46,082 nucleotides of DNA from Bacteroidaceae bacterium. GTDB lineage: Bacteria > Bacteroidota > Bacteroidia > Bacteroidales > Bacteroidaceae. The stretch covers positions 1-46,082 of the forward strand of contig JAFWAX010000006.1 in NCBI GenBank assembly GCA_017507385.1, read 5' to 3'. Position numbers and translations under genes: made by a program. The notes beneath the pieces are model-generated. The model was not told the DNA's origin, ran no database searches, and saw only the letters and a list, made by a program, of their open reading frames with translations. Shown one piece after another: positions 1 to 46,082 of this stretch; the stretch's first letter is position 1, and each line of letters starts with the position of its first letter.

Positions 1-702
1 GACACACAAGCGCCACACCTTACCTTCCGCACGTCTCAGCATTTCTTCAGGAGAGCCCTTGAAAGAAATCTCTCCCTTGTTCAGCAGTGCCATATCCACA
101 CATGAACTGGAAATATCACCCACGATGTGAGTTGACAGGATAATGGTGATGTCGTTGCCGCTCACTTGAGTCAAGAGGTTACGGAAACGGATACGCTCTT
201 CGGGGTCAAGACCTGTAGTAGGTTCGTCCACGATAATGACTTTAGGCTCATGAATCAACGCCTGTGCGATGCCCAGTCTTCGCTTCATACCTCCCGACAG
301 CTTTGACGCATATCGTTCGCGCACTTCATAGAGACCGACTTGCTCGAGCATATCGGCTACCGCCTGCTTGCGCTTACGGCTGTCGTCCATGCCAGAAAGA
401 CGGGCTGCATAATCCAAGTATTCTATCACTTTGTATTTAGCAAAGAAACGGAAATCCTGAGGCAGATATCCAAGTATACGCCTCACTTCACGACGTTCTT
501 TCAGCAAATTATACCCATACATTTCCACCTCTCCGCTGGATGGCTCCATCAAAGCCACCAATATACGCATCAACGTGGATTTACCTGCGCCATTGGGACC
601 CAACAAGCCAAACATGCCTGAAGGGATTTCCAAATTGATGTCCTTCAATGCGTGATAGCCGTTGGGATAAACCTTGTTCAGGTTCTTAATTTTTATAGAC
701 AT
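1..702 (-). CDS. ABC transporter ATP-binding protein (C-terminus missing)
   Basis: ATPase subunit of an ABC exporter. It energises transport from the cytoplasmic face of the inner membrane. The 234 codons in the window show the full nucleotide-binding core: Walker A GPNGAGKST (about residues 34-42), the signature LSGGMKRR, Walker B VIIVDEPTTGLDP and the H-loop LSTH. The ATG at 702 starts MSIKIKNLNKVYPNG, a normal N-terminus for the family. The frame is open to base 1, so the C-terminal part lies outside. The fold and length resemble single-domain exporters of the CcmA/GldA type in Bacteroidetes, but the substrate cannot be told without the permease, which should lie further left. A strong promoter lies at 752-782. 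Confidence 0.93.
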   Translation of the reverse strand, partial: MSIKIKNLNKVYPNGYHALKDINLEIPSGMFGLLGPNGAGKSTLMRILVALMEPSSGEVEMYGYNLLKERREVRRILGYLPQDFRFFAKYKVIEYLDYAARLSGMDDSRKRKQAVADMLEQVGLYEVRERYASKLSGGMKRRLGIAQALIHEPKVIIVDEPTTGLDPEERIRFRNLLTQVSGNDITIILSTHIVGDISSSCVDMALLNKGEISFKGSPEEMLRRAEGKVWRLCV

Positions 703-751
703 AGCTAGCTAACTTTTATTGTCGACTATAATAAAAATTGTGTTTGCGATA

Positions 752-782
752 CAAATTTAATAAACTTTTACATTGTAACAAA
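752..782 (-). promoter_or_regulatory. Bacteroidetes-type promoter of the ABC ATPase gene
   Basis: On the minus strand, TTTG (779-782), 19 bases, then TAAATTTG (752-759). This matches the -33/-7 pattern of the primary sigma factor of Bacteroidetes. It lies about 50 bases upstream of the ATG at 702. Confidence 0.7.
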
Positions 783-893
783 GCTTTGTATAGAATAGCG
801 CATGAAAAATAACAATATTTCACATTTTGTACACATTTTTTCTGATAGCAACAGCTAAGAGATAGATTTCAACGCATTTCCCCTTTAACGACG

Positions 894-969
894 CACCGTG
901 CGCATAATATTTAAAACACCGTGCACGAAATATTTCGCAGGCGGTGTTTTAAATATTATGCGCACGGTG
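894..969 (-). repeat. 76-bp nested palindrome, copy 1
   Basis: The outer 28-base arms (894-921 and 942-969) are perfect inverted repeats beginning CACCGTGCGCATAATATTT. Between them is an inner hairpin centred on CGAAATATTTCG. Copies 2 and 3 are at 9985-10060 and 16492-16567. Just outside the palindrome, at 970-982, lies a conserved flank that reads GTTCCTACGTGTTCACC on the minus strand; the same flank precedes copies 2 and 3 on the plus strand. The element therefore has a direction, and this copy is reversed. The 327-base gap 703-1029 holds this repeat and the promoter at 752-782; nothing else was seen. Confidence 0.9.
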
Positions 970-1029
970 AACACGTAGGAACAAGCATGAACCTGTCACA
1001 ACACATTTATGACGAAACATGAACAGCTT

Positions 1030-1713
1030 TTAGGAATAGAGAAAATATGCGCCGCCATCGCTGAAACAATACTTTCTCAAAAGCTCTTGCAAATGACGTG
1101 CATTAGCCTCCACCCTCTCGCGGCTGCCGTCGTAGCCGTTGATGAGAACCACAAGATGGGTTGAATCAAGATTCAGCTTTGTCCGTTCATGGTCACTTGT
1201 AGGTGTTCCCACACCACCTTCTGCATCACGATAAACCGGAAGTCCTTCAATATTGATGAATCCCCGCCCAATACCCTCATAAGGCTCTCCTTGGCGCCCA
1301 ATGCCGAGCGTGAGCGTGTCGCCAACAAACTTGGAGGCATCGAATCCTCCAATACTATAGCCATGCGCCATCGAAGCCAGATTTATCAAATCAACCAGCG
1401 TATTGACTTTATACAGTTCCTTCCCTTGCATCACACGGCGCAACAACGCTTCGGCTGCCGGCCGATAGCGCGAAGGGTCTTTTCCGCAAAGACGGTAAAT
1501 GCTCCGAGTGGCAGAGATGGGAGTGATTTCTTTAAGAGTTTCCGTGGTGAACTGCCGACAGAAGTCCTTACTGAAAGACTCTATCTCCTCCCACAGCGCT
1601 GGCGAATAAAGGCTGTTACGCACGGTCGCTTCAAGACATGCCCCGACAAACAGAGGGCAAACCTCTTTAATTTCCTGTGATACAATAATTTTCATAAATA
1701 CGCTTTTCTGCAT
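1030..1713 (-). CDS. B3/4 domain protein (tRNA synthetase beta-subunit-like editing domain)
   Basis: Stand-alone protein of 227 residues resembling the B3/B4 domain of the phenylalanyl-tRNA synthetase beta chain, the domain that checks misacylated tRNA. Family features visible: the stretch TPISATRSIYRLCGKDPSRYRPAAEALLRR (given here only as a landmark near residues 64-93) and the glycine-rich segment GYSIGGFDAS. Such free-standing proteins are common in Bacteroidetes; whether they edit tRNA is not established. Residue 7 is a second possible start (MKIIVS). It begins 7 bases after the tamL stop, so it is probably the last gene of the mdh-tamB-tamL run. No signal peptide is seen. Confidence 0.8.
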   Translation of the reverse strand: MQKSVFMKIIVSQEIKEVCPLFVGACLEATVRNSLYSPALWEEIESFSKDFCRQFTTETLKEITPISATRSIYRLCGKDPSRYRPAAEALLRRVMQGKELYKVNTLVDLINLASMAHGYSIGGFDASKFVGDTLTLGIGRQGEPYEGIGRGFINIEGLPVYRDAEGGVGTPTSDHERTKLNLDSTHLVVLINGYDGSRERVEANARHLQELLRKYCFSDGGAYFLYS

Positions 1714-1720
1714 TCCTCTT

Positions 1721-4081
1721 TTAGAATGGATAACCTACAGCGAAATGGAAGCCAAGCCCATCACTGAACTTGCGAATATTGTAATACCCCGACTTTCCTG
1801 TATCGTAAGGAGCATGAATACCTATACCAAGGTCGAGACGCAAAATGAGGAAATCAAGGTCATAACGAACACCCAATCCTGTGCCCAGCGCCATATCTTT
1901 CAGGAGCCTGTTGAGCTTGAACTGTCCACCAGGATGGGCATCATCCTTACGCATGAGCCACACATTGCCTGCATCGATGAAGAAAGCTCCCTGAAGGGCA
2001 TTGACAATGGGGAAACGGTATTCGGCATTAAGTTCAAACTTCAGGTCGCCAGCCTGGTCAAGATAGGTTCCTCTTCCCTCGCGGTCCAAATAGCTACCTG
2101 GACCTATACTGCGCACAGCAAATGCACGGATGCTATTGGCACCACCCACATAGAAAAGTTCGCTATAGGGAGCATAGCTGGAATTTCCATACGTCCAGAT
2201 TGCGCCCAATTGTACACGTGTAGCAATGGTGCTTTTATCTGCAACACGGAACAGGTTCTTCAGCGTGAACGTAAACTTGAGGAACTGCGAATAAGGAGTA
2301 CCTAACAGTTTTTTATCTTTCTTATGATAGTCTATACCCAGGACGGAATTGACTGTATTGAGCAAATTTCCTGATTCCTTGACAGTTCCCTCAAAGTACA
2401 TGGAATGTGCCAAACGAGTTTTCCATGTATTATCATAAATGATGGAATACTGCATAGCAGGGATGAACTGGTCGCGCAACGACACATAAAGGGCAGAATT
2501 GTTTGCGACGATAGAATCAAAACGAGCCGTGGTTTGCTGCATCTTGTTGTAGGAAATGGCAAGGGGAGTCAACTCATGACTCCATGAGCGACTGGTCTGA
2601 AAGCCGTATTTCGCTTCAGCAATGAAAGACATGAGCCTATAGTAGTTAGCACGATTGAGCTGATTGATGTTAAGTCGATAGGTCGTAGTTGCCGGATACC
2701 TGAAGAATTGCTTATTGAGCCCAGGAAAGGCAATCCACGGATAAGACAGCGACAAGTCAAGTCCAATCTCATAAGAATCAATGCGTTTGTTCTCGCCAAA
2801 CTGCTTTTGGGTCTGCCACTCATAACTACCTTTCAGTCCCACAGAAAGGGTCTCGCCATGACGAAACGCATTTCGCTTAGAAAGAATCAGTCCAAGACTC
2901 GGACCTACCTGCGAATTGGACTTCTGCGTGATGTTGAAATCCAGCTCCGCATCAACAAGCTGATCCATCGTCAGTTCCAACCGAACGTCAAGCGTATCGT
3001 TCGCCAAAGTCGTGTCTCGAGGCGTAAAGGTAAATTTCATGCCAGAGAAAATGTTCATACTATGCAAGTTCGCAATAGTCTTATCCACATTAGACTGATT
3101 GAACAAACGGCGTTTCCAAAACTTGAAGTTCTTAAAAAGCACACGAGGCGCTACTGGCATACGATCGCCCTGATAAACAATCTTCAAGTCATTCAGCATC
3201 AATGAGTCTGTGTACTGGTTTACTGTACGCTTCCGATTCTCAGCAACCTGCTGTTCTGTATTTGCTTGACGACGATTTGTACGCACACGAGACTGACGAA
3301 TGTATGCGCTCACATTTCCGAAGTAATACTGCTGCTTGGCTTTCTGCGGCATATTGATATCGGGAAGTACACACAGAGTAACCCGATAAGGAGAATTGGT
3401 AGAATCAGCCAAATATGTAACATAGTCAGGACGATAGTAATAGAAGCCGTTGTCACGGAACGCATTAACAATACGTGTCTTTTCACTCGTCAGGTCAAGC
3501 GTGGAAAATTGCCCTCCCTTACGAACATAAGCCTCATCAGCCGCAGCACGCAAGATACTATCCTCTATAACAGGGAAACGATACTGTATGCTGTCATAGA
3601 GATAAGGTTGATCAAGCTTCACACGATAAGCAATCTTCTGTTGCTTCGGATTCTTCTGATTGACAAGTTCATAATCCACTTTCCCCCGGAAATAGCCATA
3701 ATTCTGCAAAAGGTTTGTCGCAACTTTAGCCCTCATGTCGGGAGAAACGTGAGAAATCGTGACTGGCGGTGTGGAAAACGAGTCAAACAGCCACTTGTTG
3801 AACCCCTTGCGGGATTTATTCACATAAGCATTGTAGGTCCACAAGCCAACTTGGAACGGACTTCGCAAAGAAGAACTTCCCATAAATGCGCCATTAGGCT
3901 GATAGGCAAGAGCAGCCTCAACTTCGAGCAAAGCATTTTCTTCTGCCAACGTCCCTATTCGGTCTTCAACCTCAATTTCCTTGATGCCCGTGTAAAGCAT
4001 CTCACCCTCTGGAAGTTGAGAAGTCGTTGAGCATGCAACAAGCAGCATCAATATAAATATGTGTAAGAATGCCTTTTTCAT
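1721..4081 (-). CDS. tamL: TamL: lipoprotein BamA/TamA-family outer-membrane translocase subunit
   Basis: Outer-membrane beta-barrel of the BamA/TamA (Omp85) family that works with TamB in placing proteins in the outer membrane. The N-terminus MKKAFLHIFILMLLVACSTT is a lipoprotein signal with a lipobox ending in Cys, the hallmark of the Bacteroidetes TamA homologue. POTRA-like repeats follow, and the C-terminal half is barrel, with the family landmarks YVGGANSIRAFAVRSIGPGS and FELNAEYRFP and a terminal aromatic residue (FAVGYPF). The frame opens at 4105 but that start overlaps tamB; the ATG at 4081 is preferred because it directly yields the lipoprotein signal, is preceded by AGAAGG, and lies 7 bases after the tamB stop. 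The two genes are probably co-translated. Confidence 0.88.
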   Translation of the reverse strand: MKKAFLHIFILMLLVACSTTSQLPEGEMLYTGIKEIEVEDRIGTLAEENALLEVEAALAYQPNGAFMGSSSLRSPFQVGLWTYNAYVNKSRKGFNKWLFDSFSTPPVTISHVSPDMRAKVATNLLQNYGYFRGKVDYELVNQKNPKQQKIAYRVKLDQPYLYDSIQYRFPVIEDSILRAAADEAYVRKGGQFSTLDLTSEKTRIVNAFRDNGFYYYRPDYVTYLADSTNSPYRVTLCVLPDINMPQKAKQQYYFGNVSAYIRQSRVRTNRRQANTEQQVAENRKRTVNQYTDSLMLNDLKIVYQGDRMPVAPRVLFKNFKFWKRRLFNQSNVDKTIANLHSMNIFSGMKFTFTPRDTTLANDTLDVRLELTMDQLVDAELDFNITQKSNSQVGPSLGLILSKRNAFRHGETLSVGLKGSYEWQTQKQFGENKRIDSYEIGLDLSLSYPWIAFPGLNKQFFRYPATTTYRLNINQLNRANYYRLMSFIAEAKYGFQTSRSWSHELTPLAISYNKMQQTTARFDSIVANNSALYVSLRDQFIPAMQYSIIYDNTWKTRLAHSMYFEGTVKESGNLLNTVNSVLGIDYHKKDKKLLGTPYSQFLKFTFTLKNLFRVADKSTIATRVQLGAIWTYGNSSYAPYSELFYVGGANSIRAFAVRSIGPGSYLDREGRGTYLDQAGDLKFELNAEYRFPIVNALQGAFFIDAGNVWLMRKDDAHPGGQFKLNRLLKDMALGTGLGVRYDLDFLILRLDLGIGIHAPYDTGKSGYYNIRKFSDGLGFHFAVGYPF

Positions 4082-4088
4082 CGCCCTT

Positions 4089-7000
4089 CTATTTTGTTTC
4101 ATCATCTTTTTTCCGCCAAATAAAAAGATCTGACAACTTATCTACCTTCTTACGTAGAAGTACACCAGCTCCATTCTTATCCAACTCACCCTCAATCAAA
4201 TTAGAATAGTCTTTTTCATGGAAGAGCCGAATATACTGCGTCCCTCCATGATCAAGCCGCCATTCCAGAGACACATCATCGATGTAAGCGCCTGACTCGT
4301 TCTGTTCAGTGTTGCCATCAGCACTCACTTTGCCGCCTATCACAACATTCAGGCGATCAGAGAAGAATCGGCGAGAGAACTTGAAGGAGTAGTCAGTACG
4401 GCTGGTACCATCATCACGAGTTGTCTGTTCCATTCCCACATTGACATCCACCATAGTCGAAAAAGCACGTCCCGCAATGTTGTTTATCTCGTTTTGCAAA
4501 AAGTTATTGAGTGCATTCCCAGCAGTAAAGCCCTTGCTGTTTGAACCAGAAAGATACATGCCTGTAGCAAGCATCGCCACAGCAAGCTTATTCTTCTCCT
4601 CAGCAGAGCAGGCCGCCAACTCATTCTGAACAGCTTGGTCTTCAGGAGCTTCTATCGTAAACATCAACCCCATATTATCCAACGAATTGGTTATTTTCAG
4701 TCCTGTATCAAAAGCCACACTGCGACTTGAGCCATCACTCTGTCCTACAGCCGCACGCACTCGTTCTGTTGCCGCCACATTCAGCACAGGGTTAGTTGGA
4801 TTACCTGTAAATTCGATATAGGAGCCATTATGGATTGTGAATGTCTTGAGCGGGATTATCGGCAACGTATATTTCATCTCGCCCTCATTGATGGTATATC
4901 GTCCCTGCAAATTGATAACACCTTCAGGTGTATAAAGCATTGTGACAGAGCCACCTCCTTGCACATTGATATAGCTTTGTTTATCAGCAGAGAACTCGCA
5001 ATTAAACTTTGCGCCATCCTCGATGCTCAACGACATATTCATGTCTATACCCATAAAGGTTTTCTTGAGCATCTCATCACGAGGTGGTGGAGGAGCGCTG
5101 AAATCCACAAAAGTCACAATGTCCTCCAGACGGTCGCCCTGATACAGGGGTGTTTCCGTCATAATATAAGTGATATTAGTTGTAGGCAACACTCTAACCA
5201 ATCCACGCACTGTCAGATCGCTGGTTGAACCAATGACACGAGCAAAAAAATCTCCGTACATGTCACCAAACAGCACCTTATTGCTACTACGCTGAGATTC
5301 TACAATCTTAAAGTTAGAACCTCTGAGCGACAAAGACAAGAAAAGCTCTTCAAAATCAGAGAAATCCACATAGCCATTCAAAGCAAGCGGATTCTCATCT
5401 GCACCATAAAATTTAAAGTTATCAAACTCCACTCGGCTGTTAGTAAATGCAATCGTATCATTCGCCAAAGTAAAGTCAAGGCTGTAAGGATCGGAAAGCA
5501 CATGCATATTGCGAGGCATCAATGCCCCATTGAACAAGAGGGCATCCATTGGACCCTTTACATCCATATTACCAGCCAATACACCTTTGAATCCTACCAA
5601 TTGGTCAGGAATGAAGGGGTTGAGCATATCCACTGGTACATCTTGCAACAACATGCTTGCATCAAGTTCACCTTCATCATCAGCATCATATATTCCTTCC
5701 AAGAAAACAATATCATTGCCATTGTAAGCCAAATTAGCATCTATCACATGAACCGTCTCACTCTGAGGAGCATAAGTAAATTTCGAATCAAAATCTCCCA
5801 CATTCTGACCTTCATATACAAAGCTATTAGCATCAAGAGAACCTTCCACCAGGAAATTTTCTTCTTGGTCAATGTAATATGCGTCCAAATTCAGCATACC
5901 TCCCATCGCTGGAAGGTTCGGAACGGGTACAATAGTCAGCAGTTCTCTCAAATTCAAGTTGTCAATCACAAGATTGGCTATTTGTCTTCCCCACTCATTC
6001 TCATCAGCATATACCGACATATAGCAACTATCCGTCAAGCTCTTCAGCCGCACATCTGCCTGAAGCGGCCTCTGAGGCCGAAGGATTATATAATTGTCGT
6101 CATTCAAGCCAAACTCTCGGAATGCAAATACTGGCTTTTGCGGATACAAACTGAAATTGACACAGCTATCAGCAGCATCGGCCTTTACTCCAAAGTCTAT
6201 TCCCTTACGGTTTTTCTTGTCGAAATAGGTTAGATGCGCATCCGCTTTATCGGCCATCAAAAACCCTTCAAGATAGGCACGGAATGCTGGAAGCTGGGGC
6301 TGTTCATGACACTGCACACCTACACGATAATCCAACTGTGTCGTATCTTGCATAATCGTGAAGAAAGCCGTGTCAACCATGACATCATCCATCACTAAAG
6401 CATATACATGCCCATTACTCATTATTCCGTTATCTGACGTTACGTTTACATCTGTCAAAAACTCACGGAATCTGATGCCATACACATTCAAAAGGTCTGC
6501 TAAAGGGTTTTCATAGCCAGAAACAGCATGAAGCGACACATCAGGCAAATAAGTCTTCAATACATCTAAATTTACATTGCGGTCCTTAAACTGTTGACCA
6601 GCCACTTCGCTCAACTCTTCCAGTTTTGGCAACAACTGAAACACATTATTAGGCGTAAAGAAATCCAGAGACAAATCTCCTGTCTTGAATGTCACAGCAG
6701 TCGTATCCTCCTGAGCCACAGCATACAAATCTATATTTTCAGCACGCACACTATCTTTACGAACCTGCAAAGACAATACATCAATATGAGAGTCCACACT
6801 AAAATGTTCATCCCAGTCATAAGAGAACATGACCGCACCTTGAGAGCTTGCCTGCATCCGCTCTTCACTAAAGCCCATACTTTGAATATCCACTAACGGA
6901 ACATCAATGTCCAGAGAACCATCTATAAGATGTTTCTGCAATTCCGTATCAAGCTTTAATTGAGCTTGCAGCTGCGAATTATCACACAACACATTGGCCA

Positions 7001-8585
7001 GCAGTTTCCGTCCCCTCAGTGCTACATCCGCTTGAATATTGTTCAAATCAATCTTCCCAAAATGAGAATCCGAAAGACTGGCAACAGCCTGCAACACAGT
7101 ATGAGGTGAAAAGAAATCCAGCCCTTCACCCTGTACAGAAACCTCACCAGAGAAAACGGCGGTATCTTCCAACACCACATAGTGATTGAGCATCAGACTG
7201 TCAAAAGCCATCTTAGCTGCATACGTTTCTGTAGCCATGGCAAAACTACCTTCAACGTCCACCGCAGCATCGTGCACATCGCGGACACCAACGTTTGCCT
7301 GCAAAGACATATCGCCTGACACATCAAACAATTCAGCTTCACCCTCCAGCGTTGCCAGCTCAGGCACATCCAGATAAAGCCGCTCTACATGGACAGCCTT
7401 CAGGTTTCCTTCGGCCTTCATCTGCAGCACAGATGGGAGAGCTGGCAAACGCTCTGACATCATTGTACAAACATCGCGAGCACCCTCTCCGCCCATACGT
7501 GTGAAGTAAATCATGTCTTCCTTGCCAATCTGTCCTTCGCCCAGGAAGGAGAATGTGCCTGGCGACACTTCGTCAAACGCATTCATATCCATGCGGTAAG
7601 CAAATACCAGACGACTGTCGCTCGTCGTCACCGTAAACTTCGGCAAAGACAATGCCATCGAATCCATCTCCACCCTTCCATGAGCATCAGCAATCACAAG
7701 TCCCGTATGCTCACAGGCCGAGAATTTCGTCAGCATCAACTCCATTTCCTGAGTACCCTTATATACAAAAGAGTCCATCGTCAGACTGACGTCTTCAAAC
7801 AGCAAATGATTCGGATCCAGCTGTTCAGGCAAATTGGGCATATTCAGCAAGTCATAACCTATGCGAGCGTCCGAAACCTCCAGCTTATCCACCCGATAGA
7901 GTTCCTTACTCAAGTCCAGAAAAGCATTGGCATGAGCTGTTCCAATATCAGCCATCACACATGCGCTATCTGCCTGCGGAGCCAACATCACAAAAGCCTT
8001 TACGCGCTGAAGTTCAACATCATCCACCCGTATCCTCCAGTCCACAGTTTCTGTCGTTGTCGTATCCTCCGCCACAGAATCGGCTAATACCACCATCAAA
8101 TCGGCATCGCGTAACAGCGCCTTGTTTACCACAGCAAGTCCGTTCTTCAAATCCGTACTGTGGGAATCAAGACCCAGCTCTGCTACAGAACCTTTGATTA
8201 CAGCAGCCTCAACCAAGTCCTTCGTATTCAGCTTCACATCATAGAGATGGACATCATCCACCTCTGCTTCTCCATGGAATAGCGGCAACGCCCTCACACT
8301 CACATTCAGCAACCTTGCATCCAGCACCGTGTCCTCGTCCTGAACAGCAAGCACTCCTCCAACCTCTAAATCAAGCGGGAATGCCAAACGAACCCTTTCC
8401 ACCGTCACATCCATCTCCATTTCCTCGCTCAGAATCTCAGCAGTCTTATCAACAGCAAACTTCTGAATTGGAGGAAAATAAATCAACAGCAAAAGTAATG
8501 CAAACAACAAAAATGGAGTTAGCGTAATCCCCAAGAGGACACGCCAACTCCATCCTAAGAGCGTATACTTTCCGTACTTCTTCAT
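4089..8585 (-). CDS. tamB: TamB: translocation and assembly module inner-membrane protein
   Basis: Very long (1498 residues) protein anchored in the inner membrane, spanning the periplasm as a beta-rich groove and ending in the TamB C-terminal (DUF490) domain. Visible features: one N-terminal membrane segment (about residues 13-37), a long repetitive beta-strand region typical of the AsmA/TamB class of bridge-like proteins, and C-terminal landmarks such as GGGSVTMLYTPEGVINLQGR, FTGNPTNPVLNVAATE and QNELAACSAEEKNKLAVAML (residues about 1270-1390). It partners with TamL, encoded immediately downstream. Related proteins move proteins or lipids to the outer membrane; which of these applies here is not shown. 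The stop is TAG, so TAG is used as a stop in this genome. It follows mdh after 36 bases. Confidence 0.92.
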   Translation of the reverse strand: MKKYGKYTLLGWSWRVLLGITLTPFLLFALLLLLIYFPPIQKFAVDKTAEILSEEMEMDVTVERVRLAFPLDLEVGGVLAVQDEDTVLDARLLNVSVRALPLFHGEAEVDDVHLYDVKLNTKDLVEAAVIKGSVAELGLDSHSTDLKNGLAVVNKALLRDADLMVVLADSVAEDTTTTETVDWRIRVDDVELQRVKAFVMLAPQADSACVMADIGTAHANAFLDLSKELYRVDKLEVSDARIGYDLLNMPNLPEQLDPNHLLFEDVSLTMDSFVYKGTQEMELMLTKFSACEHTGLVIADAHGRVEMDSMALSLPKFTVTTSDSRLVFAYRMDMNAFDEVSPGTFSFLGEGQIGKEDMIYFTRMGGEGARDVCTMMSERLPALPSVLQMKAEGNLKAVHVERLYLDVPELATLEGEAELFDVSGDMSLQANVGVRDVHDAAVDVEGSFAMATETYAAKMAFDSLMLNHYVVLEDTAVFSGEVSVQGEGLDFFSPHTVLQAVASLSDSHFGKIDLNNIQADVALRGRKLLANVLCDNSQLQAQLKLDTELQKHLIDGSLDIDVPLVDIQSMGFSEERMQASSQGAVMFSYDWDEHFSVDSHIDVLSLQVRKDSVRAENIDLYAVAQEDTTAVTFKTGDLSLDFFTPNNVFQLLPKLEELSEVAGQQFKDRNVNLDVLKTYLPDVSLHAVSGYENPLADLLNVYGIRFREFLTDVNVTSDNGIMSNGHVYALVMDDVMVDTAFFTIMQDTTQLDYRVGVQCHEQPQLPAFRAYLEGFLMADKADAHLTYFDKKNRKGIDFGVKADAADSCVNFSLYPQKPVFAFREFGLNDDNYIILRPQRPLQADVRLKSLTDSCYMSVYADENEWGRQIANLVIDNLNLRELLTIVPVPNLPAMGGMLNLDAYYIDQEENFLVEGSLDANSFVYEGQNVGDFDSKFTYAPQSETVHVIDANLAYNGNDIVFLEGIYDADDEGELDASMLLQDVPVDMLNPFIPDQLVGFKGVLAGNMDVKGPMDALLFNGALMPRNMHVLSDPYSLDFTLANDTIAFTNSRVEFDNFKFYGADENPLALNGYVDFSDFEELFLSLSLRGSNFKIVESQRSSNKVLFGDMYGDFFARVIGSTSDLTVRGLVRVLPTTNITYIMTETPLYQGDRLEDIVTFVDFSAPPPPRDEMLKKTFMGIDMNMSLSIEDGAKFNCEFSADKQSYINVQGGGSVTMLYTPEGVINLQGRYTINEGEMKYTLPIIPLKTFTIHNGSYIEFTGNPTNPVLNVAATERVRAAVGQSDGSSRSVAFDTGLKITNSLDNMGLMFTIEAPEDQAVQNELAACSAEEKNKLAVAMLATGMYLSGSNSKGFTAGNALNNFLQNEINNIAGRAFSTMVDVNVGMEQTTRDDGTSRTDYSFKFSRRFFSDRLNVVIGGKVSADGNTEQNESGAYIDDVSLEWRLDHGGTQYIRLFHEKDYSNLIEGELDKNGAGVLLRKKVDKLSDLFIWRKKDDETK

Positions 8586-8621
8586 ATAGAGAAAGTAAAA
8601 AGGGAAAGTGACAAGTGAAAT

Positions 8622-9620
8622 TTACAAATTTGGATTAATCTTATTCCACTCTGATACAGCAGGAATGATGTTCAACTCAACCAATTCATCACGCATCTTG
8701 CAGAGATGTGCGTATGAAGCGTCAAGCTTAGCCATTTCTTCTGGAGTACCTACTGGCATCTTATATGTGCAGCCATTAGTATCAAGAGTGGTATCCATAG
8801 CCATCATGATGTGGTCGTACTTTTCGTTTGAAACGTAAGTACCTGCAGACCAGCGGAACTTCTCGCCGCCCATCACTGAGCGAATCATCTCAACAGAGCA
8901 GTATGCAGGGCTCTGCCATGAAGAACGTCCACGCAACTCGATAATCTTTGCACCACCCTGAGTCACATCCTTCTTCATCTGTTCCCATTCTGCTTCTGGG
9001 AATTCAGGAGTTCCTATGATATCGTAGAGAGGCTTGCCTGCTACCTTTACAGCAGAACCGAACACTGCCATCTGCTCGCCATGACCACCGTAAGTAGCAC
9101 AGCCTGTCACCTTATACTGCTTCACGCCAAACTTTTTAGCGATAGCAGACTGGAGACGAGTTGAGTCAAGCGCAGCCAAAGTAGTTACCTGACCAGGCTT
9201 CAAACCTGAGTAAAGCAAAGTAACAAGACCTGTCAAGTCTGCTGGGTTAAAAATAACAGTAACGTGCTTTACATCAGGGCAATAAGCCTTAATGTTCTTG
9301 CCCAGTTCCTCTGCAATCTTGCAGTTGCCAGCCAAAAGGTCTTCACGAGTCATGCCTGCCTTACGAGGCGCGCCACCTGAAGAAATGATATACTTTGCAT
9401 CCTTGAATGCCTCAGCCACGTCTGTTGTAGCAGTAAGGTTCACACCGTCATAACCGCAGTGGAACATTTCTTCCATCACACCCTCCATGCCAGGAGCGTA
9501 AACGTCATAGAGACAAACATTAGGAGTAAGCTTCATGGTCAATGCAAGCTGAACCATAGTAGAGCCGATAGCACCACCAGCACCTACAATCACAAGTTTT
9601 TCGTCTGTTAAGAAAGCCAT
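8622..9620 (-). CDS. mdh: Malate dehydrogenase
   Basis: NAD-dependent oxidoreductase of the lactate/malate dehydrogenase superfamily, cytoplasmic, interconverting malate and oxaloacetate; in fermentative Bacteroidales it serves the reductive branch toward succinate. Visible: nucleotide-binding loop GAGGAIGS (residues about 13-20), SGGAPRKAGMTREDLL with the substrate-binding arginines, FNPADLTG holding the aspartate of the catalytic pair, LDSTRL, and the catalytic histidine in GGHGEQM. The length, 332 residues, fits the family. A strong promoter lies 85 bases upstream. It is the first gene of a run mdh-tamB-tamL-B3/4, though the link with the outer-membrane genes may be positional only. Confidence 0.93.
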   Translation of the reverse strand: MAFLTDEKLVIVGAGGAIGSTMVQLALTMKLTPNVCLYDVYAPGMEGVMEEMFHCGYDGVNLTATTDVAEAFKDAKYIISSGGAPRKAGMTREDLLAGNCKIAEELGKNIKAYCPDVKHVTVIFNPADLTGLVTLLYSGLKPGQVTTLAALDSTRLQSAIAKKFGVKQYKVTGCATYGGHGEQMAVFGSAVKVAGKPLYDIIGTPEFPEAEWEQMKKDVTQGGAKIIELRGRSSWQSPAYCSVEMIRSVMGGEKFRWSAGTYVSNEKYDHIMMAMDTTLDTNGCTYKMPVGTPEEMAKLDASYAHLCKMRDELVELNIIPAVSEWNKINPNL

Positions 9621-9705
9621 AATTAAAAATGTTAAAATTTATGTTTTTTATCCTAAAATTATCGCACTCAAAGATTTCACATACATATCTGCCACACAAT
9701 AGTTG

Positions 9706-9736
9706 CAAATATACCCCTTTTCCCTTTGACACACAA
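9706..9736 (-). promoter_or_regulatory. Promoter of mdh
   Basis: Minus strand: TTG (9734-9736), 20 bases, TATATTTG (9706-9713), matching the Bacteroidetes -33/-7 pattern. It would give a leader of about 80 bases before the ATG at 9620. Bases 9740-9970 upstream hold no gene or signal that I can support. Confidence 0.7.
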
Positions 9737-9984
9737 CAATACCGCCATTTTTTTCACTAAAAATAACAAGCCACCCCTTAATACACATTGTTAAATGTGA
9801 TTTGTTGACAAGTCGGAAGAGCAGTTTGCGCCAAATCGCAAGATGTACAACATGAAGCGAGTCAAATGAAACAGAGCTCGACATAGTCAATTCACATTCT
9901 TGATTCGTCACACATTCTCCCCACTCCCTCATTCGCCAGCCACGAAAATTCTCTTCGCAGAACAGCTATCGTTCCCTACGTGCT

Positions 9985-10060
9985 CACCGCCTGCATAATA
10001 TTTAAAACACCGTGCTTGAAATATTTCGCAAGCGGTGTTTTAAATATTATGCAGGCGGTG
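9985..10060 (+). repeat. 76-bp nested palindrome, copy 2
   Basis: Same length and layout as the copy at 894. The outer 28-base arms are again perfectly complementary but begin CACCGCCTGCATAATATTT, so the three bases that differ from copy 1 are changed in both arms together. The inner part is TGCTTGAAATATTTCGCAAG. It is preceded at 9971-9984 by the conserved flank GTTCCCTACGTGCT. It lies between the divergent promoters of mdh and the carboxylesterase gene. Confidence 0.9.
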
Positions 10061-10229
10061 AAGATAAATGTACGCATATTTGTTGGGATGAATTTACTTA
10101 ATCTCACGTGAATCGACCACACTAAACCTTACTTCACCAAACTGACGTAATTTCCCGCTTTTATAGATAGGAAAAGAGAATAGTTTTTAACTTTGCCGAA
10201 AAAACACTGAAATTTCGCAAAGAATGTGT

Positions 10230-10237
10230 TATCTTTG
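10230..10237 (+). promoter_or_regulatory. -7 element of the carboxylesterase gene
   Basis: TATCTTTG, a full match to the Bacteroidetes -7 element, 35 bases before the chosen ATG. No good -33 element is seen at the expected distance. Its position inside the upstream end of the open frame (10224) argues for the ATG at 10272 as the true start. Confidence 0.55.
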
Positions 10238-10271
10238 CAAAAAGATAAACACCTATTATAAAAAAACATCA

Positions 10272-11834
10272 ATGACAAAATTAAGACTGATTATGGCAAT
10301 GGCAGTCCTATGGGGTGCCGTTGTGTGCATGGGACAGAAGTCCGATCCGATGGTGGTCAGCACAACATCCGGACTCGTGAAAGGGATTGACCAAGAAGGA
10401 ACAATGGCTTGGCTGGGCATTCCATACGCGAAAGTGGAGCGTTTCATGCCTCCTTTGCCTGTAGAGAAATGGCAAGGCGTGAGAGTGTGCGACCACTGGG
10501 GGCCACAAGCCATGCAACAAACCAACCGCGAGATGTCGGAAGCGGAAATGTCTGAAAAAAACTCATGCGTACTCAATGTGTGGAGCACTGACAAAAAAGG
10601 CAAGAAGCCTGTCATGGTGTGGCTGCACGGCGGAGGCTTTGACTCTGGCACTTCCGCATGGGATCCCGGCATGGCGTTGGCTAAGAAAGATGTCGTGGTT
10701 GTCAGCGTGAATCACCGCCTGAACATTCTCGGATTCTTAGACCTGTCCACTTGCGGAGAAGCTTACAGACAATCGGGAAATGTAGGCATGCTTGACGTTG
10801 TGGCGGCACTGGAATGGGTGCGTGACAACATCAAGAAGTTTGGCGGCGACCCCAAGAACGTGACCATCTTTGGCGAATCTGGCGGCGGTGGGAAAGTAGG
10901 CACTTTGCTCTGCATGCCATCAGCCAAGGGGCTTTTCCACAAGGCTATCATCATGAGCGGAACCATTCTCAACGTAAACACGAAAGCCATGACCGAGGAA
11001 CTGGGCGAGGCCGTGCTAAAGGAACTGGGCATAGAGAAGAAAGACGTGGATAAGATCAAGGATGTGCCTTACAAGGAGCTCTATGCAGCCGGACAGCGCG
11101 CAATGGCAGCCAGCATCGGCACACGTCGGCCTGGAACTCCGATGATGTGGGGATTTGGTCCGACGCCAGACGGAGAAGTACTGCTACAACAGCCTTTCCA
11201 ACCCGGATTTGCCGACATATCAGCGAAAGTACCCATCCTAATTGGCACAACATTTAACGAATTGCAACGTCTGGCATACGGACAGCCCATGACTCAGGAA
11301 GAGGCTCGGGCGCAACTGACACGCACATTTGGCGACGAAACCGAATCCTATATCAACGCATTTGCCGAAGCTTATCCAGACCATACGCCACAAGACCTTG
11401 TGAGCATCGACTGGCTGTTCCGCCCCAAGACCATCATCACGGCAGATGAGATTGGCGGAAAGCGCAAGGCGGACACCTATATGTATATGTTCACTTGGAA
11501 ATCTCCTCAGAATCAAGGTTCCGTGCATGGCGCAGAACTAAAATTCTGCTTCAACCGCCTGCATCACCAGCACAGCGACGTACCCAACCCTACAGAAAAG
11601 GACTTCCTGCTGGCAACCCTGATGAGTGATTCATGGGCTCAATTTGCCCACACTGGCAATCCGGACACAGAAGGGCTCCCCTATTGGCAGCCCTACACTG
11701 CAGAAAATGGAGAAATGATGATTTTCGACTATAACTGCCGAATCCTCCACAACCCCGACCGAAAGCTGGAAGAAATCATTAACAGGCATTGTTTCAAGCA
11801 GCTGGATGAATTCAGAAAGAAATCACAAAAATAA
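10272..11834 (+). CDS. Secreted type B carboxylesterase
   Basis: Alpha/beta-hydrolase of the carboxylesterase type B family, hydrolysing carboxylic esters, probably in the periplasm. The chosen start gives MTKLRLIMAMAVLWGAVVCMG, a plausible signal peptide. Visible: oxyanion loop HGGGF (residues 119-123), nucleophile elbow GESGGGG with Ser203 (GESAGG is usual, so the third position is Gly instead of Ala), a likely acidic residue in GTTFNE and the catalytic histidine in VHGAEL. 520 residues, normal for the family. It is transcribed alone, closed by a strong terminator. Members of this family in gut Bacteroidales are sometimes xylan or feruloyl esterases, but nothing here fixes the substrate. 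Confidence 0.88.
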   Translation: MTKLRLIMAMAVLWGAVVCMGQKSDPMVVSTTSGLVKGIDQEGTMAWLGIPYAKVERFMPPLPVEKWQGVRVCDHWGPQAMQQTNREMSEAEMSEKNSCVLNVWSTDKKGKKPVMVWLHGGGFDSGTSAWDPGMALAKKDVVVVSVNHRLNILGFLDLSTCGEAYRQSGNVGMLDVVAALEWVRDNIKKFGGDPKNVTIFGESGGGGKVGTLLCMPSAKGLFHKAIIMSGTILNVNTKAMTEELGEAVLKELGIEKKDVDKIKDVPYKELYAAGQRAMAASIGTRRPGTPMMWGFGPTPDGEVLLQQPFQPGFADISAKVPILIGTTFNELQRLAYGQPMTQEEARAQLTRTFGDETESYINAFAEAYPDHTPQDLVSIDWLFRPKTIITADEIGGKRKADTYMYMFTWKSPQNQGSVHGAELKFCFNRLHHQHSDVPNPTEKDFLLATLMSDSWAQFAHTGNPDTEGLPYWQPYTAENGEMMIFDYNCRILHNPDRKLEEIINRHCFKQLDEFRKKSQK

Positions 11835-11838
11835 AGGT

Positions 11839-11891
11839 AAAAAGCGAAAGTTACTTGCCATTCAAAGCAAACAACTTTCGCTTTTTATTTT
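11839..11891. terminator. Bidirectional terminator between carboxylesterase and nitrilase genes
   Basis: AAAAAGCGAAAGTT (11839-11852) pairs with AACTTTCGCTTTTT (11873-11886) around a 20-base loop. A run of T follows on the plus strand and a run of A precedes it, so it can serve both convergent genes. Confidence 0.8.
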
Positions 11892-11903
11892 TCCCTTCCA
11901 TTT

Positions 11904-12653
11904 TCAATCAGCATCTTTCAGCACAGGGAATTTCCGTCTGAATTCACGAAGTTTTGCCTGATCAAGCTCTACCGTAATCACAGACTCCTCACCTAACGGG
12001 CAAGCTGCCGCAGTATTTCCAAAAGGGTCAATGAACTGCGTTCCTCCACTGTAATGGCAAGTATCATCATCTCCTGTGCGATTGACTCCTGCCACATAGC
12101 ACTGATTTTCAATGGCACGAGCATGGAGCAGAGTGTTCCAGACGGCAAGACGTGATGTCGGCCATGAAGCCACATAGATGGCGCAATCGTAAGGAATCTT
12201 CTCATTGTTACGAGAAAAAACCGGGAAACGGAGGTCATAGCACACTTGCAGAAGGAAACGAACGCCACGGAATTCCACCACCTTACGCGCATCGCCAGGA
12301 ACATAATGCCGATGCTCGTCACCGTAAGTAAACAGATGGCGCTTGTCGTAGGCTGCCACATGTCCGTTAGGCTTAACAAAGTAGCAGCGATTGAAATAGC
12401 TGCCCCCTTCCTCCGTCGCCACACTTCCGCAGATAGCGGCATTCAGCTCTTGCGCCATCCGCTGCATCCAAGCAAGAGTGGAGTCATCGGCTTCCGCTAC
12501 CCCTTGCGGCTCAGCGGCAAAACCCGTCGAGAACATCTCTGGAAGCACATAAAGGTCGCTCTTATCAAGCTCCCGAAGCCAACCTTCTAATTTCTGCTGA
12601 TTGGCAGCGGGATTTCCCCACACAATGTCTGGTTGCAAAAGTGATATAGTCAT
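11904..12653 (-). CDS. Nitrilase-family amidase (omega-amidase-like)
   Basis: Cytoplasmic carbon-nitrogen hydrolase. The catalytic triad is visible: Glu39 in LPEMFSTGF, Lys104 in YDKRHLF and Cys138 in QVCYDLRFP. This pattern fits the YafV/Nit2 subgroup, which hydrolyses omega-amides such as alpha-ketoglutaramate left by glutamine transaminases; the exact substrate is inferred. The frame opens at 12680 inside the preceding gene; the ATG at 12653 gives MTISLLQPDIVWGNP, the normal N-terminus, and lies 5 bases after the upstream stop. The gene probably shares a transcript with the broken yfhO-like gene. Confidence 0.87.
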   Translation of the reverse strand: MTISLLQPDIVWGNPAANQQKLEGWLRELDKSDLYVLPEMFSTGFAAEPQGVAEADDSTLAWMQRMAQELNAAICGSVATEEGGSYFNRCYFVKPNGHVAAYDKRHLFTYGDEHRHYVPGDARKVVEFRGVRFLLQVCYDLRFPVFSRNNEKIPYDCAIYVASWPTSRLAVWNTLLHARAIENQCYVAGVNRTGDDDTCHYSGGTQFIDPFGNTAAACPLGEESVITVELDQAKLREFRRKFPVLKDAD

Positions 12654-12658
12654 AATTC

Positions 12659-15214
12659 TTATTTTCTCTTGATGCTCCAAACGATGGCAGCCACAATGAG
12701 CAGCGCAAGCACACCTAATGCCACATAAGCAATTGTTTCCGTTGTCTGAATACTTTGAGGCTTGAACTCGAACACGACCTCATGCTTTCCTGCTGGCACA
12801 TTGATAGCACGAAGCACGTAGTTGGCACGTCCCACCTCTACAGGCTGTCCATCAACAGCGGCTGTCCATCCCGGATAATATACTTCAGAGAAGACCACCA
12901 AGCCGCCTTGTTCGGAATCCACCTCATATTTTGCCTCATTAGCCTCGTAGGATGTAAGTTTTACAATACCAGAACCTTCTGCCTTCAAAAAGCCGAAGTC
13001 ATCCTTTGCCACCACCGCAGTAGTACGGAGATTCTCCTTGCCCAGAGCATCCAGTTCTTCATTCGCATTGGCTACCCACTTTATGTTGGTGACGAACCAG
13101 GCATTGCCCATTGCCGTAGCATTCTCAACAGGGAGTTTCACATTGCCTTTCTCGCCTGCTCCCAGGATAAACCAATGTGTGTTAAGCATATTGATGACAG
13201 GGAAGAGCGAATCCGTGTTGACTGCCGTCAGGTCATAGATGGGGTATGGCGAAAGTTGCTGCTGCATAGCTACCGTATCCATAGGAGCCATGCGAATTGC
13301 CGTATAGACCTTGCTCATTTCAGGAGCAATATGTGCTTCTATCAGTTCCTGATACCGACGCAGCTTAGCTGCATGATATCCACCTATAGAGCTATAGAAA
13401 GCACTCGTGTTGTTGTCATTGAAAGTAGATACTGTGAAATTCAGCACACGGTAGTCTCGTCCTGCACCACTTTTCTCAAGAATGTAAGTGTCTGCATCAG
13501 TCTTCTGAATACGTTCTACGCCACGTGGTGCAACAAACATGTCATCGTTGAGGTAGCGCTTGTTTACCTGCCACATGTCAACAAGACAAATAGCCAAGAG
13601 TATCACGCTCAAGATCGTTATTTTCTTCGGGTCGCCTGCACCCTTCTTGGCATACCACAGCAGAACAAACATGCCCAACAAAATAATGAAGATGCTACGC
13701 CAAGCATCAGCACTCACCATTGCTGCGCGCATATCTGAAATACTGCGGAGAATATTCTGCCCGAAAGCTGCATCGAAGTAGCCCGCTCCAACATATTGCT
13801 GCACAGCAGCTTTATCGTTGGCGTTCACAAGGTCATGGCCTAATCCTGGTGAAACCACATAAATCAGACAGATAACAACAGTGAAGATAGTCGCCACATA
13901 AATCGGTTTCTTCTCAGGTTTCTACACCCAAAGCTTCAATCCCCACAAAGCAATGAAAGGTACAACAAACTCCACGACCACAAGGATACTTGCCACTGTA
14001 CGGAACTTTGAGTACATAGGCACATAATCAATAAAGAAATCGGTGAACGGCATGAAGTTTCTTCCCCAACTCAACAGCAATGTCAGCACACCAGACACAA
14101 TAAGCGCCCACTTGATAGGATGCCTGTTAGGGATAACCATCAGACCCAGAACAAATAGCATGCAGACCAAAGCGCCCAGATAGACAGGTCCGCTGGTGCC
14201 CGGCTGGTCTCCCCAATACTGAGTGAACGCACCATAAATGCCAATCTGGCTCATTTGGGCGTCAGCCTTCTTCATCGCTGTCTTATTCATCGAAAGCGGC
14301 ATGCTTGCCCCGCCTTTCACATTCGGGATGAGGAAAGTCATAGACTCATCAATGCCATAGCTCCAAGCTGTGATGTAGCTGCGCTCCAATCCGCTATCCG
14401 TCTGGTCTTCAGACTTGCCAGGCTTCACCAATTCGCTCTTGCCGCGCATGGTGTCTTTGGAATATTCGTATGTATGGTAGAGATTGCTGGCATTCAGACA
14501 GACGGCAAGCACAGCTGCCACTGCAATGCCTGCTGTAGCCTTGCCAAAAGACAATAATTCTTTCTCCCGGATAGCCTGCACGAGATACGCCACGACCAGC
14601 AGCAGCTCAATGGTCAGGAAGTAATAAGACATCTGCACATGATTTGCCTGCACCTGCAATGTAGCAAAAATGGCTGTTACGATTGTTCCCAACAAGTATT
14701 TCTTCCTGTAACACAGCACCATACCCGCTATGGTAGGCGGAATATATGCCAATGCCATCACCTTCCAGATGTGTCCGGCAGCGATAATAATGAAAAAATA
14801 ACTGCTGAATGCCCACACCACAGCTCCCAGCGCTGCCATCCACTGACGGAAGTCAAATGCTCTTAGCAAGATGTAGAAACCCAACATCGATGCGAAAATG
14901 TACCATACATAGTCAGGAAACCACAGGTGATACGCTTTTTCCACAAATGCCATCGTCTTCACAGAATCGTAAGAAGGGGCTATCTGATAGGTTGGCATAC
15001 CACCAAACAAGCTTGTCACCCAACGCGGCGTTTCTCCATTGTGTGCATCACGGTACTGTTTGATTTCCACATTGATACCATCATTGGCACCGCTATCGTG
15101 CTGCTCCAAGCGGAAGCCCTTGCTCACTGGAGACATGAAATAAACAAACGCAATTGCCGCAAACAAAGCGATGCAATACACGTCTGGCAAAATCTTCTTG
15201 AAATTGAACTTCAT
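12659..15214 (-). pseudogene. YfhO-family membrane protein interrupted by an in-frame amber codon
   Basis: Polytopic membrane protein of the bacterial YfhO family (glycosyltransferase-like topology; relatives act in lipid-linked sugar transfer). Read as one frame it is about 850 residues, the usual length in Bacteroidales. A single TAG at 13922-13924 splits it: the first part ends LKLWV and the same frame continues KPEKKPIYVATIF. The second part has only a GTG (13897) as possible start. The first part (430 residues) holds membrane helices and GGMPTYQIAPSY; the second (412 residues) holds the periplasmic part, with EVYYPGWTAAVDG and a last helix before IKRK. There is no length change, so it is a point nonsense mutation, a sequencing error, or a readthrough site. 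Confidence 0.85.
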
Positions 15215-15243
15215 ATATTAAAGATGTGTTGATTTCGACGGTA

Positions 15244-15275
15244 CAAAGGTACGATTAAGTGAGAGAAAAACCAAA
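15244..15275 (-). promoter_or_regulatory. Promoter of the yfhO-like gene
   Basis: Minus strand: TTTG (15272-15275), 20 bases, TACCTTTG (15244-15251). This is a full match to the Bacteroidetes pattern, 30 bases before the ATG at 15214. The promoter looks intact although the gene is interrupted. Confidence 0.75.
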
Positions 15276-15318
15276 ATATTTTGAGTTTTTCCGAGTACGA
15301 GCACCCTAAAAGCAAGAC

Positions 15319-16119
15319 TTACACCAGCACAGATTCTCCACAACTGAAGGCAAAAAGTCGATTCCCCATCACACGATGGAGCACTTCAAAAGCCACATCG
15401 CCAGTGCAATGACCAGTATAGAACCGCACATGAGGATAGGCTGCCTTCAGCCTCATCGCCAAAGCCATCAGTTCGTCTTCCGACTCACATCCATCCAACA
15501 GATGGAATCCCCCCACCACTGTATGCACAGGCCACGGGCAAGCTTCAAGGATGTTTTCCAAGCCACAGTGTGCACATCCCGTGAAGAGCAAACCATCTAC
15601 ATAGAGTGCCTGTTCATGGCGGAAATCGTCAGGCGCAAGATTTCCATCCACATCCTGCACATAAAGCCGCTGATTTCCTTGCGGCTTGGGGCGACTTGAA
15701 GGAATGCGAGCAATCACTCGGAGTCCTTCTTCCAGTTCGCACGCATGGCCTCCCACATTTATTGTCCGTCCATCCAGTTCACTGGGCCAAGCTGGCGTAA
15801 TACTGTGCAGACACAAGCGCTTAGAGAAAAACGTTCCTGCCAAAGCCTCTGGCGAAACTATAACTTTTGCCCGCTGATTCTTTACCAGAAAATGCTGCAA
15901 TCCCCCAGCATGGTCAGCATGGCCATGAGAGACAAAGACATAGTCCACATTCCCAAGATCAACACCCAACTTTTCCGCATTACGGATAAAAATATCGCTT
16001 GCGCCTGTATCAAGCAGCACACGAAGCCGCTCCGTCTCCAGCAAGACAGAAAGCCCATGTTCCGTCTCCATACGAGGGTCATGCGCCCTATTGTCCGACA
16101 ATACAGTCCATTTCATCAT
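15319..16119 (-). CDS. Metallo-beta-lactamase-fold hydrolase
   Basis: Predicted metal-dependent hydrolase of 266 residues. The metal site SHGHADHAGG (residues about 64-73) is complete; further ligand candidates are in TGCAHCG, GGFHLL and TGHCTG. The arrangement, with FTGCAHCG and VVGGFHLL, matches the group annotated as dihydropterin-methyl-ribofuranosylaminobenzene-phosphate synthase-like (COG1237), which in most bacteria has no proven function. A second ATG follows the first at once, so the start could be 16116. No signal peptide. No clear promoter; TATCTTTA at 16251-16258 on the minus strand is a weak candidate. Bases 16120-16477 hold nothing else that I can support. Confidence 0.85.
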   Translation of the reverse strand: MMKWTVLSDNRAHDPRMETEHGLSVLLETERLRVLLDTGASDIFIRNAEKLGVDLGNVDYVFVSHGHADHAGGLQHFLVKNQRAKVIVSPEALAGTFFSKRLCLHSITPAWPSELDGRTINVGGHACELEEGLRVIARIPSSRPKPQGNQRLYVQDVDGNLAPDDFRHEQALYVDGLLFTGCAHCGLENILEACPWPVHTVVGGFHLLDGCESEDELMALAMRLKAAYPHVRFYTGHCTGDVAFEVLHRVMGNRLFAFSCGESVLV

Positions 16120-16491
16120 ACCATCATCTTTTTTTACATACAGTTCTCATTACGGCGTCACCGCTCCATCAATCTCGTCAATACAATAAAAGTCAACAAG
16201 ATAGCAAGAATCACCTTCTGCACCTTCCCTCATTTTATCGTTTTTCGATATAAAGATAGACAGAATACAAATACCCTGCAACAAACAGCATCGCCATTAA
16301 CATCTTTTAGCACTTGAAGCAGCATTCATGATAGACTGTGTTCAAACATCCATTTCTATTCCACAAAAATCTTAAACACATGAAAAAATGACCATCAAGA
16401 GTTCCGCCGACAAATGCGCTATTATGCACACAATGCTTAAAATAACGTGAGTTCAACCAATTCACATAAAGCATGCAGTTCCCTACATGTC

Positions 16492-16567
16492 CACCGTGGG
16501 CATAATATTTTAAACACCGCCTACGAAATATTTCAAACACGGTGCTTTAAATATTATGCAGACGGTG
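16492..16567 (+). repeat. 76-bp nested palindrome, copy 3 (decayed)
   Basis: Same length as copies 1 and 2 and the same flank before it (GTTCCCTACATGTC, 16478-16491). The outer arms begin CACCGTGGGCAT and end ATGCAGACGGTG, so they no longer match perfectly, and the inner arm is ACGAAATATTTCAAA. It lies about 150 bases upstream of gltX. Confidence 0.85.
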
Positions 16568-16695
16568 GAAGCTATAGAAGACTATAATGGAAGAAAAGCA
16601 CTCCGCAATTGTGTTTTTTACACACTTATTAAACCAATTTTACACTGTCGGGGAATATAGCAAGTCTTTTTTCACACACTTACTCAAAATTTTCG

Positions 16696-16703
16696 TATCT
16701 TTG
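16696..16703 (+). promoter_or_regulatory. -7 element of gltX
   Basis: TATCTTTG, a full match to the Bacteroidetes -7 element, 15 bases before the first ATG of gltX. The -33 side is only T-rich. It lies inside the upstream extension of the frame, which rules out starts before 16719. Confidence 0.55.
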
Positions 16704-16718
16704 TCACCTCAAAACAAA

Positions 16719-18287
16719 ATGATTATGACAGAAAGAAAAGTTAGGGTGCGCTTTGCGCCCAGTCCGACAGGACCTCTCCACATAGGCGGTGTGCGCACTG
16801 CCCTCTACAATTACCTCTTCGCCAAGCAGCATGGAGGTGAACTGATTTTCCGTATCGAAGACACAGATTCCACTCGTTTCGTGCCAGGAGCAGAAGAGTA
16901 CATCATCGAGGCTTTCAACTGGCTGGGCATCCAATTTGACGAGGGCGTCTCTTTCGGAGGCGAGCATGGACCCTATCGCCAGAGCGAACGAAGAGACATC
17001 TACAAGAAATACGTGCAGGTGCTGCTCGATGCCAACAAGGCTTACTATGCCTTCGACACTCCCGAAGAACTGAACAAGAAGCGCGAAGAAGTGGAAAACT
17101 TCCAGTACGACGCTTCCACACGCGGCCAGATGCGCAACTCGCTCACCCTCTCCAAAGAAGAAGTCGAAAGAATCATTGCCAACGGCGAGCAGTATGTGGT
17201 GCGTTTCAAGATTGAGCCAGGAAGAGATGTGCTGGTGGACGACCTCATCCGCGGCGAAGTGAAAATCAACTCTTCCATCCTCGACGACAAGGTGCTCTAC
17301 AAGAGCGCAGACGAACTGCCCACCTACCATTTGGCAAACATAGTGGATGACCACCTGATGGAAGTCACCCACGTCATCCGTGGCGAAGAATGGCTGCCAT
17401 CTGCCCCACTCCATGTGCTGCTCTACGAAGCATTCGGATGGACCGACACCATGCCACGCTTTGCCCACCTGCCACTGCTCCTGAAGCCCATCGGAAACGG
17501 CAAGCTCTCAAAGCGCGACGGCGACAAGCTCGGATTCCCCGTATTCCCACTCGAATGGCACGACCCCAAGAGCGGCGAAATCAGTTCCGGCTACCGCGAA
17601 AAAGGCTATCTGCCCGAAGCAGTAGTGAACTTCCTTGCTCTTCTGGGATGGAATCCAGGCAACGACCAGGAACTGATGACACTGGACGAAATGGTGAAGC
17701 TGTTCGACTTGTCCAAGTGCTCAAAAAATGGCGCGAAATTCGACTATGTAAAAGCCGCATGGTTCAATCACCAATACCTGATTCAGCGTCCTGACACCGA
17801 CTGGTGTCCAGCTTTCGACAAAGTGCTGAAGGAGAATGGCATCGATGCTACTCCAGAACAGGAGGCAGAAGTCGTAAGGATGATGAAACTGAAAGTCATC
17901 GAATACACAGATGGACAAGGGAACAAGAAAAAACGCAACATTTCTTTTCCAAGCGACTTATGGCCACTCACCCAATTCTTCTTTGTGGCTCCTGCTGAGT
18001 TTGACAAGGAGAACGACAAATTCATTCGCAAGAACTGGAAGGAGAACACTGCTGACGAAATGCAGCAGATGATGACAGTGCTGGAAGGCATTGCAGACTG
18101 GAGCGCAGAAGGACAGAAAGCCATTATTGACCCATGGACAGAAACCACAGGCATCAAGCCTTGGAACGCATGGCGTGTGGCACTCGTCGGAACAGGACAA
18201 GGCCCCGACATGTATGAACTTTCAGCTTTCTTAGGCAAGGAAGAAGTCATCAAGCGCATGAAGTTTGCCATCGAGAAACTGGGATAA
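16719..18287 (+). CDS. gltX: Glutamyl-tRNA synthetase
   Basis: Class I aminoacyl-tRNA synthetase that charges tRNA-Glu in the cytoplasm. Visible: the HIGH-type motif in [20 protein letters not shown] near the N-terminus, the anticodon-domain helices, and the KMSKS-type loop GKLSKRDG near residue 260. About 522 residues, normal. The frame runs open upstream to 16587, but the promoter element at 16696 and the start [14 protein letters not shown] place the start at 16719 or 16725. It is followed after 13 bases by waaA, so the two are probably one transcript. Confidence 0.95.
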
Positions 18288-18300
18288 AAATTGCAGCATA

Positions 18301-19563
18301 ATGATCTATACACTTGGCATTTATCTATACGCATTCGCAGCCATCATCGCTTCCTTCTTCAGCAAGAAAATACGGAAACGAGTCTATGGCATCGGGCAGA
18401 CATTCAGGCTGCTGCATCGACACATCAAGCCAACCGACAGAGTAGCATGGTTTCATGCAGCATCACTTGGAGAGTTTGAGCAAGGGCGTCCACTCATGGA
18501 ACGCCTCCGTATAGAGCGCCCTGAATACAAAATACTGCTCACATTCTTCTCGCCTTCGGGCTATGAAGTGAGAAAAGACTACGAAGGTGCAGACTTGGTA
18601 TGCTACATCCCCTTCGACACATTAGGAAACGTGTCCTCGTTCATCCGTCTGGCTCATCCCGAAATAGCCATCTTCATCAAGTATGAGTTTTGGACCAACT
18701 TCCTCAAAGCCCTGCGCAAACGAGGAACAAAAGTGTACAGCATCAGCAGCATCTTCCGAGCAGACCAGCACTTCTTCAAGTGGTATGGCTCGCTGACAGC
18801 CATCAGGCAATTCGACCATCTGTTCGTACAGAACCAACTTTCAAAAGATCTGCTTGCCGCACATGGCATCACAAACACAACGGTTGTCGGCGACACAAGA
18901 CTCGACCGCGTCATCGCCATCAGAAACGCAGCTGCCCCCCTGCCATTAGTAGAGCAATTTGCAGAAAAATCTCCCTGTTTCATCGCTGGCTCATCATGGG
19001 GACCAGACGAAGAAATCTACATCCCCTATTTTGCCCAGCACAAAGACTGGAGACTCATCATCGCCCCTCATGTCATCAGCGAGACACACCTCAAAGACAT
19101 AGAGAAACTCTTGGCCGAAAACGGATTCAAATCTTTGAGATACACAGAAATAGAGGACAACCCCCACATTCTTGCGTTCCAAAGAAATGACACTGCAGAA
19201 AAAGGACTCGCCCTGATAGTCAACTGCTTCGGCAAACTGTCATCCATCTACCGATACGGCAAGGTAGCGCTCGTCGGAGGCGGTTTTGGCGTCGGCATAC
19301 ACAACGTGCCAGAAGCTGCGGTTTACGGCATTCCCGTACTCTTCGGCCCTAACAACCAGAAATTCCGCGAAGCACAGGCACTCAAAGCATGTGGAGGCTC
19401 ATTCGAGTATCAAGACGAACAGACATTTGCCAACATCATGGACCGATTCATCCAATCGCCCCAAGCACTCCAACGGGCAGGAGAAGCAGCAGGCAACTAC
19501 ATCAACAGCAATGCCGGTGCAACCGAAAAATGCTTCAAAGATATTTTTGGGGAAGTTAAGTAG
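18301..19563 (+). CDS. waaA: Kdo transferase (3-deoxy-D-manno-octulosonic acid transferase)
   Basis: GT30-family glycosyltransferase that adds Kdo to lipid A precursor at the inner membrane, an essential step of lipopolysaccharide synthesis. Visible: an N-terminal membrane segment (residues about 2-20), the catalytic-site motif HAASLGEFEQ with the conserved Glu, IKYEFWTNF, and the C-terminal donor-binding segment VGGGFGVGIHNVPEAAVYG followed by GPNNQKF. 420 residues. The ATG at 18301 is used, 13 bases after gltX. The last 40 bases of this gene are duplicated about 3 kb further on (see the repeat at 22481). Confidence 0.93.
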   Translation: MIYTLGIYLYAFAAIIASFFSKKIRKRVYGIGQTFRLLHRHIKPTDRVAWFHAASLGEFEQGRPLMERLRIERPEYKILLTFFSPSGYEVRKDYEGADLVCYIPFDTLGNVSSFIRLAHPEIAIFIKYEFWTNFLKALRKRGTKVYSISSIFRADQHFFKWYGSLTAIRQFDHLFVQNQLSKDLLAAHGITNTTVVGDTRLDRVIAIRNAAAPLPLVEQFAEKSPCFIAGSSWGPDEEIYIPYFAQHKDWRLIIAPHVISETHLKDIEKLLAENGFKSLRYTEIEDNPHILAFQRNDTAEKGLALIVNCFGKLSSIYRYGKVALVGGGFGVGIHNVPEAAVYGIPVLFGPNNQKFREAQALKACGGSFEYQDEQTFANIMDRFIQSPQALQRAGEAAGNYINSNAGATEKCFKDIFGEVK

Positions 19564-19692
19564 CCAGAAGTCAGAAGTTAAGTAGTTAAGCCGATACTAA
19601 GGGACGGCAAGCCATGTCCGAAAATCCAACAGCACAACATCCGTCCCCTAACTTTCCCTAACTCCTTCTAACTTCCTTTAACTCCTTTCAAA
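19521..19692 (+). repeat. Long direct repeat, copy A (overlaps the end of waaA)
   Basis: 172 bases starting at AACCGAAAAATGCTTC inside waaA and ending at AACTCCTTTCAAA. Copy B at 22481-22646 matches most of it with scattered differences and a short gap. Outside the gene, the unit holds GAAGTTAAGTAGTTAAGCCG on the left and TAACTCCTTCTAACTTCC on the right, which are partly complementary arms. Confidence 0.88.
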
Positions 19693-19722
19693 CTACAACC
19701 ACTTGCAAAACTTTAATATCAA

Positions 19723-19764
19723 GAAAGCGAGACGACACAACAGCATCGTCTCGCTTTTTCTTTT
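19723..19764. terminator. Terminator between waaA and the calcium ATPase
   Basis: AAAGCGAGACGA (19724-19735) pairs with TCGTCTCGCTTT (19746-19757) around a 10-base loop and is followed by TTCTTTT. It serves gltX-waaA, and possibly the convergent ATPase gene too. Confidence 0.82.
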
Positions 19765-19796
19765 CATGTCGAATACAAATCGTTTCACATCGAATC

Positions 19797-22394
19797 TCAA
19801 TTTCTCTTACTGATCATTTTCTTCAGTTGGAAATACAGTTCACGGATGATAACCACCGGAGAAGTAGCCAGCAAAATCCAGCACCACGTCTGCCATGAAA
19901 GCGGTTCTGTGCGGAACACCTCACCGCCATACTGCACAGCCACAACCGTCACGAAGAGAATGAAAAACATGATGCCTGTAAACTTCCCATTCTTTCCCAA
20001 ACCATCAAACAGCGACTTGTTCTTATCAATCACCCGTGCATTAAACATGTTCCACCAGTTCAAAATCATGTAAGCTGCAAAAAAGATGGTCAGATTCATC
20101 GTTGAAAAAAAAGACGAAAGTGCCTCAACGCCCCATCCTGCAACAACATCCCTATTATTCATGCCCCAAAGAACAGCCGTGCACAGCAGCCAAACGAACA
20201 CGCCAAAGCCGAATACAGCTTTCACCAGCGAGCGGTTAATGATGAATTCCTCCCTGTCACGAGGCTTATCACGAAGCACCTTCTCGTCTGCGGGCTCAGA
20301 AGCCAAAGCAATCGCAGCAAGCGTGTCCATCACCAAGTTAATCCACAAGAACTGAGTGACCGTGAACGGCATTTCCACGCCGACCAGCGGACCAAACACC
20401 GCCACGAGACATGCCGAAACATTGATAGACAGCTGCAGAAAAAGGAAGTTCTTGATGTTCTTAAATAACGAACGTCCCCATTTCACTCCAGTCACGATAG
20501 ACGGGAAAGCGTCATTCAGCAGAACAATGTCCGACGCCTCTTTAGCCACAGACGTACCCGTTCCCATAGCAATGCCCACATCGGCATAGTTCAAAGAAGG
20601 AGAATCATTCACGCCATCGCCAGTCATGGCACACACGTAGCGTCGTGCCTGTGCCCATTTCAAGATAGACAGCTTGTTTTCAGGCGTGCAGCGAGCTATC
20701 ACATTAGGCAGTTCACGACCATGCTGTTTCGTGCCCACCACCTCGTCAAAATCCTTCGCCTCAATAGCCCAGATGTTCTGGAAACCCGCCTGACGAGCAA
20801 TTTCCGTGCCCGTCTTCAAATTATCGCCAGTCATCATCACCACATCGATTCCAGCTCCATAGCATTTCTCCACCGCCACAGGCACATCTGGTCGGACTGG
20901 GTCTTCAATGTACCATGTACCCACATACTTTCCCCTCTCCACACATCCCTTCTCTTCAAGCATACGCCTGACGCTCTCGTAGTCCGCACCCTCCAATACC
21001 GCGGCCGAAATTGCTCTTCGCCCACGAGCCTGCTGTGCCGCCACATCTTCCAGATAAACATCATAGCCTATCATGCGAGAAATCACCTCAGGCGCACCCT
21101 TCGCAACCATCAGCCTCTCGCCCGTCTCCCTGTCATGCATATAACTCACCATATATTTATAGGAACTGGAGAACGGAATGCAGTCCAAAACCTCATAGCG
21201 ACCACGAAGCTCCTCAGTCCTCTTCCGCCCCATCCACTTAAGAATGGCACATTCAGTAGGATTTCCCAACACACGCTCACCGTCCGACCAGTTGGCAGTA
21301 GAATTCAGTGCACCTATCACCTCCAACAGACCATCCCCCTCCTGCACATCAACATTCACCACCGTCATCACATTCTGTGTCAGCGTACCCGTCTTATCCG
21401 TAAAAATAACATTCACAGCACCAATCGTCTCACAAGCGTGCATCTTCTTGATGAGGTTATGCTCCCTCGCCATCGTCTTCATCGAGAAAGCCAAAGCCAA
21501 CGTCACCGACAGCGGAAGCCCCTCGGGCACAGCCACAATGATGACTACCACAGCCCCCATCAGAAACTGCACCTCCTGAAGAAAAACATCCCATGTCCAC
21601 GCAAACGGAGCATCCCCTAACGCAAAGTCCCAATGCACCAGATTCAGCACCAAAAACATCAGACCCGCCACCGTAAAAGCAGCCACATTGATTTTTCGGG
21701 CAAGCTCCTCCAGTTTCTCCTCCAGCGGCGTCTTATTCCCCGTCTCTTCCGAAGCCCGACGAGTCGTCTTGCCTATCTCCGTAGCATCGCCCACCTTCAC
21801 CACAACACCCTCACCCATGCCCTGCTCAATCGTCGTGCCACGCAGCAGCAGATTCGGCGCAAAGCCCGACCCCGCAAACGGAACATCCATCGGATACTTA
21901 GACACAGCCACCGACTCCCCCGTCATGCACGCCTCAGCCACCTTCATCTCCGTAGCCCTCCACAGCTCAATATCCGCAGGAACCTCATCGCCAGCCGAGA
22001 GAATCACCACATCGCCCACCACCAGTTCATCCTTTCCCACCTCCACCACCACACCGCCGCGGCGAACTTTCACCCTCTCATAGTCACTGTCAGACCTCAT
22101 TGCGTCAAACTTCCTCTTGGCCGAATACTCCTGCCAAAAACCCACACCCGTAGCAATCAGCACAGCACAAACTATGCCGACCGACTCCGTAAAGTCGCCA
22201 TTGACAAACCCAAACACCAGCGAGATACCCGTAGCCACCAGCAGAATCACAATGATAGGATCCCTGAACTTCTCCAGATAGAGCATCCACCACGGAGTTT
22301 CTTTCGGAGGCGTAATCAAATTTCGCCCAAACCTCTCACGACTGCTCACCACCTCCGAGTCAGACAGCCCCTGGGCACAGAAATCATTTCTCAT
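19797..22394 (-). CDS. P-type calcium-transporting ATPase (P2B-like)
   Basis: Inner-membrane cation pump of 865 residues, length normal for P2 ATPases. Visible: actuator-domain TGES, the ion-binding helix M4 motif VAVPEGLPLS (one acidic residue, as in plasma-membrane calcium pumps), phosphorylation site DKTGTLTQN, the nucleotide-binding domain, hinge TGDGVNDSPSL, and ten hydrophobic segments in the usual 2+2+6 layout. Calcium export is the best guess; manganese is possible. The gene lies alone between two copies of a long direct repeat, so it may be part of an inserted or duplicated block. The region just upstream (22395-22480) is low-complexity and has no clear promoter. Confidence 0.9.
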   Translation of the reverse strand: MRNDFCAQGLSDSEVVSSRERFGRNLITPPKETPWWMLYLEKFRDPIIVILLVATGISLVFGFVNGDFTESVGIVCAVLIATGVGFWQEYSAKRKFDAMRSDSDYERVKVRRGGVVVEVGKDELVVGDVVILSAGDEVPADIELWRATEMKVAEACMTGESVAVSKYPMDVPFAGSGFAPNLLLRGTTIEQGMGEGVVVKVGDATEIGKTTRRASEETGNKTPLEEKLEELARKINVAAFTVAGLMFLVLNLVHWDFALGDAPFAWTWDVFLQEVQFLMGAVVVIIVAVPEGLPLSVTLALAFSMKTMAREHNLIKKMHACETIGAVNVIFTDKTGTLTQNVMTVVNVDVQEGDGLLEVIGALNSTANWSDGERVLGNPTECAILKWMGRKRTEELRGRYEVLDCIPFSSSYKYMVSYMHDRETGERLMVAKGAPEVISRMIGYDVYLEDVAAQQARGRRAISAAVLEGADYESVRRMLEEKGCVERGKYVGTWYIEDPVRPDVPVAVEKCYGAGIDVVMMTGDNLKTGTEIARQAGFQNIWAIEAKDFDEVVGTKQHGRELPNVIARCTPENKLSILKWAQARRYVCAMTGDGVNDSPSLNYADVGIAMGTGTSVAKEASDIVLLNDAFPSIVTGVKWGRSLFKNIKNFLFLQLSINVSACLVAVFGPLVGVEMPFTVTQFLWINLVMDTLAAIALASEPADEKVLRDKPRDREEFIINRSLVKAVFGFGVFVWLLCTAVLWGMNNRDVVAGWGVEALSSFFSTMNLTIFFAAYMILNWWNMFNARVIDKNKSLFDGLGKNGKFTGIMFFILFVTVVAVQYGGEVFRTEPLSWQTWCWILLATSPVVIIRELYFQLKKMISKRN

Positions 22395-22418
22395 AAATTG
22401 AAAATCGGAATTTGGGGT

Positions 22419-22480
22419 TGACGGTAGAACGGTTTAGCGGTTAACGGTAGGACGGATTCCCGTATAACCTCAAACCGCAT
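22419..22480. repeat. Degenerate heptamer repeats with inverted arms
   Basis: Plus strand carries ACGGTAGAACGGTTTAGCGG and TTAACGGTAGGACGG, then, in the opposite sense, CCGTATAACCTCAAACCGC. The units are about 7 bases (CGGTTNA-like). This resembles the heptamer array at 26987 in its motif. It sits between the ATPase start and copy B of the long repeat. Confidence 0.55.
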
Positions 22481-22646
22481 AACCGAAAAAATGCTTCAAG
22501 GATATTTTTCTGGAAGTCAAGAAGTCAGAAGTTAAGTAGTTAAGCCGATACTTGGGGTAGCAAGCCTTGACGGAAATGCAAACAGCACAACATCCGTCCT
22601 CTAACTCCCCTCTAACTCCTTCTAACTTCCTTTAACTCCTTTCAAA
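22481..22646 (+). repeat. Long direct repeat, copy B, carrying a copy of the waaA tail
   Basis: 166 bases matching 19521-19692. The first 40 bases (22481-22520) correspond to the coding end of waaA but are out of any gene here. The end (AACTCCTTTCAAA) reaches into the stop codon of the DUF4380 gene at 22642-22644. Confidence 0.88.
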
Positions 22647-23523
22647 TTAACTTCTCAACCTTGCGAACAAGCCCCTTCGATGGCTTGACAGGAGAAGAGT
22701 CTGGAAGCAGATACCAACGCACCGTCCAATTCAGTTCCTCGCCAGGAGCCAGCTCCGTATAAGCGCCCTGACTCTCCAGCTCAATATACGACCTGCCGCG
22801 ATTCACATACACCTGAATCTCCGCCTCATCGGGAGCAGGCTGCCCCACCTCCAAATCCTCAAACACCTTAATCAGCAGCAGCCCCTCATTCTTGTAAGCC
22901 AGCCAGCCCCTTCCGTCCGCATTGATTTTGCGATTCTCGGCAGCCTCGTCAGCAAGATACCATGCCGCACCATGCTCAGACGAGAAATCCATCAGCCCAG
23001 CTGGCGAAATGCCCTCTACCGGTGCGTCAAAGAAGATAAGACCTCCCTCGTTCAGCACTCGGGTAATCTCCCATGGAGCCACCTTGCGAGAAACATCACC
23101 CCTATTCACAATAGAATAAGCAACAACAAACGCTCCACTCCCCTCATCCATGGAAAACTCCTTACGAATCTGAAAGCCCAGACGTTCCGACACCTTGCTC
23201 GTCATCACCAGCACATCTTCCCTCTCCTCCACAGCATACGCCATCTTGTCATACTCCTGTACTGGCGGCCAGTTCCACTCCTTCTGCGGACTCGTCCAGA
23301 ACGTGCTCCCGAACGCCTCACGCATCGTCAGCTGCGAGATAACCTCCTGTTCCCCATGCCTGAACGAAAGAATCTTGCCGCCCCCACCAGCATCAACCAC
23401 CATGGTCAGCTTGCCCATAGCCATCTCAAACTTAGAATCTCCTAAACTCTTCACCGACGTGTTTTGAGCAGACACCCCACAGCAGCACCATGCTGCCAAA
23501 ACTGCAAATACAAATTTTCTCAT
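22642..23523 (-). CDS. Exported DUF4380-like protein
   Basis: Protein of 293 residues with a signal peptide (MRKFVFAVLAAWCCCGVSAQ). The rest is beta-rich with landmarks GGGGKILSFRHGEQEV, FGSTFWTSPQKEWNWPP and NRGRSYIELESQG, typical of DUF4380 proteins, whose fold resembles galactose mutarotase-like sugar-binding domains. Function unknown; probably periplasmic. Its ATG overlaps the stop of the LOG-family gene by 4 bases (ATGA), so translation is likely coupled. Its last codons and stop come from the boundary of a dispersed repeat, which suggests the 3' end was rewritten by that element. Confidence 0.75.
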   Translation of the reverse strand: MRKFVFAVLAAWCCCGVSAQNTSVKSLGDSKFEMAMGKLTMVVDAGGGGKILSFRHGEQEVISQLTMREAFGSTFWTSPQKEWNWPPVQEYDKMAYAVEEREDVLVMTSKVSERLGFQIRKEFSMDEGSGAFVVAYSIVNRGDVSRKVAPWEITRVLNEGGLIFFDAPVEGISPAGLMDFSSEHGAAWYLADEAAENRKINADGRGWLAYKNEGLLLIKVFEDLEVGQPAPDEAEIQVYVNRGRSYIELESQGAYTELAPGEELNWTVRWYLLPDSSPVKPSKGLVRKVEKLI

Positions 23524-24494
23524 TTTTCCTTTATTTTTTGTGACATATCTATTCTGAAACCATCCAGTTCCTCCAGCACCTCCTCCACATCATCCGTCAG
23601 CAGCAGCCTCAGATTCCTGTATTTTCCCCGACACTCCAGTTCTTTCAGCAAAGGAAAAACAGGCATCTCCTCCGTCCAGAACCGCTTGTCCAAGAAAATC
23701 ATCGGACTGGAAAAACCAAACGACAAGTAATGATTCTGCACAGCCTCCTGAAAGATTTCCTGCATCGTTCCCGCACTGCCAGGCGTGTACACAATACCCC
23801 CGAACGCCAACGTCAGAATGCTATCCTCACGAATGCTGTTTTCAAAAAACTTCGCAATATGCGTAGCAAAAGGCGTAGAAGGCTCATGACCATAAAGCCA
23901 AGTGGGAATGCCCAAACTGACATAGTTCTGCTGAGGATATTGATGCATCACACGAAAAGCCGTAGAAAGCCAGCCCTCTTCCTTGAACGAAGGTGCAGAC
24001 TGCAAAATGGCAAGAGCATCACCCATTTCATCCTCTGTCCTTCCTGCCATCCAAGCCCCCAGATGAGCAGCCTCCATTGCGCCAGGGCCTCCACCACTAA
24101 TGATGTAATAACCCTTTTCCGTGAGACGCTTGCAAAGACGAGCAACCTTTCGGAACATATCATCCGTCCTCAGCAAAGCATGCCCACCCATAATGCCAAT
24201 GCAGCGATACTTATCATGGCAGACCATAAAATCACGGATTCCCACATGAATATGATAGTCATGCAGCGTTCTTGCTAACTGCTCCTTCATATTTCCTGTC
24301 TGCTTGCCCTCTGCCAAGAAATGCCGATACACACGCTGGTCATAACATTCTCCATAACTTTGAGGACTTTCAGGATGATAGCCATCATAAAGCAGAGCAG
24401 CCGAATACAGCCCCCCCACTGTCACATCGAAGGGAACAGACCTCAAATGCGCCACAACATCCTCTACTTCTCGCAAACCTCTACTTGTAATCAT
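23520..24494 (-). CDS. LOG-family (lysine decarboxylase-like) nucleotide-binding protein
   Basis: Rossmann-fold cytoplasmic protein of 324 residues. Visible: SGGGPGAMEAAHLGAW near residue 138 and the family motif as PGSAGTMQEIFQEA near residue 244 (PGGxGTxxE is usual; the second Gly is Ser here). Proteins with this motif include cytokinin-releasing nucleotide phosphoribohydrolases and the nucleotidase PpnN; this one is longer than LOG and nearer the PpnN-like group, so a role in nucleotide breakdown is possible but inferred. It starts 28 bases after the metallophosphoesterase gene and overlaps the DUF4380 gene. Confidence 0.82.
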   Translation of the reverse strand: MITSRGLREVEDVVAHLRSVPFDVTVGGLYSAALLYDGYHPESPQSYGECYDQRVYRHFLAEGKQTGNMKEQLARTLHDYHIHVGIRDFMVCHDKYRCIGIMGGHALLRTDDMFRKVARLCKRLTEKGYYIISGGGPGAMEAAHLGAWMAGRTEDEMGDALAILQSAPSFKEEGWLSTAFRVMHQYPQQNYVSLGIPTWLYGHEPSTPFATHIAKFFENSIREDSILTLAFGGIVYTPGSAGTMQEIFQEAVQNHYLSFGFSSPMIFLDKRFWTEEMPVFPLLKELECRGKYRNLRLLLTDDVEEVLEELDGFRIDMSQKIKEK

Positions 24495-24522
24495 CTGATT
24501 GATAACCCAATAAATTATCTAA

Positions 24523-26850
24523 TTATTTTTGCAAAACCTTTTTGCCATCGACGACACGAATCCCCCTCGAAAGAACATCCGCAACCCTTCGCCCCAGCAA
24601 ATCGTATGCCCCCTCCTCCGTATAGGAATCCTTCGACTTAACATCCTCAATCAAAGTCGGCAAATCAACTTTTCTATAAGAGATGTAAGGTGCCAATTCC
24701 TTTTCGACTGTTATGCCATTAATCGTGCCTGAACGATTATAGTTTTTCATGTGCAATTCCACACGATCCGCATAGACATATATCATCAATGCCTGAACAA
24801 TGTTTGGTGTCTCAATCGGCATGTCGCCTGGGTCTATCGTGTTATAGTAATAGCGCATAGAGCCCATGTAGGCAGAGAAGAAGCTTGGCTTTGCCGATTT
24901 TTCCTCTGCCTCTTCAAGTTTCCATAGCGCACTCGTCTGCGATGGGTCAAGAATGATTACACCATTTTCTGGATTCACATTCAGTCCTATCAGGCGATTG
25001 CTGTTTGTTGCAGGATAACCCTCATTGGTTATCGCATAGAGCAGTGAGCGGTCTTTTGCGTTCTCTGCCACGATTACATACGTCGCGCCAGATTCCAGCA
25101 CCGACACTTTTTCTGCCACAATCTCTGTTTCATCAATCTTGGTAACCTTGAAGAAATAAGTAGGATTAGTGTTTGCATTGGCAGAGAAACGACCGTTCGA
25201 ACTGGAAATGATGTAATTGCCATTTGCTTCAGAGCCACTGCCACTCACCTTCACTGAGAAAGCAGATGTTGCAGCATCTGTCACCGCCACTGTCGCAACA
25301 TTAGCATCAAGCGCCATGCCAAGATTGAGTGTATTGAAGCCTAAGTACTCACCCGTAGCATAACTGCTCACGTACCAGTTTGTCTCTTCTTGCTGCACAG
25401 CCCCTCCTTCGACAACAGCAGCGGCCTCAAAAGTCCACAGCAGAGTCTTATCAGCTGCAGCCAGCGTAAGTGTCTCCAAATCATCAGAAAGTGTCACCTG
25501 AACTCGCTGCATTCGCTGAGCAGTCCCCGAATTATAGGTCTCGTTCGACAAAGCATAATAGTTGGTTCCTTGCTTTCCTACGATAAGATAAGACAGACCG
25601 TCCTTCAACTCATCTGTGCGCTTTGCTGCAGTTGCATTCTCATCGCTCAACTCATAAACATAAAGCAACGAAGCATCACCACCAGAGAAGTAGCCATTGC
25701 TGCCGATATGGACAAAACTGTTGCTGCTTGCAGAAGGATTTGCTGCATCCAATTCCAGATAATAGCCCTTTCCGCCTTGCTCCGTAAAGGTTATTTTGAC
25801 CTCAGAATCAACTGGCGCAAGATTATAGGTGTTATACCCTAAATATTTCCCGTTCGCCTGATTCTTCAAATAGAATGCCCGAGCCTCCTCTTGGGGGGCT
25901 TCAGGTTCCATTCCGTCCACATGGGTAGCGTCAGTAGTAGCAATCACATTGCCGCTCATGTTATAACGAGTGACGCGCTGCGAAGTCTTGCTGCGAGTGT
26001 AGGCATTGTCGCCGCCGTGATCATGTCCATAAAGCATGATGAGATTAGGATACTTACTCAACGTTTTCTTCAGCAACTTCTCGCTATCACAAGAAACGAG
26101 CCCCTTTGAAGAGCTGCGGATGCTATTAGAATCGCTGAATGGAATATGAACTGCAACAAACACAGTCTTGTTTGGGTCTTCCGCATAGATTTCCTCCAGT
26201 TTGTCTGCAACCCACTGAACAGATTCCACTGAATACATATAATTGCCAGCGCTCTTGAAAAGATGCTTACCTCCATTCAAAACCACAAAGTCAAAACCTT
26301 TGATAACATAATGATAGGCCGCCAACAGACGCATCGTGCCCAATTCGCCATTGTCTGCCTCCTCGTAGAAAGCATCATTCTCCGACAACTCGCCCACATC
26401 ATCCTTCATCGGATACGAATAATAATCCGCTGCGTTATAGGACTTAGGAATATTATCCCAATTAGCCACCTCATAATCATGGTTTCCAGACACATACAAG
26501 ACTGGAGTTGATGTTTTTGAAGGGAATGCAAGACGCGTCCTGCTCGCAATCAGAGAACGAACCTTCTCCCAATTTTTCAAAGGGATGGTTGCATCGCTTG
26601 TCTGGTCTCCACCCAATATCAACACATCAATCTTTTCATCTCTCTTGATCAAAGAAAGCGTTCTTGTAAAAGAACCTCGCAAAGCAATGTCATCGAGATT
26701 CGCACAATCAATCAATGAACGTTCCGTATGAATGTCGGAAATACAAGCCAATGTCAGCAAAGGCTTCTCTTCTTCATCCAGACTCTGGGCACGTACCATG
26801 CCAGTCAGCAGTCCCCAAACTGCCAATACAAATAATAATTTACGATTCAT
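24523..26850 (-). CDS. Secreted calcineurin-like metallophosphoesterase with duplicated C-terminal module
   Basis: Exported protein of 775 residues. Signal peptide MNRKLLFVLAVWGLLTGMVRA. Metallophosphoesterase domain (about 32-300) with all metal motifs: SDIH (Asp39, His41), GGDQ (Asp82), GNHD (Asn123, His124), VAVH and GHDHGG. After it come two related modules, beginning FYLKNQANGKYLGYNTYNL (about 325) and WYVSSYATGEYLGFNTLNL (about 493), which look like carbohydrate- or wall-binding repeats of unknown type. The end, EGAYDLLGRRVADVLSRG then VDGKKVLQK, is a short sorting-type tail. Substrate unknown. First gene of a run with the LOG and DUF4380 genes. Confidence 0.85.
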   Translation of the reverse strand: MNRKLLFVLAVWGLLTGMVRAQSLDEEEKPLLTLACISDIHTERSLIDCANLDDIALRGSFTRTLSLIKRDEKIDVLILGGDQTSDATIPLKNWEKVRSLIASRTRLAFPSKTSTPVLYVSGNHDYEVANWDNIPKSYNAADYYSYPMKDDVGELSENDAFYEEADNGELGTMRLLAAYHYVIKGFDFVVLNGGKHLFKSAGNYMYSVESVQWVADKLEEIYAEDPNKTVFVAVHIPFSDSNSIRSSSKGLVSCDSEKLLKKTLSKYPNLIMLYGHDHGGDNAYTRSKTSQRVTRYNMSGNVIATTDATHVDGMEPEAPQEEARAFYLKNQANGKYLGYNTYNLAPVDSEVKITFTEQGGKGYYLELDAANPSASSNSFVHIGSNGYFSGGDASLLYVYELSDENATAAKRTDELKDGLSYLIVGKQGTNYYALSNETYNSGTAQRMQRVQVTLSDDLETLTLAAADKTLLWTFEAAAVVEGGAVQQEETNWYVSSYATGEYLGFNTLNLGMALDANVATVAVTDAATSAFSVKVSGSGSEANGNYIISSSNGRFSANANTNPTYFFKVTKIDETEIVAEKVSVLESGATYVIVAENAKDRSLLYAITNEGYPATNSNRLIGLNVNPENGVIILDPSQTSALWKLEEAEEKSAKPSFFSAYMGSMRYYYNTIDPGDMPIETPNIVQALMIYVYADRVELHMKNYNRSGTINGITVEKELAPYISYRKVDLPTLIEDVKSKDSYTEEGAYDLLGRRVADVLSRGIRVVDGKKVLQK

Positions 26851-26878
26851 ATTCTATAGGTTTTAGTTTTGTTTTTCG

Positions 26879-26908
26879 CAAAGTTACATTTTTTTTATTC
26901 TTTTCAAA
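26879..26908 (-). promoter_or_regulatory. Promoter of the metallophosphoesterase operon
   Basis: Minus strand: TTTG (26905-26908), 18 bases, TAACTTTG (26879-26886), close to the Bacteroidetes consensus, 28 bases before the ATG at 26850. Confidence 0.65.
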
Positions 26909-26986
26909 CCAAGTTCCTTATTTTTTTTACTATTCATATCCAATATTGCAGATTTTGACCATCTCTGCACTCGCCAACTCATGCCG

Positions 26987-27042
26987 AACGGATAACGGAT
27001 AACGGACAACAGACAACGGACAACGGACAACAGACAACGGAC
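26987..27042 (+). repeat. Tandem heptamer array, eight units
   Basis: Eight consecutive 7-base units: AACGGAT twice, then AACGGAC or AACAGAC six times, without interruption. It lies between the divergent promoters of the metallophosphoesterase and GH30 genes. Confidence 0.92.
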
Positions 27043-27152
27043 GGAGAATCTAAAAATCAGGAATAGACCTTCTGTTTAATCCAAGCAGACATTTTGAAAT
27101 ACACAAAGAAAAAAATGTAACATAGAGAATAATCGATACTCCAAAAAAGCCG

Positions 27153-27160
27153 TATCTTTG
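27153..27160 (+). promoter_or_regulatory. -7 element of the GH30 glucuronoxylanase gene
   Basis: TATCTTTG, full match, 32 bases before the ATG at 27193. No convincing -33 element, which may mean that an activator is needed. The 341-base gap before the gene holds this element, the heptamer array and the promoter at 26879. Confidence 0.55.
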
Positions 27161-27192
27161 CGACATGAAAACAAAAGCAGCAAGATAGAATT

Positions 27193-29760
27193 ATGAGAAA
27201 GTTTTGGAAAAGCATGACAGCGGTGTTGCTTTGCTTAGCGAGCAGCTACGCGATAGCACAGACGAAAGCAACCGTTCGTCTTGATGCACAGCAGACCCAT
27301 CAGCGCATTACGGGTTTTGGAGGATTTGTATGCAGTCCTCAATTTACGTACAACCACATGTCCAATACCGAAATTGAAAAGGTGTGGGGCAAGAGCAGCA
27401 TTGTAGGGTGCAACATCATGCGCCTCTACATCCCCATCGGCAGGAATGCCTGGGGGCAGTCGTTGGCGACAGCGAAAAAGGCTAAGCAGATGGGGCTTAT
27501 CGTATTTGCTTCGCCTTGGGGACAGCCTGCGGAGTGGAAGACCAATGGAACAAGCAATGCCAAAAACGAGGATGGCACGACGGGCAAGCTGAAGAAAGAG
27601 AATTGGGGAGATTATGCGCAGTATCTGGAGGACTATGTGCAGTATCTGCGCAAGAACGGAGTGGAGCTGGATGCCATCTCCATCCAGAACGAGCCAGACT
27701 GGGCGGCTTCGTATGCTGGCTGCCTGTGGTCAAACACCGAAATTGCTGAATTTGTGAAAACCTACGGCCGCACCATCAGCTGCAAGATTATGGCTCCTGA
27801 AACTTTGGCCGTGAGCGATTCTTATGCCAATGCGCTCAACAAGACAGGTGTGATTGACTGCTTCGACATTTACGGCGGACACCAGTATGGCGGCATTCAG
27901 TCGGCATATAAGAATCTTGCGAAGAAGGGAAAGGAGATTTGGATGACAGAATATCTCATCAACTGGAACGAGATTGAAAACAACACTCGCAACTTCGACT
28001 TTTCAAAGGACTTCTTCAATTTTTTCACTGCCATCAACACATGTATGTTAGGCGATTTCAACGCTTGGATTCACTATGCAGCCAAGCGCTATTATGCCAT
28101 GATGGGCGATGGACAGCGAGGCACATCGAACGGTGCCATCACCAAGCGCGGCTATATCATGGCGCACTTCTCACGATTCGTGACGGGCATGACGCGCATT
28201 GATGCTTCTTGGAGCGGAAATAGCTTGGAGAGTTCGGCCTATCTCTCGCAGACGGGCGACTCTGTGGTGGTGGTCATGGCTAACTCGGGCGATGAAAACG
28301 TGACACTGACTGTGGACTTGCCTTTCTACACTGAGAAAGGGGAATTGTACACAACTGCCAAGTCGAAGAACTTTTCAAAAACAACCCTGAATCAAGAAGT
28401 TGAGACATGTCGTCCTGTTGCCACGATAGCGGCTAAGAGTGTATGCACGGTGCTGTTTGTGCGTTCAAGTGACCGTCAGGCATCGAACATGAAGGGAACT
28501 GCAACGCGTTTCGACCGTATTGACGATATGCAAGCTACAAGGACTACATTCGGTACGCTCTATAAACTGTCAAACAAGACGAAAACGTTTGATGCTTCCA
28601 ATCCGCTCATCTCATCGCAGACAACGGCTGTTCGTGGCTATGTGGCATTGAGCGACCGTTTCTCACGGCTCGTCATGCACGTAAACAAGGTGACAAGCAC
28701 CAACTCGCTGACCATTGGCGCACCAACGCTGACTTATGTGAACAGCGAAGGCAAGGTGCAGAAGCATACGTATGAACGCATGGACTTGAGTCGCGGGCAG
28801 AACTTCGACCTTGTGCTTGACCTCTCCCCTGCCACTCTCGCTGATGGATGCATCGGAATCATCTCTTTCACATGCGACAATGCTGTGTCTAAACTCACCA
28901 TCACGTTTGGCGATGTTTATTTTGACAATGGCAACTGTTATGCCGCAAAACTGACCGGCGACTATGCTGCAGATGACAGCTATATGATGGAATATACACA
29001 GGACGAAGCATGCACAAGCCTCGACTTGACAGGTGTGACGGGATTGCCCGCAGAACTGCCATGGATGGATGGTACGAATCGTGTGGCATACGTGGCAGAG
29101 GAGAGCGTGATAGCTGCAGACAATGTGGTGAGAGGCTCTGTATGCCAGCGTCTGAAGCTTTCGGAAGAGGGAGGCATCTTCCGTCCTGCAACAGCCTTTA
29201 CAGCCCAAGAGGCTTCACTGACGGTCGAAGTGGCAGGTGCGCGCATGCTGATGCTGCCGTTTGCAGCTAACGTGCCGGAGGGAGTGAAGGCGTACACGAT
29301 GACGGACGATTTCAGCTGCCAAGAAACGGCAACGATTGCTGCTCACCAGCCTGTATTGGTAGAGGCGACAGGTCTTGTGACGTTTACGGGCAATGGCGAA
29401 GTAACTTATACAGCGTCTCCATTGGATGCGTCCTTGCGTGGAACGTACGTAGGGCTACCTCTTTTTTCAGGTGACTACATTCTGGAGCAGAAAGATGGAG
29501 CATGGGGATGGGTAAGGTTGCGTTCCGCTTCCACTTTAGCTCCTTTCGATGTCTATGCCCAAATCACTTCTCAGGAGGATTTCATTCCTTTGAATAGGAC
29601 TACAGGAATTGAGGACATGGGGGCTGGCTCTCTCTCTGGGGCGGCTGAATACTATGACTTGATGGGCAGACGCATTGCTGACATCAGGAATGTTCCAACA
29701 GGACAAATCGTGATTGTTCGTTCTGCCGAAGGGGTGAGAAAATGGGTGACGGGAAGATAA
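27193..29760 (+). CDS. Secreted GH30 xylanase (subfamily 8-like)
   Basis: Exported glycoside hydrolase of 855 residues. Signal peptide to about residue 22 (SSYAIAQ). The GH30 TIM barrel plus side beta-domain covers about 25-425: acid/base Glu167 in SIQNEPDW and nucleophile Glu253 in IWMTEYLIN. The pattern ITGFGGF and the PWGQPAEWKTNG segment fit endo-glucuronoxylanases of subfamily 8, which cut xylan next to glucuronic acid side groups. The following 400 residues hold beta-sandwich regions of unknown type, and the end is AEYYDLMGRRIADI then VIVRSAEGVRKWV, a sorting-type tail. First gene of the xylan cluster; ends at a strong terminator. Confidence 0.88.
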   Translation: MRKFWKSMTAVLLCLASSYAIAQTKATVRLDAQQTHQRITGFGGFVCSPQFTYNHMSNTEIEKVWGKSSIVGCNIMRLYIPIGRNAWGQSLATAKKAKQMGLIVFASPWGQPAEWKTNGTSNAKNEDGTTGKLKKENWGDYAQYLEDYVQYLRKNGVELDAISIQNEPDWAASYAGCLWSNTEIAEFVKTYGRTISCKIMAPETLAVSDSYANALNKTGVIDCFDIYGGHQYGGIQSAYKNLAKKGKEIWMTEYLINWNEIENNTRNFDFSKDFFNFFTAINTCMLGDFNAWIHYAAKRYYAMMGDGQRGTSNGAITKRGYIMAHFSRFVTGMTRIDASWSGNSLESSAYLSQTGDSVVVVMANSGDENVTLTVDLPFYTEKGELYTTAKSKNFSKTTLNQEVETCRPVATIAAKSVCTVLFVRSSDRQASNMKGTATRFDRIDDMQATRTTFGTLYKLSNKTKTFDASNPLISSQTTAVRGYVALSDRFSRLVMHVNKVTSTNSLTIGAPTLTYVNSEGKVQKHTYERMDLSRGQNFDLVLDLSPATLADGCIGIISFTCDNAVSKLTITFGDVYFDNGNCYAAKLTGDYAADDSYMMEYTQDEACTSLDLTGVTGLPAELPWMDGTNRVAYVAEESVIAADNVVRGSVCQRLKLSEEGGIFRPATAFTAQEASLTVEVAGARMLMLPFAANVPEGVKAYTMTDDFSCQETATIAAHQPVLVEATGLVTFTGNGEVTYTASPLDASLRGTYVGLPLFSGDYILEQKDGAWGWVRLRSASTLAPFDVYAQITSQEDFIPLNRTTGIEDMGAGSLSGAAEYYDLMGRRIADIRNVPTGQIVIVRSAEGVRKWVTGR

Positions 29761-29809
29761 AAGTAGCTGAATGTATCTTCTCGTAAATCGGTGTGCCCCA
29801 CAGCGACAT

Positions 29810-29857
29810 AACGATATGCCCCACAGCGCCTGAGCGTTGTGGGGCATATCGTTTTTT
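29810..29857 (+). terminator. Strong terminator after the GH30 gene
   Basis: ACGATATGCCCCACA (29811-29825) pairs with TTGTGGGGCATATCGT (29837-29852), followed by six T. A second, earlier copy of the left arm core TGCCCCACAGCG lies at 29794-29805, so two left arms compete for one right arm. Confidence 0.88.
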
Positions 29858-29868
29858 GGGGGGAGTTT

Positions 29869-31434
29869 TTATTTTTCTGTGATGAATGTGGTGACGGAAC
29901 GTGCTGGGAGGATGGCATCTCGAAGGTTGGCACGGCCGATGTGCTTGAGGTTTTCTCCTTCAGCATCGGAAGTGCGATAGGCTGCGGCGTGCTTGCAGCC
30001 TTTCATCTTGATGCTGACAGATCGGTCTGTCTGGCTGTAGTTGATGGCTACGATGGCTGTGGTGCCATCGACGTTGCGATAGGCGGAGAGCATAAGTCCG
30101 TCGATTTCTGTGATGCCTTCCACATCGAGGCGTACTGCTCCAGGACGGACAAAGCGTGAGAAGTTTCCCATGGTCCATAGCAGCTTGGAGTCGCGCGCCA
30201 TGTTTTCCTGTACGGCTCCGCGTCGCTGTCCGCGACCGCCTGTGCGCTCTCCCTTCACATACATGCGGATGAGTCCGTCCTTGTAGTTGCCTCCTGCTGC
30301 GCGCCACCACTGCCACGAACGGGCATTGGCCACGGTGAGGTCGTAGTGCATGACGCGTGCCACGTAGAGGGCAACCTCCATGGAGAAGTCGAAGCCGCCA
30401 CCACCATGTATCTCTTCGTCATTGCTCATGATGCAAAGCTCTGTCATCCAGAAGTCTTTGCCTACGGACTTGAAGGCGTCGGCAATCCGCTTTCGGTAGC
30501 CATAGAGTCCGATGGTCTCGTACCGTGGGTTGTCGGGCTGAAGGATGGGGGTGTTTGTCCAGTAGGAGTGTCCTGCCATGACATGGGCGATGTGGGGCAG
30601 GTCGCCCACGTATGTCTCGGTGGAGTCGGGATTCCAGAAACACTGTATCTCGTTGCCTCGCTGCCAGTCGGCCTCGTAGATGCCGAGCATGCAGCGGAGG
30701 TCGCTGGACTCGTTGACCAGTATCTTGGTGGTGATGTTGCGCTTGGTGAACTCCTTGCTCATCTCGCGGGCTATCCTGGCTATTTCGCGGTTCGTGGCTG
30801 GCGTGCCCTCCTGCTTGGGGCCTTGCCAGTTCCAGTGGCCGTCGGGCTCATTGACGGGACACACGTAGCTGAAGTGAATGCCGTCTTCACGTTCTGCGGC
30901 TTGGAGCATGTCTGCTATATATGCCGCAAAGTCGTCGTAGGCATCTTCCTTGAGGTTGAATGTGCCGCCACGTCCCGTATTGGTGGCGAGTCCGTTTTGG
31001 GTGAGATGCACTGGCGGAGAGTTGTAGAATGCCAGGAAGGTAGGCACGCCACGTTCTTTTGCCAGCAGGAGGAATCGGCGCTGCCCTGTCTGCTGCTGGA
31101 AGTATTCGGTGCGTGTGTCGCGGTTGATCTGTGCTTCCTCTCCCTGTGTGGCGCTGCCCGCTCCTGCGTTGAATCGCCAGATGCTCAGTCCGATGCCCTT
31201 GGGTGTTCCGTCGGCAAAAGTGTCGGTGGAGAAGAGCCAGTCGGCTACTTGAGTTTGCAGGGTGTCTGCCCATGTGCCAATCTGCCACATGCTCCATGCA
31301 TCGCTGGCTCCAAAGCCGTCGATGGTCTGCTGGGCATGGCTGGTCACTTTGTATTCTGCTTTTTTCTGTGCATGGACGTGTCCCGCTGTGCAGAGCATGG
31401 CTGCACTCATGAGTAATGTTGTAAGTTTTTTCAT
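29869..31434 (-). CDS. Secreted GH30-family glycoside hydrolase
   Basis: Exported protein of 521 residues with signal peptide MKKLTTLLMSAAMLCTAGHVHA. GH30 fold: TIDGFGASDAW at the start of the barrel, acid/base Glu196 in VCPVNEPDGHWNW, nucleophile Glu332 in FWMTELCIMS, and a side beta-domain ending LPARSVTTFITEK. It differs clearly from the GH30 at 27193 and resembles the group annotated as endo-beta-1,6-galactanase; the substrate is therefore less certain than xylan. A Gly/Arg-rich insert (GERTGGRGQRRG) is unusual. Base composition is more GC-rich than its neighbours. No -7 element is seen upstream; instead a dispersed repeat begins soon after the start. Confidence 0.82.
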   Translation of the reverse strand: MKKLTTLLMSAAMLCTAGHVHAQKKAEYKVTSHAQQTIDGFGASDAWSMWQIGTWADTLQTQVADWLFSTDTFADGTPKGIGLSIWRFNAGAGSATQGEEAQINRDTRTEYFQQQTGQRRFLLLAKERGVPTFLAFYNSPPVHLTQNGLATNTGRGGTFNLKEDAYDDFAAYIADMLQAAEREDGIHFSYVCPVNEPDGHWNWQGPKQEGTPATNREIARIAREMSKEFTKRNITTKILVNESSDLRCMLGIYEADWQRGNEIQCFWNPDSTETYVGDLPHIAHVMAGHSYWTNTPILQPDNPRYETIGLYGYRKRIADAFKSVGKDFWMTELCIMSNDEEIHGGGGFDFSMEVALYVARVMHYDLTVANARSWQWWRAAGGNYKDGLIRMYVKGERTGGRGQRRGAVQENMARDSKLLWTMGNFSRFVRPGAVRLDVEGITEIDGLMLSAYRNVDGTTAIVAINYSQTDRSVSIKMKGCKHAAAYRTSDAEGENLKHIGRANLRDAILPARSVTTFITEK

Positions 31435-31469
31435 TTTATGGTGTGTTTGGTGTTTTATTAAAGTTTCGC

Positions 31470-31652
31470 AAGTTGTTGTGGTTAAGGAGTTAAGCCTAAT
31501 TTCTGTAGTTAAGGAGTTAAGTAATTATCGCTACGCTCGTCCTTCGGACAGTAGTTAAGCCATTTCATGTTCCGTCATGCCTTGCCGACCTTTGGTATCG
31601 GCTTAACTTCTTAACCACTTAACTACTTTAACTACTCATTAACTACTTAACT
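31470..31652 (-). repeat. Dispersed AGTTAAG-arm element, third copy
   Basis: Read on the minus strand: GAAGTTAAGTAGTTAA, further TAGTTAAG-like units, then AGTTAAGCCGATACC, GGCAAGGCATGACGGAA, and at the other side inverted units GGCTTAACTACT and CTTAACTCCTTAAC. The core AGTTAAGCCGATAC and GGCAAG is shared with the repeats at 19521 and 22481. It fills the gap between the GH30 and AraC genes. Confidence 0.75.
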
Positions 31653-31668
31653 TCCTCAGAAAGTTGAG

Positions 31669-32556
31669 TTATACTCTCATTCTGTATTGGGATGGCGACA
31701 GGCCTACTTTGCGGCGGAAGAGACGTGTGAAATGGTTGGGATAGGTGAAGCCCAGCTGCTGTGCTATCTCTGTCACTGACATGTTGGTGTCGGAGAGCAT
31801 GTTTCGTGCCACTTCTATGATTTTGCCCTGCACATATTCCTGTGCTGTGATGTGCAGCTCTCGCTTGATGACATCGCCAAAGTAGTTGGGCGACCAGTTG
31901 AACTGCTGGGCGCACCATGCTACTGTAGGCTGTCCTTTCTGTTCAGGAAGTCCGCTTGACAAGTAATTGTCGAGCAGACTGCTGAGCTTCTCCACTACGT
32001 CGCTGTTGGTCTTGCGCTGGGTGACGAACTGGCGCTCGTAGAATCGCTTGCAATAGCTCAGAAGCTGGCCGATGCCTAATCTGAGCATGTGTCCTGTCAG
32101 GTGGTCGTTGGCAGTGTGGAGCTCTGCGATGATGTTGGCGAAACAGTTCTGCAAGATGCCTCGCTCGATGGCTGACAGCTCTAAGGCTTCGCGTGCATCG
32201 TAGCTAAAGAATCCGAACATATAGAAATCGCGACCTAAGCCTGTCTTTATCAGCAGTTCGGGGCGGAATACCAGCATCTTACCTTGGGGCTTCTTGCCAC
32301 TTTCCACTTGAATCATCATGGTCTGCCCGGGCATCACTGTCACTACTGTTCCTGCCTTGTAGCTGATGGCCTTACCATCTTTGGTGAGTTTTCCGCATTC
32401 TTGCTCCAACAGCATGACGCAGTACATATCGAAATCGGTGGGTTCAAACAGGGACGAATCGGCAGCAGCCAAGTCGCCGACACTTACAAATGGATGCAGG
32501 GTGGGCTGATGGAACAACGCATTGAATTCGCCTATATCTCTCATCAATTTTGCCAT
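31669..32556 (-). CDS. AraC-family transcriptional regulator
   Basis: DNA-binding regulator of 295 residues. The N-terminal half is cupin-like (FDMYCVMLLEQ, YKAGTVVTVMPGQTMMI), the C-terminal 100 residues hold two helix-turn-helix units with SPNYFGDVIKRE and the AraC signature AQQLGFTYPNHFTRLFRRKVGLSPSQYR. The frame runs open to 32715, but the promoter at 32575 and the start MAKLMRDIGEFNALF put the start at 32556. It is the only regulator in the xylan cluster and is the likely controller of the surrounding enzyme genes; the inducer is unknown. Confidence 0.9.
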   Translation of the reverse strand: MAKLMRDIGEFNALFHQPTLHPFVSVGDLAAADSSLFEPTDFDMYCVMLLEQECGKLTKDGKAISYKAGTVVTVMPGQTMMIQVESGKKPQGKMLVFRPELLIKTGLGRDFYMFGFFSYDAREALELSAIERGILQNCFANIIAELHTANDHLTGHMLRLGIGQLLSYCKRFYERQFVTQRKTNSDVVEKLSSLLDNYLSSGLPEQKGQPTVAWCAQQFNWSPNYFGDVIKRELHITAQEYVQGKIIEVARNMLSDTNMSVTEIAQQLGFTYPNHFTRLFRRKVGLSPSQYRMRV

Positions 32557-32574
32557 ATTTTTTCGATATTTCGG

Positions 32575-32605
32575 CAAATATAGCACTTTTCGGCTAAATA
32601 AGCAA
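32575..32605 (-). promoter_or_regulatory. Promoter of the AraC-family regulator gene
   Basis: Minus strand: TTG (32603-32605), 20 bases, TATATTTG (32575-32582). Only 18 bases separate it from the ATG at 32556, so the leader is very short. Confidence 0.68.
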
Positions 32606-32657
32606 CATTGGCTCTCTAAAAAAATCAGTACTCCCTCTCGTTTTCCTGCGTTCTTTT

Positions 32658-32710
32658 GGAAAAAACAGAAAAGCAAATCTCCCACAGCAGCAGGTGCCAT
32701 GGGAGATTTG
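32658..32710 (-). terminator. Terminator of the GH10 gene
   Basis: On the minus strand, CAAATCTCCCA (32700-32710) pairs perfectly with TGGGAGATTTG (32674-32684), then CTTTTCTGTTTTTTCC follows. Confidence 0.85.
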
Positions 32711-32776
32711 AACATTTACATATCTATTAAGCTTCTATGCAACAAGCTTATTTTCACTGACAGAAATGTGGAAGGC

Positions 32777-35488
32777 TTATCGTTTCAGGATTTTCTTTCC
32801 GCCAACGATGACAATTCCCTTATAGTTCTCGTCAACCTTCTGTCCTGCAAGGTTATACATGTCTGCATTTCCCGTCTGACCGTCAGCTCCTCCAATCTGT
32901 CCAGCAGCATTTACCTCGTCAATGTCTGTGCTCACAATGCACTTCAGTTCGAGTTTATCGATGTTGCAGTTTGCACCGCTGATGGTAATGCGCAGAATCT
33001 GTTCGCCTTCTTCAAGATTGGCATTGAAGGTGCTCTTGACTACCTTGTAGGTATCCCAGCTATTGCTGCCTGTCTGAGGAACAGAAATACGGCAGAGAGT
33101 AGTCACCTTTCCGTCCTTTACAAGTCCAACATTGAAACCTGAGCCTGTTGTTCCAGAAGAAACGGTTGCTTCGCATGAATATTTTCCAGCCTCCTTCACA
33201 TTGATGCTATATTCATACCATTCGCCAACAGCGGTATAGCCCAATACACTTCCGCCATTGCCTTTCACAACATCAACACCCTCATCATCAGTTCGATAGC
33301 TTGCATCACCCTCATCTTCCGCATCAGCATCGTGGAACGTGAATCCTTCACCACCCTTGTCAAAATTCTCTGCCTGAATAATGCCGGGGATGCTTACAAC
33401 GCCCTTGTATGCAGTACGCTTATTGTTGACTTTCAGCTCATACTTCACAATTTTCGACTGCTTGCCGTCAGCATCAGTGGCAATTGCAGTGATGTCGTAA
33501 GTACCCTTTGCCGTTGGACGATATGCCACTTCAAAAGGTTCTGCGGAAACAGATCTCAGCAGGACGTTGCCCACATAGAACTTCACATTGGCAATGGTGC
33601 TTGTCGCAGAAGAAGCTGTTGCCTTGAGCGTTGTGCTGGTGTTAATCGTAGCAGGAGCAGGGTCGGCTGTTACGGTCAGCTTCATCTTGTCGTCCACATC
33701 CACATGCGTGAACACAATCTTGTCAATATTACAGCTACCACCTGTTATGTTGATACGGATAATCTGCTTGCCTGCCTCCAGCGGGATGAGAAGCCTTCCG
33801 TGAATCGTTCTGTAAGTGTTCCAATCGTTAGAGTTGACACACGGAACAGCCAACACATCTGTAAGCTTGGTCAATCCGCTCTCTGTGCTCAACGAGAGAC
33901 TGAAAGAAGAGTTTGTAACACCTGATGACACGGTTGCATCGTAAGAATAGATACCTGCCTTTTCAACATTGACAGTATATTCCAGCCATTCACCCGTTGC
34001 TGTATAGCCGATAGCGTTGCCATTGTTGCCTTTGACGATATCCACTCCGCCACCATTGGTGCGATAAGAGGAAGCATCACCTTCCTTCTTCGTGTCAGAA
34101 TCATGGTAAGAAATTCCATCAGCTCCTGCGTCAAAGTCTTCTGCCTGAAGCGTACCAGGCAATGCGATTTCACCCTTGAACGGAGAACGAGGATTGTATG
34201 CCGTGAAAGAAGAAAGTCGTTCATATTCAGTGCCGTCCGTTGCAACAACAACTGCTTTCAAATCATATTTGCCCAATGCTTCTGGCGTGTATTCTGTAGT
34301 ATATGGAGCTTCTGTCATTGTACAGAAAAGCTGATTCTTCACATACAGCTTCACATGATCTATCGTCTTGGTCTTCAATCGAGCACGCACCGTGATAGGA
34401 ACTGGCTCATTCTTGGTTACGCTAAGAGCGGCTGGCTTCACATACACCGAAGCTTCCTTCACCATTCCTGGGAATGGGCTCTTCGCATTCTTTGCTGCAT
34501 CTGTCTTCATATACTCACGCAGCCACGTCATGGCAGGGCGGTCTTTGCCATCCTTGATGATTCCAGAATTACCGTCGGTAGTCCAAGTTCTTCCGTAAAT
34601 ATAGCCCCAAAGCGTGATACCTGCACAGTAGTCTGCTTCCCACATATAAGGAATCTGCTCCTTGTAACGCTGCAGCTGAAGCGCATCGTCAGACGTGCCG
34701 ATGTCGTATTCTGTACTATACATCGGCATCTTCAACGCATTCTGGATTTCCACCATGGCAGACTTGAAGTTAGACAGGCTCATATCGGTCAGGTCGTGCG
34801 ACTGGCATCCGTATGCGTCAATAGGAGCACCTGCATCGCGCAAGGTACGAACAAGGTCGATGAACTGCGTTCTCTGCCACTGGAACGTGTTGTAATCGTT
34901 ATAAATGAGGATAGCATCTGGCCATCTTTCATGAGCCATTTCAAAAGCCTTGATAATCCAGTCATAACCTGTCTTTCCATCGCCACCAAGAGCCTCTTTA
35001 TAAGGAGCTGGCTGGTGACCAGGAACTGCCTCATTCACCACATCAATCATAGGCATGTCTGGATAGCGCTTCTTCACCGCATCCATCCATTCTACAATTT
35101 CCTCATACTGCCTTTCAGGAGAGAGGTTGTCAAGCCATCCAGGATACTGCGCACCCCAAATGAGACAGTGGAATTTGAAAGGGAAATTGTGTTTTTTAGC
35201 ATAGTTGTAGGCATTGTCACATCCGCCCCAGTTCCAGCCGTCGTTATTGCCTTCAATAGAAGCCCATTTTGATTCATTCTCTGGAGTAATCTGATTCCAG
35301 AGCGTGTAAAACTTCTCGTTTCCGTAATCCACAGAATAAGAAGTCGTGATGTTACCCAAAAACTTGTCCGGGTTGGTTGAAAGCTGAGCATGAGCTTTAG
35401 CCGTGCTAAGACAGGCCGCAACAAAAAGACAAGCAGGAACTGCATCTTTCAGTCTGCGCCAAGCCTCATTAACTACATTCTTTTTCAT
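32777..35488 (-). CDS. Secreted GH10 endo-xylanase with two CBM6-like modules
   Basis: Exported endo-1,4-beta-xylanase, 903 residues. Long signal region ending AKAHAQ (about 35). GH10 barrel about 38-330 with acid/base Glu153 in DVVNEAVPG and nucleophile Glu260 in MYSTEYDIG (TELDI is more usual). Then two repeats of an Ig-like domain followed by a CBM6-like module: LQAEDFDAG...GEWLEYTV (about 445-575) and IQAENFDKG...GEWYEYSI (about 700-830), each ending with a conserved CNIDK. The tail NADMYNLAGQKVDENYKG then VGGKKILKR is the sorting-type end. It cuts the xylan backbone outside the cell; the CBMs should hold it on xylan. Closed by its own terminator. Confidence 0.92.
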   Translation of the reverse strand: MKKNVVNEAWRRLKDAVPACLFVAACLSTAKAHAQLSTNPDKFLGNITTSYSVDYGNEKFYTLWNQITPENESKWASIEGNNDGWNWGGCDNAYNYAKKHNFPFKFHCLIWGAQYPGWLDNLSPERQYEEIVEWMDAVKKRYPDMPMIDVVNEAVPGHQPAPYKEALGGDGKTGYDWIIKAFEMAHERWPDAILIYNDYNTFQWQRTQFIDLVRTLRDAGAPIDAYGCQSHDLTDMSLSNFKSAMVEIQNALKMPMYSTEYDIGTSDDALQLQRYKEQIPYMWEADYCAGITLWGYIYGRTWTTDGNSGIIKDGKDRPAMTWLREYMKTDAAKNAKSPFPGMVKEASVYVKPAALSVTKNEPVPITVRARLKTKTIDHVKLYVKNQLFCTMTEAPYTTEYTPEALGKYDLKAVVVATDGTEYERLSSFTAYNPRSPFKGEIALPGTLQAEDFDAGADGISYHDSDTKKEGDASSYRTNGGGVDIVKGNNGNAIGYTATGEWLEYTVNVEKAGIYSYDATVSSGVTNSSFSLSLSTESGLTKLTDVLAVPCVNSNDWNTYRTIHGRLLIPLEAGKQIIRINITGGSCNIDKIVFTHVDVDDKMKLTVTADPAPATINTSTTLKATASSATSTIANVKFYVGNVLLRSVSAEPFEVAYRPTAKGTYDITAIATDADGKQSKIVKYELKVNNKRTAYKGVVSIPGIIQAENFDKGGEGFTFHDADAEDEGDASYRTDDEGVDVVKGNGGSVLGYTAVGEWYEYSINVKEAGKYSCEATVSSGTTGSGFNVGLVKDGKVTTLCRISVPQTGSNSWDTYKVVKSTFNANLEEGEQILRITISGANCNIDKLELKCIVSTDIDEVNAAGQIGGADGQTGNADMYNLAGQKVDENYKGIVIVGGKKILKR

Positions 35489-35559
35489 CTTTTTATCATT
35501 AATTTGTTAGATTGTTATTATTCGACATTTGTTCCCGTCTGGTAATAGGTTCTATTTTG

Positions 35560-35567
35560 CAAAGATA
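35560..35567 (-). promoter_or_regulatory. -7 element of the GH10 gene
   Basis: Minus strand TATCTTTG, full match, 72 bases before the ATG at 35488. A -33 TTG lies 24 bases away, too far to be convincing. Confidence 0.5.
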
Positions 35568-35839
35568 GTCTTTTTTGTTTTATATTACTTTCAATCTTGT
35601 AACTTTTTTTTCAAAAATGCACTAAAGTTGCCATTATCTTACAGATTCTCAACGATTCACCGGCAGGCAACAACCATTATGAAAAAGATATCAAACATGC
35701 CAATTCATCAAACGCCAGTTGAAATCAAGGGCAAGTTTGAAAATTACAGCAGAACCGACTATTCCATCATTTTTTTCGCGACGTATGCATTCCCCCACTC
35801 CAACACCACGATTCCAACAAAACAAAAACCACAGAATTG

Positions 35840-35871
35840 CTTGTGTTTTTCCGGAGAAATTGTCATCTTTG
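35840..35871 (+). promoter_or_regulatory. Promoter of the double-GH43 gene
   Basis: CTTG (35840-35843), 20 bases, CATCTTTG (35864-35871), one base off the Bacteroidetes -7 element. It lies 21 bases before the ATG at 35892 and shows that the open frame upstream to 35529 is not coding. The rest of the gap 35568-35839 between the two divergent promoters is AT-rich with no other feature seen. Confidence 0.6.
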
Positions 35872-35891
35872 CAATTAAAATCAAATACCCT

Positions 35892-38792
35892 ATGAAAAAG
35901 ACCCTTCTTCTATTTTTCAGTGCCATCATGATGTGGCAATCTTCAAACGCACAAGATGAAAATCCATTCGGACGAGCATTAGTACCCGACATGATTGCAG
36001 ATGCAAGCATCCAATTGATTGGCGATACATTTTACTGCTATGCCACGACCGACGGCTACGGCAGAGGACTGGAAACATCTGGCCCGCCAGTCGTATGGCG
36101 TTCAAAGGACTTTGTACACTGGAGCTTCGACGGCACCCATTTCCCATCAGCCGAAAATGAAAAATACTGGGCTCCCAGCAAGGCCGTAGAACGGAACGGT
36201 CGATGGTACATCTACCCAACAGTCAATGGCTACATGCACGTTGCCGTGGGCGATAGTCCCGATGGGCCATTCCGTTTGGCAAAGGGGAAGGATGAATTTC
36301 AGAAGCCCTTCACCCCCACCTCTACATTGCTGCAAGGCGAAGACAGAGGAGGCATAGACACTGAAATCTTCATCGACGACGACGGACAAGCTTACGCATT
36401 CTGGGGCAGCCGCCATGTGGCAAAGCTGGACAGCAGCATGACCACAGTCGGAGAAGTCATCACGCTGGAAACCAGGCGAAAGGAATATTCAGAAGGCCCT
36501 ATCTTTTTCAAGAGAAAAGGCATATACTACTACCTCTACACCATCGGAGGAGATGAACGATATGAGTACTACTACATGATGAGCCGCACTTCTCCTTTAG
36601 GCCCCTGGGAAACTCCTCAGCACGACTTGGTGTCAACAACCAACATCGAGCGCGGAGTGTTTGGACCAGGACACGGATGCGTCTTCAATGTGGGCGAGAA
36701 CTACTACTTTGCATTCTTGGAGTTCGGACGAAACAGCACCAACCGGCAGACATACGTGAACAAGATGGAGTTCAACGAAGACGGCACCATCCGTCAGGTA
36801 GAAGTATCACTGGATGGCGTTGGCGCATTGAGAAGAACCAAGCCAGAGAAAGAAATCAGGCCTGCTTCGCTGGCAGCATCATCAGTCAAGACCCCCATGA
36901 AAATCAGGCACTTCAAGGACGAGCGATGCCAGCGAACAGAAAAGTTCGTTGCAGCATTTGCCGTTGATGCAGCCAACGGCTCACGCTGGATGGCAGAAGA
37001 GAACGACAGCAACTGCTGGCTGATGGCAGACTTAGGCAAGAAAACAAAGATAGGCAGAAGCGAACTGTGCTTCGTGCGACCAACAGCTGGACATGCCTAT
37101 CTGCTTGAAGGTTCAAACGATAACATCCATTGGGAACGCTGCGGAGGACATGAGGATGTTCAGAAAAAATCGCCACATACAGACATCATCAACAAGGCAT
37201 ACCGATACCTGAGAGTCAAGATTAAGGAAGGCATCAAGGGTGTCTGGGAATGGCGCATTGTAGCACCTGAAAGACAGGAATGGGGAGCATGGAACACTTA
37301 TGGCGACCAAAAAGACGGAACCTACAGAAACCCTGTCATTCCTTCCGATTACAGCGACCTCGACTGCATTCGAGTGGGCGATGACTACTATGCCATCTCA
37401 TCCACCATGCAATTCTCTCCTGGCATGACTGTGCTGCACTCTAAGGACCTCGTGAACTGGGAGATTGCAAGCAATGCCGTAGCCGACCTGACACAGATAG
37501 GCAGCGCCTTGTCATGGAAAGAGATGGACAGGTACGGACGTGGCATCTGGGCTGGCACAATACGATATCACAACAACCGTTTCTACATCTTTTTCGGCAC
37601 ACCAGAAGAAGGGTTCTTCATGACATCAGCCCCCAAAGCTGAAGGTCCATGGGAACCACTGACACAGCTGATGGACGAAAGCGGATGGGACGACTGTACC
37701 GTGATGTGGGACGAAAAAGGCAGAGCATGGTTCGTTGGCACCCACTTCGCCGACGGCTACAAGACTTACCGATTCCGCATGAGCGAAGATGGCCGCAGCA
37801 TTGACAGGAAGAGCGCCGTGCTGCTGAACGAAGGATATGGACGAGAAGCCAGCAAACTCATCAAGCACGGAGATTATTACTATCTGATTTTCAGCGAGCA
37901 CCGCAATGAGTTAGGACGTTATGTGCTGGCCAAGCGTGACAAGAAAATTGACGGGCCTTTCAAAGAAGAGAAGCAGCTTCTCCTTCCATGCCGCGATGCC
38001 AACGAGCCCAACCAAGGCGGCATCATCGAAGGGCCCGATGGCAATTGGTATTTCCTCACCCATCACGGTTCAGGCGACTGGAGCGGAAGAATTGTCAGCC
38101 TCCTGCCAGTAGAATGGGTGGACGGATGGCCTATGATGGGCGACAGAACAGAAGGCACTCCTGGAAACATGGTGTGGAGCGCAAAGATGCCGCGGACAGA
38201 TGCGTCTAACCAACTGCACCTGCAGCGAAGCGACGACTTCGACTCAAAGCAGCTGGGTCCTCAGTGGCAATGGAACTATCAGCCAAGAGAAGAAATGTAT
38301 TCACTGACAGAACGTGAGGGATGGATGCGCCTAAAAGCCTTTAAGCCATTAGAAAAAGGTCGTCTGCTGAAAGCCGGCAACACGCTGACACAGCGCTCTT
38401 TCAGAACAAAGAACAACGAAGTGGTCGTAAAGCTCGACATCAGCCACGCAGCCGACGGAATGCACACTGGACTGTGCCACTTTGCCGAGAGAAGCGCCTC
38501 GCTGGGCATCGTGCGCGAGAACGGCAAATGCTATATGGAATTTAGGCAGAACGACCAAGCCGAAAGAGGCTCAGAGCTGAAAGGCCCATACGTATGGCTC
38601 AAATCAACATGGAGTCTGGATGGCAAGTCGCAGTTCTGGTGGAGCGCAGATGGCGACAAATACCTTCCATTTGGAGAATACGATCTGTCATGGGGGTTCT
38701 ATCGCGGCGACCGCATAGGCGTGTTCTGCTGGAACGAGAACGAAGAACGCGGCTGGGTGGATGTTGACTATCTGCACTATGACAATCAATAA
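35892..38792 (+). CDS. Secreted two-catalytic-domain GH43 enzyme (GH43, CBM-like, GH43)
   Basis: Exported protein of 966 residues with signal peptide MKKTLLLFFSAIMMWQSSNA. First GH43 propeller about 28-320: base Asp37, pKa-setting Asp156 (GGIDTEIF), acid Glu201 (SEGPIF). A discoidin/CBM32-like module follows (about 335-460; WMAEENDSNCWLMADLG, WEWRIV). Second GH43 about 478-765: Asp489 (SDLD), Asp601 (GWDDCTVMWD), Glu652 (REASKL), then a C-terminal concanavalin-like domain as in beta-xylosidases (LQRSDDFDSKQLGPQW to the end). Both catalytic triads look complete, so it probably removes two kinds of residue, such as arabinose and xylose, from xylan fragments. Confidence 0.87.
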   Translation: MKKTLLLFFSAIMMWQSSNAQDENPFGRALVPDMIADASIQLIGDTFYCYATTDGYGRGLETSGPPVVWRSKDFVHWSFDGTHFPSAENEKYWAPSKAVERNGRWYIYPTVNGYMHVAVGDSPDGPFRLAKGKDEFQKPFTPTSTLLQGEDRGGIDTEIFIDDDGQAYAFWGSRHVAKLDSSMTTVGEVITLETRRKEYSEGPIFFKRKGIYYYLYTIGGDERYEYYYMMSRTSPLGPWETPQHDLVSTTNIERGVFGPGHGCVFNVGENYYFAFLEFGRNSTNRQTYVNKMEFNEDGTIRQVEVSLDGVGALRRTKPEKEIRPASLAASSVKTPMKIRHFKDERCQRTEKFVAAFAVDAANGSRWMAEENDSNCWLMADLGKKTKIGRSELCFVRPTAGHAYLLEGSNDNIHWERCGGHEDVQKKSPHTDIINKAYRYLRVKIKEGIKGVWEWRIVAPERQEWGAWNTYGDQKDGTYRNPVIPSDYSDLDCIRVGDDYYAISSTMQFSPGMTVLHSKDLVNWEIASNAVADLTQIGSALSWKEMDRYGRGIWAGTIRYHNNRFYIFFGTPEEGFFMTSAPKAEGPWEPLTQLMDESGWDDCTVMWDEKGRAWFVGTHFADGYKTYRFRMSEDGRSIDRKSAVLLNEGYGREASKLIKHGDYYYLIFSEHRNELGRYVLAKRDKKIDGPFKEEKQLLLPCRDANEPNQGGIIEGPDGNWYFLTHHGSGDWSGRIVSLLPVEWVDGWPMMGDRTEGTPGNMVWSAKMPRTDASNQLHLQRSDDFDSKQLGPQWQWNYQPREEMYSLTEREGWMRLKAFKPLEKGRLLKAGNTLTQRSFRTKNNEVVVKLDISHAADGMHTGLCHFAERSASLGIVRENGKCYMEFRQNDQAERGSELKGPYVWLKSTWSLDGKSQFWWSADGDKYLPFGEYDLSWGFYRGDRIGVFCWNENEERGWVDVDYLHYDNQ

Positions 38793-38819
38793 TGTACCGT
38801 TTACAAAAAAACACAAGGA

Positions 38820-40253
38820 ATGATCATGGCAAGTGTCAATGGCAAGATGATAAAATGGACATGCCTGATGCTTTTGTGGCTGACAGGCACTGCAGACAAT
38901 AACGCTTATGCGGGGAACAAAGACTTGAAGCCCCGCCTGGTCGTATGTACCGACATCGGTGCTCCCGACGTGGAGCCTGACGACATGGAGTCGGCTGTGC
39001 GCCTGATGGCATACGCAGATCTGTTTGAGATAGAAGCCATTCTGACCACAGTTGGGTGGAACTGCGACCCCTATCCTGTAGAGTGGGCGGAGTATTTAGA
39101 CAGAGTGCTCATTGCGTATGAGAAGGATGTGAAGCATCTGATGGCTCGCTCTGAACAGAAGGCATTTCTGTCGCTCAAGAAAGAGAATGGCAAGCAGCAG
39201 ATAGGCTACTGGCCCAGTCCTTCCTACTTGCGAGGACGCGCCATGATGGGAAGCAAGCGTGCAGGCATCAAGGTGATTGGTGACAGCAACGACTCACCAG
39301 GAAGCGAATTGCTGATTCGCTTAGCCGACGAACCCGACGACCGTCCTATTTGGGTGGCTTCGTGGGGCAGTTCTAATACGCTGGCACAAGCTATCTGGCG
39401 TGTGCAGCAGACACGAACACCAGAACAAGCGCGCAAGTTCGTGCGAAAATTCCGCGTTTATACAATCACAGACCAAGACATGCAATACAGTCAGCGCATG
39501 GACAAGGCATACAGCTCACACCAATGGTTACGACAAGAATTTAAAGACGATCTCAAATTCATCTGGGATGAAGGGACATGGCAGCTGCAGTGCGATTTAG
39601 GCAAGCAACGCTGGAACCTCCACCAAGAGTTTGTACAGAAAAAAGGGACGCTGGGCACAGAATATCCTACTTACAAGTGGGGTGTAGAAGGCGACACCCC
39701 GTCGTTCCTCTATATGATGCCAAACGGATTGAGCGACCCCGAAGATCCCAAGCAAGCAAACTGGGGAGGCTATCACCTTTACGGACTGTGCCCCGACTCC
39801 CTGACGTATGCATGGACCAGTTGGGAGCAGCCTACCAATACAATCACCTGCAATTATAAGACTCGCTTCTACCCCGATGAACTGAATGACTTCATGGCAC
39901 GAATGCAATGGGCAGACGAAGGACGTGGAAACACCAATCCTCATGTGGTGGTGAATGGAAAGAAGGGCACATCCGCCATCCGTTTGAAGGCAAAAGCTGG
40001 CAAGCAGCTGCTTTTAGATGCGTCACGTTCGTATGACCGCGAGGGCGATACGCTCTCTTTCCTGTGGTGGCAGCAGCAAGAAGCCGGCTCTTATCAAAAG
40101 CCACTTGCCATCACGTCATCAACTTCTTCAGCCATTACACTGAACATACCTGCTGATGCTGCAGGCAAGGATTTGCATCTGGTATGCGAAGTGCACGATG
40201 ATGGTCCATTCAATCTGGTAGCCTATCGGCGTATCATCATCACGGTGGAATAG
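38820..40253 (+). CDS. Exported DUF1593 nucleoside-hydrolase-like protein
   Basis: Protein of 477 residues with a signal peptide (start at 38820, or at residue 10 MIKWTCLMLLW). The N-terminal domain (about 35-330) is of the DUF1593 type: VVCTDIGAPDVEPDDMESA resembles the metal-binding aspartate cluster of nucleoside hydrolases, and VASWGSSNTLAQAIW resembles their conserved core. The C-terminal part (about 375-477) is Ig-like (LLLDASRSYDREGDTLSFLWW). Biochemical function is not established to my knowledge; its place 27 bases after the double-GH43 gene suggests a role on xylan-derived sugars. Last gene before a terminator. Confidence 0.8.
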   Translation: MIMASVNGKMIKWTCLMLLWLTGTADNNAYAGNKDLKPRLVVCTDIGAPDVEPDDMESAVRLMAYADLFEIEAILTTVGWNCDPYPVEWAEYLDRVLIAYEKDVKHLMARSEQKAFLSLKKENGKQQIGYWPSPSYLRGRAMMGSKRAGIKVIGDSNDSPGSELLIRLADEPDDRPIWVASWGSSNTLAQAIWRVQQTRTPEQARKFVRKFRVYTITDQDMQYSQRMDKAYSSHQWLRQEFKDDLKFIWDEGTWQLQCDLGKQRWNLHQEFVQKKGTLGTEYPTYKWGVEGDTPSFLYMMPNGLSDPEDPKQANWGGYHLYGLCPDSLTYAWTSWEQPTNTITCNYKTRFYPDELNDFMARMQWADEGRGNTNPHVVVNGKKGTSAIRLKAKAGKQLLLDASRSYDREGDTLSFLWWQQQEAGSYQKPLAITSSTSSAITLNIPADAAGKDLHLVCEVHDDGPFNLVAYRRIIITVE

Positions 40254-40258
40254 AACTC

Positions 40259-40303
40259 AAAAAGGCTTGTTGTGCTAATTTGGCGCATCAAGCCTTTTTT
40301 TGT
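40259..40303 (+). terminator. Terminator of the GH43-DUF1593 transcript
   Basis: AAAGGCTTG (40261-40269) pairs with CAAGCCTTT (40289-40297), extended inward by TGTGC/GCGCA, and is followed by a T run. The 198 bases after it (40304-40501) hold no feature that I can support. Confidence 0.87.
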
Positions 40304-40501
40304 TTATAATTCATTGGCCATTAACATCGGATGATAGTCGAAGTAATGACTCATTTTACGAGAGATTTGTACTAATTTGCTCCTGTGCAATCAAACAAAG
40401 AATAAGAATTAAATAATAGAATTGTTCAATGACATATAGGAGTGACCTTTTTAGAATCGTAGAGATTAGCTTCTTTTAATTGTGCAGAAAACGCATGGGA
40501 T

Positions 40502-41404
40502 TTATGAACAATGGCCGAAGTGAGACAGAAATGCGTTTGCTGTAAAGATGTGAAAGGAACTGGGACGTTTCTTTTTCTGAACAATGGCACGTTCTTTTTT
40601 TCTCGGCCCCACATCATCACCCACGATAAACGCATCGGTATTGTTGGTTGGATCTCCTGATGGAACGCTTGCCCCTAATCCTTTAAGGATATCAGTGACA
40701 GTGTCTTTATCGAAGGTGCCAGACAATTTAACCTTCTTCCCTTCAAAAGAATAAGAAGGTAAAAGATTATCCTCTATGTCCATTTCTTCTATCGATACAG
40801 TTTCCGTCATGATTCCCTTTTTCTCCTTTTCTTTTTCAGGAACGTAAGGTGTGTGGTGAATAAAATGACGACAAGCCTCCTTATTAAAGAACTCAAGGAA
40901 TATGCTGGCACAGACTTGTGCGTCAACTAGTGCGTGGTGCTGGAGCTTGGTCGGTATGCTCTCTCCTGTCAGTGCTTTGTAACAGTCCTTCAGTCCTCCT
41001 ACCCCCAACATTTTCACGCCCATCTCGTTTGTGTCGGCATATCCATTGGTGGTCAGTCCAGATAGTCCGTAATGTTTTTCTAAATAGTAAAGGTAGTTCA
41101 TATCGGAAGATTTCTGGTGACACACAATGATACAGTCATCCAGATTGTCAAGCAAAAACTGATACACTTTGTCGAATGTTAGTGCTTTTTCCAAATCTGC
41201 ATCTTTGATACGTGAAAGTTCTTTTTTCCCAAAATAGTTTCGATTCAATCCTGTTGCAGGTTTAATAAAAAACTGTTTTTCCATCACCTTTTCACCGTTA
41301 ATGTATTTGACAACCCCCATTTCACAAACGCTGAGCGGATTGTCATCCAACTTCTCAAAGTCGATTGCAATAAAATTAGGAACAAAGAAAAAGAAGAACA
41401 TCAT
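40502..41404 (-). CDS. DEDDh exonuclease with C-terminal BRCT domain
   Basis: Protein of 300 residues related to the DNA polymerase III epsilon exonuclease. Catalytic residues visible: Asp15 and Glu17 in AIDFEKL, Asp101 in CHQKSSDMNYL, His156 and Asp161 in HHALVDA. Residues about 215-290 form a BRCT domain (FEGKKVKLSGTF, DAFIVGDDVGPRKKERA, HIFTANAFLSHFG). Such two-domain proteins are seen in many bacteria and probably process 3' ends in repair; this is inferred. The N-terminus MMFFFFFVPNFIAIDFE is odd, and the start could be residue 2. No clear promoter is seen. Confidence 0.85.
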   Translation of the reverse strand: MMFFFFFVPNFIAIDFEKLDDNPLSVCEMGVVKYINGEKVMEKQFFIKPATGLNRNYFGKKELSRIKDADLEKALTFDKVYQFLLDNLDDCIIVCHQKSSDMNYLYYLEKHYGLSGLTTNGYADTNEMGVKMLGVGGLKDCYKALTGESIPTKLQHHALVDAQVCASIFLEFFNKEACRHFIHHTPYVPEKEKEKKGIMTETVSIEEMDIEDNLLPSYSFEGKKVKLSGTFDKDTVTDILKGLGASVPSGDPTNNTDAFIVGDDVGPRKKERAIVQKKKRPSSFHIFTANAFLSHFGHCS

Positions 41405-41543
41405 AAGTTTTTTGATTGTTATTTGTATGTCGAGAGGGTATTTGTTATTCAGGTTTTGACAAGCAAAAAAGGCCTAGCAGAAATACTATACTCTAAAAGA
41501 GAAAACATGCTTCTATTCTTCATAAGGCCATGTTAAATAGACA

Positions 41544-42104
41544 TTATTCAAGAATAAGTGTAAATATTTCGTGTGGAAGAATCTTGGCTCCTGTTCCTGG
41601 TATAAAGATGGGAACAATTAGTGGAAATGTCCAGAATTTAACATTAGAAATATTCTTGCCTCTTCGCATAATAGGTACAGGGCGAACGTTTTTATTACCG
41701 GATGGTGTTTTGATGTAAAGCGGAAGAATGGCAAGGCGACCTTCAGAGCCACTGATATTTGACTTGCGGCGTTCAAGAATGCGACAAGAAACGTGACATC
41801 CTATTAATGACGGGTCTTCTGCATGAATGACTTCAAAGAGCAAGTAGCACTTTCCAGGAGAGAGTTGAGACGAAGATGTGATAGTTGTGGAATGAATAGG
41901 ATGGACTATGACTTCTTGCCGATTTGGTTTTGTATGCACCTCAACAAACTGATATTCACGGGGAAAGGAAATATTTGTTTCTTCCACATTTTGACTAACC
42001 AAACTGTTGTCGGCTTTGTTTTCGAGTCTTTTGCCATATAGTGATTGTGCCGAAATGGCAGTAATACACAATGTCGTCATAATAATCAAAAGAAACTTTC
42101 TCAT
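41544..42104 (-). CDS. Small exported protein of unknown function
   Basis: 186 residues from the ATG at 42104, which gives a clean signal peptide (MRKFLLIIMTTLCITAISAQ); the frame opens at 42143 but that start would spoil it. The mature part has no family I recognise. It contains one central Cys pair (CHVSCRILERR) and a proline-rich end (PLIVPIFIPGTGAKILPHE). It starts about 85 bases after the probable 3' end of the RNA at 42190, and the RNA could also be its leader. Confidence 0.6.
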   Translation of the reverse strand: MRKFLLIIMTTLCITAISAQSLYGKRLENKADNSLVSQNVEETNISFPREYQFVEVHTKPNRQEVIVHPIHSTTITSSSQLSPGKCYLLFEVIHAEDPSLIGCHVSCRILERRKSNISGSEGRLAILPLYIKTPSGNKNVRPVPIMRRGKNISNVKFWTFPLIVPIFIPGTGAKILPHEIFTLILE

Positions 42105-42189
42105 AATTTTATTTGCTTTAATGGTTAATAAATAGATTGACAAACTCTCTTCGTCTTGATGGGGAAACTCTGCACTAACCTATGGGCAT

Positions 42190-42371
42190 AAGAAAAGCGC
42201 AGGTCTTCACCATACGCTACTCAGGTCTAGGCCAACCCTCAACGGATTATGGGAAGCCTGCGCATTAAGCGCAAGCTACATATCCGTTGATTAAATGCTC
42301 TTTACACGTGTCGAGGGCCTAGTTCGAGTAGCGATTGAGCAAATAAAATGTCTGTGCTTGATGGAAAGCAC
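42190..42371 (-). ncRNA. Probable structured RNA, 6S-like rod
   Basis: Read on the minus strand from 42371: a 5' hairpin (42366-42371 with 42354-42359), then a long stem: CGCTACTC (42326-42333) with GAGTAGCG (42215-42222), CTAGGCC (42316-42322) with GGCCTAG (42227-42233), an asymmetric bubble of 25 and 5 bases, TCAACGGAT (42282-42290) with ATCCGTTGA (42239-42247), and a 9-bp tip (42269-42277 with 42255-42263) with a 5-base loop. In the tip one pair is G-U only on the minus strand (C-A on the plus), which fixes the strand. The length of about 180 nt and rod with central bubble recall 6S RNA. The 3' end is not certain. Confidence 0.6.
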
Positions 42372-42375
42372 ATCA

Positions 42376-42383
42376 CAAAAGTA
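42376..42383 (-). promoter_or_regulatory. -7 element of the structured RNA
   Basis: TACTTTTG on the minus strand matches TAnnTTTG. Transcription would start at about 42371-42369, exactly where the 5' hairpin begins. No good -33 element is seen. Confidence 0.55.
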
Positions 42384-42587
42384 GTGATTTTATCTGATAT
42401 ACTCCTATTTATTGGATAAAAAAGTGAAGGAATTTATCAAAAAAAGGTGGAAGTGCATATTTTCCATGAGATTCTGCTGTACTCGTATCCACATCTTTAT
42501 TTCACTCGCCTTCATATCCAAATTTCTTCCACATCCATTTCTTTTTTCTGCCCCTACCCTCTTCTTGCTCGCACCGCTTGCTTTTAT

Positions 42588-42671
42588 ATTTTGAAACTTG
42601 GAAAATAATTTTTGAAAGTTTCAAAATATATTTTCAAAGTTGGGAAATTTATTTTGAAAGTTTAGAAATAT
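42588..42671 (+). repeat. Four tandem dyad sites with exact 21-bp period
   Basis: Units start at 42588, 42609, 42630 and 42651. The cores TTGAAA, TTGAAA, TTCAAA, TTGAAA fall at 42591, 42612, 42633 and 42654. The consensus is ATTTTGAAAGTTTnGAAAAT, itself close to a palindrome. The array ends 10 bases before the -33 element of the HU-like gene. Confidence 0.88.
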
Positions 42672-42681
42672 TGAGAAAAGC

Positions 42682-42713
42682 CTTGTCGGTATGAAAAAGA
42701 AGTGCTATCTTTG
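42682..42713 (+). promoter_or_regulatory. Promoter of the HU-related gene
   Basis: CTTG (42682-42685), 20 bases, TATCTTTG (42706-42713). It would give a leader of about 70 bases before the ATG at 42788. Confidence 0.7.
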
Positions 42714-42787
42714 TAGTTGTGGATGTGGAAGGCGTTTTGTCATGCTGACGGAACAAGGCGGAGAGTGATAACGTATATAAATAAATA

Positions 42788-43417
42788 ATGTATATGGATT
42801 ATATCATGCAAGAGATGCCGAACATACATAAGACCGGCGAAAAGAAGTTTTATCCGAAAGTGAGGCATTTGTCATGCCTATCGAACGACTTCATCATGAA
42901 AGCGTTCATGGAAACAACAATGATGAAGCGCAGCGCATTTGAAGGGGTGCTGAGAGGATTGCCTGAAGTGATGAACACTTATTTGTCCTTAGGACATTCG
43001 GTAAAGATAGATGGTTTCGGCACATTCAATCTGATTCTTGGCCAATTGAGCGGAGAAGAGATGGAGAATGCGGATGAGAGGGATAAGGTGTGTGCCAACC
43101 AGAGCGGGGTGTATATCAAGAAAATCAATTTCTTGCCAGAAAAGGAATGGCTGCGCAATTTACGCAGAACGACGGAACTGAACCACGTAAAGGGATACAA
43201 GGAGATGTTTGGGGCATCTTCGACGACAGAGGAGCGCCTGCAGATTGCATTGGCATATATTGAGAAGAACGGCTATATGAAGTTGAAAGATTATATGGCT
43301 CGGACAGGACTGGGGCGCAGAAAGGCTGAGCATGAGCTGGATGCGTTCTGCAATGAGCCAGAGAGCGGCATCCGCAGCGCTCTCATGGGGAAGAGCAAGG
43401 TATATGTAAAGAGGTAG
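42788..43417 (+). CDS. HU-related DNA-binding protein of Bacteroidetes type
   Basis: 209 residues. The N-terminal 125 residues are an HU/IHF-like domain: helical part LSNDFIMKAFMETTMMKRSAFEG, then the dimer-core pattern GHSVKIDGFGTFNLILG. The C-terminal 70 residues (AYIEKNGYMKLKDYMARTGL, RRKAEHELDAFC) look like a small helix-turn-helix domain. Proteins of this type are numerous in Bacteroidetes and are thought to be nucleoid or regulatory proteins. The start may be residue 7 (MQEMPN). The array at 42588 and the bracketed promoter make it the most heavily equipped promoter in the window; self-regulation is possible. Confidence 0.8.
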   Translation: MYMDYIMQEMPNIHKTGEKKFYPKVRHLSCLSNDFIMKAFMETTMMKRSAFEGVLRGLPEVMNTYLSLGHSVKIDGFGTFNLILGQLSGEEMENADERDKVCANQSGVYIKKINFLPEKEWLRNLRRTTELNHVKGYKEMFGASSTTEERLQIALAYIEKNGYMKLKDYMARTGLGRRKAEHELDAFCNEPESGIRSALMGKSKVYVKR

Positions 43418-43478
43418 ATACGTCTGTTATGGCAGAGTTTGCCATAGGTTCATGCCACAATGTCAGTCAAAAAGTAAA

Positions 43479-43517
43479 GTCGTGTCAGTCATGAAAGGCT
43501 GGCACGGCTTTTGTCTT
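43479..43517 (+). terminator. Terminator of the HU-related gene
   Basis: GTCGTGTCAG (43479-43488) pairs with CTGGCACGGC (43499-43508), including two G-U pairs, and is followed by TTTTGTCTT. Confidence 0.75.
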
Positions 43518-43541
43518 AGAGATATGGCGACAGCGATTTTG
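43510..43541 (+). promoter_or_regulatory. Possible dnaK promoter
   Basis: TTTG (43510-43513), 20 bases, CGATTTTG (43534-43541). The spacing is right but the first two bases of the -7 element differ from TA. It overlaps the end of the terminator before it. No CIRCE-type inverted repeat is seen. Confidence 0.4.
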
Positions 43542-43582
43542 CTGCAATTAAAAAGAAGATAAACTAAAAACAAATAAAGATT

Positions 43583-45499
43583 ATGGGAAAGATTATTGGT
43601 ATTGACCTTGGTACAACAAACTCTTGTGTATCTGTTTTTGAAGGCAACGAGCCTGTAGTGATTGCTAACTCTGAAGGCAAGCGCACAACTCCTTCTGTAG
43701 TTGGTTTCGTGAAGGATGGCGAGCGCAAAGTGGGAGACCCTGCTAAGCGTCAGGCTATCACTAACCCAAAGAACACAGTGTTTTCTATCAAGCGTTTCAT
43801 GGGCGAAACATACGACCAGGTGCAGAAAGAAGTTTCACGCGTACCATATACAGTAGTAAAGGGAGACAACAATACTCCACGTGTTGACATCGACGGACGT
43901 CAGTACACTCCACAGGAAATCTCAGCTATCATCCTGCAGAAGATGAAAAAGACTGCTGAGGACTACCTCGGACAGGAAGTGACAGAGGCAGTCATCACAG
44001 TGCCAGCTTACTTCTCTGACTCACAGCGTCAGGCAACTAAAGAGGCTGGACAGATTGCAGGCCTCGACGTGAAGCGTATCGTGAACGAGCCAACTGCAGC
44101 TGCTCTTGCATACGGTATCGACAAGGCTAACAAGGACATGAAGATTGCAGTGTTTGACCTTGGTGGTGGTACATTCGATATCTCAATCCTCGAGTTCGGT
44201 GGCGGCGTATTCGAAGTGCTCTCAACAAATGGTGACACACACCTTGGCGGTGACGACTTCGACCAGGTAATCATCGACTGGCTTGTCAGCGACTTCAAGG
44301 CAAACGAAGGTGTTGACCTCACACTCGACCCAATGGCTATGCAGCGTCTGAAGGAAGCTGCAGAAAAGGCTAAGATTGAGCTTTCAAGCAGCTCTTCAAC
44401 AGAAATCAACCTGCCATACATCACTGCAGCAGGCGGTGCACCAAAGCACCTCGTGACTACGCTCACCCGCGCTAAATTCGAGTCACTGGCACACAGCCTC
44501 ATCCAGGCTTGCCTCGTGCCATGCCAGGCAGCTGTAAAGGATGCAGGCATCTCAACATCAGATATCGATGAAGTAATCCTCGTAGGTGGTTCAAGCCGTA
44601 TCCCAGCAGTTCAGCAGATAGTAGAGAACTACTTCGGCAAAGCTCCTTCTAAGGGCGTAAACCCAGACGAGGTAGTAGCAGTAGGAGCATCTATTCAGGG
44701 TGCAATCCTCAACAAGGAAGAAGGTGTGGGCGACATTGTGCTGCTCGACGTGACTCCACTCAACGTAGGTATCGAAACACTCGGTGCAGTCATGACTACC
44801 ATGATTGAGGCAAACACAACTATTCCATGCAAGAAGACAGAGGTGTTCTCAACTGCAGCAGACAATCAGACAGAAGTAACCATCCGCGTGCTTCAGGGCA
44901 ACCGTCCAATGGCAAATCAGAACAAGCAGATTGGCATCTTCAACCTCACAGGCATCGCACCAGCACGTCGTGGTGTTCCACAGATTGAAGTATCTTTCGA
45001 CATCGACGCAAACGGTATCCTCAAGGTGTCTGCCAAGGACAAGGCTACAGGCAAGGAGCAGGAAATCCGCATCGAAGCATCTTCAGGTCTCTCTAAGGAG
45101 GAAATCGAGCGCATGAAGGCTGAAGCAGAAGCTAATGCAGACGCAGACCAGAAGGAACGCGAACGCATCGACAAGATCAATCAGACAGACTCTATGATCT
45201 TCCAGACAGAAACCTTCCTGAAAGACAATGCCGACAAGGTTCCAGCAGACGAGAAGCCAGCCATCGAAGCTGCCATCGAGACCCTCAAGAAGGCAAAAGA
45301 CAGCGGTGACATCGCTCAGATTGACTCAGCCATCGAAGGCCTCAACAACGCCATGCAGACAGCATCCCAGAAGATGTACGCTGCAGGTCAGCAAGCAGGT
45401 CCAGACGCAGGCTTCCAGGGCGGCGCACAAGCAAACGGCGGCGCACAATCAACAGGCGCTGACGACGTACAGGACGCAGACTTCGAGGAAGTCAAGTAA
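43583..45499 (+). CDS. dnaK: Chaperone DnaK (Hsp70)
   Basis: Cytoplasmic ATP-driven chaperone, 638 residues, complete. ATPase domain landmarks: [14 protein letters not shown] (residues 4-17), [28 protein letters not shown] (as [10 protein letters not shown]). The linker [11 protein letters not shown] precedes the substrate-binding domain, and the end [12 protein letters not shown] is the standard DnaK tail. Codon use is strongly biased, as expected for a very highly expressed gene. grpE and dnaJ are not next to it. It has its own terminator. Confidence 0.97.
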
Positions 45500-45522
45500 C
45501 ACCAACTCAATAAGCAAAATAG

Positions 45523-45565
45523 AAATCCCGTATAACTCTGAGCAGTTATACGGGATTTTCTTTTT
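45523..45565. terminator. Terminator between dnaK and the rhuM-like gene
   Basis: AAATCCCGTATAACT (45523-45537) pairs perfectly with AGTTATACGGGATTT (45543-45557), loop CTGAG, followed by TCTTTTT. It can serve both convergent genes. Confidence 0.9.
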
Positions 45566-45674
45566 ATGGAGCTTTGTGATTTGTATTGGTAAGATATTCT
45601 TTATAACCTCGCCCGACCATTTGTTCGAAGGTATTCGAATTTTTCCAATTTCATCGGACAAATGGTCATGTGTT

Positions 45675-46082
45675 TTATTCTTTAGGATTTTCTTCAAAAG
45701 GAAGAGCATCCATAAACCTATCGAAGTCACTTTGGAATAGGCGGTCTTGTATGATACGATACTTTTCAAACTCCGTTTCTGCATGTTCTTTTGCTTGTTC
45801 GGCAGACACTTGTCCTGTCGTTTGAAGAACTTCGTTACCACCAGCAGTCAAAATGGTATCTATCCGCTTTGCCCAGTCTTCCATGGTCATTGGGATATGT
45901 CGTTTTGCCATTCTTTCAGCCAATTCAAGCACACCATTCACCAACTGTCCCATGTCTGCCAGTTCTGCTTCTTTGAGATAGTTTTTGGCAATCACCACGT
46001 CAGTCTTTACGATTTTTCCATCTGGTGCATTCTCCCACGAAGTCAACCCCATGTGTTCCTGCTCTGCATCAGCTCGTTCTAC
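45675..46082 (-). CDS. RhuM-family protein (N-terminus missing)
   Basis: C-terminal 135 residues of a RhuM-type protein; the frame is open through the last base of the window. Visible: ERADAEQEHMGLTSWEN, KIVKTDVVIAKNYLKEAEL and the coiled segment LVNGVLELAERMAKRH, all typical of the RhuM C-terminal part. The name comes from a Salmonella pathogenicity-island gene; the function is unknown, and in Bacteroidales these genes are often in variable regions beside restriction-modification or mobile genes. What follows lies outside the window. No promoter can be seen because the start is missing. Confidence 0.82.
   Translation of the reverse strand, partial: VERADAEQEHMGLTSWENAPDGKIVKTDVVIAKNYLKEAELADMGQLVNGVLELAERMAKRHIPMTMEDWAKRIDTILTAGGNEVLQTTGQVSAEQAKEHAETEFEKYRIIQDRLFQSDFDRFMDALPFEENPKE

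Follow-up and report, generated by a model that had tools for sequence, protein, structure and literature searches.

Dispersed 76-bp arrays of a self-complementary 23-bp unit in a Bacteroidaceae genome, partly carried by MITEs with IS982-type ends

Taking all the evidence together, the nested 76-bp palindromes described here are probably non-autonomous, dispersed arrays of a 23-bp palindrome, which are borne in part by IS982-type MITEs and of which the two arms are kept alike by correction at the level of DNA. Three of them lie in the window, i.e. the whole stretch of 46,082 nucleotides that was analysed, which is the entire contig C41 of our own genome (G000), a 2.38-Mb draft in 84 contigs that is 78% complete. 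All three palindromes of the original prediction (894-969, 9985-10060 and 16492-16567) are there, each exactly 76 bp in length, together with the following features.

894..969, minus strand: copy 1 of the 76-bp array, with no TIR in register and the conserved flank at its right (CTACGTG on minus-strand reading)
970..982, minus strand: conserved flank of copy 1, 13 bp
9971..9984, plus strand: conserved flank of copy 2, GTTCCCTACGTG plus 2 bases
9985..10060, plus strand: copy 2 of the 76-bp array, with no TIR in register (a 5-mismatch TIR match lies at 88 bp, the usual distance being 72)
16445..16462, plus strand: left TIR (2 mismatches) of the MITE carrying copy 3, of which the right TIR is missing
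16478..16489, plus strand: conserved flank of copy 3, 1 mismatch to GTTCCCTACGTG
16492..16567, plus strand: copy 3 of the 76-bp array, upstream of gltX

The 28-bp arms pair perfectly in copies 1 and 2 and with mismatches in copy 3. With 3 or fewer mismatches allowed, the window has 6 matches to a 20-mer of the arm, versus none in 100 shuffles; folded as DNA, copy 1 reaches -36 kcal/mol, the shuffled mean being -10.1 (sd 2.4; z -10.9). The predicted arrangement of a palindrome within a palindrome holds, except that the "inner 30-base hairpin" shares its CACCG and CGGTG ends with the outer arms, giving a layout of 28 + 20 + 28; likewise the conserved flank is one-sided (GTTCCCTACGTG) in MITE-borne copies as predicted, but copies without TIRs have a motif on both sides. 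The claim that all copies lie in upstream regions and not behind genes proved wrong, for copy 1 follows the minus-strand gene at 1030-1713, at a distance of 60 bp from its stop; the other two copies lie in divergent gaps. Downstream of copy 3, the gltX homology starts at residue 51 of its frame, and the gltX region aligns in 14 relatives, the upstream palindrome in none of these 14. Immediately upstream of gltX, positions 16607-16703 form another dispersed repeat, matching four places in G034 as well as places in G009 and G066 with 74-81% identity, part of it being matched also in G064. A long AT-rich quasi-palindrome with 46-nt arms at 78% occupies positions 42585-42671.

Each copy reads CACCG-N5, 13 bp, CACCG-N5, GAAATATTTC, N5-CGGTG, 13 bp, N5-CGGTG, and so has four 10-bp boxes, two forward ones followed by two reverse ones, with gaps of 13, 10 and 13 bp; it is a tandem array of 3 x 23 + 7 bp (3.3 units) of a self-complementary 23-bp unit. 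The length is exactly 76 bp in 73 of the 76 listed copies; a shorter form, 53 bp long (2 x 23 + 7), is found in genomes such as G062 and G032. For the search of further copies we aligned 52 of them (47 from our own genome and 5 from G035) for a covariance model, in which a hand-written structure was used instead of the RNAalifold result on this 52-row alignment, a 9-pair structure ignoring the long arms. In our own genome 150 of 623 first-look candidates were scored and all 150 match at E <= 0.01, which makes at least 76 distinct places when both strands are counted once. Among the 45 genomes of the genus, matches at E <= 0.001 were found in 11, i.e. our own and 10 of the 44 others, namely G035 and, with diverged forms, G002, G003, G010, G011, G025, G032, G062, G064 and G065. 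The family is thus neither limited to the three window copies nor absent from relatives.

Searches by plain sequence were narrower in reach. BLAST against 61 genomes gave matches in our own genome and G035 only, the latter at 76-86% over 55 bp or more. The pattern CATAATATTTAAAACACCG, scanned over a collection of contigs, was met in three, one of which (L114, a Bacteroidales MAG) holds the same copy as G035; the matches in the other two, from a Pelagibacteraceae and an Alphaproteobacteria MAG, were taken for chance. Viral contigs gave 0 matches to the palindrome core and 3 to the exact TIR. A 30-bp core pattern was found at 4 places of our own genome and at one place each in two others among 393 genomes order-wide, while the reversed control matched 3 genomes; this is a weak negative for the order, the genus being represented by our own genome alone and the pattern missing most known copies because the inner boxes vary.

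The two arms match within a copy. The outer variable 5-mers are equal in both arms in 34 of 73 copies versus a shuffled mean of 11.4 and maximum of 23; the inner ones are equal in 3 of 73, with 6.8 expected. In the 52-row alignment, the cells changed on both sides number 62 against 40.8 after shuffling (0 of 500 shuffles as high), and at the remaining arm positions there are 18 changes common to both arms (10.2 expected if independent), 149 in a single arm and 1 differing between the arms. The inner boxes behave otherwise: a CCT-type box faces a TG-type box in 49 of 73 copies and CCT faces CCT in 2. The palindrome centre in our own genome thus sets two different types of inner box opposite each other. 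Some copies have them in the opposite order with respect to the flank, as would result from an inversion of the centre between the arms. The outer-arm mismatches on the transcribed strand of the 32 tandem-gap copies are 30 G-U, 28 A-C and 32 other, and thus the matching of the arms bears no RNA signature, from which we infer a correction at the DNA level; compensatory selection could instead be responsible. With G-U and A-C about equally frequent, and with no Rfam match within the window at the gathering score, positive support is lacking for the structured regulatory element that had originally been offered as one reading.

A larger unit around the palindrome was recognised from the flanks of 29 copies. 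Its 18-bp TIR (ACGTGAGTTCGACGAATT and complement) has 95 matches in the genome with 3 or fewer mismatches versus 2 for the reversed control, and the complete MITEs, which lack a transposase gene, measure 195-196 bp (L105, L107, L108 and L109) and in one case 172 bp (L106). At up to 5 mismatches, 22 of the 76 listed copies have the TIR at both ends, 20 at one end and 34 at none (20, 20 and 36, respectively, at the stricter limit of 4); the MITE-borne share is about a quarter of the copies, and IS982-type ends do not cover the entire palindrome family. TIRs with 2 or fewer mismatches are present in 34 of the 45 genus genomes, and in G062, G024 and G013 transposase frames lie between TIR pairs at a distance of 1,039-1,051 bp. 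The transposases of G024 and G013 score 258-260 bits on the IS982 model NF033520 (cut-off 130) and 232-235 bits on PF13612. IS982 genes above the cut-off were detected in 13 of the 45 genomes, and the search of our own 78%-complete draft found no intact one, giving a single 35.6-bit match.

The 7-mers flanking the 21 copies with both ends in register agree at 0.476 versus 0.378 in 2,000 shuffles (p = 0.0025); among the other flank lengths from 2 to 12, only 6 falls below 0.05 (p = 0.031). A parent-type element in L099 has TAAGATA on both sides. When the MITE interior was compared at other loci, the match was limited to the TIR and a few inner bases. A mobile, REP- or MITE-like family had been proposed, and the MITE half of this proposal is borne out for the TIR-bearing copies by the IS982 ends, the 7-bp target duplications and the copy number, while REP is unsupported. 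Our own genome holds a second MITE of 214 bp, with the same TIRs and a different array (GTACCCCTCGGGT, GTACCCC type, period 23), at two places.

L104 (G000:C15:16050-16263): 214-bp second MITE, near-perfect 7-bp direct repeats outside
L110 (G000:C83:61379-61592): 214-bp second MITE, near-perfect 7-bp direct repeats outside

At L111 (G000:C25:21592-21614) and at G000:C58:15122-15144 two TIRs are joined to give a single 23-bp palindrome; at L111 the outer 7-mers TATGTTA/TATGTTG resemble a target duplication. The fused form is perhaps a minimal transposon remnant.

The copies without TIRs (about 34) are bounded differently. Their pooled outward flanks show, on both sides, a degenerate inward motif close to YTCCCTACGTGCT adjoining CACCG, and conservation ends beyond 13 bp, hence a stand-alone unit of about 100 bp. 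No target duplication of this form was detected for 32 copies in 6,300 tests (z -3.14 to 3.10). In a tree of the palindromes, MITE-borne and stand-alone copies are intermixed, the MITE label changing 15 times (17.8 after shuffling, with 30 of 500 shuffles reaching so low a value) and the stand-alone label 18 times (24.0 after shuffling, with 5 of 500); the tree being poorly resolved, this intermixing does not support a single capture by the MITE. As the course of events we would propose that one palindrome array came to sit inside a 196-bp MITE with 18-bp IS982-type ends, and that an IS982 transposase acting in trans may have spread this MITE form to intergenic sites, producing the 7-bp target duplications. 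The TIR-less copies would then represent a stand-alone, presumably mobile version of about 100 bp with YTCCCTACGTG-like ends. What keeps the arms alike within each copy would most likely be DNA correction by template switching on a hairpin or cruciform, and not selection on RNA, and copies would persist mainly behind genes.

The gaps holding the 76 listed copies are tandem for 33, convergent for 23 and divergent for 9, while 5 copies are within called frames and another 6 at the edges of contigs. For comparison, 76-mers placed at random between genes in the window and in 20 stretches of five congeners fall in tandem, convergent and divergent gaps at 60, 17 and 23%, respectively, and convergent gaps are therefore enriched for the palindromes (23 of 65 versus about 11 expected; p = 0.0002 against random placement). 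For the 36 copies without TIRs (at the stricter limit), 20 of 39 neighbouring stops are 63 bp or less away, as against 4 of 30 starts (p = 0.002). Gene calling followed a simple longest-frame rule, and individual assignments may therefore be wrong. In G035 a related array occupies the position corresponding to our own C32:3245, so that some copies are inherited.

The same location bias would be expected if the arrays were 3'-end elements under selection, which end transcripts or protect the 3' ends of mRNA, the species swapping array sequences at the same operon end; we regard this as unlikely, though it fares best among the rival explanations. On direct reading TTTT follows the inner CACCG..CGGTG hairpin, which, flanked by AAAA and TTTT, could act as a two-way terminator, but a terminator scan of window positions 1-19999 called no full hairpin. 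The near equality of G-U and A-C mismatches on the transcribed strand gives no sign of RNA selection, and 9 of the 65 copies lie in divergent gaps. Furthermore, a check of 19 arrays, 3 from the CACCG family and 16 for the most part from families of different sequence, found only 1 in a convergent gap, and purifying selection against insertions into promoters would give the same 3' bias.

A further argument for such a role comes from the gap behind a GDSL-lipase gene (PF13472) and before a polysaccharide-export gene (PF02563), a site chosen because arrays were known there in G000, G032 and G064. In 20 stretches fetched, 18 species have the gene pair, and 7 of these (G000, G035, G032, G068, G014, G010 and G021) have a lag-23 array in the gap, of several unrelated sequences and each within about 60 bp of the stop; in G068 and G014 a called frame spans the gap. 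A control gap two genes away has an array in 0 of 17, the median lengths of the two gaps being 392 and 422 bp (Fisher's test, p = 0.008; 0.04, or 5 of 15 versus 0 of 14, without the three guiding species). At this site the array of G064 falls under the detector limit, and that of G003 passed only in another run. The rest of the 20 stretches contains two more lag-23 arrays (G032 and G014) and lag-21 or lag-22 arrays in G023, G026 and G065. Alignable gaps are 168-216 bp with an array (369 bp in G021) and 65-86 bp in five species without; G013, G024, G030, G033 and G036 lack a 23-bp array in alignable gaps of 136-382 bp, and gap length alone is therefore no marker of arrays.

Arrays of this spacing are not restricted to the CACCG sequence. 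For nine sequence-unlike elements the best self-match lag in the range 10-39 is 23 in 9 of 9, although these were picked by hand with the spacing already seen by eye (four via the model, four via position and fold at one site, and one via TIRs). The unit families comprise CACCG, CACCCTGCGC, GTACCCCTCGGGTACG, CCGATGTCCCCGACGTCGG, GTTACAAGTGTAAC, GTAACGCCGTTGCAT and GTGTGCCCCACA, several unrelated ones coexist in one genome, and for some of them the dyad symmetry across the whole unit does not go beyond chance. A second 23-bp dyad array of the window, of the GTGTGCCCCACA type, lies in a convergent gap at 29785-29855, and the same type is found in G035 (L262:14616).

A detector combining lag matching with dyad symmetry within 60 bp was then applied at loose and strict settings. 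On 300 kb of genus loci that had been retrieved for different purposes, the loose setting gave 18 hits at lag 23, no other lag between 15 and 31 exceeding 7, and the strict setting 5 at lag 23 versus 4 at lag 22; in 400 kb of five congeners, of which four had been selected because they carry arrays, lag 23 had 11 strict hits and no other lag more than 4. The 23-bp period is not prominent in 393 kb of 20 further species, with 2 strict hits versus 3 at lag 21 and with 7 loose hits, equal to lags 21 and 22. Lag 22 leads in 500 kb of other genera of the family (9 strict hits versus 2 at lag 23), and 231 kb of other families of the order gave no strict hit at any lag. The density, and perhaps also the ruler, therefore differs among lineages. 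Tandem Repeats Finder listed 28 arrays of period 23 and 26 of period 21 in 746 kb, with 4 of period 23 in 331 kb outside the genus. Examples from other genera of the family are 22-bp dyad arrays of other sequence, e.g. around GACCTAGGTC, at L291, L301 (G371), L292, L313 and L312 (G432); in another family of the order, L282 (G054:C1:8231 and 9647) has two 23-bp arrays of a CTCACAAGTTTGTCAGTTTTTAC unit 1.4 kb apart.

A constant spacing over unrelated units would suit tandem protein-binding sites, similar to operators or iterons, which are spaced by two helical turns and have been scattered by duplication, all the more as the spacing leading in the other genera is 22 bp. We consider such protein-binding arrays improbable, in view of the several unrelated unit sequences within one genome and of the lack of prominence of the period in the 20 further species. 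A wider reading, which we put forward tentatively and hold to be doubtful as a whole, is that of a mobile or self-renewing class of elements defined by its ruler and not by its sequence. Such elements would consist of about three self-complementary units at 23 bp (22 bp in sister genera), with many unrelated units per genome; they would recur at the same operon ends, would have been captured at least twice by IS982 MITEs and would have their spacing set by some enzyme or replication process, in the genus and perhaps in the family and BrickBuilt.

BrickBuilt is the closest named system, and the palindrome family is akin to it by design. As described by Klein et al. 2015 (PMC4596501), it consists in Porphyromonas gingivalis of 23-nt tandem repeats within a MITE, with long stem-loops predicted, and one strain has 19 copies; the 76-bp arrays are likewise made up of 23-nt repeats that follow one another without spacers. 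According to the same text, however, its unit is AGAYCATARTATCCTCTCRTRTG and its TIRs are of the GAGACC type (IS5-like per the paper), along with a leader and a tail, as opposed to the other unit and the TIR ACGTGAGTTCGACGAATT found here, and its unit number ranges from 1 to 22.8, in contrast to 3.3 in nearly every copy here. The self-symmetry of the BrickBuilt unit as given there is 0.61-0.78, depending on how ambiguous letters are handled (chance 0.29-0.006), so that a dyad design common to both is only suggested. The original statement that the design belongs to no named family holds insofar as no homologue by sequence was found, but has to be qualified by BrickBuilt, whose design is of the same kind. 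Our literature search for 23-bp palindromic tandem repeats in Bacteroidales or palindromic units in Bacteroidetes yielded no paper; the repeat family itself was found in none, and its TIR-bearing part is an IS982-type MITE.

The ends of the MITE also have counterparts in P. gingivalis. In the set MITE239, MITE700 and ISPg3, the first 12 bases of the left TIR of MITE239, as listed in Table 2 of PMC4596501, are those of the TIR here (ACGTGAGTTCGA). This likeness concerns the TIR; the length is different, and ISPg3 is filed there under IS5, whereas the transposase in the congeners here is of IS982. MITECca01 of Cardinium resembles our MITE in being about 240 bp long, in having the ends of an IS982-family IS and in its 169 mostly intergenic copies; it differs in that intact parental IS copies exist, while none was found in our own 78%-complete draft, and a tandem palindrome array is not among the features described in the available text (PMC9769881). 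REP elements with GTAG/CGTC tags are likewise dispersed intergenic palindromes, often paired head to head, but as portrayed in the accessible portion of PMC3733652 they are units of 20-40 bp with the tag adjoining the stem and a RAYT gene for GTAG, and no 23-bp period is described there. That REP-like units are moved here by a Y1 tyrosine transposase is very improbable, despite the small dispersed intergenic palindromes, the stand-alone form without target duplication and a GTAG in the outward flank, for the palindrome is 76 bp long with the GTAG 7 bp away on the 3' side and not beside the stem, no Y1_Tnp (PF01797) match was found in our own 78%-complete genome or in G035, G062, G032, G010, G011 and G002, and among the 45 genomes the gene is above cut-off in 3 of 11 with the palindrome versus 11 of 34 without, i.e. 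without association.

The arrays link dispersed palindromes, minisatellites and MITEs in Bacteroidales, and with more than 70 natural replicates in one genome they offer material for the study of how the symmetry of a palindrome is kept up. If the 23-bp spacing over unrelated sequences holds in complete genomes, a mechanism with a fixed ruler would await discovery, and BrickBuilt would belong to a larger class.
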